Assembly: GCA_028824125.1 (NCBI GenBank)
Contig: JAPPES010000159.1
Coordinates: forward strand, 1-64,000
Origin: Candidatus Poribacteria bacterium
Lineage (GTDB): Bacteria > Poribacteria > WGA-4E > WGA-3G
DNA: 64,000 bases
Reading direction: 5' to 3'
The notes beneath the pieces were generated by a model. It did not search any database, was not told the origin of the DNA, and saw only the letters and a program-made list of their open reading frames with translations. Shown here piece by piece: positions 1 to 64,000 of the stretch. Position 1 is the stretch's first letter. Each line of letters opens with the position of its first letter. Both the position numbers and the translations under genes were made by a program.

Positions 1-92
1 TGCCCGTCTACATCCCGCAAGCTAAAGCATGGGGATTTGACGGAAAGAGTGTTAAATCGCGTTTCGGTAAGAATATGCGAGTAACATTTTAA
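1..92 (+). CDS. 3' end of an unidentified protein (partial)
   Basis: The third forward frame is open from the window edge to a TAA at 90-92 and gives a 29-residue tail ending KSRFGKNMRVTF. Only the C-terminus is present, so no family can be named. The tail would overlap the 3' end of the convergent gene by about 40 bases, which is unusual but possible. The call rests on an open frame with protein-like composition and could be chance. Confidence 0.4.
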   Translation, partial: PVYIPQAKAWGFDGKSVKSRFGKNMRVTF

Positions 93-642
93 TTTCTTCT
101 GCCTGTACCTGTTGTAAAAATCGGGTAACATCTGAAGACAAGTCATTTTCTGCAGCCTGGCACCAATCAATAAACTGGTATGCATCCCAATGTTCTTGTG
201 CTTCAAGAGCTTGCCCGATCTGCGATAGTGTATCCGATGGGTTTGCTGTTTCCTTAACAAGAGCTATCGCGTGTTTCCGAAGTTCAGGAAATATCGGGTG
301 CGTGCCGACTCTACCGAACCAATATTTGGCATTGCTATAATCCGGTTCCCGGCGGTGCATGATACCGTGCCAATAGCTGCCAGTGTTGTTGCCCAGTTCT
401 TGGGATACGTCGTGGGAATCGTCCAACGCATCGTTCCAAAGCAGTAAACCACTTTTAATCGCACCACCGAAAAGGGCGTCTTTCAGCGATTGCCCGTGGA
501 AAAGGTCTTCAAGGGACAAGGCGATGAGTACGTCTGTAAGTTCGTTACTCCATGCATTTTTAGGGACAAGCGGCGGAAGCGGATTGCCTGCTTCTAATTT
601 TTCAATTATTTCGGCGATTGCCGATGTGTATGCTACATTCAT
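52..642 (-). CDS. conserved hypothetical protein, 196 aa
   Basis: Soluble, acidic protein with no signal peptide or membrane segment. I chose the start at 642 (MNVAYTSAIAEI) rather than 663 because AAGGAG lies 7 bases upstream of it. Visible features are a Trp/His-rich middle (SYWHGIMHRREPDYSNAKYW) and an aromatic C-terminal third (EHWDAYQFIDWCQ). The H-x-x-H-R-R-E-P-D-Y-x-N-A-K-Y-W-F stretch is typical of an uncharacterised family of proteins of about 200 residues seen in metagenomic bacteria. No catalytic function can be assigned. It ends against the tail of the convergent partial gene. Confidence 0.75.
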   Translation of the reverse strand: MNVAYTSAIAEIIEKLEAGNPLPPLVPKNAWSNELTDVLIALSLEDLFHGQSLKDALFGGAIKSGLLLWNDALDDSHDVSQELGNNTGSYWHGIMHRREPDYSNAKYWFGRVGTHPIFPELRKHAIALVKETANPSDTLSQIGQALEAQEHWDAYQFIDWCQAAENDLSSDVTRFLQQVQAEEIKMLLAYSYRNAI

Positions 643-720
643 GAAAAAACTCCTTAGGCTCAAAATCGGTTAGTTTAAATGTAGTTTAGCATCTTTTTCT
701 TAATATATCAAGTGTTTCCA

Positions 721-869
721 TCATCACGATCAGAGGTATTCAATTGTCACAAACATCTTTGTTGGAGGGGTTTGTAACCCCGATTTCAGATATACAACCT
801 AAAAATCGGGGTTACAAACCCCTCCAACAATAGCGAAAATCGACAATTGAATGCCTCTGTCATCACGAT
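721..869. mobile_element. MITE-like element with 18-bp TIRs and a 10-bp target duplication
   Basis: The element proper is 731-859 (129 bp). Its ends, cagaggtattcaattgtc and the inverse of gacaattgaatgcctctg, match at 17 of 18 positions. It is flanked by a perfect 10-bp direct repeat, tcatcacgat, at 721-730 and 860-869, the expected footprint of transposition. Inside is a perfect 26-bp inverted repeat (761-786 with 803-828, 16-nt loop) containing the ggggtttgtaacccc core. It has no coding capacity, so it must have been moved by a transposase encoded elsewhere. Confidence 0.85.
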
Positions 870-892
870 AGCGCTATTGTTATCAATTTTGC

Positions 893-921
893 TTGCAATT
901 TTCGCCTATCCATGATAAAAT
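893..921 (+). promoter_or_regulatory. predicted sigma70-type promoter for the caspase-like gene
   Basis: TTGCAA (893-898), a 17-bp spacer and TAAAAT (916-921) preceded by TG-n (extended -10). The expected start is near 928, giving a leader of about 40 nt. It lies just downstream of the 731-859 element, so that insertion separates it from any upstream control sites. Confidence 0.5.
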
Positions 922-966
922 CAGCAGAAGCAGTAGTGCAATTTTGACTAACTTAGGTATAGGTAA

Positions 967-2598
967 ATGCCTTTACATAAAATATCTAAAATCATACTTT
1001 TAGTTTTCTTTTTTATCATAGGAACAGCTTTTGCTGAACCCATTGATTCAGGAACGTATTGGTTTATGGTTGATACCACCCCTAACGCTGATGCACGAAC
1101 GTTGTTTAACACTTTAGACAAACTGTTATCTGAAAAGGGAAAGGTGTCTCAGGCGCATATCCATAGCCTTGCAGGGGACCAAGCGACTAAAGATGAAATA
1201 CAGACCTTCTTAGATGATATTGGAAACACGCGTGGAGAGATAGAGACTTTTATCTTTCTCTATCACGGAAAAGTTTCCAAACCACGTAGTGGAAACGCTA
1301 TGCACTTTTCGACACAGTCTGAAGAGACGATCCAAGATTCTGTTTTGAATCAATGGCTACAAGGGACAGGTGCGAATCGTTTGCTTGTAATCGTTGATGG
1401 TTACGCTTATGATGAAAGTCTTACCATCTACTATGCCAATAGAGAAACTCTCGGCACTGCAGCGTTAAACGTTATTCAACCTCCTGAATCGGTAGGTCCG
1501 AATGCCTTTCTTAAGTCCCTAATTGACGCCTTGTCTGAAGAAAAAATAGACATTGATGACAACAGACATATCAGTATTATTGAAATATATCAGCATTTAC
1601 AGGCAAACACTGCTTTTGAACGCGCAATTTTTGCGCCCACGGGGGATGTTGAGGAAACGGTAATGAAACTCAGCCCTGCCATAAAGGTGACTACATTTCC
1701 AGAGGGAGCGCAGATTCTATTAAATGAAAAAGAAGAAAGTGGATTGACCCCAAAGCTTTTTACGGACAACTTACAGCAAGGAACTTACACTGTCTCTGTG
1801 AAAAAAGCGGGTTATAATAGTCCAGAGGCTAAAACCGCTGAATTGAAGTTAACACAGGGTGAAATCGTAAATTTTGCTTGGGCACTCAAACCGATTTCAG
1901 TTTTTGGCACTGTTACCGGTCCCTCCGATGTGTCCGTTGTTGGCGCACAGGTTTCAATTGATGGAACAAAATATGTCGCACCCGTAGGGGAAGATGGCAC
2001 CTATGCATTTCAGGATTGGGAAACCTCAAATTTGCTAATACCTGGAACGGATTACACGCTTTACGCTAAGCAAGGGGACCTCTATCAAGGTTCAGCAACT
2101 TTCACGTTTGATGGCTATGTTGCAATTGAACAATCAATCCAGTTGGTCAAAAAGACATGGTTCGAGATTGCGGAACTTGAATTTAGTCGAAATGATCACA
2201 AAAAGGCGGTAATAGCCTTCCAAAATGGTATTGAGTTGACGACAGATTTTCCACCGATGCCGGAAGATTTAACGATCTTGTTGTTTACTAATTTCGCCGA
2301 TGCTATTGATCGTTCAGCGGTGCAGGACATAAATTATTTTGTTGCCACAGCGAAGTTAGCGGAAGCATACCAGCAGCCGGAACTCGTCAAAAAGTATTGG
2401 AAACTGGTAAAACTAAAAGCTGAAAAAGGGAGTCACGAAGCCAAATTAGCTGGGCAGCGTCTGTGGCGACTAAATCCTTGGCGCAATATTATCAATATCG
2501 GCATTGTTTGTCTGTTGGTCATCGTAATCGCCTCTGGTATATGGACATTCTATCGCTACCAAAAATCTAAACAAACAGAGACAGAAGCAGATGCATGA
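967..2598 (+). CDS. exported caspase-like (probably inactive) protein with PEGA domain and C-terminal TM
   Basis: 543 residues. The signal peptide (about 1-23) ends AFA/EP. Residues about 30-220 have the look of a clan CD peptidase core: beta strand plus His motif in FIFLYHGK, then LLVIVDGYAYDES where active enzymes have D-x-C. The Cys is absent, so a catalytically dead fold is likely (inference). A PEGA domain follows (about 235-300, AIKVTTFPEGAQILLNE), then a carboxypeptidase-regulatory-like beta sandwich (about 310-390), a helical tail with TPR-like character, and one transmembrane helix (about 505-527, IINIGIVCLLVIVIASGIW) with a short charged tail. It is probably an anchored protein facing the periplasm. 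Its last 8 bases overlap the downstream sulfatase, so the two are probably co-translated. Confidence 0.8.
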   Translation: MPLHKISKIILLVFFFIIGTAFAEPIDSGTYWFMVDTTPNADARTLFNTLDKLLSEKGKVSQAHIHSLAGDQATKDEIQTFLDDIGNTRGEIETFIFLYHGKVSKPRSGNAMHFSTQSEETIQDSVLNQWLQGTGANRLLVIVDGYAYDESLTIYYANRETLGTAALNVIQPPESVGPNAFLKSLIDALSEEKIDIDDNRHISIIEIYQHLQANTAFERAIFAPTGDVEETVMKLSPAIKVTTFPEGAQILLNEKEESGLTPKLFTDNLQQGTYTVSVKKAGYNSPEAKTAELKLTQGEIVNFAWALKPISVFGTVTGPSDVSVVGAQVSIDGTKYVAPVGEDGTYAFQDWETSNLLIPGTDYTLYAKQGDLYQGSATFTFDGYVAIEQSIQLVKKTWFEIAELEFSRNDHKKAVIAFQNGIELTTDFPPMPEDLTILLFTNFADAIDRSAVQDINYFVATAKLAEAYQQPELVKKYWKLVKLKAEKGSHEAKLAGQRLWRLNPWRNIINIGIVCLLVIVIASGIWTFYRYQKSKQTETEADA

Positions 2599-4039
2599 AA
2601 ACCCTCCGAATATACTCTGGATATGTAGTGACCAACAACGGTTTGATACCCTCGGTTGCTACGGAAACGCTTATGTCCAAACACCGAATTTAGACAATTT
2701 AGCACAGGAAGGTGTGCTATTTGAACACGCGTATTCGCAAAGTCCTGTCTGTACACCAAGCAGGGCAAGTTTTCTCACGGGTCGATATCCACGTACAACA
2801 CGGTGTCGACAAAATGGACAGGCAATCCCGCCAGATGAGGTGCTTGTAACAAAACTACTTCAAGATGCAGGCTACATAAATGGATTGGCAGGTAAACTAC
2901 ACCTGGCGCCTTGTAATCCACGTGTCTGCAAGGGAACAGAACAACGGATTGACGATGGATATGATCAATTCTTCTGGTCACACGATCCCGCAGATGCATG
3001 GGCAACCCACGATTATATTCAGTGGCTTTCAGATAAAGGGCTGCGCCGAGACAGTGCACCGTTTGCCGATTCAAAATACGTCCGAGTAATTCCGTCAGAG
3101 GAACACAGTCAAACAACATGGAGCGTTGAACGGGCGATGTCGTTCATCAACAGTGCGTCACGATTTAAGCAACCGTGGCTTTTTTCGGTGAATATGTTTG
3201 ATCCGCATCATGCGTTCGACCCACCAGTGGCAGCGTTAGAACGGTACCGTGATATATTAGATGATATTCCTTTACCGAACTATGTTGCAGGTGAACTTGA
3301 AAATAAACCAATTTGGCAGCAGATTGACCATAGTGGCGCGTACGGCAGAAAATCAGGGTATCCTTACAAAGAAATGAGCGAATCAGATCACCGTTGGGTA
3401 ACCGCCGCGTATTGGGCAATGATTGACGTAATAGATACGCAAGTCGGGCGATTGCTTGACTTTTTGGAAAAAACAAAACAGCGAGAGAACACGATTGTTA
3501 TCTTCACCTCTGACCACGGGGAGATGCTGGGTGACCACGGTATTTATCTTAAAGGACCCTATTTTTATGAACCCGCTATCCGTGTGCCGCTAATTATCTC
3601 TGGACCGGGCATGTTAAACAACGGTGCGCGTTCAGATGCACTCGTGGAATTGGTGGATATTGCCCCGACACTCATGGAAGCAAGCGGTTTGGAACGTTAC
3701 GCCGGCATGCAAGGGCAAAGTTTGCTACCGATGCTAACAGGCGAAAAGAGTTTGGCTTCGCATCGGAACGATGTTTATTGTGAGTATTATAACGCGATGG
3801 GTTGGCATCGTGAACCTGCTGCGAATGCGACGATGGTGCGGAGTGAACGGTATAAGTTAGTCGTAGCTCACGGCGCAGATAGCGGTGAACTTTACGATTT
3901 AGCAGAAGATCCGAAAGAGACACATAATCTTTGGGATAATTCTGATCATAAGGATGTAAAGCTGGAGATGCAAGAGCGGCTTATCCATCGGATGGCATGG
4001 ACAGTGGATCCGCTACCGGAACGTCAAGCACCGTGGTAA
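2591..4039 (+). CDS. sulfatase (Cys-type), no signal peptide
   Basis: 482 residues, alkaline phosphatase/sulfatase superfamily. The metal-binding N-terminus is ILWICSDQQRFDTLGCYGN. C54-T-P-S-R is the C-x-P-S-R signature whose Cys is converted to formylglycine. GKLHLAP and TSDHGEMLGDHG supply further active-site and metal ligands. Family members hydrolyse sulfate esters, often on polysaccharides; the substrate here cannot be read. No signal peptide is visible, although many family members are exported. The start codon lies inside the preceding membrane protein gene (8-base overlap), implying an operon. No formylglycine-generating enzyme is in the window. Confidence 0.9.
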   Translation: MHENPPNILWICSDQQRFDTLGCYGNAYVQTPNLDNLAQEGVLFEHAYSQSPVCTPSRASFLTGRYPRTTRCRQNGQAIPPDEVLVTKLLQDAGYINGLAGKLHLAPCNPRVCKGTEQRIDDGYDQFFWSHDPADAWATHDYIQWLSDKGLRRDSAPFADSKYVRVIPSEEHSQTTWSVERAMSFINSASRFKQPWLFSVNMFDPHHAFDPPVAALERYRDILDDIPLPNYVAGELENKPIWQQIDHSGAYGRKSGYPYKEMSESDHRWVTAAYWAMIDVIDTQVGRLLDFLEKTKQRENTIVIFTSDHGEMLGDHGIYLKGPYFYEPAIRVPLIISGPGMLNNGARSDALVELVDIAPTLMEASGLERYAGMQGQSLLPMLTGEKSLASHRNDVYCEYYNAMGWHREPAANATMVRSERYKLVVAHGADSGELYDLAEDPKETHNLWDNSDHKDVKLEMQERLIHRMAWTVDPLPERQAPW

Positions 4040-4080
4040 GTCAGATATAGAAGGTCGGGCATAAAAGAGGGAAGTTAAAA

Positions 4081-4746
4081 TTGAAATATCCTCAGCAACT
4101 ATCAAGGTTCGTCTCATCACAATTCATTCGGTTACCATTAAAACAAGCATTGTTGATCTATGCAGGGCACAAACTAACAGTTTGTGCTACAATTTTTATT
4201 TGCTGGTTTGCAATTGGTTTAGATGCAAACGCTGATAATATCTTGTCGCGATGGGATCAGCAACTCTTTGATCGTATCTACGATGCACCGCCGCGCAGCG
4301 AACCGATGTGGACGGTTATGGAAGGTATCTCAGAGTTTGGGCATTACCGATCAGTCATGGGATTATCTATTTTGCTTATGGCGTACGGAGATGAGGAGCA
4401 TCAAAATACTGGACGATTGCTGTCCTCTGCATACTTAAGCACAGGGATTGTAACTTATGGCATAAAGCAGTTAGTTCGCAGAAAGAGACCCCTTGACGAT
4501 ATGCTTGGGAATCCATCCATGCCATCTGGACACGCATCTATTGCATTTAGTGCAGCAACGATTCTTGGCTATCAGTATCCGAAGTGGCGAATTCCGCTAT
4601 ACATCGGTGCGGGATTGGTAGGTTTTTCGCGTATCTATCTTGGGCGACACTATACTTCGGATGTGTTAACAGGTGCAGCCATAGGCACAACGATGGGAAT
4701 GCTTGTCTGGCATAATCGTGTGACGTTGTTGCAGTGGGAATTTTGA
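4081..4746 (+). CDS. PAP2-family membrane phosphatase
   Basis: 221 residues starting at a TTG (agagggaag upstream). The phosphatase signature is complete: K-Q-L-V-R-R-K-R-P, then P-S-G-H, then S-R-I-Y-L-G-R-H-Y-T-S-D. Hydrophobic segments lie at about 30-48, 80-100, 150-165 and 175-195. Family members remove phosphate from lipid phosphates (phosphatidic acid, undecaprenyl pyrophosphate) or inositol phosphates at the membrane. A perfect 9-bp-arm palindrome at 4167-4187, matching repeats found between genes elsewhere, encodes part of its first hydrophobic stretch. It converges with the WD40 gene, leaving 10 bases between stops. Confidence 0.85.
   Translation: MKYPQQLSRFVSSQFIRLPLKQALLIYAGHKLTVCATIFICWFAIGLDANADNILSRWDQQLFDRIYDAPPRSEPMWTVMEGISEFGHYRSVMGLSILLMAYGDEEHQNTGRLLSSAYLSTGIVTYGIKQLVRRKRPLDDMLGNPSMPSGHASIAFSAATILGYQYPKWRIPLYIGAGLVGFSRIYLGRHYTSDVLTGAAIGTTMGMLVWHNRVTLLQWEF
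4167..4187. repeat. palindromic repeat module inside the PAP2 coding region
   Basis: gcacaaact-aac-agtttgtgc has perfect 9-bp arms and a 3-nt loop, flanked by ctacaa. Read on the other strand it is ttgtagcacaaactg followed by ttagtttgtgcc. Related strings occur in intergenic elements at about 15677 (ttgtagcataacctgc), about 38789 (ttgtagcacaacctaac) and about 29966 (caaactgttagtttgtg). It keeps the reading frame open. Confidence 0.6.
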
Positions 4747-4756
4747 ATGTATACAA

Positions 4757-7480
4757 TCATTTCCGTATTAACATCTTGCGCGTTGCAGTAAAATCGCCTG
4801 CTTTGAGCGTATAGAAATACACACCACTTGCTACAAACTCACCGACTTCGTTTTTTCCATTCCAATATGCTGCCCTATTTTGAGACTCATAAACACCCGC
4901 TGCTTGTTGCCCCAAATTTAGCATCCGAACAAGTTTTCCATCTGCAGAATAGATCGAAATGCTGACATCTGCGCGCTTTGCTAACTGATAAGGTATCCAT
5001 GTCTCCGGATTGAACGGATTTGGGTAGTTGGGCAGAAGTGCTGTCTCTTTTGGTGTTAATGCAGCGAGAAGGAACTCCAGCACAGCAATGCCGCGTTGCG
5101 CGGTTACATCAGTGCGCGCCAATTTCTTGGCATCAACCAACCACTGCTGCACGACTTCTGGCGTGAGGTGTTCGTTAGCGTCGCGTCTGATAGTGGGAGC
5201 AGCTGATGCGTTACTGAAAGCGGCAGCTACCAAGACAAGATCTTGAATATTGACAACGTCATCACCGTTCACATCTGCTCTGTTTTCGCTTGTTTGTCCG
5301 AACTGTGCGGCAACCAAAACCAGGTCTTGAATATTGACAACGCCATCACCGTTTATGTCCTCCTTGAGTTGTTTCGGCACTCCAATTTTCCATAGAAGCA
5401 CTGTCCCATCTCTACTTCCAGAGGCAAGGGTGCTACCGTCGGGACTGAAGCTTATACTATAAATATCATGACGAGGTCCATGTCCTTTGAGAGTAGCACT
5501 GATGGCGCGCGTAGCAACATCCCATAAATACACTGTATTGTAGATGCTTGCAGCGAGTGTTTTACCATCAGGGCTAAATTTAACGCTTCTGATATTCGGC
5601 GTATACCCTTTGAAGATTATGTCAAAGGTAGTGCGGATAGTGGCCGTGGTAACATCCCACAAACGCACTTTGCCGTCACTCCCTGTAGCGAGGGTGTTGC
5701 CATCGGGACTGAAACTGAGACTATAGACATTACCGACATGCGGGAAGATTTTGGAAATTTCGCCGGTGACAGCATCCAACAAATATACATTGTTACCACT
5801 CCCTACAGCGAGACTACTACCATCAAAGTTAAAACTTATACTGTAGATATTACCGACATGCTTCGGAAAATTGTTTTTCTGCTGACCGGTGGTAACATCC
5901 CATAATAACAATTCGCCCATCCTCTGTTGCTGCGGGTTAGAATTCGGATTAGAGGTTGCATGAGGAGTAGGGAGGACCGGTCGGAGATAGACACTTCCTG
6001 TAGCGATAGTGCTACCATCGGGACTGAATGACACACCCATAACGGGGGCGGTATGCCCTTTAAGGATATTGCGAAGTGTTCCGGTAGAGACATCCCATAA
6101 ATGCACCCAGTTGGGGGAGAAGGAGGAACCAGACAAATACCAGGGAGTGCCAGAACCAGTAGCGAGGATACTTCCATCTGGACTGAAACTCATGCTTTGG
6201 ATATAACCAGCCTCTTTGAGGGTATCACGAAGTGTACCCGTAGAAATATCCCACAAGAGGTTCCCAATTGCAAGCGTATTACCATCAGGACTGATCAAGC
6301 TGGTGGGATTTAATGAATTTCCTTCAAGGGTCCCGCGGAGTTTGCCCGTGGTGATATCCGACAAGAACACCGTATTGTACCTGGTATATGCGAGGGTGTT
6401 CCCATCTGGACTGAAAGTAATGTTCTCGATGAAGTAATCCGGTATTTTGATAGTATTACGAAGTTTACCTGTAACAACATCCCACAGATGTAGTTCCTTC
6501 TTACCAGAATCTTTATTGTAATAAGAAGTAACTATGGTGTTCCCATCTGGACTGAAAGTAATGAAAGTGGTGTAAACATGGGGATTTCCAGGATTAATTA
6601 ACTCAGGTGGGTTTTCAACTGTTTTGAGGAGTTTGCCTGTGACAGCATCCCATAAATGCTTTATGTTGTAACGATAAGTAGTGAGGGTTCTGCCATCTGG
6701 GCTAAAACTCGCGTTCCGGGCACCCCAGCTACCATCCCTTCCAGGATCCTTTCCAAGAATTGCACGGAGTTCACCTGTGGCGACATCCCACAGATGCACA
6801 TGGGTATACCCTGTCACAGAGGCGATAGTAGTGCCATCCGGATTGAAACTTACATTCATCAGATAATCATCTACATAAAAAGCATCGTGAGGGACTGTAA
6901 GGATTTTGTGGAGTTCACCCGTGTCAGAATTTCACAATTCTATTGTGCCATTGTCGATCCCAACAGCAAGGATACTACTATTAGGACCGAAACTAACACT
7001 TTTGACCTTACGTTCAAACCTATTACGGAGATGGCGCCAAATGCCCGATTCATCCTGATAAGCCACAGTAGGATCTGGGGTGAGGGTTTTGCGGTGTGTC
7101 CTTGTGGTGACATCCCATAAATCTACTGTGCCGTTCCAGAATCCAACGGCAAGGGTGCCGCCATCAGAGCTAAAACTCATGCTCATAACAGTGGACATGG
7201 GACCTGAAAGCAGGTCGCGCACTTGCAGGGTTTCGGCATCATAGAGCCAAATCCCAATTCCACTTTCACTTGCAACAGCAAGTAGAGAGTCAGTTATGTT
7301 GGGTGAATAGGCGATACTGTGTCCATCCCATAGTAGCTGTCCTGTGCCGAAGCGAACTTTTGCACCTTCGGGCAGACCGACTTGCGTATGGGGTTCATAT
7401 TGGGCAAATGCGGTTGACAGACTGAGGGTTGAAACGATAGAAAAAGCAAATAAAAAAAGCACTGTTTTTATTTTTATCAT
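4757..7480 (-). pseudogene. exported WD40 beta-propeller protein with dockerin and FlgD-like C-terminus, split by one in-frame TGA
   Basis: Both halves (6932-7480 and 4757-6859) lie in one frame separated by a TGA at 6932-6934. The sequence reads GTIEL-stop-NSDTGELHKIL, where the repeat pattern expects L-W-D/N, so a single TGG to TGA change explains the break. If read through, the product is 907 residues. It has a signal peptide (about 1-27, cleaved after AFA/Q), more than 12 WD40-type repeats (SFSPDG...LWDV.TG), a dockerin-like pair of calcium loops (DINGDGVVNIQDL and DVNGDDVVNIQDL), and a FlgD/Por-type C-terminal domain (YPNPFNPETWIPYQL...GVYFYTLKAG) usually linked to surface sorting. Without readthrough the upstream part would be a short secreted fragment. 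Alternatives are readthrough or a sequencing error. Confidence 0.85.
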
Positions 7481-7591
7481 GTTATTCTCTTATTTTGAAT
7501 TAGGTGATTTAATTGATAATATCTGTGCAATAAGTTTAGCAATGTTTATTGCTAAAATAAGCAACAAAATCCTAAAAATATAGAATCAGAG

Positions 7592-9154
7592 TTAATGCCG
7601 GAAATGCCGAATACCCGTAAACATCATTGCCATTCCGTAAGCATTAGCTGTTTCAATCACTGACTCATCACTGACTGAGCCACCAGGTTGAATAATCGCA
7701 CGGATTCCTGCCTCACCCGCAATCTCTACACCATCCGGGAATGGGAAGAAAGCATCCGAGGCTAAAACCGCGTCTTTTGCCTTTTCATCTGCCTTACGGA
7801 CAGCGATAATAGCAGCATCTACACGGCTCATCTGCCCTGCACCGATACCGACAGTTTGCGTGCCTTGCGCAAGAAGGATACAATTGGATTTGACATGTTT
7901 ACACGCCTTCCATGCGAAAAGTAGGGATTCTATCTCTTCGTCCGCAGGTTTACGTTTGGTGACAAATTGTAAATCATTCTTTGCGATGTTATGTGCATCC
8001 TGTTCTTGAACAAGCACACCACCAGTTACATTGCGGAGTTGCATCGTTGGTTCCGAGTCCGATAGCGAACCCGTTTCAAGTATTCGGCGGTTTTCCACGC
8101 GAGATAAAGCACGTAGCGCTTTATCGGTATAACTCGGTGCGATTATAGCCTCAATCTTTACACCAGATTTTGCTGCATCACGAATAGTATTTGCTGTCTG
8201 AATTGTCACTTTACGGTTTAAACCGACAATTGAACCGAAGGCAGAAGTTCGGTCACATTCCAACGCGTTTGTGAAGGCATCTTGTAGGTTACCTGCAGTC
8301 GCAAGACCACACGGATTATTATGTTTAATGATGGCACAAGTAGGTGCTTTAAAGTCCTTGACAATCTCTAAGGCAGCATCTAAATCAAGGATATTATTGA
8401 ACGATAGGGACGGTCCATTTAGCTGCTTTGCCCACGCAGCGCATGGCGTTGGAGCAGTTTCTGTTCTGTAAAAAGCAGCACTTTGATGCGGATTTTCACC
8501 ATATCTCAGCGAATCTGCTTTCTGGAAACGGAGTGTCAAGACATCCGAGAATTCTTCATCGGTTTCTAAATTAGCAAGGTAAGTAGAAATTGCGTTGTCG
8601 TAGTGTGCGGTGTGAAGAAATGCCGTTTTTGCCAATTCAAATCGTACATCTTCGGATAGACACCCATCGTTAGCATCTAAGTCAGTGATAATTTCTGGAT
8701 ATTGATCTGGGTTTGTGAGGACTGCAACGTGTTTATAATTCTTTGCTGCAGCGCGAATCATTGTCGGCCCCCCAATGTCAATATTTTCAATTGCTTCTTC
8801 GAGTGTAACATCAGGTTTTGCCACGGTTGCCTCAAACGGATAGAGGTTACAAATTACCATGTCAATCGGTGTGATTCCGTTTTCTTTTGTTTGTGCTGCG
8901 TGTTCCGAGTTATCCCATTGTGCCAGTAGTCCGCCATGGATTTTTGGGTGGAGTGTCTTAACCCTTCCATCCAACATCTCTGGAAAACCGGTATAGTCAG
9001 AGACATCCGTGATCTTTATCCCTGCCTCTCGGAGGTGTCGGGCAGTGCCACCTGTGGAAAGGATTTCAACATCGCGTTGCACAAGCGCATTCGCAATTTC
9101 TAAAAGAGCCGTTTTGTCGTAAGTGCTGATGAGCGCACGTTTAATTTTCTTCAT
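7592..9154 (-). CDS. purH: bifunctional AICAR transformylase / IMP cyclohydrolase
   Basis: 520 residues, the usual length. It catalyses the last two steps of IMP synthesis: formylation of AICAR with 10-formyl-THF, then ring closure. The N-terminal MGS-like cyclohydrolase domain (about 1-190) opens ALISTYDKTALLEIA and carries STGGTARHL and DGRVKTLHPKIHGG. The C-terminal transformylase domain has RYGENPHQSAAFY, IKHNNPCGLA and SDAFFPFPDGVE. It sits 24 bases downstream of the acetyltransferase-like gene on the same strand, so the two may be cotranscribed. No other purine genes are present. Confidence 0.97.
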   Translation of the reverse strand: MKKIKRALISTYDKTALLEIANALVQRDVEILSTGGTARHLREAGIKITDVSDYTGFPEMLDGRVKTLHPKIHGGLLAQWDNSEHAAQTKENGITPIDMVICNLYPFEATVAKPDVTLEEAIENIDIGGPTMIRAAAKNYKHVAVLTNPDQYPEIITDLDANDGCLSEDVRFELAKTAFLHTAHYDNAISTYLANLETDEEFSDVLTLRFQKADSLRYGENPHQSAAFYRTETAPTPCAAWAKQLNGPSLSFNNILDLDAALEIVKDFKAPTCAIIKHNNPCGLATAGNLQDAFTNALECDRTSAFGSIVGLNRKVTIQTANTIRDAAKSGVKIEAIIAPSYTDKALRALSRVENRRILETGSLSDSEPTMQLRNVTGGVLVQEQDAHNIAKNDLQFVTKRKPADEEIESLLFAWKACKHVKSNCILLAQGTQTVGIGAGQMSRVDAAIIAVRKADEKAKDAVLASDAFFPFPDGVEIAGEAGIRAIIQPGGSVSDESVIETANAYGMAMMFTGIRHFRH

Positions 9155-9178
9155 AATTTGTCTATTTTAACCTCTGTT

Positions 9179-10453
9179 CTATGTCACATATCTGGGAAAT
9201 CCAAAACCATCATTCGCAACGTGGCTTCGGGCAGGGATTTGCGCGCGAGTCGGTATGATCAAATCCATTTCAGATGTATTTTCAATCACAGTGCCATCGC
9301 CGATGCGCACTTCATCTCCAATCATAATCTTACCGGGATGTTCTGCGGCACCACGTATCGTTCCGATAACAACTGACGAACCGATACGACATCCTTGATC
9401 AATTTCTACAAACCCGTAAATTTCGGTGTTTGTCCCGATAGTCGTCCGGTCAGCGATTTGGACGGGACCGAGGAGACTCGTATCTGTGCCGATCTCAACG
9501 AAGTCTCCGATGACAGGATGGCGTTGTTTTACTTTGACACTCAAACCACCAAGTGTGCAAGGGTAAAGCACACACCCAGAACCGATAATGCCTGTTTGTC
9601 CTGTTGTCACACCACGATGTGGATGCTCTAATAAATTCGCATCACCTATTTCGGTTTCTGGGTGTAAATCAGCTTGATAATAACGTCCGCCTAATTCTGC
9701 AATGGCGCGTGGCAACAACGGAACAGGGACTCTGCGGAGGTCCGGATTCTCTTCAGGCGGTTCGCTTCTCGTTAATGCATAAGCCACATCATGATAGAAA
9801 AGCACGCGCCACCCAGGATAGGTGCTAACGACCAGTTGAAGTTGATATTCAAAGACGGAGGCAAGGTTCAAAGTGCCAAGAAAATCTTGGTATGGGTCAA
9901 AACTTCGCTCTTTAATTGCATTGTCAATTTGGGAACGGAAATCAAGTGCGGCAAGTTTTTCGCGAGAGATACCGTTATGGAGAAGGTAAGCATCCCAAAC
10001 AGCTGGGTCTTTGAGAGAAGCAAAACGATTCCAGAGTGCACGGCTTTTTAATCGAGGGAGTTCCCAAAGGAGTGAGAAGGCAGTTTCAAGGGCAGCCTCA
10101 AGATGTGTTTCGTCCGGAACTGCTAAAAACGATTGCGCTACCATCGCATATAGCTGATCCGCAACCTCTTCAATTGCCTCCGAAAGTTCACGTTTTTGGT
10201 TAAAAAGATGTGGCGCATTGTGAGAGCCCGGGGCGACACATTCTAATAGATTGCCCAGAACGGTCTCCAGAATATCGCGATTGACAAATCCGCGTCCAGA
10301 ACGTTGCGATAATCCTTCTCGACTTGTGCTGTCTATCCGTAAAGCATCAAGCTCTGACTTACTGTAGATAGGGCGTAACCGTTCTAACGTCTGGGTTAGT
10401 AGCGGTTTTTTTCGTTGTTCGTAGGAGACATCAAATAGTGTGGTTTCAGACAT
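9179..10453 (-). CDS. serine O-acetyltransferase-like left-handed beta-helix protein
   Basis: 424 residues. The C-terminal ~180 residues form a hexapeptide-repeat beta helix resembling CysE (LHPETEIGD, HPHRGVTTGQTGIIG, YPCTLGGLSVKVKQRHPVIGDFVEIGTDTSLLGP). The long N-terminal part is helical and far larger than in classical CysE, closer to the extended EpsC/plant-type architecture. The family transfers acetyl from acetyl-CoA to serine for cysteine synthesis; whether this divergent member keeps that substrate is unsure. On the minus strand a TATAAT (10462-10467) would place transcription start about 2 bases before the ATG, so the mRNA may be leaderless, but no good -35 box was found. Confidence 0.7.
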   Translation of the reverse strand: MSETTLFDVSYEQRKKPLLTQTLERLRPIYSKSELDALRIDSTSREGLSQRSGRGFVNRDILETVLGNLLECVAPGSHNAPHLFNQKRELSEAIEEVADQLYAMVAQSFLAVPDETHLEAALETAFSLLWELPRLKSRALWNRFASLKDPAVWDAYLLHNGISREKLAALDFRSQIDNAIKERSFDPYQDFLGTLNLASVFEYQLQLVVSTYPGWRVLFYHDVAYALTRSEPPEENPDLRRVPVPLLPRAIAELGGRYYQADLHPETEIGDANLLEHPHRGVTTGQTGIIGSGCVLYPCTLGGLSVKVKQRHPVIGDFVEIGTDTSLLGPVQIADRTTIGTNTEIYGFVEIDQGCRIGSSVVIGTIRGAAEHPGKIMIGDEVRIGDGTVIENTSEMDLIIPTRAQIPARSHVANDGFGFPRYVT

Positions 10454-10497
10454 ATCATATCATTATATAAGATTGTTGTATCCTGATTCGGTGTGTT

Positions 10498-10995
10498 TTA
10501 TGCTATTACATCCATTATTTCTTGCGTAATTTTATCGATTGACTTTTCGTCAACACATATAACCTTTGTAAAATACCCTTTATTTGACAGCATTCTTAGA
10601 TATTGGGATCTGTAAACGTATTCCTTCCCTATTATCTGGACATATTCTTTATCTTTTCCGTAGTGTCGTTTTAACAGCCTTTCATGCTGAGTTATCTCAG
10701 ACTGTAAGTCCAGAAAAAAGTGTTTGCCTTTTTGAAAGTATCGCCTGTCAATGAGTCCACATTTCAAAAACCTGTTTATACTTGCCTCATTTAGGTTTGC
10801 ATGAGGAAAAAGTATGGAAGATGCATATTCTGATATGATAACAGGACCTTTTTTATCTGGATTGTTTAGATATCTTTTAAATTCACGCTTACCATCATAA
10901 ATAACAGATTCGGGTATAAACTTTCTTAGGTGATATGCTACTGTAGTCTTGCCTGCCCCCTGCACGCCACTCAATGATATTATGTTAGATCGCAT
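10498..10995 (-). CDS. P-loop NTPase / small-molecule kinase-like protein
   Basis: 165 residues. The Walker A motif is at the extreme N-terminus (ISLSGVQGAGKTTVA), and the layout is that of AAA_33/adenylate-kinase-like nucleotide-dependent kinases. No clear Walker B or lid domain is recognisable, so the substrate is unknown. GGAGGG lies 6 bases before the ATG. The composition (Lys, Ile and Tyr rich; AT-rich codons such as ATA and AAA) differs from the flanking genes, which hints at horizontal acquisition. It lies 44 bases upstream of the acetyltransferase-like gene on the same strand. Confidence 0.7.
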   Translation of the reverse strand: MRSNIISLSGVQGAGKTTVAYHLRKFIPESVIYDGKREFKRYLNNPDKKGPVIISEYASSILFPHANLNEASINRFLKCGLIDRRYFQKGKHFFLDLQSEITQHERLLKRHYGKDKEYVQIIGKEYVYRSQYLRMLSNKGYFTKVICVDEKSIDKITQEIMDVIA

Positions 10996-11016
10996 CTGTA
11001 TCCCTCCGATTTCAGC

Positions 11017-11052
11017 GTTTCAATTCCCTTCAAACGGGAAGTCTTTGCGAAC
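11017..11052 (+). repeat. solitary CRISPR-repeat-like sequence (36 nt)
   Basis: Begins gtttcaattccc and ends gcgaac, with an internal stem ttccc/gggaa around a 7-nt loop. Length, GTTTCAAT start and dyad resemble CRISPR repeats. Only one copy is present, with no spacer array and no cas gene in the window. A weakly similar inverted string lies near 11215-11245. It could be an array relic, an off-target spacer insertion, or coincidence. Confidence 0.3.
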
Positions 11053-11292
11053 CCAGCCACAGTGTGGACTAAAATTACCAAAACCAAAATTTTGAAAATT
11101 ACCTCTGAACCCGTATAAACACTGAATCAAACGCGAATTTTTAAACAAGCGCGCTATAGATCAAGACACTGTTAGGGGTTATATGCAATTTTAAGACGCG
11201 TTTTCAAGTCATTGACGACTCCCGTTGGAATTTCATGAAAAGGGTACACTATATCCGTTGAAATGTCAATAAAAAATTGCGAATATTACATC

Positions 11293-11321
11293 TTACGTAA
11301 AATCAATAAATGTGATATACT
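11293..11321 (+). promoter_or_regulatory. predicted extended -10 promoter for the dioxygenase
   Basis: TGATATACT (TG-n-TATACT, -10 hexamer 11316-11321) with a poor -35 (ttacgt, 11293-11298) at 17-bp spacing. The expected start is near 11328, giving a leader of about 33 nt that contains the AAGGAG. Confidence 0.4.
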
Positions 11322-11360
11322 TATGTAACGGGAATGTACAGCAATAAGGAGAGAAACACA

Positions 11361-12212
11361 ATGGTAACACAAGAACAAGTCAACTTTTTTCAAGAAAACG
11401 GATACCTCAAATTCGGTAAGGTTTTAGATAATGATGGTATAGAGGTAATGCGCTATGGATTAGACACAATTATCGAATTGGAACTCAACGAAGGCGATGA
11501 TTCATCCCCAGAATTCAAATACGGACATGATCGTCAAGGGCAGCAGCTCAATAGAGGCAGAGGTCACCCCCGTGCAATCCACCAATTCGTCAACATGTGG
11601 AAGCGCGAAGCCAGTTATGAGGCAGCTATCCATAATCCCTTAATTGCAGGAACAGCGCGGGCATTATTGGATACACCCGAAGTTAGACTCTGGCATGATC
11701 AAGTTATTTCCAAACCACCGCAAGACAACGGTCACTTCGGTTTTCATCACGATTTTTTCTTTTGGCCCCTCAGTCCTCCGAACATTGTGAGTTGTTGGCT
11801 TGCTTTAGACGATGCAACGGTGGATAGTGGTTGTATGCACGTTATGCCGAAAAGCCATAAAGATGAACGATTCTCGGTTGAAGCAAGAGCAGCATTCAAT
11901 GCCAAGACAGCAAAAGCACAAGAAGAAGGTCATGAACCGCCACCGAATCCGTGGTCAGAAAGACGGAGTTTGGACATTAGCCACGGCATTCCAGTGGAGT
12001 TGAAAGCAGGAGAGTGTATGTTCCATCACTGTCTCAACTGGCACGGCACACCGCCAAATGTCACTGACCGTCAACGTAGGGCGTTTGTCATGATCTTTAT
12101 GGCGCAAGATGTTTGCTATAACAACGCACAATCCCCAGGGCATGTCCTTGTGCCGACAATTGAAGTAGAAGATGGCGAACCGCTTGTCGGTAGTGGATTC
12201 CCTATAGCATAA
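11361..12212 (+). CDS. phytanoyl-CoA dioxygenase (PhyH) family protein
   Basis: 283 residues from the ATG that follows AAGGAG by 9 bases; an in-frame ATG at 11334 lacks an SD. Fe(II)/2-oxoglutarate dioxygenase fold: H-x-D metal ligands in FGFHHDFFFWPL, the distal His and 2-oxoglutarate-binding Arg in FHHCLNWHGTPPNVTDRQRRAF, and DSGCMHVMPKSHK typical of PhyH. Members hydroxylate varied small molecules, including lipids, ectoine and halogenated metabolites; the substrate cannot be predicted. It stands alone, followed by a repeat remnant and the AAA ATPase gene. Confidence 0.9.
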   Translation: MVTQEQVNFFQENGYLKFGKVLDNDGIEVMRYGLDTIIELELNEGDDSSPEFKYGHDRQGQQLNRGRGHPRAIHQFVNMWKREASYEAAIHNPLIAGTARALLDTPEVRLWHDQVISKPPQDNGHFGFHHDFFFWPLSPPNIVSCWLALDDATVDSGCMHVMPKSHKDERFSVEARAAFNAKTAKAQEEGHEPPPNPWSERRSLDISHGIPVELKAGECMFHHCLNWHGTPPNVTDRQRRAFVMIFMAQDVCYNNAQSPGHVLVPTIEVEDGEPLVGSGFPIA

Positions 12213-12240
12213 CTATGGTAAATTTTTGAGAATAGACACT

Positions 12241-12297
12241 TCTCTCCGGTAGGCGAGGTTTCCTAACCTCGCTGACGTGAGTGTGCAAGTAATTTGA
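12241..12297. repeat. remnant of a palindromic intergenic repeat
   Basis: Contains the 20-nt palindrome gcgaggtttcctaacctcgc (12253-12272) and a right-end-like string gtgtgcaagtaatttg matching the right TIR of the TA-flanked elements (gtgtccaagtaattatg). The left end is not recognisable. Confidence 0.55.
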
Positions 12298-12320
12298 AAA
12301 CTAAAAGATTGAATACTGAG

Positions 12321-13580
12321 ATGCAAGATTCAACATTTATCAAAAGAGTTATCCTCAAAAACTATAAGAGCATCGCCGCATGTGATGTGCAATTGCAGCC
12401 TTTAACGTTCCTTGTAGGGCGCAACGGTTCAGGTAAAAGCAACTTTCTTGATGCGTTGCGGTTTGTTGCGGATGCGTTAAATACTTCACTTGATTATGCC
12501 TTACGTGATCGAGGAGGGATTAGTGATGTCTGCTATCGTTCATCCGAACATCCAAACCATATTAACATTAGCTTTGAATTCACTTTACCCAAAAGTGTCT
12601 TCGGATACTACGGTTTCAGTATTGATTCTCGTTCGCGTGGTAGGTATGTGGTACAAACTGAAGAATGTAGGGTTCAGCGAACACAGAATAACAATCCAGA
12701 AGTATATTTCAGAATTGATAATGGAAAAACAATTGATACGAGTGTAAAAGTGGCACCAGCAGCTGTAAAGGATAGACTCTATTTAGTAAACGCTTCGGGT
12801 TTGCCCGAGTTTCGACCTATTTACGATGCATTCTCTCAGATGAGATTTTACAATCTCAATCCTGATATAATCAGTGACCTGCAAGATCCAGATTCCGGAG
12901 ATATGTTGATGCAAGACGGAAGCAACATAACCAGTGTCATGAAACAACTTTCATCTGATGTGAAGGAAAATATTGAGGAATATCTGAAATTAATAGTACC
13001 GAACATAGCTAAAGTACATTCCCGCAAATTTGGACCGAAGGAATCATTACAGTTCAAACAATATATTGGAAAAAATAAACGTCCATTGATTTTTTATCCA
13101 AACAATATGTCTGATGGCACAATCCGTGCGTTAGGGATTCTCGTTGCCCTATTCCAAGGAGAGGACAATTTCCAAAAATGTGTACCACTTGTTGGCATTG
13201 AAGAACCAGAAATCGCACTCCATCCTGCAGCATCAGGGGTTTTACTTGATGCCATTCGGGATGCCGCTTACAAGAAGCAGGTCATCATCACCAGTCACAG
13301 TCCAGATTTGCTTGACAACAAGGATCTGAACGTGGAGTCAATTCTTGCAGTTGAAGCACATGACGGTACTACTGCAATTGCACCTATAGATGATGCAAGC
13401 AGATCTGTGATTAAAGATAGATTGTTTACAACAGGTGAACTATTACGCCTTGATCAATTGCAACCCGATCCGATATCTGTTGAAGCTGCAGCAAAAACTA
13501 AACAACCAACACTCACGGACTTTTTAAAGAACGAGAACATTCGTATAGATAAGAAAAAGCAAAGAACAGATGACCTTTAA
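12321..13580 (+). CDS. AAA_21-type (RecF/OLD-like) ATPase of a two-gene module
   Basis: 419 residues from the ATG; a TTG at 12294 is a possible earlier start inside the repeat remnant. The SMC/RecF-like nucleotide-binding domain has Walker A GRNGSGKS at residues 33-40 and NYKSI just upstream. The distal half has the ABC-type signature region MSDGTIRALGILVAL, Walker B VGIEEPEIALHP, and the H-loop ITSHSPDLLD. The stand-alone ATPase half is followed, with an 11-base overlap, by the DUF4276 gene. ATPases of this class paired with Toprim-like proteins occur in anti-phage systems (OLD/Gabija and PARIS are named examples), so a defence role is plausible but unproven. Confidence 0.8.
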   Translation: MQDSTFIKRVILKNYKSIAACDVQLQPLTFLVGRNGSGKSNFLDALRFVADALNTSLDYALRDRGGISDVCYRSSEHPNHINISFEFTLPKSVFGYYGFSIDSRSRGRYVVQTEECRVQRTQNNNPEVYFRIDNGKTIDTSVKVAPAAVKDRLYLVNASGLPEFRPIYDAFSQMRFYNLNPDIISDLQDPDSGDMLMQDGSNITSVMKQLSSDVKENIEEYLKLIVPNIAKVHSRKFGPKESLQFKQYIGKNKRPLIFYPNNMSDGTIRALGILVALFQGEDNFQKCVPLVGIEEPEIALHPAASGVLLDAIRDAAYKKQVIITSHSPDLLDNKDLNVESILAVEAHDGTTAIAPIDDASRSVIKDRLFTTGELLRLDQLQPDPISVEAAAKTKQPTLTDFLKNENIRIDKKKQRTDDL

Positions 13581-14187
13581 AATTGGATGTATTGTTGAGG
13601 GTGATGGCGAAGTGAAAGCTGTCCCTGTTTTGATTAGACGTATAGCATGGAATCTCTATCCAGAAATAACGATTATCGTTGAGACCCCAATCCGTGCTCC
13701 AAGGTATCAGGTCGTAAAAGATGGCGAACTTGAAAGCAGGATAGAATTAGCAGCTCAAAAAATTGGAGGACAAGGGGCTATTTTCATTATTCTTGACAGT
13801 GAAGGAGATTGTCCTGCACACTTGGGACCAGCATTGCTTCAAAGGGCATTACAAACTCGTAACGATATACCAATCGCTGTTGTAATTGCTAAAAACGAGT
13901 TTGAAGGATGGTTTCTGGCAGCAGCCGAATCGCTACGCGGAAAAAGAGGTTTAAAAGATGATATTACCTCTCCAAATAACCCAGAAGGGATCCGTGATGC
14001 AAAAGGATGGCTTAGCAAGCGAATGGAAGACAGCAGAACGTATCGTGAAACGCGCGATCAACCTGCACTCACACAACTCTTTGACCTTGAAAAAGCACGT
14101 CAAACAGATTCATTTGACAAATGCTACCGAGACATCGTGCGTCTCCTTGAAGAATTGCAAAAAGTGAATGACTCAACAAATGAATAA
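13570..14187 (+). CDS. DUF4276 family protein, Toprim-like partner of the ATPase
   Basis: 205 residues, overlapping the ATPase gene by 11 bases. Motifs fit a Toprim-like metal site: a conserved Glu in CIVEGDGEVKAVP near the N-terminus and acidic D-x-E-x-D in IFIILDSEGDCP (about residues 75-84). NEFEGWFLAAAESLRG is characteristic of DUF4276. The C-terminus is helical. By analogy with Toprim effectors of ATPase-coupled defence systems it could be the nuclease or other effector; this is inferred from motif and pairing. A 17-codon open frame and a sulfatase gene follow without gaps. Confidence 0.8.
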   Translation: MTFKIGCIVEGDGEVKAVPVLIRRIAWNLYPEITIIVETPIRAPRYQVVKDGELESRIELAAQKIGGQGAIFIILDSEGDCPAHLGPALLQRALQTRNDIPIAVVIAKNEFEGWFLAAAESLRGKRGLKDDITSPNNPEGIRDAKGWLSKRMEDSRTYRETRDQPALTQLFDLEKARQTDSFDKCYRDIVRLLEELQKVNDSTNE

Positions 14188-14241
14188 ATGAAAAAGAATA
14201 TTGACCAAAGCATCAATTTACAAACTAAATGGAGAATATAA
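14188..14241 (+). CDS. possible 17-codon leader ORF abutting the sulfatase
   Basis: ATG at 14188 directly follows the TAA of the DUF4276 gene, and the TAA at 14239-14241 directly precedes the sulfatase ATG. The peptide is MKKNIDQSINLQTKWRI. Its last codons contain the ATGGAGAAT that serves as the sulfatase SD. It may be chance or may couple translation. Confidence 0.25.
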   Translation: MKKNIDQSINLQTKWRI

Positions 14242-15645
14242 ATGGAAAACAAACCAAATGTCATTTTTGTGCTAACGGACGACCAAGGCCCTTGGGCAGC
14301 AGGTTGTTGCGGTAACGATGAGGTTCGCACACCTTTTATTGATCAACTTGCCTCCGAAGGCACTCGCTTCCCCAATTTTTTCTGCACGAGTCCTGTCTGC
14401 TCACCAGCACGCGCAAGCCTGATGACAGGGCGCATCCCCTCAGCACACGGGGTGCACGACTGGATCCGAGATGGAAACATGCCGCCTGACCCTGCACGGT
14501 ATCTTGAAGGTTTAACCTGCTATACCGATGTTCTTGCTGAAAATAATTACACAGTAGGTTTGAGTGGCAAGTGGCACCTCGGAGATAGTTTGACGCCACA
14601 ACACGGGTTTAGTCACTGGTTCGCGCTACCCACCGGTGGTAGCCAATATAACAACGCAAATATGATTCGGGATGGACAAGTGGAGCAGCAACCCGGCTAC
14701 CTCACCGATGTTATTACAGATGATGCGTTAGATTTTATTTCCGCGAATAGTGAAGGCCCTTTTTATCTCAGTGTCAACTACAATGCGCCGCATACGCCAT
14801 TTACTGGGCATCCACAAGACATTGTTGACTCTTACGATGATTGCCCGTTCAAGACATGTCCACAAGAACCGCTACATCCGTGGGCAATACAAGGTGCTGC
14901 AGCGCACATGGGTAACCGTGAGTCATTGAAAGGCTATTTCGCGGCGATAACGGCACTTGATCTAAACGTAGGGCGGATTTTAGAACGACTTGATGAGTTA
15001 AATGTCCGAGAAAACACGCTTGTTGTCTTTAGTAGTGATAACGGCTATTCGTGTGGACATCACGGATTTTGGCACAAAGGCAACGGGACATTCCCACTGA
15101 ATATGTATGAGAATTCGGTAAAAGTTCCCTTTGTCATTAGTCAACCCGGCAGGATTCCAGAAGGACGTGTTAGCGAAGCGATGGTGAGTCAATACGATTT
15201 CATGCCGACACTTCTCGATTATCTCGGTTTACCCGATCCGAATGATGATATGTCACCTGGCAGAAGTTTCGTCTCAGCACTTACAGGTGAAACAAACGAT
15301 GCGCAAGATGAGGTCGTTGTCTTTGATGAATATGGACCTGTGCGTATGATCCGCACGCAAGAGTGGAAATACGTACACCGTTATGCTTATGGTCCGCATG
15401 AACTGTATGACTTGGTGAAAGATCCGGGCGAACGCAATAATCTGATAGATGAAAAGGAACACAACGCACTTGTCAGCGATATGCGACAACAGATGGGTGC
15501 GTGGTTTGAGCGATATGTGGTACCGGAATTAGATGGTGCAAGATGTTCGGTCACAGGGGGCGGACAAGCGGCGAAGATAGGTGAAGGTAATTACGGCGAA
15601 GATTCCTTCCATCCAAGATATGCTGCGCCTCGCCGAAATGTTTAG
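14242..15645 (+). CDS. sulfatase (Cys-type), signal-less paralogue
   Basis: 467 residues. FVLTDDQGPW supplies the N-terminal Asp metal ligands, C53-S-P-A-R is the formylglycine motif, GKWHLGD and FSSDNGYSCGHHGFWHKGN give further active-site residues, and the C-terminal part carries the usual small domain (WKYVHRYAYGPHELYDL). No signal peptide. It is closely related along its whole length to the next gene, which carries an extra Tat leader, so they are a local duplication. SD TGGAG lies upstream. The duplicates are separated by a small inverted-repeat element. Confidence 0.92.
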   Translation: MENKPNVIFVLTDDQGPWAAGCCGNDEVRTPFIDQLASEGTRFPNFFCTSPVCSPARASLMTGRIPSAHGVHDWIRDGNMPPDPARYLEGLTCYTDVLAENNYTVGLSGKWHLGDSLTPQHGFSHWFALPTGGSQYNNANMIRDGQVEQQPGYLTDVITDDALDFISANSEGPFYLSVNYNAPHTPFTGHPQDIVDSYDDCPFKTCPQEPLHPWAIQGAAAHMGNRESLKGYFAAITALDLNVGRILERLDELNVRENTLVVFSSDNGYSCGHHGFWHKGNGTFPLNMYENSVKVPFVISQPGRIPEGRVSEAMVSQYDFMPTLLDYLGLPDPNDDMSPGRSFVSALTGETNDAQDEVVVFDEYGPVRMIRTQEWKYVHRYAYGPHELYDLVKDPGERNNLIDEKEHNALVSDMRQQMGAWFERYVVPELDGARCSVTGGGQAAKIGEGNYGEDSFHPRYAAPRRNV

Positions 15646-15654
15646 ATGTAAAAT

Positions 15655-15776
15655 AGGACTTACGCATGCTGTTCTTTTGTAGCATAACCTGCTAGGTTGT
15701 GCCACAAAAACATCAATGTTTTTTACCACGCTCCATTGGACAGAGTGGCATACGGGGTCAAAATTGCGTAAGTCCT
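15655..15776. mobile_element. small element with 12-bp perfect TIRs between the sulfatase paralogues
   Basis: Ends aggacttacgca (15655-15666) and tgcgtaagtcct (15765-15776) are perfect inverse copies. The 122-bp interior contains ttgtagcataacctgc, related to the palindrome module in the PAP2 gene. No coding capacity and no clear target duplication. Isolated ends of the same type occur at 17917 and 39308. Confidence 0.7.
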
Positions 15777-15825
15777 GGTTAAATTTTCACATGAATTAGG
15801 TTCGTAGTATCCATAGGAAGATGGC

Positions 15826-17364
15826 ATGCCAGCTAAAGAAAATAAACATGGAAAGAATATTTCGCGCAGAAGTTTTTTGAAAAACATCAGTACTGGTGCT
15901 GCCGCTGCAGCCTTTACACCAGCGGTCTTTAGTGGTGCAGACAAAACAGGAGGAACTCAAATGGAGAACCAACCAAATGTAATTTTTATTTTGACAGATG
16001 ACCAAGGGCCTTGGGCAGCAGGGTGTTGCGGTAACGACGAAGTCCGCACACCTTTTATTGACCAACTCGCTTCAGAGGGGACACGTTTTCCCAATTTTTT
16101 CTGTACAACTCCTGTATGTTCACCGGCACGAGCAAGCCTAATGACTGGACGCATCCCTTCAGCACACGGCGTACACGATTTTTGCCGGGACGGCAGCATG
16201 CCACCTAATGCTGAACGGTATCTTGAAGGTTTGACCTGCTATACCGATGTACTCGCTGGCAATGGCTACACTGTCGGGTTAAGTGGTAAATGGCACCTCG
16301 GCGATAGTTTGACACCACAACACGGGTTTAGCCATTGGTTCGCTATGCCCTTAGGTGGAAGCAGATACAACAACGCTAACATGATTAGAGATGGACAAGT
16401 GGAGCAGCAACCCGGCTACCTTACAGATGTCATTACCGATGACGCATTAGATTTTATATCGAAAAATAAAGAAGGTCCGTTCTATCTTAGTGTTAACTAC
16501 AACGCCCCGCACACCCCGTTTAACGGACATCCAAAAGACATCGTTGCGTCTTATGATGATTGTCCATTCAAAACATGTCCGCAGGAGGCATTACATCCGT
16601 GGGCAGGCCGAGGAACACTCCCTCACATGGGCAATCGCGAGTCGTTGAAAGGTTATTTTGCAGCGATTACAGCACTTGATCTAAACGTCGGTAGGATTTT
16701 AGAACGACTTTCTAAATTAGGTATTCGTGAAAACACGCTTGTTGTCTTCAGTAGTGATAACGGATACTCCTGTGGACATCATGGATTTTGGCACAAAGGC
16801 AACGGCACATTCCCACTGAATATGTATGAAAATTCGGTAAAAGTTCCGTTTATCATGAGCCAACCCGGTCCAATTCCAGAGGGACGCGTCAGCGAAGCGA
16901 TGGTGAGTCAATACGATTTCATGCCGACACTCCTCGATTATCTCGGTTTGCCTGATCCCAACGACGATATGTCACCCGGCAGAAGTTTTGTCCCCGCGCT
17001 TACCAGAAAAACAAATGATGCTCAGGATGAGGTCGTTGTTTTTGATGAGTACGGTCCTGTTCGTATGATCCGCACGCAAGAGTGGAAATATGTTCACCGC
17101 TATCCTTACGGACCACATGAATTGTACGACTTAGTAAAGGATCCTGGAGAGCGAAAAAACCTGATAGATGACAGGTCACAGAAAGCATTGATAAGCGATA
17201 TGCGGCAACAGATGGGGGCATGGTTTGAGCGGTACGTAGACCCACGCTTGGACGGCACAAGATGTGCAGTCACCGGCAGAGGACAAAGGGCAAAGATTGG
17301 AGATGGGGTGTACGGTGAAGATGCCTTCAATCCAAGGGATACAGGTCCTCGACGAAACAGATAG
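15826..17364 (+). CDS. sulfatase (Cys-type) with Tat signal peptide
   Basis: 512 residues. The leader contains SRRSFLK at residues 13-19, a twin-arginine motif, followed by an Ala-rich stretch (STGAAAAAFTPAVFSGA). From M46 it aligns throughout with the upstream sulfatase; C98-S-P-A-R is the formylglycine site and FSSDNGYSCGHHGFWHKGN is conserved. Tat export of a folded, cofactor-modified sulfatase is consistent with cytoplasmic maturation. AGGAGG lies 7 bases before the internal ATG for M46, so an unexported form could also be made. The external start has AGGAAG 5 bases upstream. Confidence 0.93.
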   Translation: MPAKENKHGKNISRRSFLKNISTGAAAAAFTPAVFSGADKTGGTQMENQPNVIFILTDDQGPWAAGCCGNDEVRTPFIDQLASEGTRFPNFFCTTPVCSPARASLMTGRIPSAHGVHDFCRDGSMPPNAERYLEGLTCYTDVLAGNGYTVGLSGKWHLGDSLTPQHGFSHWFAMPLGGSRYNNANMIRDGQVEQQPGYLTDVITDDALDFISKNKEGPFYLSVNYNAPHTPFNGHPKDIVASYDDCPFKTCPQEALHPWAGRGTLPHMGNRESLKGYFAAITALDLNVGRILERLSKLGIRENTLVVFSSDNGYSCGHHGFWHKGNGTFPLNMYENSVKVPFIMSQPGPIPEGRVSEAMVSQYDFMPTLLDYLGLPDPNDDMSPGRSFVPALTRKTNDAQDEVVVFDEYGPVRMIRTQEWKYVHRYPYGPHELYDLVKDPGERKNLIDDRSQKALISDMRQQMGAWFERYVDPRLDGTRCAVTGRGQRAKIGDGVYGEDAFNPRDTGPRRNR

Positions 17365-17422
17365 AGTTTTTCTAATTCAAATTCATGTAATTGTATCCAG
17401 AAAAATCAAGATGGAGACACCT

Positions 17423-17641
17423 ATGACTACGAAACTTGAACGTGCATTCACAGAAGCATCTAAACTCTCTTCGGAGGAACAAAATATCCTTGCAGAGTGG
17501 TTACTTACTGAATTGGCATCCGAAAAACGCTGGTCTAAACTTTTTGCAAATTCACAAGATGTTTTGGCTACGTTGGGACAAAAAGCCCTTGATGAGCATC
17601 GAAAAGGGAAAACACAAGAATTGGATCCAGAAAAGATTTGA
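17423..17641 (+). CDS. type II antitoxin-like protein
   Basis: 72 residues from the ATG preceded by GGAG at 6 bases; an in-frame ATG at 17411 lies within that SD. Composition and pattern (KLERAFTEASKLSSEEQNILAEWLLTEL, then a polar acidic tail) resemble small helical antitoxins paired with RelE-like toxins. Its TGA overlaps the TTG start of the next gene by 4 bases. The antitoxin would bind and neutralise the toxin and repress the operon; no operator was recognised. Confidence 0.7.
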   Translation: MTTKLERAFTEASKLSSEEQNILAEWLLTELASEKRWSKLFANSQDVLATLGQKALDEHRKGKTQELDPEKI

Positions 17642-17907
17642 ATTCGAAAACAACAAGGAACTTCCAGGATATGCTTGCAGCTTTGCCATTGCAGATTCGG
17701 CAGAGCACTCGTGAAGCATATAAGTTTTTTAATCTTAATCCCAATCATCCGAGTTTACAGTTTAAAAAGATCCACAATACGCGACCAATTTACTCAGTTC
17801 GAATAAATGTCGATTATCGAGCATTAGGTGAAATAGATGGAAACGACATAATTTGGTTTTGGATTGGTCCACATAGAGAATATGAAAAGTTGCTTAGGCG
17901 AATTTGA
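17638..17907 (+). CDS. RelE/ParE-like toxin
   Basis: 89 residues starting at TTG (17638) in a 4-base overlap with the antitoxin; an ATG at 17671 is the alternative. The sequence has the RelE-superfamily core: YKFFNLNPNHPSLQFKKI, YSVRINVDYRALGEIDG, and the terminal strand IIWFWIGPHREYEKLL. RelE-type toxins cleave ribosome-bound mRNA, while ParE-type members poison gyrase; the catalytic type cannot be decided here. The antitoxin-first order is the classical arrangement. Confidence 0.75.
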   Translation: MNSKTTRNFQDMLAALPLQIRQSTREAYKFFNLNPNHPSLQFKKIHNTRPIYSVRINVDYRALGEIDGNDIIWFWIGPHREYEKLLRRI

Positions 17908-18193
17908 TCACTAATCAGGACTTACACAAATTGAGCAGAAAAAGGGAAAATTGGACTTAAAGAGTTGCTATTTCGGTGTTTTAACCCCTATCAGGGGACT
18001 TCAAGAAAAATGCTAAAGTCCAAAAAAGTTAAGCAGCTGCATCTGGATTTAGCAAAAAACAGGACGGGCCAAGTTTCCTAAGATGTTCGTTTCCAGTTTT
18101 CTACGTTGACATCAGAACATGCTTTGAGTATGCTATGTAGCAACAACTAAAACCACAACGGACGCAGATTCTTTGTCGGTTAAGGGGGATACC
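17908..18193. other. intergenic region with a solitary element end
   Basis: aggacttacac at 17917 matches the TIR of the 15655-15776 element but has no partner, suggesting a decayed copy. A cccct-atc-agggg hairpin lies near 17991. TAAGGGGG at the right end is the SD of the Uma2 gene. Nothing else was recognised. Confidence 0.5.
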
Positions 18194-18775
18194 ATGACCG
18201 CTATTGCCGTGCAAACCCACCTAACACCTGAGGAATACCTCGCGTGGGAACGTAAAGCACCGTTCAAAAATGAATATCTCAGTGGACAGATACTCGCGAT
18301 GTCCGGTGCAAACCTTGCACATAATCTCATCACAGGTAATATATTTAATGCACTTTACAACCAACTGATGAATCGGGAATATGAGGTCTACATTAGCAAA
18401 ATGCGTGTGAAGGCGAACCCGATAACATCTTACTTTTATCCCGATGTTGCCGTTGTCTGTGATGAACCCCGTTTTGAAGATGATGCGTTTGATACGCTCC
18501 TTAATCCAACTGTTGTCGTAGAGGTGCTTTCCCCGTCAACTGCAGCTTACGACAAAGGGGAGAAATTTGAGTCTTATAAGCAGATCGCTTCTTTGCAAGA
18601 ATACATCCTTGTTTCGCAAGACAGAGTAAATGTTGAACGCCATTTTCGGTTAGGTACGCAGTGGAGGACTATTGAATTTCAGGATATCGCGGATGTACTA
18701 CCACTGGCTTCAATTCGCTGCGAACTGCCTTTGAGTCATATCTATAGACGTGTCCAATGGAGGGATACACTCTGA
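18194..18775 (+). CDS. Uma2 family (DUF820) putative restriction endonuclease
   Basis: 193 residues; start chosen because AAGGGGG lies immediately upstream. Uma2/DUF820 proteins have a PD-(D/E)xK nuclease fold. The core is visible: E...YLSGQILAMSGA near the N-terminus, YFYPDVAVVCDEP with the catalytic Asp, then PTVVVEVLSPSTAAYDKGEKFESYKQI with E-x-x-S and the Lys. The family is much expanded in cyanobacteria and other multicellular or symbiotic bacteria and is often mobile; no biological role is established. No methyltransferase is adjacent. Confidence 0.88.
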   Translation: MTAIAVQTHLTPEEYLAWERKAPFKNEYLSGQILAMSGANLAHNLITGNIFNALYNQLMNREYEVYISKMRVKANPITSYFYPDVAVVCDEPRFEDDAFDTLLNPTVVVEVLSPSTAAYDKGEKFESYKQIASLQEYILVSQDRVNVERHFRLGTQWRTIEFQDIADVLPLASIRCELPLSHIYRRVQWRDTL

Positions 18776-18829
18776 TCCTACCGTAGGTACACTTTGTAAG
18801 CGCGCAGAGGAGTTTAAAGTTATTCATCT

Positions 18830-18979
18830 TATAGTGAAATTCAAATATTTTCACACTCCCTGGTAGGTGCGGTTTCTAACCAATGCAGAATACCACACGC
18901 GTATTCTGCCGTATTTACACAGGTTCGGTTAGGAAACCGAACCTACCGTCGTGTCCAAGTAATTATGGATTTTACTATA
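18830..18979. mobile_element. TA-flanked MITE, copy 1
   Basis: Left end tatagtgaaattcaaatatt and right end gtccaagtaattatgg...ttactata are imperfect inverted repeats shared with six other copies in the window. The interior carries ggttcggttaggaaaccg (a core palindrome) and palindromic filler. The right end lies 6 bases before the SD of the pantoate kinase gene. A remnant of another family (gtaagcgcgcagagg) lies just outside the left end. Confidence 0.7.
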
Positions 18980-18994
18980 AAAAAAAGGAGTGAT

Positions 18995-19840
18995 ATGGCG
19001 AGTGCGTTTGCCCCTGGCAACATTTCGTGTGTCTTTAAAATAATTGCACACGCCGATCCGGCACGAATGCATTCTCTCGGCATGGGTTTTACCATCACAG
19101 AGGGTGTCCAAGCCACCGTTTCAGAACATCATCAAACAAAGGTGTTGTTTAACGGAGAGGACATCAATTTTCCGACAGTTCGTGCTGTAGTCGATCAGCT
19201 CATCCAAAATATAGACACAACAGGCATAAAAGTGAATCTTACGTCCCCACTCCCACTGGGTTGTGGTTTCGGGTTAAGCGGTGCTGCTTCACTCGCTACA
19301 GCGTACGCATTGAATAAGCTAATAGGGAGAGAAAAAGAAAATGAAGAACTTGCAATGATCGCGCATGTGGCTGAAGTTGAAAATCGGACAGGGTTAGGTG
19401 ATGTCTGCTCGCAATACCATGGCGGATGTCTCGTCAAGTTGAAGGAAGGTGCACCTTTAGTGGCAGACAAATTGCCGATACCCGATCAATCTATCTATTA
19501 TCGGTATTTTGGACCAATTCAGACAAGCGAAGTCCTTAGAAACAGTGAACAAACGAAACGTATCAATCGCGCTGCGGATACTGCGTTAGCTGCTTTGCAA
19601 AAACTTACACATACTCCATCAAATCCTGAACTCTTTACCGCATGTTTTGCAGTCGCCAAACAATTTTCAGTGGAAAGTGGGTTGCTAAGCGATGCGCGGG
19701 TAATAGACACAATAGCACAGATTGAAGCAGCAGGCGGTGTAGCTTCAATGATTATGTTGGGAAACGGGGTTTTCAGCACACACACGTTTGATGGGGCAAC
19801 GGAAACACAACTCTCAAAAAATCCCGCACGACTCATCTAA
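18995..19840 (+). CDS. GHMP kinase, archaeal-type pantoate kinase homologue
   Basis: 281 residues from the ATG preceded by AAGGAG at 4 bases; the upstream in-frame ATG (18965) lies inside the MITE end. GHMP fold: MASAFAPGNISCVFKI at the N-terminus, the Gly/Ser-rich ATP loop PLPLGCGFGLSGAASLATAYALN, and AEVENRTGLGDVCSQYHGGCLVKLKEGAP, which strongly resembles archaeal pantoate kinase (COG1829). In archaea that enzyme phosphorylates pantoate before coupling to beta-alanine in CoA synthesis. The same role here is inferred; no phosphopantothenate synthetase or other CoA gene is in the window. Confidence 0.7.
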   Translation: MASAFAPGNISCVFKIIAHADPARMHSLGMGFTITEGVQATVSEHHQTKVLFNGEDINFPTVRAVVDQLIQNIDTTGIKVNLTSPLPLGCGFGLSGAASLATAYALNKLIGREKENEELAMIAHVAEVENRTGLGDVCSQYHGGCLVKLKEGAPLVADKLPIPDQSIYYRYFGPIQTSEVLRNSEQTKRINRAADTALAALQKLTHTPSNPELFTACFAVAKQFSVESGLLSDARVIDTIAQIEAAGGVASMIMLGNGVFSTHTFDGATETQLSKNPARLI

Positions 19841-19863
19841 AATAGAAGTTTTACGTCTTATAC

Positions 19864-19967
19864 TATAGTAGACTTTAGAATTAATCGGACACGCCGCGCA
19901 CCAGCGAGGTTAGGAACCTCGCCTACCGTGGGAGGAAAGTGTCTCATTAATTGTAGGTTTCACTATA
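19864..19967. mobile_element. TA-flanked MITE, copy 2
   Basis: 104 bp from tatagtagactttagaatta to gtttcactata. The interior palindrome is gcgaggttaggaacctcgc. It ends 23 bases before the ATG of the next gene, so it forms most of that gene's upstream region. TA dinucleotides flank both ends. Confidence 0.75.
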
Positions 19968-19990
19968 AACTATCTCGAGTTGGAGTTGTA

Positions 19991-21955
19991 ATGGGGACGA
20001 AAGTTACAGTTTTCTTAGCGTTTTTTGTGGTATCTTCAGCCTTCTGTGCGGTAGATATTCAGGATGTGACATTTGGCTTCAACAATGGATATCAGGTGGG
20101 GAAATGGACACCTTTGAATGTTATCGTGAGGAGTCAGAATGCCTCCAACCCGTTTATTGGAGAACTTGCTGTTGAAGTTCGTAATTTATATTCGGATGAG
20201 ACTATTTACCGTTATATGACTCCGCTGCAGATGAGTAAAACGGATCTTAAACATAAAAAATTCTATATCTACTGCCCAAAAACTGCCATAAAACTTTTCA
20301 TTCAAGTAGTGCGAACAAGAGGAAACGATAAGGAAATTATCAATTCAGAACCAATTGCTACACAAGAACTCTCACTAACGGCACCGATAGAAAACAAAGA
20401 CTATTTCGTGTTAGTATTAGCACCGAGTGGAGATAAACTACAAAAATTTATTGATAAGAAACAATTGGATGACGATGACGCACAGGCACACATCCGATAC
20501 CTTCCGAATTCAAACGCAATGCCAACGCGATGGATAGGGTATAATGCTGTTGATCTGATGGTGATTCGTGAGGTATCACTCGCTGAGAGGCGAGTTTCTA
20601 AACAACGGCAGATAGCACTATTAGAATGGGTGCAGCGTGGCGGGACACTTATCGTCCCAGGAGGTGGGAACTTTCTTTACCTGAAGGATAGTTTTATTGA
20701 GCAATATCTTCCAGTTGCATTGATACGTGAAGAGACAATTGATAAAGTGCCGACTAGCTTACAACAACAATTTGGTCTTAATGCTCCCGCTAATAAAGAG
20801 GACTTAGGTGATTCTGCGTTTAAAAATATTTATTTTGAACCGAACCCCGAATGTCACACTTTGCTCGGCACAGATGAACAGATTTACGTTGCGAAACGAA
20901 ATTTTGGATGTGGACAAATCATATCTTTTGCCTTTGATTACAACGCACCACCATTTTCAGACTTGAAAGCAGGGGAAACCTTTTGGCGTTGGCTACTCAA
21001 AACACACGGAAAATCACCAAGACTATTTGCTGACAAGTACGCGCCGTTTCGGCAACATGAGGACAAGATTCATAAGCAGTTTTTGTCAAAAATGCCTACA
21101 CAGATTCCACTCATTAAATTTTTGGCTGTTGTCCTGCCGATATATTTGTTCAGTTTTGGCGGGCTTCTCCTCTATTTTGGGAAACGTAGACGATCACCAC
21201 AAAAAAGAATTCTCAGTTATTGGATCGGAGGGGTAATTTTTGTCTTCGTATCTGTTAGTGCTATTGGTATAGCGCGAGCAGTCTTACCTAAAAAGATAGA
21301 GACAGATCGGTTTTCAATATTATCAATCTACCCAGAACAGAAAAATGCACATTTACAAAGTTATGTTTCATTTAGGACTACTGCACGCACGAAAACGTCA
21401 ATTGCGCTGGTGCAAAACACTTTTATTCGTCCTTTAAGTACTGAAAGTGGTGCGAAACCACCACAATTCTTTCAAGGTTCGCCGTTTCAACTGCAAGCGG
21501 TCTCTTTAGAGCCATGGGGTCCCAAGACTTATGTGAAAAAGACTTTTTTTCCTTTGGATACGCAACAACCTCAAATAACACTTGAGAACGCATGGAGAAT
21601 CACGGGTGAAGAAGCAGCCTACTTAGGAACAGTCACACTTGGCAGTAGTAATTTTTGGTCATCAGAGTTACCAAGCAAAACGATAAAAAAGATACCTCCT
21701 GATGAAGGGCTTGAAAAGACTCGAAAAACGTTTGCACAAATATTACAGCGTGAAGGTTTATTACAATATCTATTGAAACCGGAAAATTCCCTTGCGATTA
21801 ACAAAATTCAGACCCGTACGGTATTGATGGGATGGACTTCACAGTTGGAGCAAGTTTCTACAAATGTTCCGCTCATGTTAGCAGATGAGAATGTTACCGT
21901 AAATGATGAAACGTTAGTTATTATGTATTTTGATCAAAAAAACAAAGAGATATAA
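19991..21955 (+). CDS. exported two-TM protein with GATase1-like domain, function unknown
   Basis: 654 residues from the ATG with TGGAG 5 bases upstream. The signal peptide (about 1-19, MGTKVTVFLAFFVVSSAFC) is followed by a beta-rich region, then a domain with LLEWVQRGGTLIVPGGGNFLYL (about 215-240) resembling glutamine-amidotransferase-like folds in Bat/DUF4159-type membrane proteins. Two hydrophobic helices follow near residues 375-397 and 408-432, and then a periplasmic beta-rich C-terminal part. No catalytic motif is evident. It sits in a same-strand run with the kinase genes, but nothing indicates a shared pathway. Confidence 0.75.
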   Translation: MGTKVTVFLAFFVVSSAFCAVDIQDVTFGFNNGYQVGKWTPLNVIVRSQNASNPFIGELAVEVRNLYSDETIYRYMTPLQMSKTDLKHKKFYIYCPKTAIKLFIQVVRTRGNDKEIINSEPIATQELSLTAPIENKDYFVLVLAPSGDKLQKFIDKKQLDDDDAQAHIRYLPNSNAMPTRWIGYNAVDLMVIREVSLAERRVSKQRQIALLEWVQRGGTLIVPGGGNFLYLKDSFIEQYLPVALIREETIDKVPTSLQQQFGLNAPANKEDLGDSAFKNIYFEPNPECHTLLGTDEQIYVAKRNFGCGQIISFAFDYNAPPFSDLKAGETFWRWLLKTHGKSPRLFADKYAPFRQHEDKIHKQFLSKMPTQIPLIKFLAVVLPIYLFSFGGLLLYFGKRRRSPQKRILSYWIGGVIFVFVSVSAIGIARAVLPKKIETDRFSILSIYPEQKNAHLQSYVSFRTTARTKTSIALVQNTFIRPLSTESGAKPPQFFQGSPFQLQAVSLEPWGPKTYVKKTFFPLDTQQPQITLENAWRITGEEAAYLGTVTLGSSNFWSSELPSKTIKKIPPDEGLEKTRKTFAQILQREGLLQYLLKPENSLAINKIQTRTVLMGWTSQLEQVSTNVPLMLADENVTVNDETLVIMYFDQKNKEI

Positions 21956-21992
21956 CCTCACGCTGAAATTGTAGGCGATGAAAGGTGAAGAG

Positions 21993-22934
21993 ATGGATGT
22001 ACTATCGCTCGGAATTTTTGTTGTTGATGTGCTCGGAAGACCTATTGACCGTTTTCCTGAAAAAGGGAAATTAGAACTGTTTGATCAATTGGAAATCCAC
22101 GCTGGTGGGTGCGCCAATAACACAGCCATTGCACTTTCACGGCTTGGTGTTTCTGTTGGTGCGATGGGTAAAATTGGCAACGACCATTTTGGAGATTTAG
22201 TTCTGCAACACCTTACAGAAAACAAAGTTGACACTGCAGGTATCCAACGAGACGCAAACGCGAACACCTCTTTTACATTCGTAGCGATCGCTTCCGATGG
22301 TGAACGGAGTTTCTGCCACTACATCGGTGCGAATGGTGAACTGAACGAAGATGATCTCAATTGGGATATTATTAAGACTGTTAAAATTCTGCACATCGCA
22401 GGTGCACTTGTCATGCCTAAATTTGATGGACAACCAATGGCGAATGTCCTCAAAAAAGCAAAATCATTCGGAATAATGACTTCACTTGATACCGCATGGG
22501 ACGCAACAGGAAAGTGGCTGAAAACGTTGGAACCGTGTTTGCCATTTGTTGACATCTTTTTACCGAGTTTGACCGAGGCAGAACATCTCACAGGCACATC
22601 CGAACTGCGCGAAATCTCCAAATTTTTGAGGAACTACGGTATCAGCACTATTGGAATAAAAATGGGTGAACGCGGTAGTTATGTTTCAACTTCCGAAGAG
22701 GAACTGTTTGTCCCCGCATATTCTGTGAATGTTGTTGATGCGACTGGTGCTGGCGATGCCTACGTAGCAGGTTTTCTCGCAGGAACGGTAAAAGAATGGG
22801 ATCTTAAAAAAACAACTGAACTGGCATCTGCCACCGGTGCCGCATGCGTGACTGCTATTGGCACCACAGCGGGTATTCAAAACCTTGAAGAAACCCTGAA
22901 AATCCATCTAAGGAAAAAAGAAGAATTCCAATGA
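21993..22934 (+). CDS. PfkB family sugar kinase
   Basis: 313 residues; an in-frame ATG at 21978 is less likely because AAAGGTGAAG precedes the second ATG. Ribokinase fold: LEIHAGGCANNTAIALSRLG near the N-terminus and the anion-hole/catalytic motif VVDATGAGDAYVAGFLAG near the C-terminus, whose Asp is the base. The family phosphorylates sugars or nucleosides; specificity cannot be read. Its TGA overlaps the ATG of the solute-binding protein by 4 bases, so the two are translationally coupled. Confidence 0.9.
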   Translation: MDVLSLGIFVVDVLGRPIDRFPEKGKLELFDQLEIHAGGCANNTAIALSRLGVSVGAMGKIGNDHFGDLVLQHLTENKVDTAGIQRDANANTSFTFVAIASDGERSFCHYIGANGELNEDDLNWDIIKTVKILHIAGALVMPKFDGQPMANVLKKAKSFGIMTSLDTAWDATGKWLKTLEPCLPFVDIFLPSLTEAEHLTGTSELREISKFLRNYGISTIGIKMGERGSYVSTSEEELFVPAYSVNVVDATGAGDAYVAGFLAGTVKEWDLKKTTELASATGAACVTAIGTTAGIQNLEETLKIHLRKKEEFQ

Positions 22935-23977
22935 GAGTCTTGTTTATAATTGTGATAGTGCTTTTTGTCTTTTCAATGGGGTGTGAGAATCTTGTCAATG
23001 AAATTATGGACGCACCTGATCCTTCTTGTCCACCAATATGGAATAAGGGACCACGCGTTCTTAATGTCGGTTTCTATGCCTATTTCGCACCTATCAGCTA
23101 CGGCGCTGACCCAGATCCGACTTCCGATGGATTTAATACACATCTCGGTTATGAAGCAGACATTTTGACGGCACTTGAATCTATAGCAGACACCGGCTTG
23201 TCTTTTTCTCGAAAGGCAATCGGCGAATGGCCAGGTATCTGGCTCAAGGCTGCTGAACCGGAATATGATATTATCGGAGGCGGCATCACGATCCTTGATT
23301 CTCGGAGGCAGGACGCAACTGGCACCCCGCTTGTTGCTTTCACTGCAGGACATATCAAGTTTCGACAATCACTTCTGGTTCGTCTCGAAGACGCACAACG
23401 CCTCTCATACTACACTGATTTGACGCATGATGTACGTGTCGGGGTGCTTGCTGGTACTACCGGCGAAGCACGCTTGCTCGAAATCACAGGGTTTATTGAT
23501 GCTAACGGTATTCTCGCTTTGGGAACGCGCATTGAGACCCTGCATGGCACATTTGTCGCCGATGGAACAGCAGCTTACAGAATTACCGCGGCCGATGTCT
23601 CTCCGAATCTGTTAGGTAGAACACATCTCTATCCGCCTGCAGAGAAAATGCCGCAGGTAATCTATCTTGGTTCGGAAGTCGGTGAATCGGAATTGCTTGA
23701 AGCACTTGCCGATGGTAGAATTGACGCAATCGCAAGAGGTGAGATTGGTAATCGGGATGCTACCGCAGCATCCGATGGAGAATTTGTTGTAACTGCCTTG
23801 GATGAGCAAGTCGAATATGGTGGGTTCACGGTAGCACTCACTGATGCGGAGCTGCTCGCCTATCTTAATTGGTGGATTGACTATCTTACCGATTCTGGAA
23901 ACATCGGCTACGCAGAATGGTCGCAGGATCACAACGTCTTTATGGCACGCGCGCAGATGTGGCCTGATGAGGAATAG
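22931..23977 (+). CDS. family 3 solute-binding lipoprotein-like protein
   Basis: 348 residues. The lipobox F-S-M-G-C near residue 18 predicts a lipoprotein. The rest resembles type II periplasmic amino-acid-binding or cyclohexadienyl-dehydratase-like folds (LNVGFYAYFAPISYGADP, GYEADILTALESI, VRVGVLAGTTGEARL, ADGRIDAIARGEIGN). The C-terminus ends LLAYLNWWIDYLTDSGNIGYAEW, typical of the family. It probably binds a small ligand outside the cytoplasmic membrane. No cognate permease is encoded nearby; the following ABC ATPase belongs to an exporter-type group. Confidence 0.75.
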   Translation: MRVLFIIVIVLFVFSMGCENLVNEIMDAPDPSCPPIWNKGPRVLNVGFYAYFAPISYGADPDPTSDGFNTHLGYEADILTALESIADTGLSFSRKAIGEWPGIWLKAAEPEYDIIGGGITILDSRRQDATGTPLVAFTAGHIKFRQSLLVRLEDAQRLSYYTDLTHDVRVGVLAGTTGEARLLEITGFIDANGILALGTRIETLHGTFVADGTAAYRITAADVSPNLLGRTHLYPPAEKMPQVIYLGSEVGESELLEALADGRIDAIARGEIGNRDATAASDGEFVVTALDEQVEYGGFTVALTDAELLAYLNWWIDYLTDSGNIGYAEWSQDHNVFMARAQMWPDEE

Positions 23978-24021
23978 ATTCGGTGCCCCTTATCGGTCAT
24001 CAGTAATTAGGAACTCACACT

Positions 24022-24951
24022 ATGAATAATGATGCGATTGTTCAAACAGAAAACCTATCTAAATGGTACGGTGAGGTGATGGGTGTGAATGACGTCACGC
24101 TGACGATTCATCCCGGAATAACCGGTTTGCTTGGTCCAAACGGTGCAGGTAAAACGAGTCTGCTCAAATTAATGACAGGCCAACTCAAACCGAACAAGGG
24201 AGACATTACTGTTCTAAATCAACCTGTCTGGAACAACTATCTCCTAACACAGCGTGTCGGTTATTGCCCAGATATTGAATTAGCCTATCAATTTATGACC
24301 GGTTTCGAGTTCATTACTTTTTTTGCAACGTTAAGTGGATTTGAAACAACAGAAGCAGAATCTCGGTGCCTTAAGGTGCTTGAAACTGTGGATATGCTTT
24401 CGGCAAAAGATAAACCGATTGCCTCCTATAGCAAAGGAATGCGGCAGCGTATAAAACTTGCACAAGCACTCGTGCATGAGCCAGAACTCCTTTTTCTTGA
24501 CGAACCACTTACCGGACTCGACCCGATCGGTAGGCGACATGTCATGAATCTGCTATTAGAACTTGCACAACAAGGAATCAGCATGGTTGTGTCAAGCCAT
24601 ATCCTTTATGAAATAGAAGCGGTAACTGAAACGATCCTGCTTATCCATCAAGGACGAATTCTGGCAGAAGGCACAATTTCCGACATCCGCGAATTGATCG
24701 ATGAACACCCCCATAAGGTCTTCCTGAATGCTGACGAACCGCGCCGTTTAGCACAAGTCTGCTTACCTTTTGAGGATATTCTCAGTGTTACTTTCGGTGA
24801 TCATGCAGGTGATGTTATTATTGAAACAGCAAAACCGGACGCTTTTTACGATCGCCTCCCGCAAATCCTCACTGAAAACGAATTGAATGTATCTCAACTC
24901 TACTCACCCGATGACAATCTCTCTGCTGTCTTTAAATATTTAGTCGGGTAG
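24022..24951 (+). CDS. ABC transporter ATP-binding protein (ABC-2 type), no permease beside it
   Basis: 309 residues. Walker A GLLGPNGAGKTSLLKLM, signature SYSKGMRQRIKLAQAL, Walker B LLFLDEPLTGLDP and a switch His in VVSSHILYEIEAV. The arrangement and the C-terminal ~80-residue extension match ATPases that pair with ABC-2 membrane subunits. Such an ATPase normally needs a permease, but the next gene is a TonB-dependent receptor behind a terminator-like hairpin. It follows the lipoprotein gene by 44 bases on the same strand. Confidence 0.92.
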   Translation: MNNDAIVQTENLSKWYGEVMGVNDVTLTIHPGITGLLGPNGAGKTSLLKLMTGQLKPNKGDITVLNQPVWNNYLLTQRVGYCPDIELAYQFMTGFEFITFFATLSGFETTEAESRCLKVLETVDMLSAKDKPIASYSKGMRQRIKLAQALVHEPELLFLDEPLTGLDPIGRRHVMNLLLELAQQGISMVVSSHILYEIEAVTETILLIHQGRILAEGTISDIRELIDEHPHKVFLNADEPRRLAQVCLPFEDILSVTFGDHAGDVIIETAKPDAFYDRLPQILTENELNVSQLYSPDDNLSAVFKYLVG

Positions 24952-25021
24952 GCTGCTTTTTTCAGGGAGCATCGACTTCCTATAGTAAAATAGTTTGTAA
25001 AGAATATTGCCGCAGACAGAT

Positions 25022-25055
25022 AAGCAACATTTTTTATAGAAAAAGGTTGCTTTTT
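25022..25055 (+). terminator. rho-independent terminator after the ABC ATPase gene
   Basis: AAGCAAC/GTTGCTT stem (7 bp) continued through one A-G mismatch into TTTTT/AAAAA, then a short T run. About 70 bases downstream of the ABC ATPase stop, so it likely closes the preceding run of genes. Confidence 0.6.
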
Positions 25056-25226
25056 CATGTTAGGTTTGTAATACTTAAGCACTGGCATAAATTACGGAAT
25101 GCTTTGTTTTTAGCAAACTGCTTTATGAAACAAACGATTCGTAAATTATTTGGCTTGATATTGGTTCCTGATTTGCTGCTTATCAGGTAGGGACCATCAA
25201 TGTTTCTCTACAAAGGAGTTAATGTA

Positions 25227-28133
25227 ATGAAAGGATTGAGCTTAGTAAGTATAGTGGTATTTACCCTATTCGTTGTTTTGGGAATTACTACAGTGTCTGT
25301 GCATGCTGCAAGTTTGAACATCACAGTAACAGATTCCGGAACCGGCAATAAACTAAATAATGTAACCATTACCGTTAAACCTAAATCAGGTGATGCTACA
25401 CATCATATAGAACGCAGCAAAGGTCAGTTGGGCCACGTTATGCGCCACAGTAAACCTAAATCAGATGATGCTGCTGATCCAGGTGTAACCGATGTAGACG
25501 GCACACTTACTTTAGCTAATTTATCTGCGGATGTCTACACAATTACCGTAAGATCTCCGGGGTACCCCGAAGAGGTAGTAACGAATGTTGAACTTGCTGC
25601 TGATCAAACAAAATCGGTGGAAATTGCTCTCACTTCAGAAGTGATAGAACTTGAAAAGGTTTCTGTTACGGCATCACGCCGTAAAGAAAAAGTCCTTGAA
25701 GCTCCAGCATCAGTTGCGTTGCTTGATGATTCTGAGATCAAAGACCGAGTTTCGCTGAGTGTTACGGAGCACTTAAAATCGTTACGTGCTGTGGATGTTG
25801 TTACGTCTGGAATTGGCACCTCGTATGTTGTCGTGCGCGGTTTTAATAACGTATTTTCAGGTAATCTTTTGTCCCTCGTAGACAATCGGATTGCAAGTGT
25901 TCCGTCACTACGTGTCAACGCTTATACACTTATTCCTACTATAAGCGAAGATATTGAACAGATTGAAGTTGTATCAGGTCCTGGTGCAGCACTGTACGGT
26001 CCAAATAGTGCTAACGGTGTGATGCACATACTCACACGCTCTCCGTTTACTTCGCAAGGCACAACGGTTAGTGTTGGCGGCGGTGAACGGCGTATACTCA
26101 CTGGTTCACTTCGGCATGCAGGCGTTATCAATGATACCATCGGGTATAAATTGACAGCGAATTATACACGAGGTGATGATTGGGAAGAGGGACGTGCGAA
26201 AGAGGACATGGAAGGCAAATTGGAACCTTTATTTGATACAGCACACACTCGCGGCGAATTTCGCGTTGATTATAGTCCAAGCGATGATGCAACCGTGATT
26301 CTTGCCAGCGGTTTAACACAAGCCTCCGGGATTGAATTGACTGGCATCGGTGCTGGTCAAGCCAAAAATTGGATTTACGGTTACGCCCAAGCACGTTTCA
26401 TTTACAAAGACCTATTTGCCCAAGCCTTCTTGAATCGGAGTGATGCTGGGGAAACTTATGTGCTACGGTCCGGGCAGCATACTATCGACAATTCCAATCT
26501 ATACGTAGGTCAGATTCAACACAGTTACGGCATTGGAAATGTGCAACGTTTTACTTACGGATTGGATGTCTTGCTTACTCGCCCTGATACTGAAGGTACA
26601 ATTAATGGGGTCAATGAAGATGAAGACAGCATCAACGAAATAGGTGCTTATGTACAGTCGGAAACTAATATACTGCCGCAGCTAAAGTTGCTCGCTGCAG
26701 GGAGGGTTGATCAGCATAACCATCTCAACGATATTGTTTTGTCACCAAGGGTCGCGCTTGCGTTTCAACCCACCGACGACCATAATCTGAGGGTTACCTA
26801 TAACCGTGCTTTCAATACGCCAGGAACTTCAAATCTGTTTCTTGATATTCTTTCATCGCCAGATGCATTTAAGTTAGGAGCGAATTTTGAACCCGCACTG
26901 GGCTTCAGCCCAAATATTGACGTACGGGCACAAGGCGTTCCCTCAGAAAACGGGTTTACTTTCAAGAGAAGTGAAAATGGACTTCCACTATTCCGCTCAC
27001 CTTTTTCACCATTAGGAAACCTTGAAGATGGCGCGTACATCCCTCTCAACGATCCGCTTTTTACCAACGTCATGTGGAACGTAGCGAGAAGTGCTGTGAT
27101 GAGTGGAGCTAAGCCCTTATTTGAAGCAGGTTTAGCCGCACAAGGACTTCCGAATGAGATGGTAGCGGCTCTTTCTGCAGGATTTGATAGTGTTATCCCG
27201 CAGCAAGTAGCAGACGTGAAAAATGTTTTACGCTCACTTGATCCAGAGACATCAAGTTTTGTTGATGTTGAAGATGTAAATGATGTTGCCTCGCTTAAAC
27301 CAACTATCACGCAGACCTATGAAGTCGGTTACAAAGGCATCCTCCTAAATAGATTGGCTTTTTCTGCTGATGTGTATCACTCAAGAATTAACAACTTCAT
27401 CGCTCCGTTGTTCGTGGAAACCCCCAATGTGTTCTTGGATGCAGCAACGTTGAGTGCATCTCTTGCACAACAGATCGGGGCAGCGTTAGCTGATCCGCAA
27501 AACGCACAACTTGCCCAGGCACTACTCGCGTTCGACGCACCTACTCAGGGTGGAAACGACGACGGTTCGCCTGTTGAGGAGTTGGTTACCTTGTTTGTTG
27601 CTGGAACTGAAAATAACGGTGCCGCCTACATTCCGTTTGGTACAGTGACACCCGAACAAGCGGCAGACCCAAACGCTGTTATGCTAACCTATCGCAACTA
27701 CGGGGACATTTCGCTCAACGGATTAGATATGAATTTCACCTTTTTCCTCAATCCAAGTTGGAGTCTCGGTGCAAATTATTCATTTGTCAGCAAAGACCTC
27801 TTCGAAAATGTTGATGGAATCGGTGACATTGCCCTCAACGCTCCTAAAAATAAGTTCGGTGTAAACGTTCAATACACTAACATTGATCTCGGATTGGGCG
27901 CGGGACTCCGAGCGCGTTTTGTGGAAGGCTTCCCCGTTCGATCAGGGGTTTATGTCGGTGAAGTTGAATCGTATTGGACGCTTGATCTAAACGCTGGTTA
28001 TGCTATTCCACTCGGTCCGAAACCACGCCTATCGGTGACTGTCCAAAATCTGCTGGATCGTAAACATCAGCAATTTGTTGGAACACCAGAAATTGGACGT
28101 TTAGCGATGGCGCGCTTGACACAAACTTTCTAA
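25227..28133 (+). CDS. TonB-dependent outer-membrane receptor with N-terminal CarboxypepD_reg-like domain
   Basis: 968 residues from the ATG with AAAGGAG upstream; a longer in-frame start at 25200 lacks an SD. Signal peptide about 1-29 (SVHAA). A carboxypeptidase-regulatory-like domain follows (about 30-135), with a small internal repeat of KPKSxDA. The plug domain (about 140-270) begins KVSVTASRRKEKVLEAPASV and includes YVVVRGFNNVFSG and IEVVSGPGAALYGPNSANGVMHI. The barrel ends at a terminal Phe (ARLTQTF), as usual for outer-membrane proteins. It imports an unidentified large or scarce nutrient with TonB energy. The presence of an outer membrane follows from it. Confidence 0.95.
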   Translation: MKGLSLVSIVVFTLFVVLGITTVSVHAASLNITVTDSGTGNKLNNVTITVKPKSGDATHHIERSKGQLGHVMRHSKPKSDDAADPGVTDVDGTLTLANLSADVYTITVRSPGYPEEVVTNVELAADQTKSVEIALTSEVIELEKVSVTASRRKEKVLEAPASVALLDDSEIKDRVSLSVTEHLKSLRAVDVVTSGIGTSYVVVRGFNNVFSGNLLSLVDNRIASVPSLRVNAYTLIPTISEDIEQIEVVSGPGAALYGPNSANGVMHILTRSPFTSQGTTVSVGGGERRILTGSLRHAGVINDTIGYKLTANYTRGDDWEEGRAKEDMEGKLEPLFDTAHTRGEFRVDYSPSDDATVILASGLTQASGIELTGIGAGQAKNWIYGYAQARFIYKDLFAQAFLNRSDAGETYVLRSGQHTIDNSNLYVGQIQHSYGIGNVQRFTYGLDVLLTRPDTEGTINGVNEDEDSINEIGAYVQSETNILPQLKLLAAGRVDQHNHLNDIVLSPRVALAFQPTDDHNLRVTYNRAFNTPGTSNLFLDILSSPDAFKLGANFEPALGFSPNIDVRAQGVPSENGFTFKRSENGLPLFRSPFSPLGNLEDGAYIPLNDPLFTNVMWNVARSAVMSGAKPLFEAGLAAQGLPNEMVAALSAGFDSVIPQQVADVKNVLRSLDPETSSFVDVEDVNDVASLKPTITQTYEVGYKGILLNRLAFSADVYHSRINNFIAPLFVETPNVFLDAATLSASLAQQIGAALADPQNAQLAQALLAFDAPTQGGNDDGSPVEELVTLFVAGTENNGAAYIPFGTVTPEQAADPNAVMLTYRNYGDISLNGLDMNFTFFLNPSWSLGANYSFVSKDLFENVDGIGDIALNAPKNKFGVNVQYTNIDLGLGAGLRARFVEGFPVRSGVYVGEVESYWTLDLNAGYAIPLGPKPRLSVTVQNLLDRKHQQFVGTPEIGRLAMARLTQTF

Positions 28134-28150
28134 CATTCTTTTTATCTGAT

Positions 28151-28304
28151 AACCTAAGTTGCCACCTATTTGCGAATGCTCTTGTAGGAGGGGTTTCTAA
28201 CCCCGATGTATAACAGAAAACGTAAAAATCAGCGGAAATGCCTTGTTTTTTTCGTAAAAAGCAGTGTCCGCTATCTCGAAATCTTGTCCGTAGCAACTTG
28301 GATT
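28151..28304. mobile_element. 154-bp inverted-repeat element, copy 1 of a near-identical pair
   Basis: Ends aacctaagttgc and gcaacttggatt are inverted repeats with two mismatches. It holds gaggggtttctaaccccg and is nearly identical to 62677-62829, 34.5 kb away, differing at only a handful of positions. It has no coding capacity and no clear target duplication at this site. Confidence 0.8.
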
Positions 28305-28346
28305 AAGATAGTAGAAACTAAACGGTAGGTTCGGTGAATTAACGTC

Positions 28347-28385
28347 AAATCATGCTGAATGCCAAAAGCGCATTCGGCATGATTT
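28347..28385. repeat. strong hairpin between the TonB receptor and Gfo/Idh genes
   Basis: 16-bp arms (28347-28362 and 28370-28385) with one mismatch that can pair as G-U, and a 7-nt loop. There is no U-run after it, so it is a palindromic repeat or a weak terminator. The rest of 28134-28606 holds the 28151-28304 element, this hairpin and the promoter below. Confidence 0.6.
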
Positions 28386-28479
28386 GTTACCCCACGTGTT
28401 TCTTCTGTCCATGAGACCTGGTGTAGGATGGTATTCTAAGCACCGAAAACTGAATGGCTTTAGCCGATGCACAAAAATG

Positions 28480-28508
28480 TTGACATCTAATCATATATCC
28501 TATACAAT
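28480..28508 (+). promoter_or_regulatory. near-consensus sigma70-type promoter for the Gfo/Idh gene
   Basis: TTGACA (28480-28485), 17-bp spacer, TACAAT (28503-28508). The expected start is near 28515, giving a leader of about 90 nt. Confidence 0.75.
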
Positions 28509-28606
28509 TCCGTTTTAAAATTAATTCTCATAGGACAGCATATCGTACTTGCTGACATTTATGAGGCATGTTCCAAAAAGTAATAGCATTGCCTAAGGAG
28601 GCAGAT

Positions 28607-29779
28607 ATGGCAGAACGAATTAAAATGGGTTTAGTCGGATGCGGTGGTATGTCCGGTGCCCACATGGGTGGATATCGCGAGTTGTGGTCGAAAGAGATCC
28701 GAGAATTTGATATTGTCGCTGCGTGTGATATTGACAGAGGCAGGGCAGAGAATCGAGCGAATGAGGCGCATGAGTTCCAAGGCGGCACAAAACCTGCGGT
28801 TTATACGGAACTTGATGAGATGCTTGATAAGCACCCCGATTTAGAATGCGTTGACATCTGTGCGCTGCATAGTGCACACCACGTGCTTGCCGTGCCAGCA
28901 TTGGAAGCAGGTAAACATGTTATTATAGAAAAGCCGTTTGGCATCACGATGCGTGCGTGCAAACTGATGATGGAAGCAGCGGAGCGCAACGATAAAATTA
29001 TTTCTGTCGCAGAAAACTATCGGTTGAGTCGTATGGAACGCACGCGTAGTTGGGTAATCGCACAGGGACGCGTTGGTGAACCCCGTATGTTCTTTTGGAT
29101 TGACGTTGGCGAAGCATTGGGCAAATGGGGATGGCGTAACTTCAAAATGGATGCTGGCGGCGGATGGGCATTAGATGGCGGTGTACATTTTACTGACCTG
29201 ATGCGATATATCCTCGGTTTGGAAGCTGAAGAAGTTTACGCTATTAATAAAGCTTATGAACCTTACCGTTACGATAATGCTGGTGCACGTGAAGGCGGTT
29301 ATTCCGTTGATGTGGAAGACGCAATGATCGCGACAATCAAGTTTGAACAAGGCGTTACCGCACAGTGGACGTGGGTCGGCTCTGCACCTGCACACGGTTT
29401 CGGGCAGAAAGTCATCTATGGCAGCGAAGGGGCACTTGATTGGGGTAGAGGTTTAGTCCCACGCGGCGGCGAGCCAATTTCCAATGACGACTTGCAGAAA
29501 GAATTCACTGATAGCCTTAGCGATGATGAAAAGGAATACTATTTCCCCGCTGGTATCGGCAATACGGTGGCAATTGAGTTGAAATACTTCGCTGACGCTA
29601 TCCGCAGTGGTGGCAAGCCAGAAGTGGACGCTGTGGAAGGGATGAAGTCTGAAGCGATCTGTATGGCAGCCTATGAATCTGGCTATTGGGGCCGCCCCGT
29701 AACAATTGCTGAAATTGAAAACTGTGAACTGGAAGGCTACCAGAAAGAAATTAACGATCATTTAGGAATAGGAACGTAA
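28607..29779 (+). CDS. Gfo/Idh/MocA family NAD(P)-dependent oxidoreductase
   Basis: 390 residues from the ATG preceded by AAGGAGG at 5 bases. Rossmann fold at the N-terminus (MGLVGCGGMSGAHMGGY); the conserved EKP of the active site is in VIIEKPFGITMRACKLM. The C-terminal beta-sheet domain carries a substrate-binding region GGGWALDGGVHFTDLMRYILG. The family oxidises or reduces sugars, inositols and related compounds; the substrate is unknown. It has its own promoter and is bounded downstream by two repeat elements, so it is probably monocistronic. Confidence 0.93.
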   Translation: MAERIKMGLVGCGGMSGAHMGGYRELWSKEIREFDIVAACDIDRGRAENRANEAHEFQGGTKPAVYTELDEMLDKHPDLECVDICALHSAHHVLAVPALEAGKHVIIEKPFGITMRACKLMMEAAERNDKIISVAENYRLSRMERTRSWVIAQGRVGEPRMFFWIDVGEALGKWGWRNFKMDAGGGWALDGGVHFTDLMRYILGLEAEEVYAINKAYEPYRYDNAGAREGGYSVDVEDAMIATIKFEQGVTAQWTWVGSAPAHGFGQKVIYGSEGALDWGRGLVPRGGEPISNDDLQKEFTDSLSDDEKEYYFPAGIGNTVAIELKYFADAIRSGGKPEVDAVEGMKSEAICMAAYESGYWGRPVTIAEIENCELEGYQKEINDHLGIGT

Positions 29780-29787
29780 ATAGTTGA

Positions 29788-29887
29788 GGGTGAATATTCC
29801 GGCGATGCAGGAACGAACGGACCGCTGAGCTAACAGTCCCTAACGCTTAGAGATGGTTCATTTCTGCAAAGATACGGAAGATTCACC
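29788..29887. repeat. 100-bp inverted-repeat element
   Basis: gggtgaatattccg (29788-29801) and cggaagattcaccc (29874-29887) are inverse copies with one mismatch. No coding content. It begins 8 bases after the Gfo/Idh stop codon and could act as a 3' processing or termination structure. Confidence 0.55.
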
Positions 29888-29892
29888 CTTTC

Positions 29893-30086
29893 TATAGTAG
29901 ACTTTAGAATTAATTGGACATTATGTTCGGTTCGGTTAGGAAACCGAATCTACCAGGGTGTTGAGCATCAAACTGTTAGTTTGTGTCCGCATCCGCACAA
30001 ACTAAATGAAGTTTAAATAAATATTTCGGCAAGGGGCGAGGTTGGGAAACCTCGCCAATGTCCAGGTAATTGAGGATTGGACTATA
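29893..30086. mobile_element. TA-flanked MITE, copy 3 (composite interior)
   Basis: Left end tatagtagactttagaatta and right end gtccaggtaattgagg...actata. The interior carries three palindrome modules: ggttcggttaggaaaccg, caaactgttagtttgtg and ggcgaggttgggaaacctcgcc, making it the most complex copy. It lies 19 bases before the next start codon. Confidence 0.75.
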
Positions 30087-30105
30087 ACATTCACCCAAGG
30101 AAACT

Positions 30106-31458
30106 ATGCCAAAACCAACAGATATTCGCATTCTTGACGTTCAATATGATTTTGAAGAACATCAATACCGTACCCCACTCAAATTCGGGGGCGTGCCAAC
30201 AGATCACTGTATCCTTTTTAACGTTCAAATACAAGTGCAGACGCGCGACGGCAAAGAAGCAAAAGGCATCGGTTCTATGCCGCTCGGCAACGTCTGGGCA
30301 TTTCCTCCGCGCTACGTCCCTTTCGACCAAAGCCTTACTTCCATGATAAATCTCGCTGAATTAGCGGTTGATGCAACACGTGATTGCACGCTTTGCGCAC
30401 ACCCACTTGAATTTTCTGAGGTGCTGGAACCCGAATTTCTACAAATCGCAGACGAATTGTCTCAAACGATGCAGCTTACAGTGCCGATCCCAAAACTCTG
30501 TACTGTTGTCACGACAAGTCCGATAGACGCTGCAATTCACGATGCGTTTGGAAAAGCAAACGGTATCAATAGTTACAACGGATTAGACGCTGATTTCATT
30601 GCAGTTGATCTGTCGCATTTCTTAGATAGTGAATTTGCCGGAAAATACCTTGATCGGTATACCACGCGCCATCCGCAGCCTGACATGCCACTTTATCACC
30701 TGATTGGGGCACTTGACCCGCTCACAGAAGCGGATATTACTGAACGTCTCAACGACAGACTACCTGAGACACTACCAGAATGGATTGTTGCTGATGGGTT
30801 GACACATTTAAAAATAAAACTGAATGGGAATGACCTTGAATGGGACGCGGCGCGTGTTCTTGCAATTGACAAAATCACCGCAGAAACACAAGCAAAACGA
30901 GGCGTTAGCACTTGGCGTTATTCCGCTGACTTTAACGAGACATGTCAAGATGTAGAATATCTGTTGGAATTTCTTAATCGGATTCAAGAAGGGGAAGCAC
31001 AAGCGTTTGAACGGCTTGCTTACATTGAGCAACCGACTGATCGGGACCTTGAGGCACACCCCGAAAATAAGATGCACAAAGCTGCAAAAATAAAACCTGT
31101 AGTGATAGACGAATCGCTTACCGACTTTGAAACCTTATTATTGGCACGCGATCAAGGATATTCAGGTGTTGCGCTTAAAGCGTGTAAGGGACAATCACAG
31201 GCGTTGCTGATGGGTGCTGCTGCCCAAGAATACGGCATGTTCCTTGCCGTTCAGGATTTGACGTGTCCAGGGGCATCGTTTTTACATTCTGCTGGACTCG
31301 CTGCACGTATACGGGGTGTAACAGCTATTGAGGGAAACGCCCGTCAATTCTGCCCAAGTGCAAATAATGGGTGGCGAGACGAATTTCCATCAATTTTCGA
31401 TATTATCAATGGCACTGTCGGGACGCAAGTGCTTACCGGCCCTGGGCTTGGACATTGA
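30106..31458 (+). CDS. enolase-superfamily (mandelate racemase/muconate lactonizing-like) enzyme
   Basis: 450 residues, somewhat longer than the family norm (350-400). Barrel motifs: K-x-K in THLKIKLNGNDLEWDA, metal ligands in YSADFNETC (Asp), YIEQPTDRD (Glu) and VVIDESLTDFE (Asp/Glu), and a second Lys in GVALKACKGQ. This K-x-K plus K layout is that of dipeptide epimerase/muconate-type members, which abstract an alpha proton from a carboxylate substrate. The exact reaction cannot be fixed. AAGGA lies 6 bases upstream of the ATG. Confidence 0.85.
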   Translation: MPKPTDIRILDVQYDFEEHQYRTPLKFGGVPTDHCILFNVQIQVQTRDGKEAKGIGSMPLGNVWAFPPRYVPFDQSLTSMINLAELAVDATRDCTLCAHPLEFSEVLEPEFLQIADELSQTMQLTVPIPKLCTVVTTSPIDAAIHDAFGKANGINSYNGLDADFIAVDLSHFLDSEFAGKYLDRYTTRHPQPDMPLYHLIGALDPLTEADITERLNDRLPETLPEWIVADGLTHLKIKLNGNDLEWDAARVLAIDKITAETQAKRGVSTWRYSADFNETCQDVEYLLEFLNRIQEGEAQAFERLAYIEQPTDRDLEAHPENKMHKAAKIKPVVIDESLTDFETLLLARDQGYSGVALKACKGQSQALLMGAAAQEYGMFLAVQDLTCPGASFLHSAGLAARIRGVTAIEGNARQFCPSANNGWRDEFPSIFDIINGTVGTQVLTGPGLGH

Positions 31459-31477
31459 ACTGTCCATCATGGTGATT

Positions 31478-31629
31478 TATAGTAAAATCCGAAAATATGT
31501 AGGCATCTCAATAAACAACAATCCCCACACTACAACGCTGGCGAGGCGGGGAATGCCTAAATGGCATTCATACCGTTGATTTCTTCCGAACCTCGCCAAT
31601 GTGTAAAGGTAATTGTGGATTTCACTATA
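31478..31629. mobile_element. TA-flanked MITE, copy 4
   Basis: Left end tatagtaaaatccgaaaata, right end aggtaattgtggatttcact-ata. The interior (gctggcgaggcggggaat, then taccgttgatttctt) matches the interior of the unrelated-ended element at 58917-59138, showing module exchange. Left and right ends are nearly identical to copy 5. Confidence 0.8.
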
Positions 31630-31637
31630 AAACACGA

Positions 31638-32633
31638 TCATTTTCTCTGTTTTATTTCTCCCCAAACCGTCGTCAATAATCCTTCAGGTTCAAGAGCATA
31701 AGCCCTGGTTGCCCATTCAAAAAGTCGTAAACCTCCGTTGGAATACGTTTCCAAAACTCGCTCAGTCACCCCACTGTCAATATGCACTGCGAAATTGGTG
31801 TATGCGGGATCCCAATCACTGAACATTGTGTAAACGAGGTACTTTCCATCAACTGACCAGGTGAGGTGATCAACGAAATTGAAAATACCTTCTTCAAGTT
31901 CTATGTACCGCAAGTTGCGAGGTCCCACAACGGAGACAATACCAAGTTTACCAAGTTCGAACGGTTTAGTTTTGGCGAGAAAAGCTAATTGTTTTGAATT
32001 GGGTGAGAAAACAGGGAAGTCATCAAAGTCATTGTGTTTGATAATTTGTGAAGTCTCTTTTGTAGCAGTATCTAAGAGAAAAATACCGAAATCTGTGCTG
32101 TAGGCGATTTTTTTTCCATTAGGTGCCCAGTCTACCTCATAGGCATTTAATTGCTGTAACAGTTTAGCATTTGGATTCTTTTTTTCTATTTCATGATTTG
32201 GAATGAGATACACCCCAGGTCTTAATCCCCAGGAATGGTTTGTGAAAATCACATCCTTATCCGGTGAAATGGCAGCATCTATAATTTCACGATACTGTCC
32301 CTGTGTTAGTCTTTTCGGCGCTACATTTGGATTCTCTCTATCAAGTAGGTAAATATCATGGAAAGAATCAAACTCATCTTTGCCTTTTTTCCAAACAACA
32401 GCTATGATATAGCGGCCATCTCTTTGTATAGAGAACGCCCTAATATCATGCGGCATCTTGAAAAGCGGTTGTGCGCTGCGCCCATCATTTACGTTACCGA
32501 TCCATAATTCGCGGTAATCCTCTGGGTGTCGGAAGATGATCTCGCCAGTGGGAGCGGCGTGCGTTACCACTGGCAAGAGAAGCATAAGACACAAACAGAG
32601 TATCTTGACTGTGTTTTTAAATCTATTTGTCAT
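31638..32633 (-). CDS. exported TolB-like beta-propeller protein with TTxWxxIK tail
   Basis: 331 residues. Signal peptide about 1-27 (CLMLLLPVVTHAA). The body has six or so TolB/WD40-like blades (EIIFRHPEDYRELWIG, VDWAPNGKKIAYSTDFGIFLLD, PVFSPNSKQLAFLA, LTWSVDGKYLVYTMF). The C-terminus, LEPEGLLTTVWGEIK followed by QRK, matches the tails of LamG proteins in this window. It is a tandem paralogue of the upstream gene; both share the leader gcggaataactatgacaaa. Probably an extracytoplasmic binding or scaffold protein; the ligand is unknown. Confidence 0.8.
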   Translation of the reverse strand: MTNRFKNTVKILCLCLMLLLPVVTHAAPTGEIIFRHPEDYRELWIGNVNDGRSAQPLFKMPHDIRAFSIQRDGRYIIAVVWKKGKDEFDSFHDIYLLDRENPNVAPKRLTQGQYREIIDAAISPDKDVIFTNHSWGLRPGVYLIPNHEIEKKNPNAKLLQQLNAYEVDWAPNGKKIAYSTDFGIFLLDTATKETSQIIKHNDFDDFPVFSPNSKQLAFLAKTKPFELGKLGIVSVVGPRNLRYIELEEGIFNFVDHLTWSVDGKYLVYTMFSDWDPAYTNFAVHIDSGVTERVLETYSNGGLRLFEWATRAYALEPEGLLTTVWGEIKQRK

Positions 32634-32664
32634 AGTTATTCCGCAGTCAGGAGTGTGAACGGTC

Positions 32665-33680
32665 TCATTTCCATTTGTCTTCTGCTTTCAGTTTGCTCCA
32701 GATCGTGGTGAGTTTGTTCACAGAGTCAACGGCCTGGGGAAATTTTGCCCACTCAAAAAGTGACAATCCGTCCTCGAAATACATTTAAAAATTTGTTCAG
32801 GATCGCCTCCATCAATCGGTACTACGAAATTGGAATATGATGCGGGGTCAAACGTATTGAACACTGTGTAGACAATGGACTGTCCATCAACCGACCATGT
32901 GACATTAATTGCATTGGCACCTTCTTCAAGGCCTACTTTTTCAAGTCCTATTTCTTCAGGTTCTATGTACTTTATGTCGCGCCGCCCGGCTATTTTTATC
33001 CCTATTTTCGTGGGGTTTGTTATTGTCAAAAAAGCGATTTTTTTTCCATCTGGCGAGAAAACAGGAGAAGTGCCATCTTTGGTGATATGTGAAATCTTTT
33101 TCGTCCGAATATCGAAATGGAAAATACCCCAATCCGTCTCGTATACAATTTCCTTGCCATTCGGTGCCCAGTCTACATGCTCTGCATCCACTTCCAATAA
33201 CAGTTCCGCTTTTGGACGCTTTTTCTCTATCTCGCGAAACGGAATGAGATAGAGACCACGAATAAAATTTCCGTTCCTTGGAATGACAAACGAAAGGTTT
33301 ATGAAGACGATATCTCCATTGCGTGAGATGGCTGCATCCGGAATCTGAGTATACTCTCCCCGTGTTAAGTTTTTCGCTTCTGTCCCAGGTTTCTCTCTAT
33401 CAAGCAAGTAAACGTCAACCAAATCTGGCAGTTTATCATCATCAACAGCGACAATATAGCGGCCCCCTTTTTGTATGGAGAGCGCCCTAATAGGTCGTGG
33501 CAGTCTGAAAATACGGTGTGCGCTGCGTTCATCATCCCCGATACCGAACCATAATTCATGGTAATCCGCTGGATGCCTAAAGATGATTTCCCAGTCTGTT
33601 TGGGCCTGCGTTGCCACTGGCAAAAAGATGGCAAGACACACGCAGAGTATCTTGACCGTGTTTTTGAATGTGTTTGTCAT
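32665..33680 (-). pseudogene. tandem paralogue of the TolB-like propeller protein, C-terminus frameshifted
   Basis: As read, the frame ends at 32718 after 320 residues with an anomalous tail. In the -1 frame after about 32788, the sequence continues YFEDGLSLFEWAKF and ends with the family tail VDSVNKLTTIWSKLK (stop 32665-32667), aligning with the intact paralogue. One base appears lost near aaatttttaaatg. Signal peptide about 1-26 and the propeller blades are intact. The truncated form would lack the shared tail. A recent mutation, sequencing error or frameshifting are the alternatives; the site is not a classical slippery heptamer. Confidence 0.8.
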
Positions 33681-33802
33681 AGTTATTCCGCAGGCGGTGG
33701 TGTAAACGGTCTCATTTCCATCGGGAATTTTCCAAAATGATATTTTAAAAGTTTAAACACTTATATTCTTTTAGATAAGCCATTTTGTTTTACGGTAGCA
33801 TA

Positions 33803-34150
33803 TCAAATAGGATTTAAATTTTCTGATTCGTTGGTTTCCAGATCAGCGACAGTAATATTCGTAACAACATTCCGCTGTTCCGGGTGCCGAACTGGAAAAT
33901 CTTTTATTTCTTCATCAATCAACTCTCGGACCATCGTTTTAATACTATCAAACGGGATGCATTCCAAGATGATGATGGAGCGATGTTTAGACGGTGCAAT
34001 GTTGTATGTCAATCCATACTGTATCCCCAATTGCAGCAATTCTGGTTCGACGTTGATAGATATCTGTCTACGTTCCTGTTCTGTGATGAAATAACTATCT
34101 ACGATGAAGTGTGTATGAATCCACGCTTCTTTTGTTTCAATAATCTTCAT
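33803..34150 (-). CDS. hypothetical protein, 115 aa
   Basis: Starts MKIIETKEAWIHTHFIVDSYFITEQERRQ if the ATG at 34150 is used; a longer frame to 34216 exists, and neither has a convincing SD. Mixed alpha/beta composition, no signal peptide or membrane segment, acidic C-terminus. I do not recognise a family. It is divergent from the downstream sulfatase gene. Confidence 0.5.
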   Translation of the reverse strand: MKIIETKEAWIHTHFIVDSYFITEQERRQISINVEPELLQLGIQYGLTYNIAPSKHRSIIILECIPFDSIKTMVRELIDEEIKDFPVRHPEQRNVVTNITVADLETNESENLNPI

Positions 34151-34225
34151 AATGTGTATTGTAGCATGCAAGGCAGTAAGAATCAACGTTGAGTTTTTTA
34201 CGGAGTTATTTCTCATACATTCTCC

Positions 34226-34254
34226 TTGACATCAATCAAACAATTCTATAAAAT
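34226..34254 (+). promoter_or_regulatory. near-consensus promoter for the sulfatase/enolase-superfamily operon
   Basis: TTGACA (34226-34231), 17-bp spacer, TAAAAT (34249-34254). The expected start is near 34261, giving a leader of about 30 nt that contains agaggaaa as SD. Confidence 0.75.
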
Positions 34255-34290
34255 GAATTACCCAAACCAAATAGAAAGAGGAAAATAGAT

Positions 34291-35652
34291 ATGCCACAAA
34301 CTGACGCAAATCAACCGAATGTTATTGTCTTTTTCACTGACCAACAGCGATGGGACACCTCAGGCTTGCACGGCAATCCGCTCGATTTAATGCCAAACTT
34401 TGATCGAATGGCACAGCGAGGCACACATGTCCATCGCTCTTTTACGTGCCAACCTGTGTGCGGTCCAGCGCGTTCATGCCTGCAAACTGGACTCTACGCG
34501 ACTCGTACAGGCTGCTTCCGAAACGGTATCCCGTTATCACCCAATCTCAAAACACTTGCACATCATTTCGGTGATGCGGGTTATGCCACAGGGTACATCG
34601 GAAAGTGGCATCTCTATTCCGGTAGTACCGGCCCTGTTCCACCTGAGAACCGTGGCGGATATGACTATTGGTTAGCGTCTAATGTGCTGGAAATGACATC
34701 GGACGCCTATCAGACAAGACTATTTGATAACGACAATCAACCCGTAGACTTACCTGGCTATCGTGTGGATGCAGTAACAGATGCGGTGGTCCGTTACGTT
34801 GACCAACATAAAAACGAGCCTTTTTATCTTTTTACATCATACATTGAACCACATCACCAAAATCATTTAGACGACTACCCACCGCCGGATGGATATAGGG
34901 AAAAGTATACAGGCAAGTGGATTCCACCTGATCTCGCCGCGCTGGGAGGTTCGACACATCAGCATTTAGGCGGCTACTACGGTATGGTAAAAAGACTTGA
35001 TGAGGCACTCGGTAGACTTTTAGATGCTCTCAAAAGTCTTGATTTACTTGACAACACAATTATTCTGTTTACCTCTGACCATGGGTGTCATTTCAAAACG
35101 CGCAACAGTGAATATAAGCGTTCATGCCACGAAAGTTCTATTCGTGTGCCGACTGCTTTTCACGGACCAGGGTTCATCGGTGGTGGACAGATTCAACAGC
35201 TTGTGAGTCTTGTGGATCTCCCACCGACACTATTGGATGCAGCAGGTTTGACGGTGCCAGATGAGATGCAAGGACGATCTATTCTGCCGCTTCTGCGCGG
35301 TGATACAGAGGATTGGCCTGAAGAGGTGTTTGTCCAAATTAGCGAGGCACAAGTTGGACGTGCCGTGCGCACGCAACGTTGGAAATATGGTGTTGATGCG
35401 CCTAATAAGGGGGGTGGCAAAGACGCCGGATCTGACACATACATTGAGCAGTACCTTTACGATCTTGCGGCAGACCCCTACGAGTTACGAAATCTAATCG
35501 GACTTCGATCGCATGAAAATGTGGCAGAGGTGATGCGTGAACGACTTATTCGGCGGATGGTTGAAGCAGGTGAAGAAGCACCTACAATTGAACCCGCACC
35601 GCAACAAGGAGGCGGGCAACGCCGTGTCCCTGAAGGAGAAGCGAGAAGTTAA
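34291..35652 (+). CDS. sulfatase (Cys-type), operon with an enolase-superfamily enzyme
   Basis: 453 residues. IVFFTDQQRWDTSGLHGN gives N-terminal metal ligands, C57-G-P-A-R is the formylglycine motif, GKWHLYS and FTSDHGCHF complete the active site. No signal peptide. The next gene starts 2 bases after its stop, so the sulfatase and a sugar-acid-dehydratase-like enzyme are very probably made together, consistent with desulfation then breakdown of a sulfated sugar acid (inference). Confidence 0.93.
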   Translation: MPQTDANQPNVIVFFTDQQRWDTSGLHGNPLDLMPNFDRMAQRGTHVHRSFTCQPVCGPARSCLQTGLYATRTGCFRNGIPLSPNLKTLAHHFGDAGYATGYIGKWHLYSGSTGPVPPENRGGYDYWLASNVLEMTSDAYQTRLFDNDNQPVDLPGYRVDAVTDAVVRYVDQHKNEPFYLFTSYIEPHHQNHLDDYPPPDGYREKYTGKWIPPDLAALGGSTHQHLGGYYGMVKRLDEALGRLLDALKSLDLLDNTIILFTSDHGCHFKTRNSEYKRSCHESSIRVPTAFHGPGFIGGGQIQQLVSLVDLPPTLLDAAGLTVPDEMQGRSILPLLRGDTEDWPEEVFVQISEAQVGRAVRTQRWKYGVDAPNKGGGKDAGSDTYIEQYLYDLAADPYELRNLIGLRSHENVAEVMRERLIRRMVEAGEEAPTIEPAPQQGGGQRRVPEGEARS

Positions 35653-35654
35653 CA

Positions 35655-36800
35655 ATGAAAATTACAGATGTTATTACCCTTGTGATGGGTACCAGTTGGC
35701 GGAATTTAACCTTTGTTAAAGTTGAAACTGACGAAGGTTTAACCGGTATCAGTGAAGTGCGAATGAACAATCGCACAGATGCGCTTGTGGCTTATATTGA
35801 CGGGGCAAAACGTAGGCACGTCATCGGAAGCGACCCGTTCAATACAGAAGACCTTTATCAACGAATGTTTCGGGACGACTATGGACGTGCTGGTGAAATC
35901 GTTGCGACAGGCATCAGCGTTATTGAGATTGCGTGTTGGGATATTATTGGCAAGGCATTGAATCAACCTGTGTATCGTTTGCTTGGGGGTGCTTGTCGTG
36001 ATAAAATTAAGGCGTATGCAAACGGTTGGTATCGCGTTGAACGAACACCCGAAGAATTTCACGATGCTGCCAAAAAGGTGCTTGAAAAAGGCTATAAAGC
36101 ACTCAAGTTTGATCCGTTCGGAGCAGGTTATTATGAACTTTCATATCAAGAAAAGTTAAAATCTGTTTCTCTCGTTGAGGCAGTGCGCGATGCTGTGGGA
36201 CCGGATGTTGAAATACTTGTTGAGATGCACGGTCGGTTTAGTCCGTATACTGCCATAGAAATTGCTTCTGAATTGGAGCAATATAAACCGAGTTGGGTTG
36301 AAGAACCTGTCCCACCCGATAACATCGCAGCACTTGCAAAAGCTGCTGATAGTATCAATCTACCTGTTGCAACAGGTGAACGTCTTCACAACAAATATGA
36401 ATATCGTGAGCTGATTAACTTACAAGCTGCAGATATTCTTCAACCCGATATAACCCAGACAGGCGGATTTTTGGAAACCAAAAAAATCGCTGCGATGGGG
36501 GATATGTGTTATATGACAGTTGCGCCGCATAACGTAGGCGGACCTGTTTCTACCGCAACCGCGCTACATTTCGCTGCATGCACTACGAACTTCAAAATTC
36601 AGGAGCATTTTAACGATTTCTCTGAAGCGTGGGTAAAAGAAGCCGCAACTGGATGTCCAGAGGTGATAGATGGATACTTTAGTCTACCCGATGGACCTGG
36701 ACTCGGCATGGAACTGAATGAGGACCTCATTGCAGCGCATCCGTATCGCGAAGGTTCATTCAACCTTTGGGAAGACGATTGGCACAAACGTGAGTATTAA
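35655..36800 (+). CDS. mandelate racemase/sugar-acid dehydratase-like enolase-superfamily enzyme
   Basis: 381 residues. N-terminal capping domain, then the barrel: ALKFDPFG, metal ligands in EILVEMHGRF (Glu), SWVEEPVPPDN (Glu) and PVATGERLHNKYE (Glu), QPDITQTGG, and the general acid/base His in TVAPHNVGGPVSTATALHFAA. The pattern is closest to galactonate/mannonate-dehydratase-like members, which eliminate water from sugar acids. The order after a sulfatase supports a role in catabolism of sulfated carbohydrates. The precise substrate is unknown. Confidence 0.88.
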   Translation: MKITDVITLVMGTSWRNLTFVKVETDEGLTGISEVRMNNRTDALVAYIDGAKRRHVIGSDPFNTEDLYQRMFRDDYGRAGEIVATGISVIEIACWDIIGKALNQPVYRLLGGACRDKIKAYANGWYRVERTPEEFHDAAKKVLEKGYKALKFDPFGAGYYELSYQEKLKSVSLVEAVRDAVGPDVEILVEMHGRFSPYTAIEIASELEQYKPSWVEEPVPPDNIAALAKAADSINLPVATGERLHNKYEYRELINLQAADILQPDITQTGGFLETKKIAAMGDMCYMTVAPHNVGGPVSTATALHFAACTTNFKIQEHFNDFSEAWVKEAATGCPEVIDGYFSLPDGPGLGMELNEDLIAAHPYREGSFNLWEDDWHKREY

Positions 36801-36856
36801 GTTCACGCGACTCCCTATCAAAATCTTGAGATTCGGAATCGTTTTGTGGTATCCTT

Positions 36857-36972
36857 TATAGTAAAATCCGAAAATATGTGGACATCTCAATGAACAAAAA
36901 TTCCCGTACCATAACGCTGGCAAGGTTTCCTAACCTTGCCAATGTGTAAAGGTAATTGTGGATTTCACTATA
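36857..36972. mobile_element. TA-flanked MITE, copy 5
   Basis: 116 bp; left end tatagtaaaatccgaaaata, right end aggtaattgtggatttcact-ata. Interior palindrome ggcaaggtttcctaaccttgcc. Ends are nearly identical to copy 4, so the two are recent relatives that differ in their interior. Confidence 0.8.
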
Positions 36973-37054
36973 AAATAGAAATATTGAAACAAACACCACT
37001 AATTGACAATTCCGAAATATTTTTTGATTCAGATAATCCTGCAGAAGAAAGAAA

Positions 37055-38717
<1,663 letters not shown>

Positions 38718-38720
38718 AGG

Positions 38721-38851
38721 TATAATAGATTTTAGAATTACCTGAACACTTTTATCCATGCGTTTGGCAAACCTAACGGACTGCGTGTGTTGTAGCACAA
38801 CCTAACAGGTTGATGCTCAGAAATGTCCAAGTAATTATATGCTTTACTATA
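38721..38851. mobile_element. TA-flanked MITE, copy 6
   Basis: Left tataatagattttagaatta, right gtccaagtaattatatg...ttactata. The interior holds ttgtagcacaacctaac, related to the palindrome in the PAP2 gene. It begins 3 bases after the lysA stop. Confidence 0.75.
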
Positions 38852-38878
38852 TGACTGTGTGAATTTGGGATTCAAGCC

Positions 38879-39288
<410 letters not shown>

Positions 39289-39602
39289 GGATATGGCTGC
39301 GTTAATTAGGACTTATGCAGCCCATTTTCAAAATAGGTGATTTGAGAGTTTTTACCAAATAGTGATATTCCAAAAATCCGAAGAGTTAAACCCTTGGATC
39401 ATGTCAAGACTAAGTGCAAAGGGGTATGTAAAGTTTTTGACACTGCACGTAGAGGGCGGGGGATCCCCGCCCGATTACCACCCCTTGTCACACCCTTTTC
39501 CCAGCCACTGTTGACGAATAGCATGTGTTCTAACGGGGGCCGAGGAGACCCCATCCCAACGCACAGTGGCGAAATTTTGCACGCCCGTTGATAGCTTTGG
39601 AC
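39289..39602. other. repeat-relic intergenic region
   Basis: No credible gene. It contains aggacttatgca (39308-39319), a lone end of the 15655-type element; gtatgtaaagtttttgacact (about 39424), matching one end of the 62287-62574 element; and a gggcgggg-containing palindrome at 39454-39472. This looks like a graveyard of several element families. Confidence 0.55.
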
Positions 39603-39631
39603 TTGCCTAAATATAGTTAATGCGTTACAAT
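39603..39631 (+). promoter_or_regulatory. promoter of the HigBA-type operon, implying leaderless mRNA
   Basis: TTGCCT (39603-39608), 17-bp spacer, TACAAT (39626-39631). The predicted +1 is about 39638, coinciding with the ATG at 39637, and no SD precedes that ATG. Confidence 0.6.
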
Positions 39632-39636
39632 AAGAT

Positions 39637-39999
39637 ATGGATCAAGAGATAACACCCCTCAGAAACGTTCAGTGGGTTGGTGATTCAAAAGAAAGGTTAC
39701 AGGCTTTCCCGGAGCCGGTGCGTAAGGATATTGGACACGCCTTGTATCGTGTGCAGATTGGCGAGATACCGCCGTCGGCAAAACCGATGAAAGGTATAGA
39801 ATCCGGGGTGTTTGAACTTGTGGATACCTACGCTACGGATACTTACCGAGTCGTTTACACGGTTAAGATTGGCCGAAGCTTGTATGTACTGCATTGTTTT
39901 CAAAAGAAATCAAAACGTGGAATTAGAACTCCAAAGAAAGATATTGACTTGATTAAACGAAGATTAAGACGCGCTAAGGAGATGGAAAAAGAATTATGA
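39637..39999 (+). CDS. HigB/Gp49-family toxin
   Basis: 120 residues. Matches phage-derived Gp49-like/HigB toxins: WVGDSKERLQAFPEPVRKDIGHALYRVQ, GEIPPSAKPMKGIESGVFELV, DTYRVVYTVKIGRSLYVLHCFQKKSKRG, IKRRLRRAKE. Members are RelE-fold mRNA interferases acting at the ribosome. Toxin-first order with a 4-base overlap to an XRE-type antitoxin is the canonical higBA arrangement. Confidence 0.88.
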   Translation: MDQEITPLRNVQWVGDSKERLQAFPEPVRKDIGHALYRVQIGEIPPSAKPMKGIESGVFELVDTYATDTYRVVYTVKIGRSLYVLHCFQKKSKRGIRTPKKDIDLIKRRLRRAKEMEKEL

Positions 40000-40325
40000 G
40001 CAATAACATTAAGGTTGAAGAAGGCAGTGGGAATATCTTCAAGGATTTGGGTTTTTCTGATGAGGTTTCGGAGAAAGAACTCCTAAAAGCGCAGTTGGGA
40101 GCCGAGATTTTCCGCATCCTGAAAGAACGTAAACTCACGCAGGTAGAAGCGGCAAAGCTACTTGGCGTTGAACACACCGAAATCTCTCGCCTTGAAGCCG
40201 CCAAACTTTCTGACTACAGCGTTGAGCGATTGATGAGGTTTCTTAATCAATTAAATCGCGATATTGAGATTCGGATTATTCCTTCAGAAGATAGAGAAGG
40301 ACATCAGCGGGTGGTTGCTGTTTAG
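39996..40325 (+). CDS. XRE-family antitoxin (HigA-like)
   Basis: 109 residues. The helix-turn-helix is ILKERKLTQVEAAKLLGVEHTEISRLEAAKLSDYSVERLMRFLNQL (about 46-91), typical of HigA2-like antitoxins that bind the toxin and repress their own promoter. ATG overlaps the toxin TGA by 4 bases, giving translational coupling. Confidence 0.88.
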   Translation: MSNNIKVEEGSGNIFKDLGFSDEVSEKELLKAQLGAEIFRILKERKLTQVEAAKLLGVEHTEISRLEAAKLSDYSVERLMRFLNQLNRDIEIRIIPSEDREGHQRVVAV

Positions 40326-40627
40326 TTCAAAATATGCTTCAATCATGGAGGCACACGGCCCTGCTTTCTGTCTCCAGCCAGTTAGGGCAGGCTGCGTTAA
40401 TGTAGGTGGACGATTTACTGCATACCAAATTAACAGGATTTATCTTGTTTTATTGGAGTTAGACAGAGGACGCCAAATCAACGGTATGAATGCGCGTATG
40501 GCATTCCCCGTGTGTTATTCTGCATTGGTTAGGAAACCGCACCTACCGTTCTGGGTATATAGCGGATGTTAAAAATTCGTAAGAAAAACCGAAAACTAAA
40601 TAACCCAGCCCCTACCATACAAACCTA
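40326..40627. other. intergenic region with decayed repeat fragments
   Basis: Contains ggttaggaaaccgcacctacc (about 40531-40551), the core module of the dispersed elements, without recognisable paired ends, plus aaatcaacggtatgaatgc and ggcattcccc resembling the inverse of the copy 4 interior. No gene is supported. Confidence 0.5.
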
Positions 40628-40656
40628 TTGACACCATTTAGCAAATAAGATACACT
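40628..40656 (+). promoter_or_regulatory. near-consensus promoter of the MurNAc-salvage cluster, implying leaderless mRNA
   Basis: TTGACA (40628-40633), 17-bp spacer, TACACT (40651-40656). The predicted +1 is about 40663, 2 bases before ATG 40665 (GTG at 40662). No SD is possible. Confidence 0.7.
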
Positions 40657-40664
40657 GATGTGTG

Positions 40665-41723
40665 ATGACTGCGAAAGCAATTGCAACACTCATTGAACAG
40701 AAAATCACCGAAAAGATATTTCCCGGCGCTGTTGTCGCTATCTTTGAAAAAGACAAGGTTATCTATCATGCAGCGTTCGGAGACCGTATCATAAAACCGA
40801 AGCATGCCCCGATGCTGCACGATACTTTATTTGACCTCGCCTCCTTGACAAAACCAATCGTCATTGGTACACTTACTTTGCAGTTAGTGGCATCTGGAAA
40901 GTTGTCGTTAGATGCACCAGCACAGACATATCTACCCGCGTTCAAACAACCGGGCATTACATGTCGCCACCTTCTCGCGCATACCTCTGGTTTACCTGCT
41001 TGGAAACCGCTCTATATTGAAACAGATTCACCTGAAGATGTGATAGAACATTTAAGTAGCATGCCACTTGAATCTCCACCCGGTCAGAAGGTCACCTATA
41101 GCTGTTTAGGATATATCTTGATGGGGGAACTTATCTCTACCATCACCGGAGAATCGTTAGATAGTTTGGCGCATAACACTATCTTCAAACCGCTCGGCAT
41201 GAACCGCACCTTATACAATCCACCACCGCAAATGCATGATAGCTGTGCAGCAACAGAAGATTCAAATAGTTTTGAACGCAGGATGGTGAGCTCAGGGCAG
41301 CACGGTAGCTATTATCGTGGTCATAACTGGCGCGAAGGCGTAATTGTTGGGGAAGTCCACGATGAAAATGCGAATTTTCTGGGTGGTGTTTCTGGCAATG
41401 CGGGGCTCTTTTCTAATGCAAGGGATCTCATCACCTTTTGCCAGATGCTACTGCAAGATGGCGGCACGTTTCTATCTCCTGACAGCGTCCAAGCGTTAGC
41501 CACACGCCAGACACCTCCTAATGCTTCCGAACAACGGAGTATCGGTTGGCATATCCTTGCTGACGGGTCAATGTATCACACAGGTTTCACAGGCACTTCA
41601 ATACGTATTGATCTTGAAAAGGGACTGGCTGCGATCCTACTGACAAATCGGGTACATCCGGACGCCCAACGCACAGGCATCATTGAATGTCGAAACGAAT
41701 TCCACAGGATAGTTTTTGGATGA
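40665..41723 (+). CDS. serine hydrolase, beta-lactamase/CubicO family
   Basis: 352 residues. Class C beta-lactamase-like fold: catalytic S60-L-T-K63 in LFDLASLTKP, second motif YSCLGYILMGEL where Y-x-N is usual (Tyr kept, Asn replaced by Cys), and a HTGFTGTS motif near the C-terminus replacing K-T-G. No signal peptide. Members include esterases, D-aminopeptidases and muropeptide-modifying enzymes. Overlap with a NamZ-like gene and proximity to anmK suggest an activity on cell-wall fragments. It is the first gene of the cluster and has its own promoter. Confidence 0.88.
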   Translation: MTAKAIATLIEQKITEKIFPGAVVAIFEKDKVIYHAAFGDRIIKPKHAPMLHDTLFDLASLTKPIVIGTLTLQLVASGKLSLDAPAQTYLPAFKQPGITCRHLLAHTSGLPAWKPLYIETDSPEDVIEHLSSMPLESPPGQKVTYSCLGYILMGELISTITGESLDSLAHNTIFKPLGMNRTLYNPPPQMHDSCAATEDSNSFERRMVSSGQHGSYYRGHNWREGVIVGEVHDENANFLGGVSGNAGLFSNARDLITFCQMLLQDGGTFLSPDSVQALATRQTPPNASEQRSIGWHILADGSMYHTGFTGTSIRIDLEKGLAAILLTNRVHPDAQRTGIIECRNEFHRIVFG

Positions 41724-42886
41724 TCAAACTCGGTATCACCCACCTACTCACAGAAAAACAGGAATGGCTTGATGGCAAATCCATCGGTTTGATAACAAAT
41801 CATACCGGCGTTGATGAAAACTTGACACATACTATTGAATTGCTAACGGAATTCAATTTGGTCGCGCTTTTTTCACCAGAGCATGGATTGTGGGGTGCAG
41901 CGCAGGATGGCGTGAAAATAGCAGATTCAACGTATCGTCCAAATGAAAAAGAAACTGACACAGGAAAACAAACGCTGCAAGTCTATAGCCTATATGGAAA
42001 AACACCACTTGTATGGACGGAAGCACTTGAAACTTTAGATGTGCTCATCTACGATATACAGGATGTAGGAGCGCGGTATTATACCTATCTTGGTACGTTG
42101 CTGGAGACGATGAAAGCACTTGAAGGGTCATGTGTTGAATGCATTGTTGCGGATCGTCCGAATCCTATTGGTGGGATCAACGTAGAGGGTCCGATGTTAG
42201 AATCTGACTATACATCGTTAGTTGGGCCGTACCCTATCCCTGTGTGTTACGGCATGACTATTGGCGAAATTGCGCGGCTTTTTCATGCCGAACAGGGATT
42301 TAACTTTCCACTTAAGGTGGCTCGGCTGCAAGGGTGGCATCGTGAAATGTGGCATAGTAAAACGGGGCTACAGTGGGTACCACCTTCACCAAATATGCCC
42401 ACGCTTGAGACAGCTACACTCTATCCGGGGACATGTCTATTTGAAGGTACTAATGTGAGCGAAGGGCGCGGCACGACAAAACCTTTTGAATACATTGGCG
42501 CACCATGGATAGATAGTCAGTTATGGGCAACTCAATTGAACGAGCGCGAGTTCCCGGGCGTTCAATTCCGTCCAATTGTGTTTACACCGCAGTTTTCCAA
42601 ATATGAAGGTGAAGTGTGCCACGGCGTTGCTTTACATATTACCGATTCAAAGCAGGTGGCACCCATTGAAGTAGCGGTATGGATGTTAAGCATATTAATT
42701 ACTGAACATCCCAGCGAATTTGAATTTAGAGAGACACATTTTGATAGATTAGCGGGCAGTTCAACGCTCCGAGAAGCACTGTTAGCTGGAACACCCTGCA
42801 GTGAAATTATTGAGTCATGGTCAATTGATATAGAACAATTTCGAGTCAGGCGAGAACCTTATCTGTTGTATTATAGTGAACTTTAG
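41720..42886 (+). CDS. DUF1343 / NamZ-like exo-beta-N-acetylmuramidase
   Basis: 388 residues from the ATG overlapping the hydrolase TGA (ATGA). DUF1343 hallmarks: GKSIGLITNHTGVD, LVALFSPEHGLWG, VYSLYGKTPLVWTEALETLDVLIYDIQDVGARYYTYLGTL, VADRPNPIGGINVEGPML, and WVPPSPNMPTLETATLYPGTCLFEGTNVSEGRGTTKPFEYIGAPW. The characterised relative NamZ releases terminal MurNAc from peptidoglycan fragments. No export signal, unlike the secreted relative, so it would act on internalised muropeptides. The last codons and stop lie inside a MITE end. Confidence 0.9.
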   Translation: MIKLGITHLLTEKQEWLDGKSIGLITNHTGVDENLTHTIELLTEFNLVALFSPEHGLWGAAQDGVKIADSTYRPNEKETDTGKQTLQVYSLYGKTPLVWTEALETLDVLIYDIQDVGARYYTYLGTLLETMKALEGSCVECIVADRPNPIGGINVEGPMLESDYTSLVGPYPIPVCYGMTIGEIARLFHAEQGFNFPLKVARLQGWHREMWHSKTGLQWVPPSPNMPTLETATLYPGTCLFEGTNVSEGRGTTKPFEYIGAPWIDSQLWATQLNEREFPGVQFRPIVFTPQFSKYEGEVCHGVALHITDSKQVAPIEVAVWMLSILITEHPSEFEFRETHFDRLAGSSTLREALLAGTPCSEIIESWSIDIEQFRVRREPYLLYYSEL

Positions 42887-43002
42887 AATTAACAGGACAT
42901 TTTAGTTGTAGGAGGGAACTCCGATTCCCGACTACAAACGGGTCGCGATTCGGAGATCGCTCCTACAGAAAATGTGTCCCAATAATTTCAAAGTTCACCA
43001 TA
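42872..43002. mobile_element. TA-flanked MITE, copy 7, overlapping the NamZ stop codon
   Basis: Left end tatagtgaactttagaatta; the right end (aataatttcaaagttcaccata) is slightly degenerate. The interior has a long imperfect palindrome (gtaggagggaactccgatt with aatcgcgac...tcctac-like inverse). Codons Tyr-Ser-Glu-Leu-stop of the NamZ gene are read from its left end. Confidence 0.75.
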
Positions 43003-43102
43003 GTTGATTATTGCATAGTAGTAGGCACGCCGCCGTGCCGTTCACCAATTCGGTTAAAGGGCTTTTGAAAGACGATGCCTGTCTTAACCGACACCCAAAA
43101 CC

Positions 43103-44278
43103 ATGAAACCATTTTATGATCTGCTACAGAAAGAGAAAAAGACTGTCATTGGATTAATGAGTGGGACATCTGCAGATGGTATAGATGTTGCCCTTGTTGA
43201 AATAGCAGGATCAGGACTAACTACGGAAATTGAATTAATGGCGTTCGAGACAATTCCGTATACGCCTGAGATACGTGCAAGAATTTTTGGACTTTTTAGC
43301 ATAGAAACGGCACGGGTTGATGAAATCTGCACGATGAATTTTGTGTTGGGCAAGCTATTTGCTGAAAGTGTTCTGACTGTGTTAAAAAAAGTTGACATAG
43401 CACCGACACGAGTTGACCTCATCGGCTCACACGGACAAACGATTCACCACATGCCTTCAGCACAGATTCCCGGAACGCTACAGATTGGTGAACCTGCCGT
43501 GATAGCACATGAAACAGGTATCCCAACAATCGCTGATTTCCGCGTAGCAGATGTTGCTGCAGGCGGGGAAGGTGCCCCGTTAATCGCATATCCTGATTTT
43601 CTGCTATTTCACCATTCTACACAGACAATTGGACTATTGAACATAGGCGGTATTGCAAACCTGACCGTGCTACCAGCAGGCAAAGGGATTGAAGCAGTTC
43701 ACGCCTCAGATACAGGGCCTGGCAACATGGTTCTGGATGCATGCGTTGCAAAAATAACAGGTGATGCAAAGCAGTTTGATGAAAATGGGGAATTGGCACG
43801 TCAAGGTACGGTGTGTCCAGACCTTTTAGAAACGTGGCTTGCACATCCGTTTTTTGAATTGTCTCCGCCAAAAACGACAGGACGTGAAATGTTTGGCACA
43901 ACGTTTGCGAATGCCTGCCTGCAACAGATCAGCGTCCAAAAAATTTCAGAGTTCGATGGACTTGCAACACTTACAGCATTGACAGTTGAGAGTATTTTCC
44001 GGTATTATAAGCATTTTGTTGAAACAGAAACGCCGCTGGATATTTTATACGTTAGCGGTGGTGGCGCACAAAACCCTCTTATGATGCGCGGTCTCACCGA
44101 AACGTTTGACCCTATTCCAGTTGTGAATGTAACGGAAACAGGTATTTCGGGCGATGCCAAGGAGGCAATTGCTTTTGCTATTCTTGCCAACGAGGCGGTG
44201 CATGGAAATTTGGGTAATGTTCCGAATGCGACAGGGGCATCGCGCGGAAAGATTTTAGGGAAGTTTGTTTGTCCATAG
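43103..44278 (+). CDS. anmK: anhydro-N-acetylmuramic acid kinase
   Basis: 391 residues, family length. ATP and sugar motifs: VIGLMSGTSADGIDVALVEI, LIGSHGQTIHHMP, ADFRVADVAAGGEGAPL, LLNIGGIANLTVLP, DTGPGNMVLDA (catalytic Asp region), LYVSGGGAQNPLMM. It cleaves and phosphorylates 1,6-anhydro-MurNAc to MurNAc-6-phosphate in cell-wall recycling. It follows the NamZ-like gene by 216 bases, mostly MITE. A cytoplasmic MurNAc-6-P etherase (murQ) is not present in the window. Confidence 0.95.
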   Translation: MKPFYDLLQKEKKTVIGLMSGTSADGIDVALVEIAGSGLTTEIELMAFETIPYTPEIRARIFGLFSIETARVDEICTMNFVLGKLFAESVLTVLKKVDIAPTRVDLIGSHGQTIHHMPSAQIPGTLQIGEPAVIAHETGIPTIADFRVADVAAGGEGAPLIAYPDFLLFHHSTQTIGLLNIGGIANLTVLPAGKGIEAVHASDTGPGNMVLDACVAKITGDAKQFDENGELARQGTVCPDLLETWLAHPFFELSPPKTTGREMFGTTFANACLQQISVQKISEFDGLATLTALTVESIFRYYKHFVETETPLDILYVSGGGAQNPLMMRGLTETFDPIPVVNVTETGISGDAKEAIAFAILANEAVHGNLGNVPNATGASRGKILGKFVCP

Positions 44279-44388
44279 GTTGGCAGCCAAATTTCAGCAG
44301 CCAGTAGAAAACCAGTTGTAGTACAAGCTGTTCGTTTGGTTTCCGTGCTTGCACTGCAAGTAGTAGGCGCATAACTCTTATTAATCAC

Positions 44389-45573
44389 TCAACGTCCATA
44401 CTGTTTCATCACCTGCTTCAACTTTTCCAACGGAATAGCCTGCATTGTCCGACCGTTACGTCCTGTCATTGTCGTTGCCATTGTCATTGAGTTGATAATC
44501 GCCTCCTCAGTCGCCTCAATCGCTGCCGCAAAAAGCAAACTCAGACGGTTGTTAACTGCCATCTGAATCTGAAAAGTACCATTTTCGGTGTTTCTCGGAA
44601 AAACATTTGCAGTTGAAAACGCAATCACAAACTCACCACTGCTGTCTGTGCTCGGTGTACCTGTGCGTGCAAGACCGTGGGTTGCACGGATTGCTAATTG
44701 CTTCAACTGACGGTGCGTCAAAGGCGCATCCGTTGCGATAACAATAATAAACGAGCCGTCCCGTCCCGGTTTCAATTGAGCATCTTCTAATGCCTTGCCG
44801 ACCGGCACGCCGTCAACGCGTAATTGGTGTCGTCTGCCACCGTTTGAGTTTACCAATACACCGACTTTCCACCCACCTCTGCTTAGTGGAAGAACCCGCG
44901 AAGCTGTGCCGATACCTGCTTTGAACCCGTAGCATCGCATACCTGTGCCGCCACCGACACATCCCTCTGCAACCGGACCAGATTTTGCCTTTTCGATTGC
45001 CGCAATCGCGTGTTCAGGTTTTACGTGGAGTCCACTGATGTCATTTAGCCCGCCATCGTAGCATTCCGCAACAATAGGAAGGATAATATTATCGTCAGGG
45101 TATCGTTTCACAATATATCGCACAACACCATCGTGAACAGCACCAACACTCAGCGTATTTGTTAGTAAAATCGGAGATTCTATCCATCCTGCCTGATTGA
45201 TTCGCGCGATACCAGTGGCTTCACCGTTACCGTGGATAGTATGCGCCGCACCGAAAAATCGCACCTTCCAAATATCATCGTGCGGGAGGATAGCGGTAAC
45301 ACCCGTGCGAATTGAATCACCCTCGTTTAGCGTGACGTGTCCCACCTTGACACCGGGAACGTCGGTAATAGCATTGTGTTCACCCGTAGGAAGTGTGCCG
45401 ATGTGAATGCCGAGTTCGCGCGCCCGCGCTCTGAGATCCTCTGCATCCGCAAAATTCACTAACTGTACTAAAAATGCACAGATAGCCAAAAAAACGAGAA
45501 TTTTGAAGTAGGCAAATAAACTGGTGGTAGTTCCTGTTTCATATTTTCTGATTGAAATTATATATGTGTTCAT
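44389..45573 (-). CDS. P1 (DmpA-like) self-processing aminopeptidase, exported
   Basis: 394 residues. A hydrophobic segment at about 20-44 (YFKILVFLAICAFLVQLVNFADAE) acts as signal. The mature part has NAITDVPGVKVGHVTL, TAILPHDD, HGNGEATGIARINQAG, the family motif GGGTGMRCYGFKAGIGTASR, and the autocleavage site RDG/S274-FIIVIATDAP: cleavage before Ser274 gives alpha and beta chains with Ser274 as nucleophile. The family removes N-terminal D- or L-amino acids. Its ATG overlaps the DUF4416 TGA, so the two are co-translated. Confidence 0.92.
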   Translation of the reverse strand: MNTYIISIRKYETGTTTSLFAYFKILVFLAICAFLVQLVNFADAEDLRARARELGIHIGTLPTGEHNAITDVPGVKVGHVTLNEGDSIRTGVTAILPHDDIWKVRFFGAAHTIHGNGEATGIARINQAGWIESPILLTNTLSVGAVHDGVVRYIVKRYPDDNIILPIVAECYDGGLNDISGLHVKPEHAIAAIEKAKSGPVAEGCVGGGTGMRCYGFKAGIGTASRVLPLSRGGWKVGVLVNSNGGRRHQLRVDGVPVGKALEDAQLKPGRDGSFIIVIATDAPLTHRQLKQLAIRATHGLARTGTPSTDSSGEFVIAFSTANVFPRNTENGTFQIQMAVNNRLSLLFAAAIEATEEAIINSMTMATTMTGRNGRTMQAIPLEKLKQVMKQYGR

Positions 45574-46100
45574 GCGTTAAGTTGCTCCCTGTATATTGTG
45601 CGGATTTGATTAAAAATAGCAATGTAAGTTGGGGAACGATAATCCGGATAAGTCCATTCCCACGGTTGAAACGTTTTACGATAGAAACGAAGCGTAATTT
45701 CTGCATAAATTCCGTCACGGAGATAGATACGGTGAGCGTGGTCCTTCGTTGACGCAAGCACCAGCTTTGCCATGCAGACGTACCCCACATCTAAATTGAC
45801 GCGCCTCCGTGAGGTGACTTTTTCTGCAAAGGCTTGTTCTATCTCATTCGTCCAGAGTTTTTTGCCTGCCAACGTCCCAGCATCAATCAGATTCTCGAAA
45901 CTAATAAACTGACGTTGCAGCCCTTTTCCCATCTCAGCTTCGTAATAATTCGTGCTGGTAAAAGGTAAAAGTTCACTCCTATAGTCAATGGTACCAAATT
46001 GATCCGTGAGTTCTTGATAGACATTCGGAAGAATTGAGGGTTCCGCTGTCAGAACACCGATTATCGCTTTTACAGGTAATTGTTCTCTAAATGTTCCCAT
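45570..46100 (-). CDS. DUF4416 family protein
   Basis: 176 residues from the ATG giving MGTFREQLPVKAIIGVL; a longer frame upstream lacks support. Recognisable DUF4416 motifs: TNYYEAEMGKGLQRQFISFENLI, KLWTNEIEQAF, RRVNLDVGYVCMAKLVLASTKDHAHRIYLRDGIYAEITL, WTYPDYRSPTY. Function unknown. It is the first gene of a two-gene operon with the P1 peptidase and is divergent from rpoB. Confidence 0.88.
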   Translation of the reverse strand: MGTFREQLPVKAIIGVLTAEPSILPNVYQELTDQFGTIDYRSELLPFTSTNYYEAEMGKGLQRQFISFENLIDAGTLAGKKLWTNEIEQAFAEKVTSRRRVNLDVGYVCMAKLVLASTKDHAHRIYLRDGIYAEITLRFYRKTFQPWEWTYPDYRSPTYIAIFNQIRTIYREQLNA

Positions 46101-46208
46101 AATTTTCGTGTGACAGATAATTTTACGATACCCCAACGTTAAATTATTACATTTTTGTGTAAAATATGCGCCCAAACTTAAAATATTCACAATTTTCTAC
46201 ATTTTTTC

Positions 46209-46237
46209 TTGACATTTTGTAAACCCTAATGTATAAT
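46209..46237 (+). promoter_or_regulatory. perfect-consensus sigma70-type promoter of rpoBC
   Basis: TTGACA (46209-46214), 17-bp spacer, TATAAT (46232-46237): all 12 consensus positions match. The predicted +1 is about 46244, about 424 bases before the rpoB start. Confidence 0.9.
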
Positions 46238-46243
46238 TATACG

Positions 46244-46667
46244 TTACGCTTTTAAGAAGTTACTGAAGTGTGTGTCTTAAAAGTGACTTTTAGAGAAGTA
46301 TATAACTTCTACAAAAAATAGGCAACTGTTTTTGCATCTAAATGAGGGTGTTTATAAATTATTTAGTTGTTGTACCACGATGTTTTCGGTACTTCACAGG
46401 TCTCTTTTTTCAGGCATGTGAGGTCAAGTGTTTTTTCGCGTCCACTACCTAAGAGTAGCAAATAGCGTCACATACCGCTCTGCTGGAGTCGGGGAGATTG
46501 AGCCAGCAAAAAGACGAACCATTTAACCTGTGGTGCCTTTTAATTTTATGAACCCTATCAAAATCAGGTGACATTCGGTCTTCTGTGAATTCATATTTTC
46601 TTTAATACCAACAACCTAATCGGACAAATTCTTCAACCCCATCAGCGATCCACGCAAGGTGAAATTT
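46244..46667 (+). other. long structured 5' leader of rpoBC
   Basis: About 424 untranslated bases. Hairpins visible: cttttaaga (about 46249) with tcttaaaag (about 46274), agaagt/acttct (about 46294-46310), and a tgctgg...ccagca stem near 46482-46508. No ribosomal protein gene or leader ORF of note was found. It could be an autoregulatory or attenuation region, but I recognise no known RNA family. Confidence 0.5.
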
Positions 46668-49600
46668 ATGCCCAATACAAAAACTAATGGAAGTTCAGCA
46701 GCGTTACGAGAACGTGGTTCCTTTGCCAAAACCCCTTCAGTTCTTAAACTGCCCGACTTAATTGAGACCCAAAAACGATCCTACGCCGCATTTTTACAAC
46801 GTTTTGTCCCGGAAGATGAACGTGAGTCAAAAGGGTTACAGGCGTTGTTCAAGGAAGTGTTTCCGATTTATGATTTTAAAGAGACGACCAGTCTTGAATT
46901 TGTGAGTTATACGCTTAGCCCACCGACACACGATCTTTCAGATTGTCAAGCGCGCGGACTAAACTATCAGGTAAGGGTACAAGTTCGTTTAATGTGTGTT
47001 GAACGCGAAAAGGATCAGGATACCGGACAGACGCGTGTTTTAGATATCACCGAATCGGATGTATACCTCGGCGATATCCCTTTGATGACTGAGAATGGAA
47101 CTTTCATCATTAACGGGTCCGAACGGGTAATTGTCAATCAATTACATCGGTCTCCTGGCGTAATTTTTCTTGATAAATCAACTTCAACAAGCACACAAAA
47201 ACTGCCAACCGGCCAGATAATTCCCTATCGAGGAGCATGGATAGAGTTTGAATTCGATTCAAAGGATTGCATCCACGTCCGATTAGACCGAAAGAAAAAA
47301 CTATTAGCTACCGTGTTATTACGTGCACTCGGCTGGGAAACAGATGCGGAAATCCTAAAACTTTTCAGCAGCACAGAGGTTGTTCCGATGACGCAAGATG
47401 TCATTGGACGTGTCATCGCTGAACCCGTCGTCGATGCCGATTCAGGCGAAGTGCTGCTTGAAGCAAACACAAAGTTGTCTGAGATAGAATTTGATCGACT
47501 CACCGAGAATAAGGTGGCAGAGGTGGAAGTGTTGGTGAAATCAGATGAACAGGAACTTCGATATTTGCGGAATACGCTTTCACGTGACACGGTCAAGGCG
47601 TATGCAGGAGGAACATTGCAAGAGGGTGCCCTGCTTGAGATATTCCGCACCTTACGACCTGGTGATGCGCCAACACGCGATGCAGCGGCAGCTTGTTTGG
47701 AACGTCTCTTTTTTGATGGTGCACGCTACGATTTAGGCACCGTTGGCAGATACAAACTCAACTCACAACTTAGTGATTTGCCTGTTTATATTGATGAATC
47801 CGGTGAAACACCATCGGAAGAGATGCGGGTGCTGCGCAAGGAAGATATTGCAGCTACCTTACAAAACTTGATGAACATCCGAAATGGGCATAGAGATGTA
47901 GACGATTTGGACCATCTCGGTAATCGTCGAGTACGCGTTATCGGGGAACTCCTTGAGAATCAATTCCGTATCGCACTACTGCAAATACGTCGTGCAGCCC
48001 GCGAAAAACTAAGCACTGTCTCTGACGCACAGCAGAAGAACCCTAAGAATTTGGTTAATCCGAAGCCACTCATGATGTCACTCCGAGAGTTTTTCGGATC
48101 TAACCAACTTTCCCAATTCATGCAACAGATAAATCCGTTGGATGAACTCACCCATAAACGGCGTATTTCGGCGATTGGTCCCGGAGGTTTGCATCGTGAT
48201 CGTGCCACCGCAGCGGTTCGAGATGTCCACCGTACGCATTATGGACGTGTTTGTCCTTTAGAAACACCTGAGGGCCCCTCTATCGGTCTCATTGTGTCTT
48301 TGGCAACTTTTGCGCGTGTTAATCCGTACGGATTTTTAGAAACACCTTACCGTGCGGTCCGCAAAGGAAAAATCACTGAGGATGTTGAATATTTAACAGC
48401 AGATGCAGAGGACAAGTACAACATTGCCCCCGCAGATGCTATATCTTCTCGTCATAAATCAAAAATACTTCGTAGCCGAAAAGGTGAGGAAGTGCTTGAG
48501 CGTAATCTCACAGAGATAGACTACATCGGTATTGCCCCACAACAAATTGTGGGTGTTTCCGCTGCGCTCGTGCCTTTTTTAGAGCATGAAGACGCGAACC
48601 GTGCTCTGATGGGTGCTAACCACCAACGACAAGCAGTACCACTCATCCGCCCAGAGGCCCCGTGGGTCGGCACCGGTATGGAACATCGCGCTGCGCGTGA
48701 TGCTAATGCCATGATTATCGCACAACGTGGCGGTGTCATTTCCAGTGTTGATGCTGAAGAAATATTAATTCACACTGGGCAAGCACTTCATGTTGAAGAA
48801 GGTGAGCATGCTTTCAGTGAAATGGGGTACGATGTCTATAAACTGAAAAACTTCAAGCGGAGTAACAGCGGCACCTGTATCCATCAACGTCCACGCGTGA
48901 ATATAGGGGATGTTGTTGAAGCCGGTGATGTTATCGCCGATGGCACAGCCACCGAAGGCGGTGAACTCGCACTCGGAAGAAATATATTGTGTGCCTATAT
49001 GCCGTGGGGTGGACACAACTTTGAAGACTCAATCCTCATCAGCGAGTCGCTCATAAAAGACGACACGTTTACCTCTATCCATATTGAAGAATTCGAAGTC
49101 GCCGCGAGGCAAACCAAAATGGGGGACGAGGAGATTACACGTGATATTCCAAACATGTCTGCCCGCAGCCTTGCACAACTTGATGACGAAGGTATCATTC
49201 GGATAGGTAGTGTCGTGGGAACTGGTAGTATTCTCGTTGGCAAGATCTCACCGAAAGGTGAAAGTGAATATGGCCCTGAAGAAAAACTCCTACGCGCGAT
49301 TTTCGGTGAAAAAGTCAAAGAAGTTAAAGATGCCTCTGCCTATACCCGCCCCGGCGTAGAAGGGGTAGTCATTGATGTAAAGGTATTCTCCCGTCACGCA
49401 ACCCCTAACAGCGAGCAAACCGCCTGGCGCCAAGAAGCACTCCGTAAACAGATTGAGCAAACGTGGCAGGAACAGTGTGGACAGGTCGCTGAACGTTTGA
49501 CAGAAGAACTACGGGAGACTTTGGTCAACAAAGAACTCGCTTTTCCAACAACTTTCAGTGATGATAATAAGACTGCGGATGGTGAAGATATTGAATCACC

Positions 49601-50687
49601 ACAGCAGTTGGAAGTAGGAGACGTGTTAACACGCGAATATCTGGAGGCGCTCTCACAAAGTGAACTTGAAGCGCTTCAGATTACAGATACAGACGTAACG
49701 GCATACATCAAAAATCTCCAAGAACTTGCTGCTGGCCGCATCAATGCCTATACGCAGGAAAAAGAGGTAGCACTGGAGAAACTTGATGCGGGCGAAGAGT
49801 TGAAACCGGGTATTTTGAAACTTGTCAAAGTCTATGTTGCAAGTCGTCGACCCATCTCTATCGGCGATAAAATGGCAGGACGCTATGGAAATAAAGGCGT
49901 TGTGGCGAAGATTCTACCTGAAGAAGATATGCCATATCTACCGGATGGCAGCCCTGTTGATATAGTTTTGAATCCTCTCGGTGTGCCTTCTCGGATGAAT
50001 GTTGGGCAAATTCTTGAGATACACTTGGGGTTAGCATGCAAAGAACTTGGTCGGTATGTTGCTTCACCTGTATTTGACGGGGCTACAGAGGAAGAGGTAT
50101 TTGAGGAATTAGCGAAAACGGATTTACCCGAAAATGTCAAACAGACAGGTAAAAGCGTCCTCTACGATGGACGAACTGGTGAACCGTTCGGACAGGAAGT
50201 TACAGTTGGTTATGTCTATTTTCTCAAGCTGAATCACCTCGTCGCGGATAAAATGCACGCCCGTTCAACAGGCCCTTACTCCTTGGTAACGCAGCAGCCT
50301 TTAGGCGGTAAAGCACAACACGGTGGTCAACGCCTCGGTGAGATGGAAGTATGGGCATTAGAGGCTTATGGCGCAGCACACACGTTACAAGAGATGTTGA
50401 CTATCAAGTCGGACGACGTAAAAGGTAGAACCAAAATCTATGAATCTATCGTGAAGGGACAAAGTCCCTTAAAACCTGGCACCCCTGAATCTTTCAACGT
50501 GTTGGTAAGAGAACTGCAGAGTCTCGGTTTAAATGTTGAGTTAGCTGAAGGTGATCCTGTAGAAGTTGACTCCGAAGAAGTCGGACTCCATGAAGCAGAA
50601 TTCCCGATCCTGCATACGTTGGATACAATGGAACCCATAGATGAGGAACCAACTCTGAAACTCACATGGGACACCGATGATGAATAG
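46668..50687 (+). CDS. rpoB: RNA polymerase beta subunit
   Basis: 1339 residues from the ATG with AAGGTG 6 bases upstream; a GTG at 46659 is the alternative. Conserved regions: GTFIINGSERVIVNQLHRSPGV, the Rif region FFGSNQLSQFMQQINPLDELTHKRRISAIGPGGL, RVCPLETPEGPSIGLI, the active-site-proximal MPWGGHNFEDSILISESL, GDKMAGRYGNKGVV, and QPLGGKAQHGGQRLGEMEVWALEAYGAA at the C-terminal side. The Rif region departs from E. coli at D516 (Gln) and N518 (Ile). It is the first gene of its transcript; rplJ/rplL are not upstream, the neighbour there being a divergent DUF4416 gene. Confidence 0.98.
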   Translation: MPNTKTNGSSAALRERGSFAKTPSVLKLPDLIETQKRSYAAFLQRFVPEDERESKGLQALFKEVFPIYDFKETTSLEFVSYTLSPPTHDLSDCQARGLNYQVRVQVRLMCVEREKDQDTGQTRVLDITESDVYLGDIPLMTENGTFIINGSERVIVNQLHRSPGVIFLDKSTSTSTQKLPTGQIIPYRGAWIEFEFDSKDCIHVRLDRKKKLLATVLLRALGWETDAEILKLFSSTEVVPMTQDVIGRVIAEPVVDADSGEVLLEANTKLSEIEFDRLTENKVAEVEVLVKSDEQELRYLRNTLSRDTVKAYAGGTLQEGALLEIFRTLRPGDAPTRDAAAACLERLFFDGARYDLGTVGRYKLNSQLSDLPVYIDESGETPSEEMRVLRKEDIAATLQNLMNIRNGHRDVDDLDHLGNRRVRVIGELLENQFRIALLQIRRAAREKLSTVSDAQQKNPKNLVNPKPLMMSLREFFGSNQLSQFMQQINPLDELTHKRRISAIGPGGLHRDRATAAVRDVHRTHYGRVCPLETPEGPSIGLIVSLATFARVNPYGFLETPYRAVRKGKITEDVEYLTADAEDKYNIAPADAISSRHKSKILRSRKGEEVLERNLTEIDYIGIAPQQIVGVSAALVPFLEHEDANRALMGANHQRQAVPLIRPEAPWVGTGMEHRAARDANAMIIAQRGGVISSVDAEEILIHTGQALHVEEGEHAFSEMGYDVYKLKNFKRSNSGTCIHQRPRVNIGDVVEAGDVIADGTATEGGELALGRNILCAYMPWGGHNFEDSILISESLIKDDTFTSIHIEEFEVAARQTKMGDEEITRDIPNMSARSLAQLDDEGIIRIGSVVGTGSILVGKISPKGESEYGPEEKLLRAIFGEKVKEVKDASAYTRPGVEGVVIDVKVFSRHATPNSEQTAWRQEALRKQIEQTWQEQCGQVAERLTEELRETLVNKELAFPTTFSDDNKTADGEDIESPQQLEVGDVLTREYLEALSQSELEALQITDTDVTAYIKNLQELAAGRINAYTQEKEVALEKLDAGEELKPGILKLVKVYVASRRPISIGDKMAGRYGNKGVVAKILPEEDMPYLPDGSPVDIVLNPLGVPSRMNVGQILEIHLGLACKELGRYVASPVFDGATEEEVFEELAKTDLPENVKQTGKSVLYDGRTGEPFGQEVTVGYVYFLKLNHLVADKMHARSTGPYSLVTQQPLGGKAQHGGQRLGEMEVWALEAYGAAHTLQEMLTIKSDDVKGRTKIYESIVKGQSPLKPGTPESFNVLVRELQSLGLNVELAEGDPVEVDSEEVGLHEAEFPILHTLDTMEPIDEEPTLKLTWDTDDE

Positions 50688-50813
50688 TTATCAGGTATTA
50701 GTTATTGGTCATCGGTTAAGGACAAGGTTTCTATAGTCAAAACCTCTTAACTGAAAACCGAATGCTGATAACTGATAACCTTTCTTCCGATAACCATATA
50801 AAGGAGCAAAAGA
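50688..50813. repeat. REP-like imperfect palindrome between rpoB and rpoC
   Basis: gttatcaggtattagttatt on the left is partly inverse to aactgaaaaccgaatgctga-taactgataacc on the right. No promoter was recognised. AAGGAG near 50801 is the rpoC SD. It may modulate mRNA stability between the cistrons. Confidence 0.5.
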
Positions 50814-53800
50814 ATGGCAGACAAAGAAAATCGATTTAATCGTATCTCTATCAGTATCGCCTCGCCCGAACAGATAAAAGATTGGGCAAAACGGACAGCC
50901 TGTAAGCGGCGGAATCCGGCAAGCGAAAAAAAATGGAAGTGTCCCGAGAAAGACACCTGTGATTGCGGCGAAATCAAAAAGGCAGAAACGATTAACTACC
51001 GTAGTTTTCGCCCTGAACAGCAAGGTCTATTTTGTGAAGCAACGTTTGGACCACAGAAGGATTTTGAGTGCAGTTGTGGTAAGTACAAACGTATTAAACA
51101 CAAAGGACTTATTTGTGACCAATGTGGCGTTGAGGTGACAAAATCACAAGTCCGAAGAGAACGACTCGGTTACATCAAACTTGCCACCCCAGTTTCTCAT
51201 ATATGGTTTTTTAAAGGAATTCCTTCGCGGCTCGGCACATTTCTGGAACTTGCCTCACGGCAGGTTGAGCGGGTTCTTTACTTTGAAGCATTTATTGTCA
51301 CAGAAGTTATGGATGACAGTTGCGGTTTAGTCGAAAAAGACATCCTCACGGAATCAGAGATGAATGCTAAGCTGCGTGAACATCCAGATTCATTTCAAGC
51401 AGGAACAGGGGCTGAAGCAATTCAGGAACTGCTGCGCAAAATTGATCTTCCCGAAGATGTGAAGAAATTCACAGAGGAACTTGAGGCAACCTCCAGCCAC
51501 CAGAAAAAAGTTAAACTCTCCAAGCAACTCAAGATGGTGGCAGGTTTTGATAAAGCAGAAATGCATCCTGATTGGATGATTCTTGATGTGCTTCCTGTCA
51601 TTAGTCCTGACCTCCGTCCTTTAGTTTCTTTGGAAGGTGGTAGATTTGCTACAAGTGATCTCAATGATCTATATCGCCGTGTAATTAACCGAAACAACCG
51701 TCTACAAAAACTTATCGATCTCCGTTCTCCCGAAGTCATCCTCCGAAATGAAAAACGGATGCTTCAAGAATCCGTTGACGCGTTTTTGGATAACGGCAGA
51801 CACGGGCGACGCGTAACTGGGCCAGGTAAACGCGCGCTCAAATCTTTGTCGGATATCCTCAAAGGTAAAGTCGGGCGTTTCCGACAGAACCTCCTCGGCA
51901 AGCGAGTCGACTATTCTGGCAGAAGTGTCATTGTTGTTGGCCCCGAACTGGAACTGCATCAGTGCGGAGTGCCAAAATTAATGGCTGTCGAACTTTTCAA
52001 GCCGTTCATTATTGAGAAACTTTTGGCATCTGGAGAGGTCCAGACTATCAAACGTGGAAAATATATGACCGAGCACGTTACACCGGACTCACCTGTTTGG
52101 GAAGCATTAGAAGAGGTTATCGCTGACCATCCAGTGTTGTTAAATCGTCCCCCTACGCTCCACAGACTCGGAATTCAGGCGTTCATGCCGGTACTTGTTG
52201 AAGGTAAGTCAATTCGGATTCCGCCTCTCGTTTGTAAGGCGTTCAATGCTGATTTTGATGGCGATCAGATGGCAGTCCATGTGCCGCTGTCTATTGAGGC
52301 ACGAGCAGAAGCGAAATTGTTACTACTAAGTAGCGGTAATATCCTCAAACCTTCCCATGGTGAACCGATTACGGTGCCAGAACTTGATATGATTTTGGGT
52401 GCAAGTTTTCTTACAAAAGCATTACCAGAACACCATAAGCGGGCAGAACAGCTCCACGCTGCATATACAGCAAAATCGGAAGATGCCGAATCAGATGCTG
52501 TTTTCTCATCATTGGACAGTGAAAACTGGGCGAAGCGCCGCTTTACGTCCGTAGATGAGGTAACACATGCACACGGTTGTGGAACGCTCAAACTACATGA
52601 TTCCGTTTCGTTGTTTTTCAAAGGACATCGTGAACCGATCCTTACAACCGTCGGGCGCGTAATCTTCAATGAAGTTCTTCCACATACAAACGGGACTGCT
52701 TCACTCACTTGGAAAGACGAAACGACAGGGATTGAATTGCCATTTTTCAACGAAGAAGCACGCAGCCAACGTTTGTCACAACTTATCAAACGTTGTTTCA
52801 ACGAACTTGGCACTGCTGAAACTGTATCCTTGTTAGATCGGTTGCAGAAACTTAGCTTTGAGTACGCAACCCGCAGTGGAATTTCTCCTGGTATAAAAGA
52901 TTACTTGATACCGCTTGACAAAACAGAAATTCTCGCTGAGGCAAGTAAACAAATTGAACGTTTAAGCGAGGAAAAAAACCTTGAGGCAGAGGAATTAGAG
53001 AACCAGAAGATTCGGATATGGTATGATGCTTCCGAAAAAATTGAAGAGGCGATGTTCACCGCGCTGCCAGCAACAGAAACGTATCTGGTCGAACAAGGTA
53101 AAGAAGTAGAGGGGTTTAGTCCGGTACATCTGATGGCAGATAGTGGTGCCCGCGCGCGTAAAAATCCATTTATCCAAATTAGTGCTATCGTTGGATTGAA
53201 ATCCAAGCAAAGCGGTGAGATTCTCTCTACACCGATTCAATCTTCTTATCGGGAAGGTTTGGATGTGCTTGACTACTTTACTTCAACCTATGGGTCACGT
53301 AAGGGTTTGGTGGATACCGCTATGAAAACCGCCGCCTCTGGATACCTCACGCGGAAACTTGTTGATGTGGCGCAGGATGTGATGATTACCGAAGAGGATT
53401 GCGGAACAACGCACGGTATCCTCAAATTCACTACAGACGCAGGCGCAATTGGGTTCAAGATTAGTGGACGTATCACCGTAGATCCCGTTATACATCCCGC
53501 AACAGAGGAGATACTCATTGAGAGTGATACGTTGATTACACCGCAGATGGCACAAGTTATTGAGGAAGCGGAAGTTCCAAGTGTCCGTGTTCGATCTATA
53601 CTTACTTGTGAGACGGAAAAAGGTGTCTGTGCAGCCTGCTACGGTGCTGATTTGACATCAGGACAACGTGCCAATGTTGGAGAGGCTATCGGCATTATCG
53701 CAGCGCAATCTATCGGTGAACCCGGAACACAGTTGACAATGCGTACGTTCCATACAGGCGGTGTGGTTGAAGATATGAGTGAACGCCTTGCACGGAAGAT

Positions 53801-56435
53801 TCTGGCGAAGGCTACGGGGAAAGTGCGGTTTCGTGATTTCATTCCCGGACGCACCGTGCGTGAAGAAAACGGACTCTGGATAGTGCAACAGGTTGCTGAA
53901 CACCTCGACCAACCGAAGTATAAGGTTAAAACTGTCCAACACCCTGAATGCAAGCTGCAGCCAGACGAACTTCTCACCGAGAAACAGTATCAAGAAAACC
54001 GTGAACGTTTTCCTGGGTTTGAGGTAGAACCTATTGCCTATGAGGTTACCAAAGTGACCCGACCCGATGTCATTGAGGCAAACGCCGGAACAGATGCGCC
54101 GTTACAAGAAGGACAGTATCTCACAGAACACGAATACAGCATCTATTTTCACAAGTTTTCCCCGTTCCGATGCTCTGAAGCACACTATCGTGTAAAAAGT
54201 GTAAAACATCCAGATACTTCGCTGAAGACAGGCACACTATTGACAGAAAGCGAGGCGGAAACATGGCGTGCCGAGATTCGCCCGTTTGAGGGTGAATGGG
54301 TGTATCAAACGAAAAAAGGCGCAATTCTTACCGAAAGTGAATATTTACAGAAGCAGAACAGTGGTAAAGCGGAAATGATGTATCAAATTCAGAAGGTAAC
54401 ACATGCCAGCTGTCCGTTTAAGGAAGGGAAACTACTCTCTCCAGAGGAAGAAAGTCAGTACCATTTAGAACTTGACGACCCTGTCTATACTGTAACTGAA
54501 GTCAGCGATGAAATTGACTTGACTGTAGGGGAAGAACTAAATGCTGCAGAATTCCGTCGCGCACAGGAGACATTCAGAACATTTGATGTGCAACGTCCGT
54601 CAACGCAGTTTTATCGTGTGACACAAGTCATGCACCCGGAATGCCCGCTAAAACCTGATGAACTCATTGAAGTCGGAAAATTAGAGGCACTTCAGGATAA
54701 ATTCAGCGGGTTTACCGAAGAACGACTCAAGTATCGGATTACCGCTGTGCATCATCCCAAATGTAAAATGGAACTTGAGACACTGCTTACTGAAAATGAG
54801 AAAAAAGCAGTATTGAAGGAATTCCCTGGTTTCGAGGTTGATGTTACCAAGAATGAAGATGGTCTTGAGGTTGAACGGCTTTACCGGGTTATCGCCTCAC
54901 ATCACGCTGACTTTCCCGTTGCCGTTGATGAACTCATCACGCCGTCCGAGTCTAATCGATACCGACGAACCTATAAAGGATTTGATTTTGAGAAACTTTA
55001 CCTATACGTGCCTGAGGGAACTGAAGATGAAGAAACTTTGACAGAAGCCGACTACAAGGCACTTGTTAAACAGCATCGAGACACAGATACACCACTACCT
55101 GATGTAAAACTGGTTTATCACGTCCTCGCTGTTCATCATGCCGATTGTCCCTTCACTGCTGAACAGCAGATTGACGAGGATGAATATAAATTCGCACAAC
55201 GGCTTTACAAAGGTTTTGATACCGAACGCGTCTACAAGGTAACGGGTTTAGCCGAAACGGATACAGAAGTCGCTATGGGTGATATTCTTAGTGATGCTGA
55301 CTATAAAAAAGAAGCGGCTTCCACTTCAAAGAATACTTATCAAGTGACAAAAGTGATACACCCAAACTGCACACTTACTGTTGGTGAAGAATTGAAAGAT
55401 TGGGAATATGCCACAGCACTTGAACAGTATGCAGGTGTTGAGGTAGATGGCTTAATTGAAACCTTCCGAATCGATATTGACATCACAGGTGGTGGAAGTG
55501 TCTCACACCTTATTCCCGCTGGTTATTTAGTTTCTGTTAAGGATGGAGAACGTGTGAAAACACAACATTCGTTGGCAGAATTGCAGGAAAAAACGACAAA
55601 CCTTGACATTGTTGCTGGTATCCCGCGTGTGACGGAGCTGTTTGAAGCACGGCGCCCGAAACGCGAAGATGCTGCTGAAATTGCTGAGATTGATGGGCAT
55701 GTACAACTCACCGGACAGAAAGCTGGCGTGCCTCAATACCGAATCGTAGATGGGGCAACCAAAAGCCGCTTATATTCTATTCCAGACGAGAAACGCCGTG
55801 TTGACGATGGCGACTGGGTCAAAGCGGGAGAACCTCTAACGGATGGATATCTCAACCCACACGATATTCTCGCCATTGGTAGAACCATCCTTAACGGACA
55901 CTCTCTTGAGGGTGAAGAAGCACTTTGGGCATATCTCGTGGATGAGGTGCAAACAGTTTATCCGACCAACAATATCAATGATAAACACGTGGAAGTGATT
56001 GTGCGGCAGATGCTTCAAAAGATACGTATTCTAACTATTGGGGATACAAAGTTCTACGCGAACGATGAAGTCAGTCGACATAAGTTCCATGCTGAGAATA
56101 GGCGCGTTGAACAAGATGGCGGTACGCCCGCAACAGGTGAACCTGTCTTGCAAAGTATCAGCAAAGCATCGCTTAGTACGGATAGTTTTATCTCTGCAGC
56201 AAGTTTCCAACAGACACCTAAAGTTCTCACCGATGCCGCTGTTGAAGGGCAAACGGATCTGCTTACGGGGTTGAAAGAAAACGTCATCCTTGGACGTCTC
56301 ATTCCAGCAGGGACAGGTTTCTCTGAGTGGCAAGAACTTGAAGTATCAGGTGACGCAATTGCTGATCCAGAACCAGAAGAACTGCCTGAACCAGTTTCTG
56401 AGCCTGAAGCCATTATCGAGACGGTTGAAGAATAA
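50814..56435 (+). CDS. rpoC: RNA polymerase beta' subunit with a giant repeat-filled trigger-loop insertion
   Basis: 1873 residues against about 1200-1400 usually. N-terminal zinc site (CDCGEIKK...FECSCGKYK...ICDQCG), clamp, catalytic NADFDGDQMAVH (about 480-491), bridge helix and trigger loop start GEPGTQLTMRTFHTGGV (to V984). The insertion (SI3 position) runs about 985-1597, after which DIVAGIPRVTELFEARRPK resumes the conserved core. E. coli SI3 is about 188 residues. Residues about 1036-1545 consist of about 13 degenerate units with the pattern Y-x-V-x-x-V-x-H-P-x-C-x-L-x-x-x-E-L-L-T-E-x-E plus a helical tail ending in F-x-G-F. Flanking segments look like normal SI3. C-terminus acidic (EPEELPEPVSEPEAIIETVEE). 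Frame is continuous and the core motifs are intact, so the gene is functional. Confidence 0.97.
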   Translation: MADKENRFNRISISIASPEQIKDWAKRTACKRRNPASEKKWKCPEKDTCDCGEIKKAETINYRSFRPEQQGLFCEATFGPQKDFECSCGKYKRIKHKGLICDQCGVEVTKSQVRRERLGYIKLATPVSHIWFFKGIPSRLGTFLELASRQVERVLYFEAFIVTEVMDDSCGLVEKDILTESEMNAKLREHPDSFQAGTGAEAIQELLRKIDLPEDVKKFTEELEATSSHQKKVKLSKQLKMVAGFDKAEMHPDWMILDVLPVISPDLRPLVSLEGGRFATSDLNDLYRRVINRNNRLQKLIDLRSPEVILRNEKRMLQESVDAFLDNGRHGRRVTGPGKRALKSLSDILKGKVGRFRQNLLGKRVDYSGRSVIVVGPELELHQCGVPKLMAVELFKPFIIEKLLASGEVQTIKRGKYMTEHVTPDSPVWEALEEVIADHPVLLNRPPTLHRLGIQAFMPVLVEGKSIRIPPLVCKAFNADFDGDQMAVHVPLSIEARAEAKLLLLSSGNILKPSHGEPITVPELDMILGASFLTKALPEHHKRAEQLHAAYTAKSEDAESDAVFSSLDSENWAKRRFTSVDEVTHAHGCGTLKLHDSVSLFFKGHREPILTTVGRVIFNEVLPHTNGTASLTWKDETTGIELPFFNEEARSQRLSQLIKRCFNELGTAETVSLLDRLQKLSFEYATRSGISPGIKDYLIPLDKTEILAEASKQIERLSEEKNLEAEELENQKIRIWYDASEKIEEAMFTALPATETYLVEQGKEVEGFSPVHLMADSGARARKNPFIQISAIVGLKSKQSGEILSTPIQSSYREGLDVLDYFTSTYGSRKGLVDTAMKTAASGYLTRKLVDVAQDVMITEEDCGTTHGILKFTTDAGAIGFKISGRITVDPVIHPATEEILIESDTLITPQMAQVIEEAEVPSVRVRSILTCETEKGVCAACYGADLTSGQRANVGEAIGIIAAQSIGEPGTQLTMRTFHTGGVVEDMSERLARKILAKATGKVRFRDFIPGRTVREENGLWIVQQVAEHLDQPKYKVKTVQHPECKLQPDELLTEKQYQENRERFPGFEVEPIAYEVTKVTRPDVIEANAGTDAPLQEGQYLTEHEYSIYFHKFSPFRCSEAHYRVKSVKHPDTSLKTGTLLTESEAETWRAEIRPFEGEWVYQTKKGAILTESEYLQKQNSGKAEMMYQIQKVTHASCPFKEGKLLSPEEESQYHLELDDPVYTVTEVSDEIDLTVGEELNAAEFRRAQETFRTFDVQRPSTQFYRVTQVMHPECPLKPDELIEVGKLEALQDKFSGFTEERLKYRITAVHHPKCKMELETLLTENEKKAVLKEFPGFEVDVTKNEDGLEVERLYRVIASHHADFPVAVDELITPSESNRYRRTYKGFDFEKLYLYVPEGTEDEETLTEADYKALVKQHRDTDTPLPDVKLVYHVLAVHHADCPFTAEQQIDEDEYKFAQRLYKGFDTERVYKVTGLAETDTEVAMGDILSDADYKKEAASTSKNTYQVTKVIHPNCTLTVGEELKDWEYATALEQYAGVEVDGLIETFRIDIDITGGGSVSHLIPAGYLVSVKDGERVKTQHSLAELQEKTTNLDIVAGIPRVTELFEARRPKREDAAEIAEIDGHVQLTGQKAGVPQYRIVDGATKSRLYSIPDEKRRVDDGDWVKAGEPLTDGYLNPHDILAIGRTILNGHSLEGEEALWAYLVDEVQTVYPTNNINDKHVEVIVRQMLQKIRILTIGDTKFYANDEVSRHKFHAENRRVEQDGGTPATGEPVLQSISKASLSTDSFISAASFQQTPKVLTDAAVEGQTDLLTGLKENVILGRLIPAGTGFSEWQELEVSGDAIADPEPEELPEPVSEPEAIIETVEE

Positions 56436-56458
56436 TCTCCGATTGCCAAATTACTTAT

Positions 56459-56484
56459 AGGGCGGGGCCTCTGTGCCTCGCCCT
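56459..56484. terminator. bidirectional terminator between rpoC and fumC
   Basis: 10-bp stem agggcggggc/gcctcgccct (one G-U) with a 6-nt loop, followed by atttcgtt. It lies between convergent genes and can serve both. Confidence 0.75.
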
Positions 56485-56514
56485 ATTTCGTTAAGTGCTA
56501 ATTACTTGGAAATA

Positions 56515-57906
56515 TTATAGATTCGGCGCAACCATTTCCCTCGGGACAACAAGCGCATCAAATTCTTCCGCTGTTAACACACCCTCTTCAACGGCTACGT
56601 CGCGGAGTGTAGTCCCTTCCCGATGCGCCTTTTGTGCAAGTTTTGCCGCCGCATCGTACCCTATCTGTGGTGTCAACGCTGTCACCAACATCAAAGACGC
56701 TTCCAGATAACCAGCAATAGCAGATGTGTTCGCTTCAATCCCAACAACGCAATGCTGACGGAACGCATCACACGCATCCGATAACAACCGAATCGATTGT
56801 AGGCTATTGAAGGCTATCACAGGCATAAATACGTTCAATTCAAAGTTGCCTGCACTGCCAGCGAGTGAAATCGTTGTATCATTCCCAATCACTTGTGCGC
56901 AAACCATTGTCATCGCCTCACACTGTGTCGGATTAACTTTGCCGGGCATAATGGAACTTCCAGGTTCGTTTTCGGGCAGAATCAATTCGCCGATACCGCA
57001 TCGGGGACCGCTCCCTAACCACCGAATATCGTTTGCAATCTTATACAAGGCACAAGCGAAACGTTTCATAGCACCGCTTGCGGATACGAGTGCATCTCTA
57101 CTTCCTAATGCTTCGAACTTATTCGGTGCGCTCACATAAGGATGTCCTGTGCGTTTCGCGATACGAGATGCTACCGCGTCCGCATAATCTGGGTGCGTAT
57201 TCAACCCTGTTCCGACTGCCGTGCCACCGATCGGAAGTTCATAGAGATGTGACAACGTATTTCTAATCGCTTCCTGCGCATGTGCTACCTGTTGCACATA
57301 TCCGCTGAATACTTGTCCTAATGTCAAAGGCGTTGCATCCATCAGATGCGTCCTGCCTGTTTTTACAATATCTGAAAATTCCTGTGCTTTATCTTCCAAT
57401 GCGCCTTGTAATGCAGCAGCTGCGGGCAACAAACGTTCAACGCACTGCGTAACAACCGCTATATGAATTGCAGTCGGAAAAACATCGTTTGTTGACTGCG
57501 AACGGTTGACATGATCATTCGGATGTACAGGGGATTTCATACCACGACTACCACCTGCAAGTTCATTTGCACGGTTTGCGATAACTTCGTTGATATTCAT
57601 GTGTGTCTGTGTGCCACTACCTGTTTGCCAAATCCGAAGCGGAAACTGGTCTGCAAGGTTGCCATTAGCCACTTCGTCTGCAGCACGGCAGATGAGTTCC
57701 GCTATTTCTGGGGTAATACCACCGAGTTCGGCATTGACGGTAGCGGCTGCGTGCTTAATAATGGCAAGTGCTCGGATGAATGTAGGTGGGAAATGCTCAT
57801 CTCCGATGTCAAAATTGATATATGCCCGCTGTGTCTGTGCACCCCAATATGCATCCGCTGGCACTTCTACATCGCCTAAACTATCTTTTTCTGTTCGTGT
57901 TTTCAT
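56515..57906 (-). CDS. fumC: fumarate hydratase class II
   Basis: 463 residues from the ATG with GAGGA 5 bases upstream. Interconverts fumarate and malate in the TCA cycle. Family motifs: [54 protein letters not shown], the mobile-loop signature [20 protein letters not shown] with the catalytic Ser, and the class II C-terminus [21 protein letters not shown]. Aspartase is the only close alternative; the N-x-x-Q-C-E-A and TLRDVA details fit fumarase. Convergent with rpoC. Confidence 0.95.
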
Positions 57907-58024
57907 CAAATTCCTCTAATATTTAATTGCGTTTTATGTTTAGCGAATTCAATTTTAATGCAAAAAATGGGTATGTGTCAAGCAATAGGATTTTAGTTTC
58001 CAGAACTCGTCATCGGAATAAACG

Positions 58025-58053
58025 TGACATTTTTTATTCCGTATGGTATGCTT
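58025..58053 (+). promoter_or_regulatory. predicted promoter of the LamG gene
   Basis: GTGACA (58025-58030), 17-bp spacer, TATGCT (58048-58053). The predicted +1 near 58060 gives a leader of about 54 nt ending with GGAGG. Confidence 0.55.
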
Positions 58054-58113
58054 AATTTCAATTACAGCAGTTGTTGGAAATCTTAACCCCAATTAATAAT
58101 GGAGGTAGTAACC

Positions 58114-58902
58114 ATGAAACGCTTGTTACACACTTTCGTATGGGTCTTGTCTGTGTCTTTTTTACTCAGTTTTTCTCTTTCTACGGCATTCGGGCAGGGA
58201 GAAGGGAAAGAAGATTTGATTGGGCATTGGACATTTGAAAAAGGGGATGAACTGAAAGACCTTACAGGTCATTTTGGTGATATTGAGCTCAAAGGGGCAC
58301 AGGTCAAAGATGGCCAATTGCACCTGGGTGACAATAAATGGGCACTGACAACAGGATACAAAGGTCCGGATATCGGTCCTGATAAAACTTTGGTCACCTG
58401 GCTCTATTTAGACGACCTTAACATCAGAAGAGGTGCAACAATCGCAGTAAATAAGAGCAGTTCGGACATGTTTGATGCTATTGTTTACGCAGAAAGGCAT
58501 GAAAAACATTGGATGGCCGGTAGTAGTTTCTTTAGACGTACCCCGAATGTAGCTTATGGACCTGCGGAGACGGAAACGGGTAAACTCATTCAATTAGCAA
58601 TTTCCTATGAAGATGATGGCGGCAACGCGAAAATTATGATATATCGTAATGGCGAGATAATCGGAGACTATACGCAAGGGCCAATTAGAACTTGGGTAGA
58701 GGGTGATGTGGAAGCTCTCTTTGGTCCCCGCGCCCTCATCGGTGGCACAGCTCACGGTTGGATAGTTGCACGCGTTGAAGATGCCAGAATCTACAACACC
58801 GTTCTCAGTGAGGATGAGATTAATAACTTGACCGAGAACATACTTGATGTGAAAGCGAATGGTAAGCTCGCCACGACGTGGGGTGCCATAAAAAATAAGT
58901 AG
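58114..58902 (+). CDS. exported LamG/concanavalin-like protein with TTxWxxIK tail
   Basis: 262 residues from the ATG with GGAGG 8 bases upstream. Signal peptide about 1-28 (LLSFSLSTAFGQ). One jelly-roll LamG-like domain (LIGHWTFEKGDELKDLTGHFGD, LVTWLYLDD, ARVEDARIYNTVLSEDEI). The end, VKANGKLATTWGAIK then NK, matches tails of the propeller protein and the other LamG proteins here. LamG folds usually bind glycans or proteins; the role here is probably extracellular adhesion or carbohydrate contact (inference). Confidence 0.88.
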   Translation: MKRLLHTFVWVLSVSFLLSFSLSTAFGQGEGKEDLIGHWTFEKGDELKDLTGHFGDIELKGAQVKDGQLHLGDNKWALTTGYKGPDIGPDKTLVTWLYLDDLNIRRGATIAVNKSSSDMFDAIVYAERHEKHWMAGSSFFRRTPNVAYGPAETETGKLIQLAISYEDDGGNAKIMIYRNGEIIGDYTQGPIRTWVEGDVEALFGPRALIGGTAHGWIVARVEDARIYNTVLSEDEINNLTENILDVKANGKLATTWGAIKNK

Positions 58903-58916
58903 GTACTTACTTGTAA

Positions 58917-59138
58917 GCGCGTTTTGATGAAGATTAAGTCTTAATTTCGCTCCTTTTCTGTCTACACGAGACAGGTATTCGCCGCTGCTGGCGAGGCGGG
59001 GAATCATGGCGAATACCTTATGTGTATTCGCCAAATGGCAAGGTCCCCATAGCGATAGCGTGTGGGGAGACTACCGTTGATTTCTTTCTAACCTCGCCAC
59101 ATTACCGATTTATTTACTTAAACTTCATATAAGCGCGC
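58917..59138. mobile_element. 222-bp inverted-repeat element with a different TIR
   Basis: Ends gcgcgttttgatgaagatta and the inverse of taaacttcatataagcgcgc share GCGCG, ATGAAG and TTAAGT. The interior (gctggcgaggcggggaatc, taccgttgatttctttc, taacctcgcc) matches the interior of the TA-flanked copy 4, whose ends are unrelated. A scrap of this family lies at about 18794. Confidence 0.65.
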
Positions 59139-59158
59139 CCGATCAACTTTAAGGAAAT

Positions 59159-60700
59159 ATGAATTTGAACACCGTCCACACACTTGGCACAGGCACAGCA
59201 CTATTTATTGATGATGCTCTCATTGCCTCTAAGCAAGGTGTGAAACGCACATTACATCCATGTATAAAGCATGAAGTTCCCGTGCTTGAACCTGATCCGA
59301 ACAATCCGTGGGAACACGGCGGACCAGACCAATCCAGACGTGTGCACCTCTACGGCACAACGATGTTCGATGCAGCGTACGGGAAATACCGTATGTGGTA
59401 TATGTGTCGCATGGGACCGCACTGGCGGTTTAAAGCAAACGAGATTCCTGGACTTTACGTGCCCCGTCCAGATCGCAATCCCTCAACATACAGAGGAAAA
59501 ACCCACGATAAATATGGACGCAAGTTTGTTGAAAATGATCGAGGTGATCTCACATGTTATGCTGAAAGTAATGACGGATTGACGTGGACAAAACCAAATC
59601 TCGGTCTCTTTGAATTCAATGGAAATCCAAACAATAACATCGTGTGGGACCTACATGGAGCGTGCGTATTTCGTGATGACGATGAATCGGACCCGCAAAA
59701 ACGGTATAAGATGATCGGTTTTTGTAGGCGGTATCGCAATGTGTTCTTGCTTACATCACCTGATGGTATCCGTTGGGATGACTCAGACTATTTGGAACCA
59801 GTGGCAGACCGAAACAACGAAGGCGCATTCAATGTTATCTATGATAACCAAACCTCTCTGTTCCGTGCTTATGCACTGATACGTGGTAACGATAAAGATG
59901 CACGACGCATGATAGCATACACCGAAAGTCCTGCATTAGAGGGACCTTGGAAGCCGCTTGAACCGATGTTTGGTGCATCAGACCAAGACGACGAAATTGG
60001 TGTAGAGAGGTATGGTGCTGATCGTGCTGAAATCCACAATATGTCAGGTTTCCTCTATCACAACATCTATATCGGTATTGCTGGCGTGTTGTATGTAACG
60101 GGGCCAGGTGCAGCAGAGCATGAAATTCCCGTTGATGGACCGATTGACGCGCAATTGGTCTGCAGCCGAGACGGATTTAATTGGGATTATCCCGACTCAG
60201 ATAGAACTCCGATTATTCCACGTGGTGAAAGCGGCACTTATGATACCGGTATGATTATGGGAACTGCCACACAACCCATCATCACAGACGATAAAATTCA
60301 CTGGTATTATACCGGCACTGAACACACCCACGGCGCTGCAATGAAGGATAGGCACAAGGCAATTGGACTGGCAAAATGGCGATTAGATGGTTTTGTTTCT
60401 CTTGATGCTGATGAAACAGAAGGCGTAGTTGAAACCGTCCCGTTGCAGATACCGAACGGTGGACTTGAAATTAATGCGGACGCAAACGGGGGACGGATTG
60501 GTGTGGAGGTTTTAACTGCTGATGGTCAGGTTCAATCCGGTTTTTCAATTGATGACTGTGTGCCATTGACAAGTGACGATATACGCCATTCGGTGCAATG
60601 GAAGTCGGCAAAGTTAGCGGACGCTGAGCAACCGATGCGGCTCCGTTTTGTGCTGAATCGTTCAAGGCTTTATGCTTTTCGTGTAGGTGTTAATAACTAA
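59159..60700 (+). CDS. GH32/43-like five-bladed beta-propeller protein, putative glycosidase
   Basis: 513 residues with AAGGA upstream. Tandem segments such as GKYRMWYMCR, TCYAESNDGLTWTKPNLG, RYKMIGFCRRYRNVFLLTSPDGIRWDD and AQLVCSRDGFNWDY are the S-x-D-G-x-x-W blade pattern of GH32/GH43/GH130-like propellers. N-terminal ALFIDDALI and the C-terminal small beta domain suit this family, which includes uncharacterised members common in Planctomycetes and Poribacteria. No signal peptide. Acid residues needed for hydrolysis could not be matched with confidence, so enzymatic activity is inferred only. Confidence 0.75.
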   Translation: MNLNTVHTLGTGTALFIDDALIASKQGVKRTLHPCIKHEVPVLEPDPNNPWEHGGPDQSRRVHLYGTTMFDAAYGKYRMWYMCRMGPHWRFKANEIPGLYVPRPDRNPSTYRGKTHDKYGRKFVENDRGDLTCYAESNDGLTWTKPNLGLFEFNGNPNNNIVWDLHGACVFRDDDESDPQKRYKMIGFCRRYRNVFLLTSPDGIRWDDSDYLEPVADRNNEGAFNVIYDNQTSLFRAYALIRGNDKDARRMIAYTESPALEGPWKPLEPMFGASDQDDEIGVERYGADRAEIHNMSGFLYHNIYIGIAGVLYVTGPGAAEHEIPVDGPIDAQLVCSRDGFNWDYPDSDRTPIIPRGESGTYDTGMIMGTATQPIITDDKIHWYYTGTEHTHGAAMKDRHKAIGLAKWRLDGFVSLDADETEGVVETVPLQIPNGGLEINADANGGRIGVEVLTADGQVQSGFSIDDCVPLTSDDIRHSVQWKSAKLADAEQPMRLRFVLNRSRLYAFRVGVNN

Positions 60701-60734
60701 TAGCAACATTTGTAATAAAACGAGCAATTTGCAA

Positions 60735-62093
60735 TCATTTGCCAACATTTGAATCTAATTCCTTCGCCTTATCAAAATCTGCTTTTGCTGCTTCTTTCTC
60801 TCCAAGTGCCTCTTTTGCGAGTCCTCGTGCATGGTAGTAGTATGCCTTTTCAGGATTGATCTGAATAGTTTTGTCAAAGTCAATGATTGCTTCTTTATAT
60901 AAACGTTGCGCTTTCTCTAAATTTCCTCGTTTAGATTCAAAATTACCAAAAAACATCCTCACATTCCCCCGATTATTATAAATGTTGGCATCTTCCGGAT
61001 TAATTTTAATCGCCTTATCAAAGTCGACTATTGCCCCATGATAGTCACCAAGCTTGTATTTCGCTGTTCCTCGAGAGTTGTAAGGTTCAGCATCTTCAGG
61101 TGTGAGTTTTATAGATTTATCAAAGTCAGTTATTGCTTCTTTATAGTCCTTTCGTAGCAATTTTACAACGCCTCGACTATGGATTGCTTTGGCTGCGGTA
61201 TCTTCAAAGCCAAGTGTTATCCCCTGTTTGAAAGCCGTTTCTAAGTCGGTTATTGCACCTTCGTGATCACCAAGTAGCAACTTTGTCTCTCCACGGTAAA
61301 GGTAAACGTGCATAAAGTCAGGATTCAACTGGATAGCTTTATTGAATTTAGCTAACGCTTCTTGATAATCTTTCGCATAGTACTTAATCTTTCCGTGTTT
61401 ATAGTTGACATAAGCACGAATACAAGGTCGTTTATTCCAATCTCCTATTGGTTCGATTGGCTCTACAGAAGCGAGCAATACCTTGAGTGTATTTGATGGG
61501 ATTTCGTAACTATGTTTTTCATTTGGATTGGAGGCGATATGAACCCCAACGACATGCCCCTTATTGTTTAGTAAAGGACTTCCGCTATTTCCAAAAGTCG
61601 TATTTACTGATGTATAGATCCTTCCGTCACCATCTCTAATCTTAAGAATTTTACCTGCCGTTGCTATGTATTTTCGGTCAGGGTAACCCACGGAATAAAC
61701 GAGTTCACCTTTTTGAGCAGTATCACTATTCCCGAGGTGAAGCGGGGTTCCTTCCCCAGTGATTTTTAAAATGACGAGATCGTGTTTAACATCATGCCCA
61801 GCTATTCCTTCTACTGTCCATTCCATTTTTCTATCTTCCGATTTCACGTGAATAGTTTTGGAACCTGCGACACCGTGAATGTTGGTCACAATCTTGTCTG
61901 GAGCAATAAAGAAACCAGTGCCGTATCCAATATCACTCTCTATTCGGACTATTGAGTCTCTTATTTTTTCCGACATTAAGTTCAATGTAGGTGTGATCGG
62001 TTCTTCGGTAACTCTCTGCTGTGGAACAAGCGCACAAGAGAGCAAAAATACTAACGCCAATAAACCTAATAAAACCTTCCTGTTCGTTTTCAT
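60735..62093 (-). CDS. lipoprotein with trypsin-like (DegP-type) domain and TPR repeats
   Basis: 452 residues. Lipobox LLS-C20. Serine protease domain about 40-215 with the full triad: H73 (VTNIHGV), D105 (HDLVILK), S170 (FGNSGSPLL). No PDZ domain. Residues about 235-450 are about six TPR units (YVNYKHGKIKYYAKDYQEALAKFNKAIQLNPD and repeats). A membrane-anchored periplasmic protease that uses TPRs to bind partners is the simplest reading. The GH-like gene converges with it. Confidence 0.9.
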   Translation of the reverse strand: MKTNRKVLLGLLALVFLLSCALVPQQRVTEEPITPTLNLMSEKIRDSIVRIESDIGYGTGFFIAPDKIVTNIHGVAGSKTIHVKSEDRKMEWTVEGIAGHDVKHDLVILKITGEGTPLHLGNSDTAQKGELVYSVGYPDRKYIATAGKILKIRDGDGRIYTSVNTTFGNSGSPLLNNKGHVVGVHIASNPNEKHSYEIPSNTLKVLLASVEPIEPIGDWNKRPCIRAYVNYKHGKIKYYAKDYQEALAKFNKAIQLNPDFMHVYLYRGETKLLLGDHEGAITDLETAFKQGITLGFEDTAAKAIHSRGVVKLLRKDYKEAITDFDKSIKLTPEDAEPYNSRGTAKYKLGDYHGAIVDFDKAIKINPEDANIYNNRGNVRMFFGNFESKRGNLEKAQRLYKEAIIDFDKTIQINPEKAYYYHARGLAKEALGEKEAAKADFDKAKELDSNVGK

Positions 62094-62286
62094 CCGTGGA
62101 AACCTTAATCCTATTAAATCTTATCTCAATTATACATGTGATATGAAGGTGTGTAAAGTTAAATCGCTATAGATTGTATGAAAGGCAACCAAAGTGGATC
62201 CAATGCATATTGTTCCTAATGGAAGTCAGAAACGTTAGTGTATACATCGTGCCAAAATATGGACACTCACAACTTTGTTAAAATAC
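62094..62286. other. intergenic region, no gene seen
   Basis: About 190 bases upstream of the protease gene and the insertion at 62287. No repeat or gene was recognised. Its last 9 bases (ttaaaatac) are the target duplication of the next element. Confidence 0.5.
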
Positions 62287-62574
62287 GGGTGTGTAAAGTT
62301 TTTGTCACTGATTTTTTAGAAATTAACTTGACAAACCAACGTGTTTATGTTAATATAATTATTACATAATAAATAGTGTTCTCAATATACTCAAAATTTC
62401 TAAAAATAAAGAGAAGGAAAATAAAAAATCTGAAAATCACGTCCTAATCCTTTCCCTGATTGACTTCTGCACGTCCCTAGGACGTGCAAAACGTCCTAAT
62501 TCAATGTGCAGATCGGGTAGAACCAGAGTGAAACTCAACGGACAATATGCTCTGGACAAAAACTTTACACACCC
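62287..62574. mobile_element. 288-bp MITE with perfect 20-bp TIRs and 9-bp target duplication
   Basis: gggtgtgtaaagtttttgtc at 62287-62306 is the exact inverse of 62555-62574. A 9-bp direct repeat ttaaaatac flanks it at 62278-62286 and 62575-62583. The AT-rich interior has a short palindrome tgcacgtcc-cta-ggacgtgca but no ORF. A lone end of the same family survives near 39424. This is the best-preserved transposition event in the window. Confidence 0.92.
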
Positions 62575-62583
62575 TTAAAATAC

Positions 62584-62613
62584 TTGACGATTTCCAAAGA
62601 GATATGCTATACT
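62584..62613 (+). promoter_or_regulatory. isolated extended -10 promoter
   Basis: TTGACG (62584-62589), 18-bp spacer, TG-n-TATACT (62608-62613). It points toward the LamG gene 260 bases away, but a hairpin aaaaatgc/gcattttt with a T run follows at 62628-62655, so the immediate transcript may be only about 40 nt. It starts directly at the edge of the 62287 element. Confidence 0.45.
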
Positions 62614-62676
62614 TGTTTAGGTGATCTAAAAATGCATATACTGAAGCATTTTTTTACTTTATGGAATTTATAAAAT

Positions 62677-62829
62677 AACCTAAGTTGCCACCTATTTGCG
62701 AATGCTCTTGTCCGAGGGGTTTCTAACCCCGATGTATAACAGAAAACGTAAGAATCAGCGGAAATGCCTTGTTTTTTTGTAAAAAGCAATGTCCGCTATC
62801 TCGAAATCTTGTCCGTAGCAACTTGAGTT
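62677..62829. mobile_element. 153-bp inverted-repeat element, copy 2 of a near-identical pair
   Basis: Ends aacctaagttgc and gcaacttgagtt. Near-identical to 28151-28304. A possible 5-bp duplication aaaat flanks it. Its right end supplies TTGAGT, which with AACAAT 17 bases further could form a weak promoter for the LamG gene. Confidence 0.8.
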
Positions 62830-62871
62830 AAAATAGTTTTAATAGAACAATCATTAATTTAGGAGGGCAAA

Positions 62872-63711
62872 ATGAAGAATTTGATAAAAATGAGCATAGC
62901 AGTGCTTGTTATCGTCTGCTGGATGACTCTTCCAAGCGATGCCGCTATAAATCCCGATAGTATTATGGGCATGTGGCTGTTTGGTGCTATAAATCCTGAT
63001 AATATCATGGGCATGTGGTTGTTTAATGAAGGCAACGGTAATACGGCAAAGGATTCCTCAGGCAACAAGAACGACGGTAAAATCAACGGTGGCACTAAAT
63101 GGGTGGATGGAAAGTTTGGAAAGGCACTTGAATTTAATGGGACTGATGGATGGGTTGAAGTTCCGCATTCAAACACTGTCGGGTTTGAAAAGGGTGTTTC
63201 CTTTTCGATTACGCTACATTTCAAAGGCACTAAAGTTGGCGGTTCGCTTGTCGGTAAAAACTACGAGGATCAATCGCAAGCTTTACCTTGGTACCTTCTC
63301 TGGAACGGTGGTGCGGATAACATGGTAGCTTTCTTCCTGCGTAATTCTGCTGGAACAAGTTTTAGGACAGGCGGGGCAGCTGTTTCTGACGACAAGTGGC
63401 ATTTCATTGTTGGAAGAGCAGATGCTAACACTGGCAAGGCAAGTTTATGGGTAGATGGCGAAATGGCAGCCGAACTTGATTTTGACAAAAATGATGGATA
63501 CGGCACCAGTGAAGGTGTGTTTCATATCGCACGGCACTTCGACCGTTATACAGCGGGCATTATTGACGATGTTGCGCTCTTCAATGTTGCATTGAGTGAA
63601 GACGATATGAATACTATTATGGACAACGGTGTTGAAGAATCTGCCGCCGTTGAACCTCTGAACAAATTCACAACAACTTGGGCGAAAATCAAACGCCAAA
63701 TTACAAAATAA
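62872..63711 (+). CDS. exported LamG protein with duplicated motif and TTxWxxIK tail
   Basis: 279 residues with AGGAGGG 5-6 bases upstream. Signal peptide about 1-24 (VIVCWMTLPSDAA). A 13-residue unit AINPDSIMGMWLF is repeated one residue later as AINPDNIMGMWLF (62944-62982 and 62986-63024). Then a LamG jelly roll: GNTAKDSSGNKNDGKINGG, KFGKALEFNGTDGWVEVPHS, GKASLWVDGEMAAEL, GIIDDVALFNVALSEDDM. The C-terminus is VEPLNKFTTTWAKIK plus RQITK. It is followed 15 bases later by a second LamG gene. Confidence 0.88.
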   Translation: MKNLIKMSIAVLVIVCWMTLPSDAAINPDSIMGMWLFGAINPDNIMGMWLFNEGNGNTAKDSSGNKNDGKINGGTKWVDGKFGKALEFNGTDGWVEVPHSNTVGFEKGVSFSITLHFKGTKVGGSLVGKNYEDQSQALPWYLLWNGGADNMVAFFLRNSAGTSFRTGGAAVSDDKWHFIVGRADANTGKASLWVDGEMAAELDFDKNDGYGTSEGVFHIARHFDRYTAGIIDDVALFNVALSEDDMNTIMDNGVEESAAVEPLNKFTTTWAKIKRQITK

Positions 63712-63726
63712 TAAGGAGAAATATTG

Positions 63727-64000
63727 ATGTTTTCATTAAAAAATGTAGGAATTACAATTGCGAGTCTAATAGGTGTTTTTCTGTTAATTGCACTCCCGGG
63801 TTACGCTGAGTTCAACTTTGATAATATTACCGCGATGTGGCTTTTTGACGAAGGGGACGGTGCTGTCGCAACCGACTCATCAAACCAAGATAATGAGGGG
63901 CAAATCCACGGCGCGAGCTGGGTAGATGGTAAATTCGGAAAAGCACTCGAATTTGATGGAACAGACGATTGGGTTGAAATTCCACATTCTGACAGTGTTG
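63727..64000 (+). CDS. exported LamG protein, N-terminal part (runs off the window)
   Basis: Open from an ATG with AAGGAG 8 bases upstream to the window edge. Signal peptide about 1-25 (LLIALPGYA/E), then FNFDNITAMWLFDEGDGAVA, GQIHGASWVDGKFGKALEF and DGTDDWVEIPHSDSV, matching the start of the neighbouring LamG domain. It has a single copy of the MWLF motif. The two genes are tandem paralogues in one operon. The C-terminal tail cannot be checked here. Confidence 0.85.
   Translation, partial: MFSLKNVGITIASLIGVFLLIALPGYAEFNFDNITAMWLFDEGDGAVATDSSNQDNEGQIHGASWVDGKFGKALEFDGTDDWVEIPHSDSV

What the first reader, a model, noticed from the sequence alone, without database searches (positions are those of the whole stretch)
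53757..55604. RpoC trigger-loop insertion expanded by about 13 tandem degenerate repeats
Seen: beta' is 1873 aa and the stretch between the trigger-loop motif TMRTFHTGGV and DIVAGIPRVTELFEARRPK is about 610 aa, with about 13 units of about 39 aa over residues 1036-1545. Known: E. coli SI3 (about 188 aa) occupies this site and affects pausing and the trigger loop. Inference: a lineage-specific mechanical or docking module on RNA polymerase. I know of no description of a repeat array like this.
Basis: partly seen in the sequence, partly recalled or inferred. Interest (0 to 1): 0.85.

Follow-up and report, generated by a model that had tools for sequence, protein, structure and literature searches.

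The report
RNA polymerase arm of clamp copies
In a family of Poribacteria the moving trigger loop of RNA polymerase carries a long arm built of about 13 copies of a small piece of the enzyme's own clamp, and in a few relatives similar copies elsewhere in the enzyme come with nuclease domains of the anti-phage type, which gives a handle on how such insertions arise.

Summary
Confirmed. RpoC (window 50814-56435) has a 613-aa trigger-loop insertion, ~509 aa of it an array of ~13 degenerate ~39-aa units (11 clear, 2 partial). An artefact is unlikely: the insert has 614 or 616 aa (counted from one residue earlier) in 15 of 15 genomes measured in the genus, occurs in seven named records titled 'chromosome', and is under purifying selection (dN/dS 0.04-0.28, 15 pairs).

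The units are copies of a module of the beta' clamp (E. coli beta' ~142-181). A clamp profile built without this family hits 32 of 32 arrays; profiles of SBHM-a, SBHM-b, core BEAN and bD7 hit 0 of 32. Sister families f2 and f4 have exactly one matching site per genome (11 of 11). The array is nested in one SBHM of SI3, at the loop that in E. coli lies nearest downstream DNA (1062-1079).

In sister genera the same units occur in beta SI1 (17 of 17), in one of them also in SI2 (15 of 15). A few relatives carry in-frame inserts of such units plus a nuclease-type domain, mostly of anti-phage type (Hhe/ProA-, ZorE-like), one inside the trigger-loop array itself.

Best reading: a constrained acidic arm grown by duplicating the enzyme's own module. 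'Docking' is untested; giant SI3 repeats are known in cyanobacteria, of another unit.

The parts
50814..56435 (+). rpoC, RNA polymerase beta', 1873 aa
   Evidence: TIGR02386 above its cut-off; PF04997/00623/04983/05000/04998
46659..50687 (+). rpoB, RNA polymerase beta, 1342 aa; no unit match in this genome
   Evidence: Pfam Rpb2 domains; no unit match at E < 0.05
51297..51386 (+). native clamp copy of the module (aa 162-191), diverged in this genus
   Evidence: unit profile hit E 6.1e-4, 0.035, 9.5 bits; the ORF used there starts 4 codons upstream, coordinates shifted accordingly
53736..53765 (+). trigger-loop N-terminal motif TMRTFHTGGV
53763..53918 (+). first half of the host SBHM of SI3
   Evidence: SBHM-b profile from other families hits 29 of 32 whole inserts but 0 of 32 arrays trimmed of flanks; alignment
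53919..54020 (+). clamp-like unit 1
54039..54161 (+). clamp-like unit 2 (longer than the others)
54186..54272 (+). clamp-like unit 3
54312..54353 (+). clamp-like unit 4, partial (weak, E 0.88 here; E 0.016 in G009)
54381..54464 (+). clamp-like unit 5
54486..54584 (+). clamp-like unit 6
54612..54713 (+). clamp-like unit 7
54732..54833 (+). clamp-like unit 8
54882..54983 (+). clamp-like unit 9
55032..55076 (+). clamp-like unit 10, partial (weak, E 0.11)
55116..55217 (+). clamp-like unit 11
55233..55310 (+). clamp-like unit 12 (E 0.074, 0.0069; 3.5e-7 in G009)
55338..55436 (+). clamp-like unit 13
55440..55604 (+). second half of the host SBHM of SI3
55605..55661 (+). conserved segment after the insertion, DIVAGIPRVTELFEARRPK

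Best explanation
The insertion is a lineage-specific SI3 of a Candidatus Poribacteria family: one SBHM (the one that in E. coli faces downstream DNA; its partner is missing) in whose DNA-facing loop sits an array of ~13 modules that arose by duplication of the ~35-aa beta' clamp module (bD2, by position the 'small left claw') of the enzyme itself. Shown: site, nesting, homology to the clamp module, family-wide presence, steady length in the genus, purifying selection, the same units in beta SI1 and SI2 of sister genera. Inferred: it grew by unit-wise tandem duplication, which is seen at DNA level only in recent inserts elsewhere in rpo genes; and it works as a long, acidic, jointed arm along the downstream channel that ties trigger-loop movement to surface contacts (with the lobe/SI1, sigma or other factors), much as the cyanobacterial SI3 arm does, rather than as an enzyme of its own.
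For: Clamp profile built without family f1: 32 of 32 arrays at E < 1e-3 (window 2.3e-23), against 0 of 32 each for BEAN bD5, SBHM-a, SBHM-b and bD7; hhalign probability 98.3% for clamp, at most 2.6% for the others. Unit profile against all PDB sequences: the top 4 of 6 matches at E <= 10 are beta' chains at clamp residues 141-170 (E 0.016 to 0.51). Of 84 phylum genomes, 55 of 58 of f1 have 8-18 unit matches, 11 of 11 of families f2 and f4 have exactly one, 15 of 15 others none; RpoC of those 11 has its only match in the clamp. Clamp copies of f2/f4 score 19-36 bits, of g2 24-31, of E. coli 3.2; best PDB sequence 18.2 bits, 16.6 for its best stretch. In the window's genome only RpoC matches (9 places, E <= 0.01). 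Array dN/dS 0.04-0.28 in 15 chosen pairs, core 0.04-0.14. Insert length 614 (12) or 616 (3) in 15 g1 genomes, the window's included. Units keep their order between the window and G009 (11 of 11). Array net charge -35 in 509 aa. It lies at the place of E. coli 1062-1079, the loop of T1068 and D1073 that comes closest to downstream DNA (PMC2939025, passages). Same units in RpoB at SI1 in 17 of 17 g2/g3 and at SI2 in 15 of 15 g2.
Against: The native clamp copies of the window's own genus (5.7-12.5 bits), of g3 (11-12) and of family f3 (6-14) are diverged, so origin 'from its own clamp' rests on g2 and on f2/f4. Unit order is only partly kept between genera (best match is the positional counterpart in 4 of 11 for G024, 5 of 11 for G023, 3 of 11 for G019). 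Structure support is weak: both models have pTM near 0.5 and Foldseek gave no match below E 0.001; 13 of the 22 small-model matches come from RNA polymerase entries, but the aligned parts were not shown, one is a beta chain, and E is 4 or more. No functional data: the arm's contacts and its effect on the trigger loop are inference. dN of the array is 1.5 to 4.4 times that of the core in 14 of 15 pairs; in G008/G014 it is lower than the core's.
Confidence: 0.72

Rival explanations
1. The array is a domesticated remnant of a nuclease-bearing in-frame insertion element that spreads clamp-like units through rpoB and rpoC without splicing; its present role, if any, is secondary.
For: G008 RpoC, G014 RpoB, G063 RpoC and G075 RpoB carry in-frame inserts with short repeats, then a nuclease-type domain, then 3 or 4 clamp-like units, at four different sites; G033 has a PF18741 domain inside the trigger-loop array itself (E 6e-24). 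The unit tails of G008 (beta') and G014 (beta) are 45% identical over 178 aa (E 1e-49), closer than to any of the trigger-loop arrays compared (best E 2e-11 and 4e-19), and each species lacks the other's insert while the genes are 94-97% identical in DNA. Their short repeats also match each other (E 6e-5 and 3e-6). Unit-sized 105-bp tandem copies at 92% in L120. RpoB SI2 of 15 of 15 g2 carries a relative of the G075 domain.
Against: Pfam shows no nuclease in the window RpoC; no target duplication or mobility was shown; the nucleases are of defence type rather than the usual homing families; four of the five f1 inserts were seen in one species each with no second assembly, so an assembly fault cannot be excluded for each singly, although the frames are open. 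Tails of L106 and L120 are as near to g2 RpoB units as to the other inserts.
Confidence: 0.35
2. The units are a large version of the known SI3/SBHM (HABAS) repeats, as in cyanobacteria.
For: Same site; host SBHM present; Foldseek's top-ranked whole-model match is the cyanobacterial Si3 crystal structure, not significant (E 0.016).
Against: SBHM-a and SBHM-b profiles hit 0 of 32 trimmed arrays; most units are predicted with a helix of about 10 residues.
Confidence: 0.04
3. The units are BEAN/BBM2 modules, as predicted for one to six tandem copies in beta SI1 of other bacteria.
For: Similar motif by eye; BEAN-like copies do occur in SI1 of family f4 (by eye); one to six BBM2 in SI1 is from PMC2939025 (passages).
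Against: Core BEAN profile hits 0 of 32 arrays, hhalign 2.6%. Only the beta' bD5 BEAN was tested, not the beta SI1 ones.
Confidence: 0.05
4. A neutral, tolerated expansion without function.
For: E. coli enzymes without SI1 or SI2 showed only mild or no defects in vitro (PMC2939025, passages); units are degenerate.
Against: dN/dS 0.04-0.28 and steady length within the genus.
Confidence: 0.08

Closest known systems
E. coli SI3 (beta'i6), two SBHMs
   Same: Same place in the trigger loop; one SBHM is recognisable and hosts the array; both are acidic
   Different: SBHM-a missing; ~13 clamp-like units at the loop of E. coli 1062-1079; 614 instead of 193 aa between the same anchors
Cyanobacterial Si3 (~645 aa, 8 or 9 SBHMs; SI3-sigma arch)
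   Same: Similar size and site; a repeat-built arm in the trigger loop
   Different: Units are SBHMs there, clamp-like modules here; whether an arch with sigma forms is unknown
BEAN, HABAS and sLC insertions of bacterial RNA polymerase (PMC11515920)
   Same: The unit corresponds by position to bD2, one of the two domains that paper calls sLC; it mentions rare variants with HABAS, BEAN and sLC insertions in bD2, bD4, bD5 and bD7
   Different: The sections read describe HABAS, not this module, at the trigger loop, and 'poribacter' does not occur in the main text; it holds that insertion tapered off early, against recent-looking inserts here; its supplementary tables were not read
Inteins in RNA polymerase genes
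   Same: In-frame inserts with nuclease domains inside polymerase subunits
   Different: No intein or Hint model was listed at E <= 1 in Pfam or NCBIfam (E <= 0.1); inserts carry clamp-like units instead

Membership tests
SI3 / beta'i6 trigger-loop insertion | Lies between the trigger-loop halves | tested here: met
SI3 / beta'i6 trigger-loop insertion | Contains SBHM sequence | tested here: met
   SBHM-b profile hits 29 of 32 whole inserts, 0 of 32 trimmed arrays
SI3 / beta'i6 trigger-loop insertion | Two SBHMs as in E. coli | tested here: not met
   SBHM-a has no counterpart in the alignment of the window and G024 flanks. The SBHM-a profile hits 10 of 32 whole inserts, which I put down to its likeness to SBHM-b
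Cyanobacterial Si3 | Repeat units are SBHMs | tested here: not met
   0 of 32 arrays with SBHM-a or SBHM-b profiles of E. coli and other Poribacteria; a cyanobacterial SBHM profile was not made
Cyanobacterial Si3 | Arm contacts sigma (SI3-sigma arch) | not testable with these tools
   needs a structure of the holoenzyme
Clamp module bD2 (sLC) | Sequence profile of the beta' clamp segment | tested here: met
   32 of 32 arrays; hhalign 98.3%
Clamp module bD2 (sLC) | Same fold | tested here: inconclusive
   strands and a ~10-residue helix per unit predicted; Foldseek matches not significant
Clamp module bD2 (sLC) | Similarity to bD7, which PMC11515920 calls homologous to bD2 | tested here: not met
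   0 of 32, hhalign 2.0%
BEAN / BBM2 | Core BEAN profile (beta' bD5) | tested here: not met
   0 of 32, hhalign 2.6%
BEAN / BBM2 | Profile of the beta SI1 BEAN copies | not tested
   -
Intein (for the nuclease-bearing inserts of relatives) | Hint/splicing domain | tested here: not met
   no such model listed at E <= 1
Anti-phage nuclease domains (inserts of relatives) | Match to effector nuclease models | tested here: met
   ProA/Hhe (NCBIfam) and PDC-S37/Hhe (PADLOC) for G008, G063, G033; ZorE for G014 and G044 (both libraries) and G040 (NCBIfam). All NCBIfam scores are far below the whole-protein cut-offs, since only the nuclease part is present. Not met for G075 (Pfam HSDR_N_2 E 0.0027 below cut-off; no NCBIfam match; PADLOC best E 0.019)

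The most novel reading that the evidence does not exclude
In this phylum the two large RNA polymerase subunits are a platform on which clamp-derived modules and anti-phage-type nucleases are combined and moved between sites in recent time. The trigger-loop array is the oldest and fixed product; in some species it or its sister inserts carry an apparently intact nuclease, in G033 on the arm that leaves the loop beside downstream DNA, so that the polymerase itself could be a sensor and tethered effector against phages that hijack it.
Probability: 0.25. Interest if true: 0.95.

Novelty: new variant of a known kind. Interest (0 to 1): 0.8.

Why it matters
Lineage-specific insertions decorate many bacterial RNA polymerases, yet how they arise is called unclear in the survey I read (PMC11515920), which infers that insertion stopped early. 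Here the source module can be named (the enzyme's own clamp), the host loop is located, families without the array survive, and unit-sized tandem copies at 92% DNA identity are caught in a recent-looking insert. That makes the origin of such arms testable. Nuclease domains of anti-phage type inside polymerase subunits would, if expressed and active, be a new way of linking transcription and defence; the lists of my nine answered paper searches showed no such report, in an open-access library only.

Tried and rejected
Fixed-offset autocorrelation for periodicity: no better than shuffles; replaced by profiles. TRF on 50000-57000: no row covers the array, so recent slippage is rejected there. SBHM, BEAN bD5 and bD7 as the unit: rejected. 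Unit elsewhere in the window's genome: not seen. Whole-model Foldseek and three-unit Foldseek: no significant match. Inteins for the nuclease-bearing inserts: no model listed. Host-flank duplication as the origin of the short repeats: looked plausible by eye, not tested, not claimed. Nucleases in five other long trigger-loop inserts and in L112 RpoC: none listed at E <= 0.1. Plasmid search with the G008 nuclease plus units: 262 records match, 0 over 80% of the query; seven of the ten rows shown have a named feature, all DUF4011, DUF3320 or AAA proteins. HNH domain of G014 against PDB: best E 0.13, not convincing. L134 looked like a broken rpoC (1409 aa); its frame ends in a run of X from masked bases, so it says nothing. 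The in-frame TAA that one search reports in a G075 RpoB match: the L106 frame is open to its usual C-terminus.

Full report
OBSERVATION. The window holds rpoB (46659-50687) and rpoC (50814-56435), both on the + strand. Between TMRTFHTGGV (aa 975-984) and DIVAGIPRVTELFEARRPK (aa 1598-1616) of RpoC lie 613 aa. Two simple tests of periodicity fail: autocorrelation is no better than shuffles and TRF sees no array in the DNA. The units are degenerate (24% mean identity, 55 pairs).

NOT LIKELY AN ARTEFACT. A search of GTDB genome contigs with an alignment of 13 inserts returned 47 loci, all with Poribacteria in the title, seven of them records titled 'chromosome: 1'; the nearest is 90% identical to the window in the insert. 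Among inserts measured from unnamed relatives, genus g1 has 614 aa in 12 and 616 in 3 of 15 (window included), genus g2 630-835 in 15, genus g3 842 and 845 (of 18 g1 genomes I left out G013, split by a contig end, and G004 and G007, where no RpoC match was found). Array dN/dS is 0.04-0.28 in 15 pairs that I chose (0.04-0.22 in 14 pairs within g1 or g2, 0.28 in g3), core RpoC 0.04-0.14. In one pair, G008/G014, the array is more alike than the core, which may point to recombination. So the array is a translated, constrained part of the enzyme.

WHAT THE UNIT IS. The unit profile also hits aa 166-195 (162-191 counted from the ATG) in the same protein's clamp and, in RpoC of f2 and f4, only that place. 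I therefore built profiles of five core segments from 20 RpoC of other families plus E. coli and ran them on 32 arrays trimmed of their flanks: clamp segment bD2 (E. coli 142-181), 32 of 32 at E < 1e-3 (window 2.3e-23); bD5 (BEAN), bD7, SBHM-a, SBHM-b, 0 of 32 each. Profile-profile probability is 98.3% for bD2 and at most 2.6% for the rest. A search of the unit profile in all PDB sequences put four beta' chains on top, each at clamp residues 141-170 (E 0.016 to 0.51; two unrelated proteins follow at 0.67 and 0.69). That bD2 is one of the two 'sLC' domains of PMC11515920 I take from the positions in its Table 2. Of that paper I read the first two of six parts (to the end of 2.3), sections 2.4 and 2.6 and the first part of the discussion.

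WHERE IT CAME FROM. Over 84 genomes of the phylum, family f1 has 8-18 unit matches (beta and beta' together) in 55 of 58 genomes (none in G004, G007, G068), families f2 and f4 exactly one in 11 of 11, and 15 others none, among them the three f3 genomes of the same order. Clamp copies of f2/f4 score 19-36 bits and those of g2 24-31, against 3.2 for E. coli and 18.2 for the best PDB sequence (the weakest f4 copy, 18.7, is no better than that). The clamp copies of g1, the window's genus, have drifted (5.7-12.5 bits), as have those of g3. The simplest reading is that the array arose in the stem of f1 from a clamp module of this order. f2/f4 have an SI3 of 193-212 aa, with two SBHMs in the four aligned; f1 kept SBHM-b, lost SBHM-a, and has the array in the SBHM-b loop that corresponds to E. 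coli 1062-1079. In E. coli this loop holds T1068, which the phage T7 kinase phosphorylates, and D1073, the closest point to downstream DNA (16 A) (PMC2939025, passages). Two f3 genomes (G036, G039) have an unrelated-looking insertion in the same loop (by eye).

SAME UNITS IN BETA. The window's RpoB has none. In g2 and g3 RpoB, units lie at SI1 (17 of 17) and in g2 also at SI2 (15 of 15) (positions mapped on E. coli by pairwise alignment and approximate). In g2 the SI2 insert also contains a stretch related to the domains of the G075 RpoB insert (15 of 15; E 7e-6 to 4e-11 for the second copy, 0.003 to 5e-9 for the first, small database; one control region of RpoB gave no match).

NUCLEASE-BEARING INSERTS. 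Following odd lengths I found in-frame inserts with nuclease-type domains: G008 (=L090) RpoC in the BEAN bD5, PF18741 E 8e-23; G063 (=L120) RpoC in bD7, PF18741 E 5e-20; G033 RpoC inside the trigger-loop array, from insert residue ~135, PF18741 E 6e-24; G014 (=L091) RpoB, HNH-like, ZorE E 1.5e-11 in NCBIfam and 6e-20 in PADLOC, no Pfam HNH match; G075 (=L106) RpoB, two copies of a domain with only a weak HSDR_N_2 match (E 0.0027); and, with no clamp-like unit found, G044 and G040 RpoB of family f4, ZorE-like. The PF18741 domains match the C-terminal nuclease part of anti-phage proteins ProA, Hhe and PDC-S37. By eye the D...E-x-D residues expected for this fold (recalled) are present in all three. 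After the nuclease motif the unit profile finds 4, 4, 3 and 3 units in L090, L091, L120 and L106. Searching 81 genomes with the G008 and G014 nuclease parts, matches inside rpoB or rpoC were those six genomes only: 4 of 56 of f1 and 2 of 9 of f4; the G075 domain was not searched that way. Most other matches are ORFs of another size, about 700-1860 aa for PF18741 and 66-352 aa for HNH. In the seven carriers and G002, rpoB and rpoC are each found at one place (pieces of a gene are listed apart); G040 and G044 have in addition a compact polymerase-like ORF. The G008 and G014 unit tails are 45% identical over 178 aa, though in different subunits, while the two species are ~94-97% identical in these genes and each lacks the other's insert. 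DNA-level tandem copies exist in three of the four unit-bearing inserts checked: 105 bp at 92% in L120 (one 35-aa unit), 48 bp at 89% and 84 bp at 80% in L090, 51 bp at 93% in L106; none in L091, and none in the other kind of insert of L093.

HOW IT MOST LIKELY WORKS. Shown: position, parentage, constraint. Inferred: an acidic arm (net -35) that leaves SI3 beside downstream DNA. E. coli SI3 likely has to move when the trigger loop folds (PMC2939025), and the cyanobacterial SI3 arm seals the cleft by touching sigma while the loop can still fold (PMC10120043, passages). An arm of clamp-like units could do either. In g2 and g3 SI1, which in E. coli also points toward downstream DNA, carries the same units, so contacts between like units across the channel are a specific prediction for those genera, not for the window's. 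Models are of middling confidence (pLDDT 79.8 and 84.7, pTM 0.50 and 0.53) and say little about the arm's path.

NOVELTY. A repeat-built giant SI3 is known (cyanobacteria). Arrays of clamp modules at this site, and their sharing with SI1 and SI2, I did not see in the lists of nine answered paper searches of an open-access library; Lane and Darst 2010 and Iyer 2004 were not opened and are known to me only as cited in PMC2939025, PMC1586193 (passages) and PMC11515920. I therefore rate the array a new variant of a known kind, and keep the polymerase-borne nuclease as the bold reading.

Noticed in passing
L090 (G008) RpoC ~8495-9755; L120 (G063) RpoC; G033 RpoC; L091 (G014) and L106 (G075) RpoB: In-frame inserts with nuclease-type domains (PF18741, ZorE-like HNH, or weak HSDR_N_2) together with clamp-like units inside essential polymerase genes.
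   Followed up: partly
L080 (G040) and L081 (G044), rpoB, SI1 region: ZorE-like HNH domain inside RpoB SI1 of family f4, next to BEAN-like copies; G043 has several BEAN-like copies there and no nuclease (by eye).
   Followed up: partly
L093 (G002) RpoC, after aa ~711: A ~430-450-aa helical insertion with DPKKL-like repeats, absent from the relatives compared; no Pfam match above its cut-off.
   Followed up: no
G040:C20, G044:C61 and similar ORFs of 1024-1104 aa in f2 and f4: A second, compact polymerase-like ORF; in G040 and G044 it matches RpoC ~363-534 and RpoB ~1066-1286 in one frame length.
   Followed up: no
L085 (G051:C244, 2224-aa ORF) and L086 (G048:C155, 1019-aa ORF): Additional divergent beta/beta'-like genes; the 2224-aa ORF matches both subunits. 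Contamination was not excluded.
   Followed up: no
L078 (G036) and L079 (G039) SI3: A different insertion in the same SBHM loop in family f3, so this loop may be a hot spot for insertion (by eye).
   Followed up: no
window 40662-44278: Peptidoglycan-recycling type neighbours upstream of rpoB: beta-lactamase-fold protein, NamZ, AnmK; no ribosomal protein gene among the ten ORFs tested.
   Followed up: no
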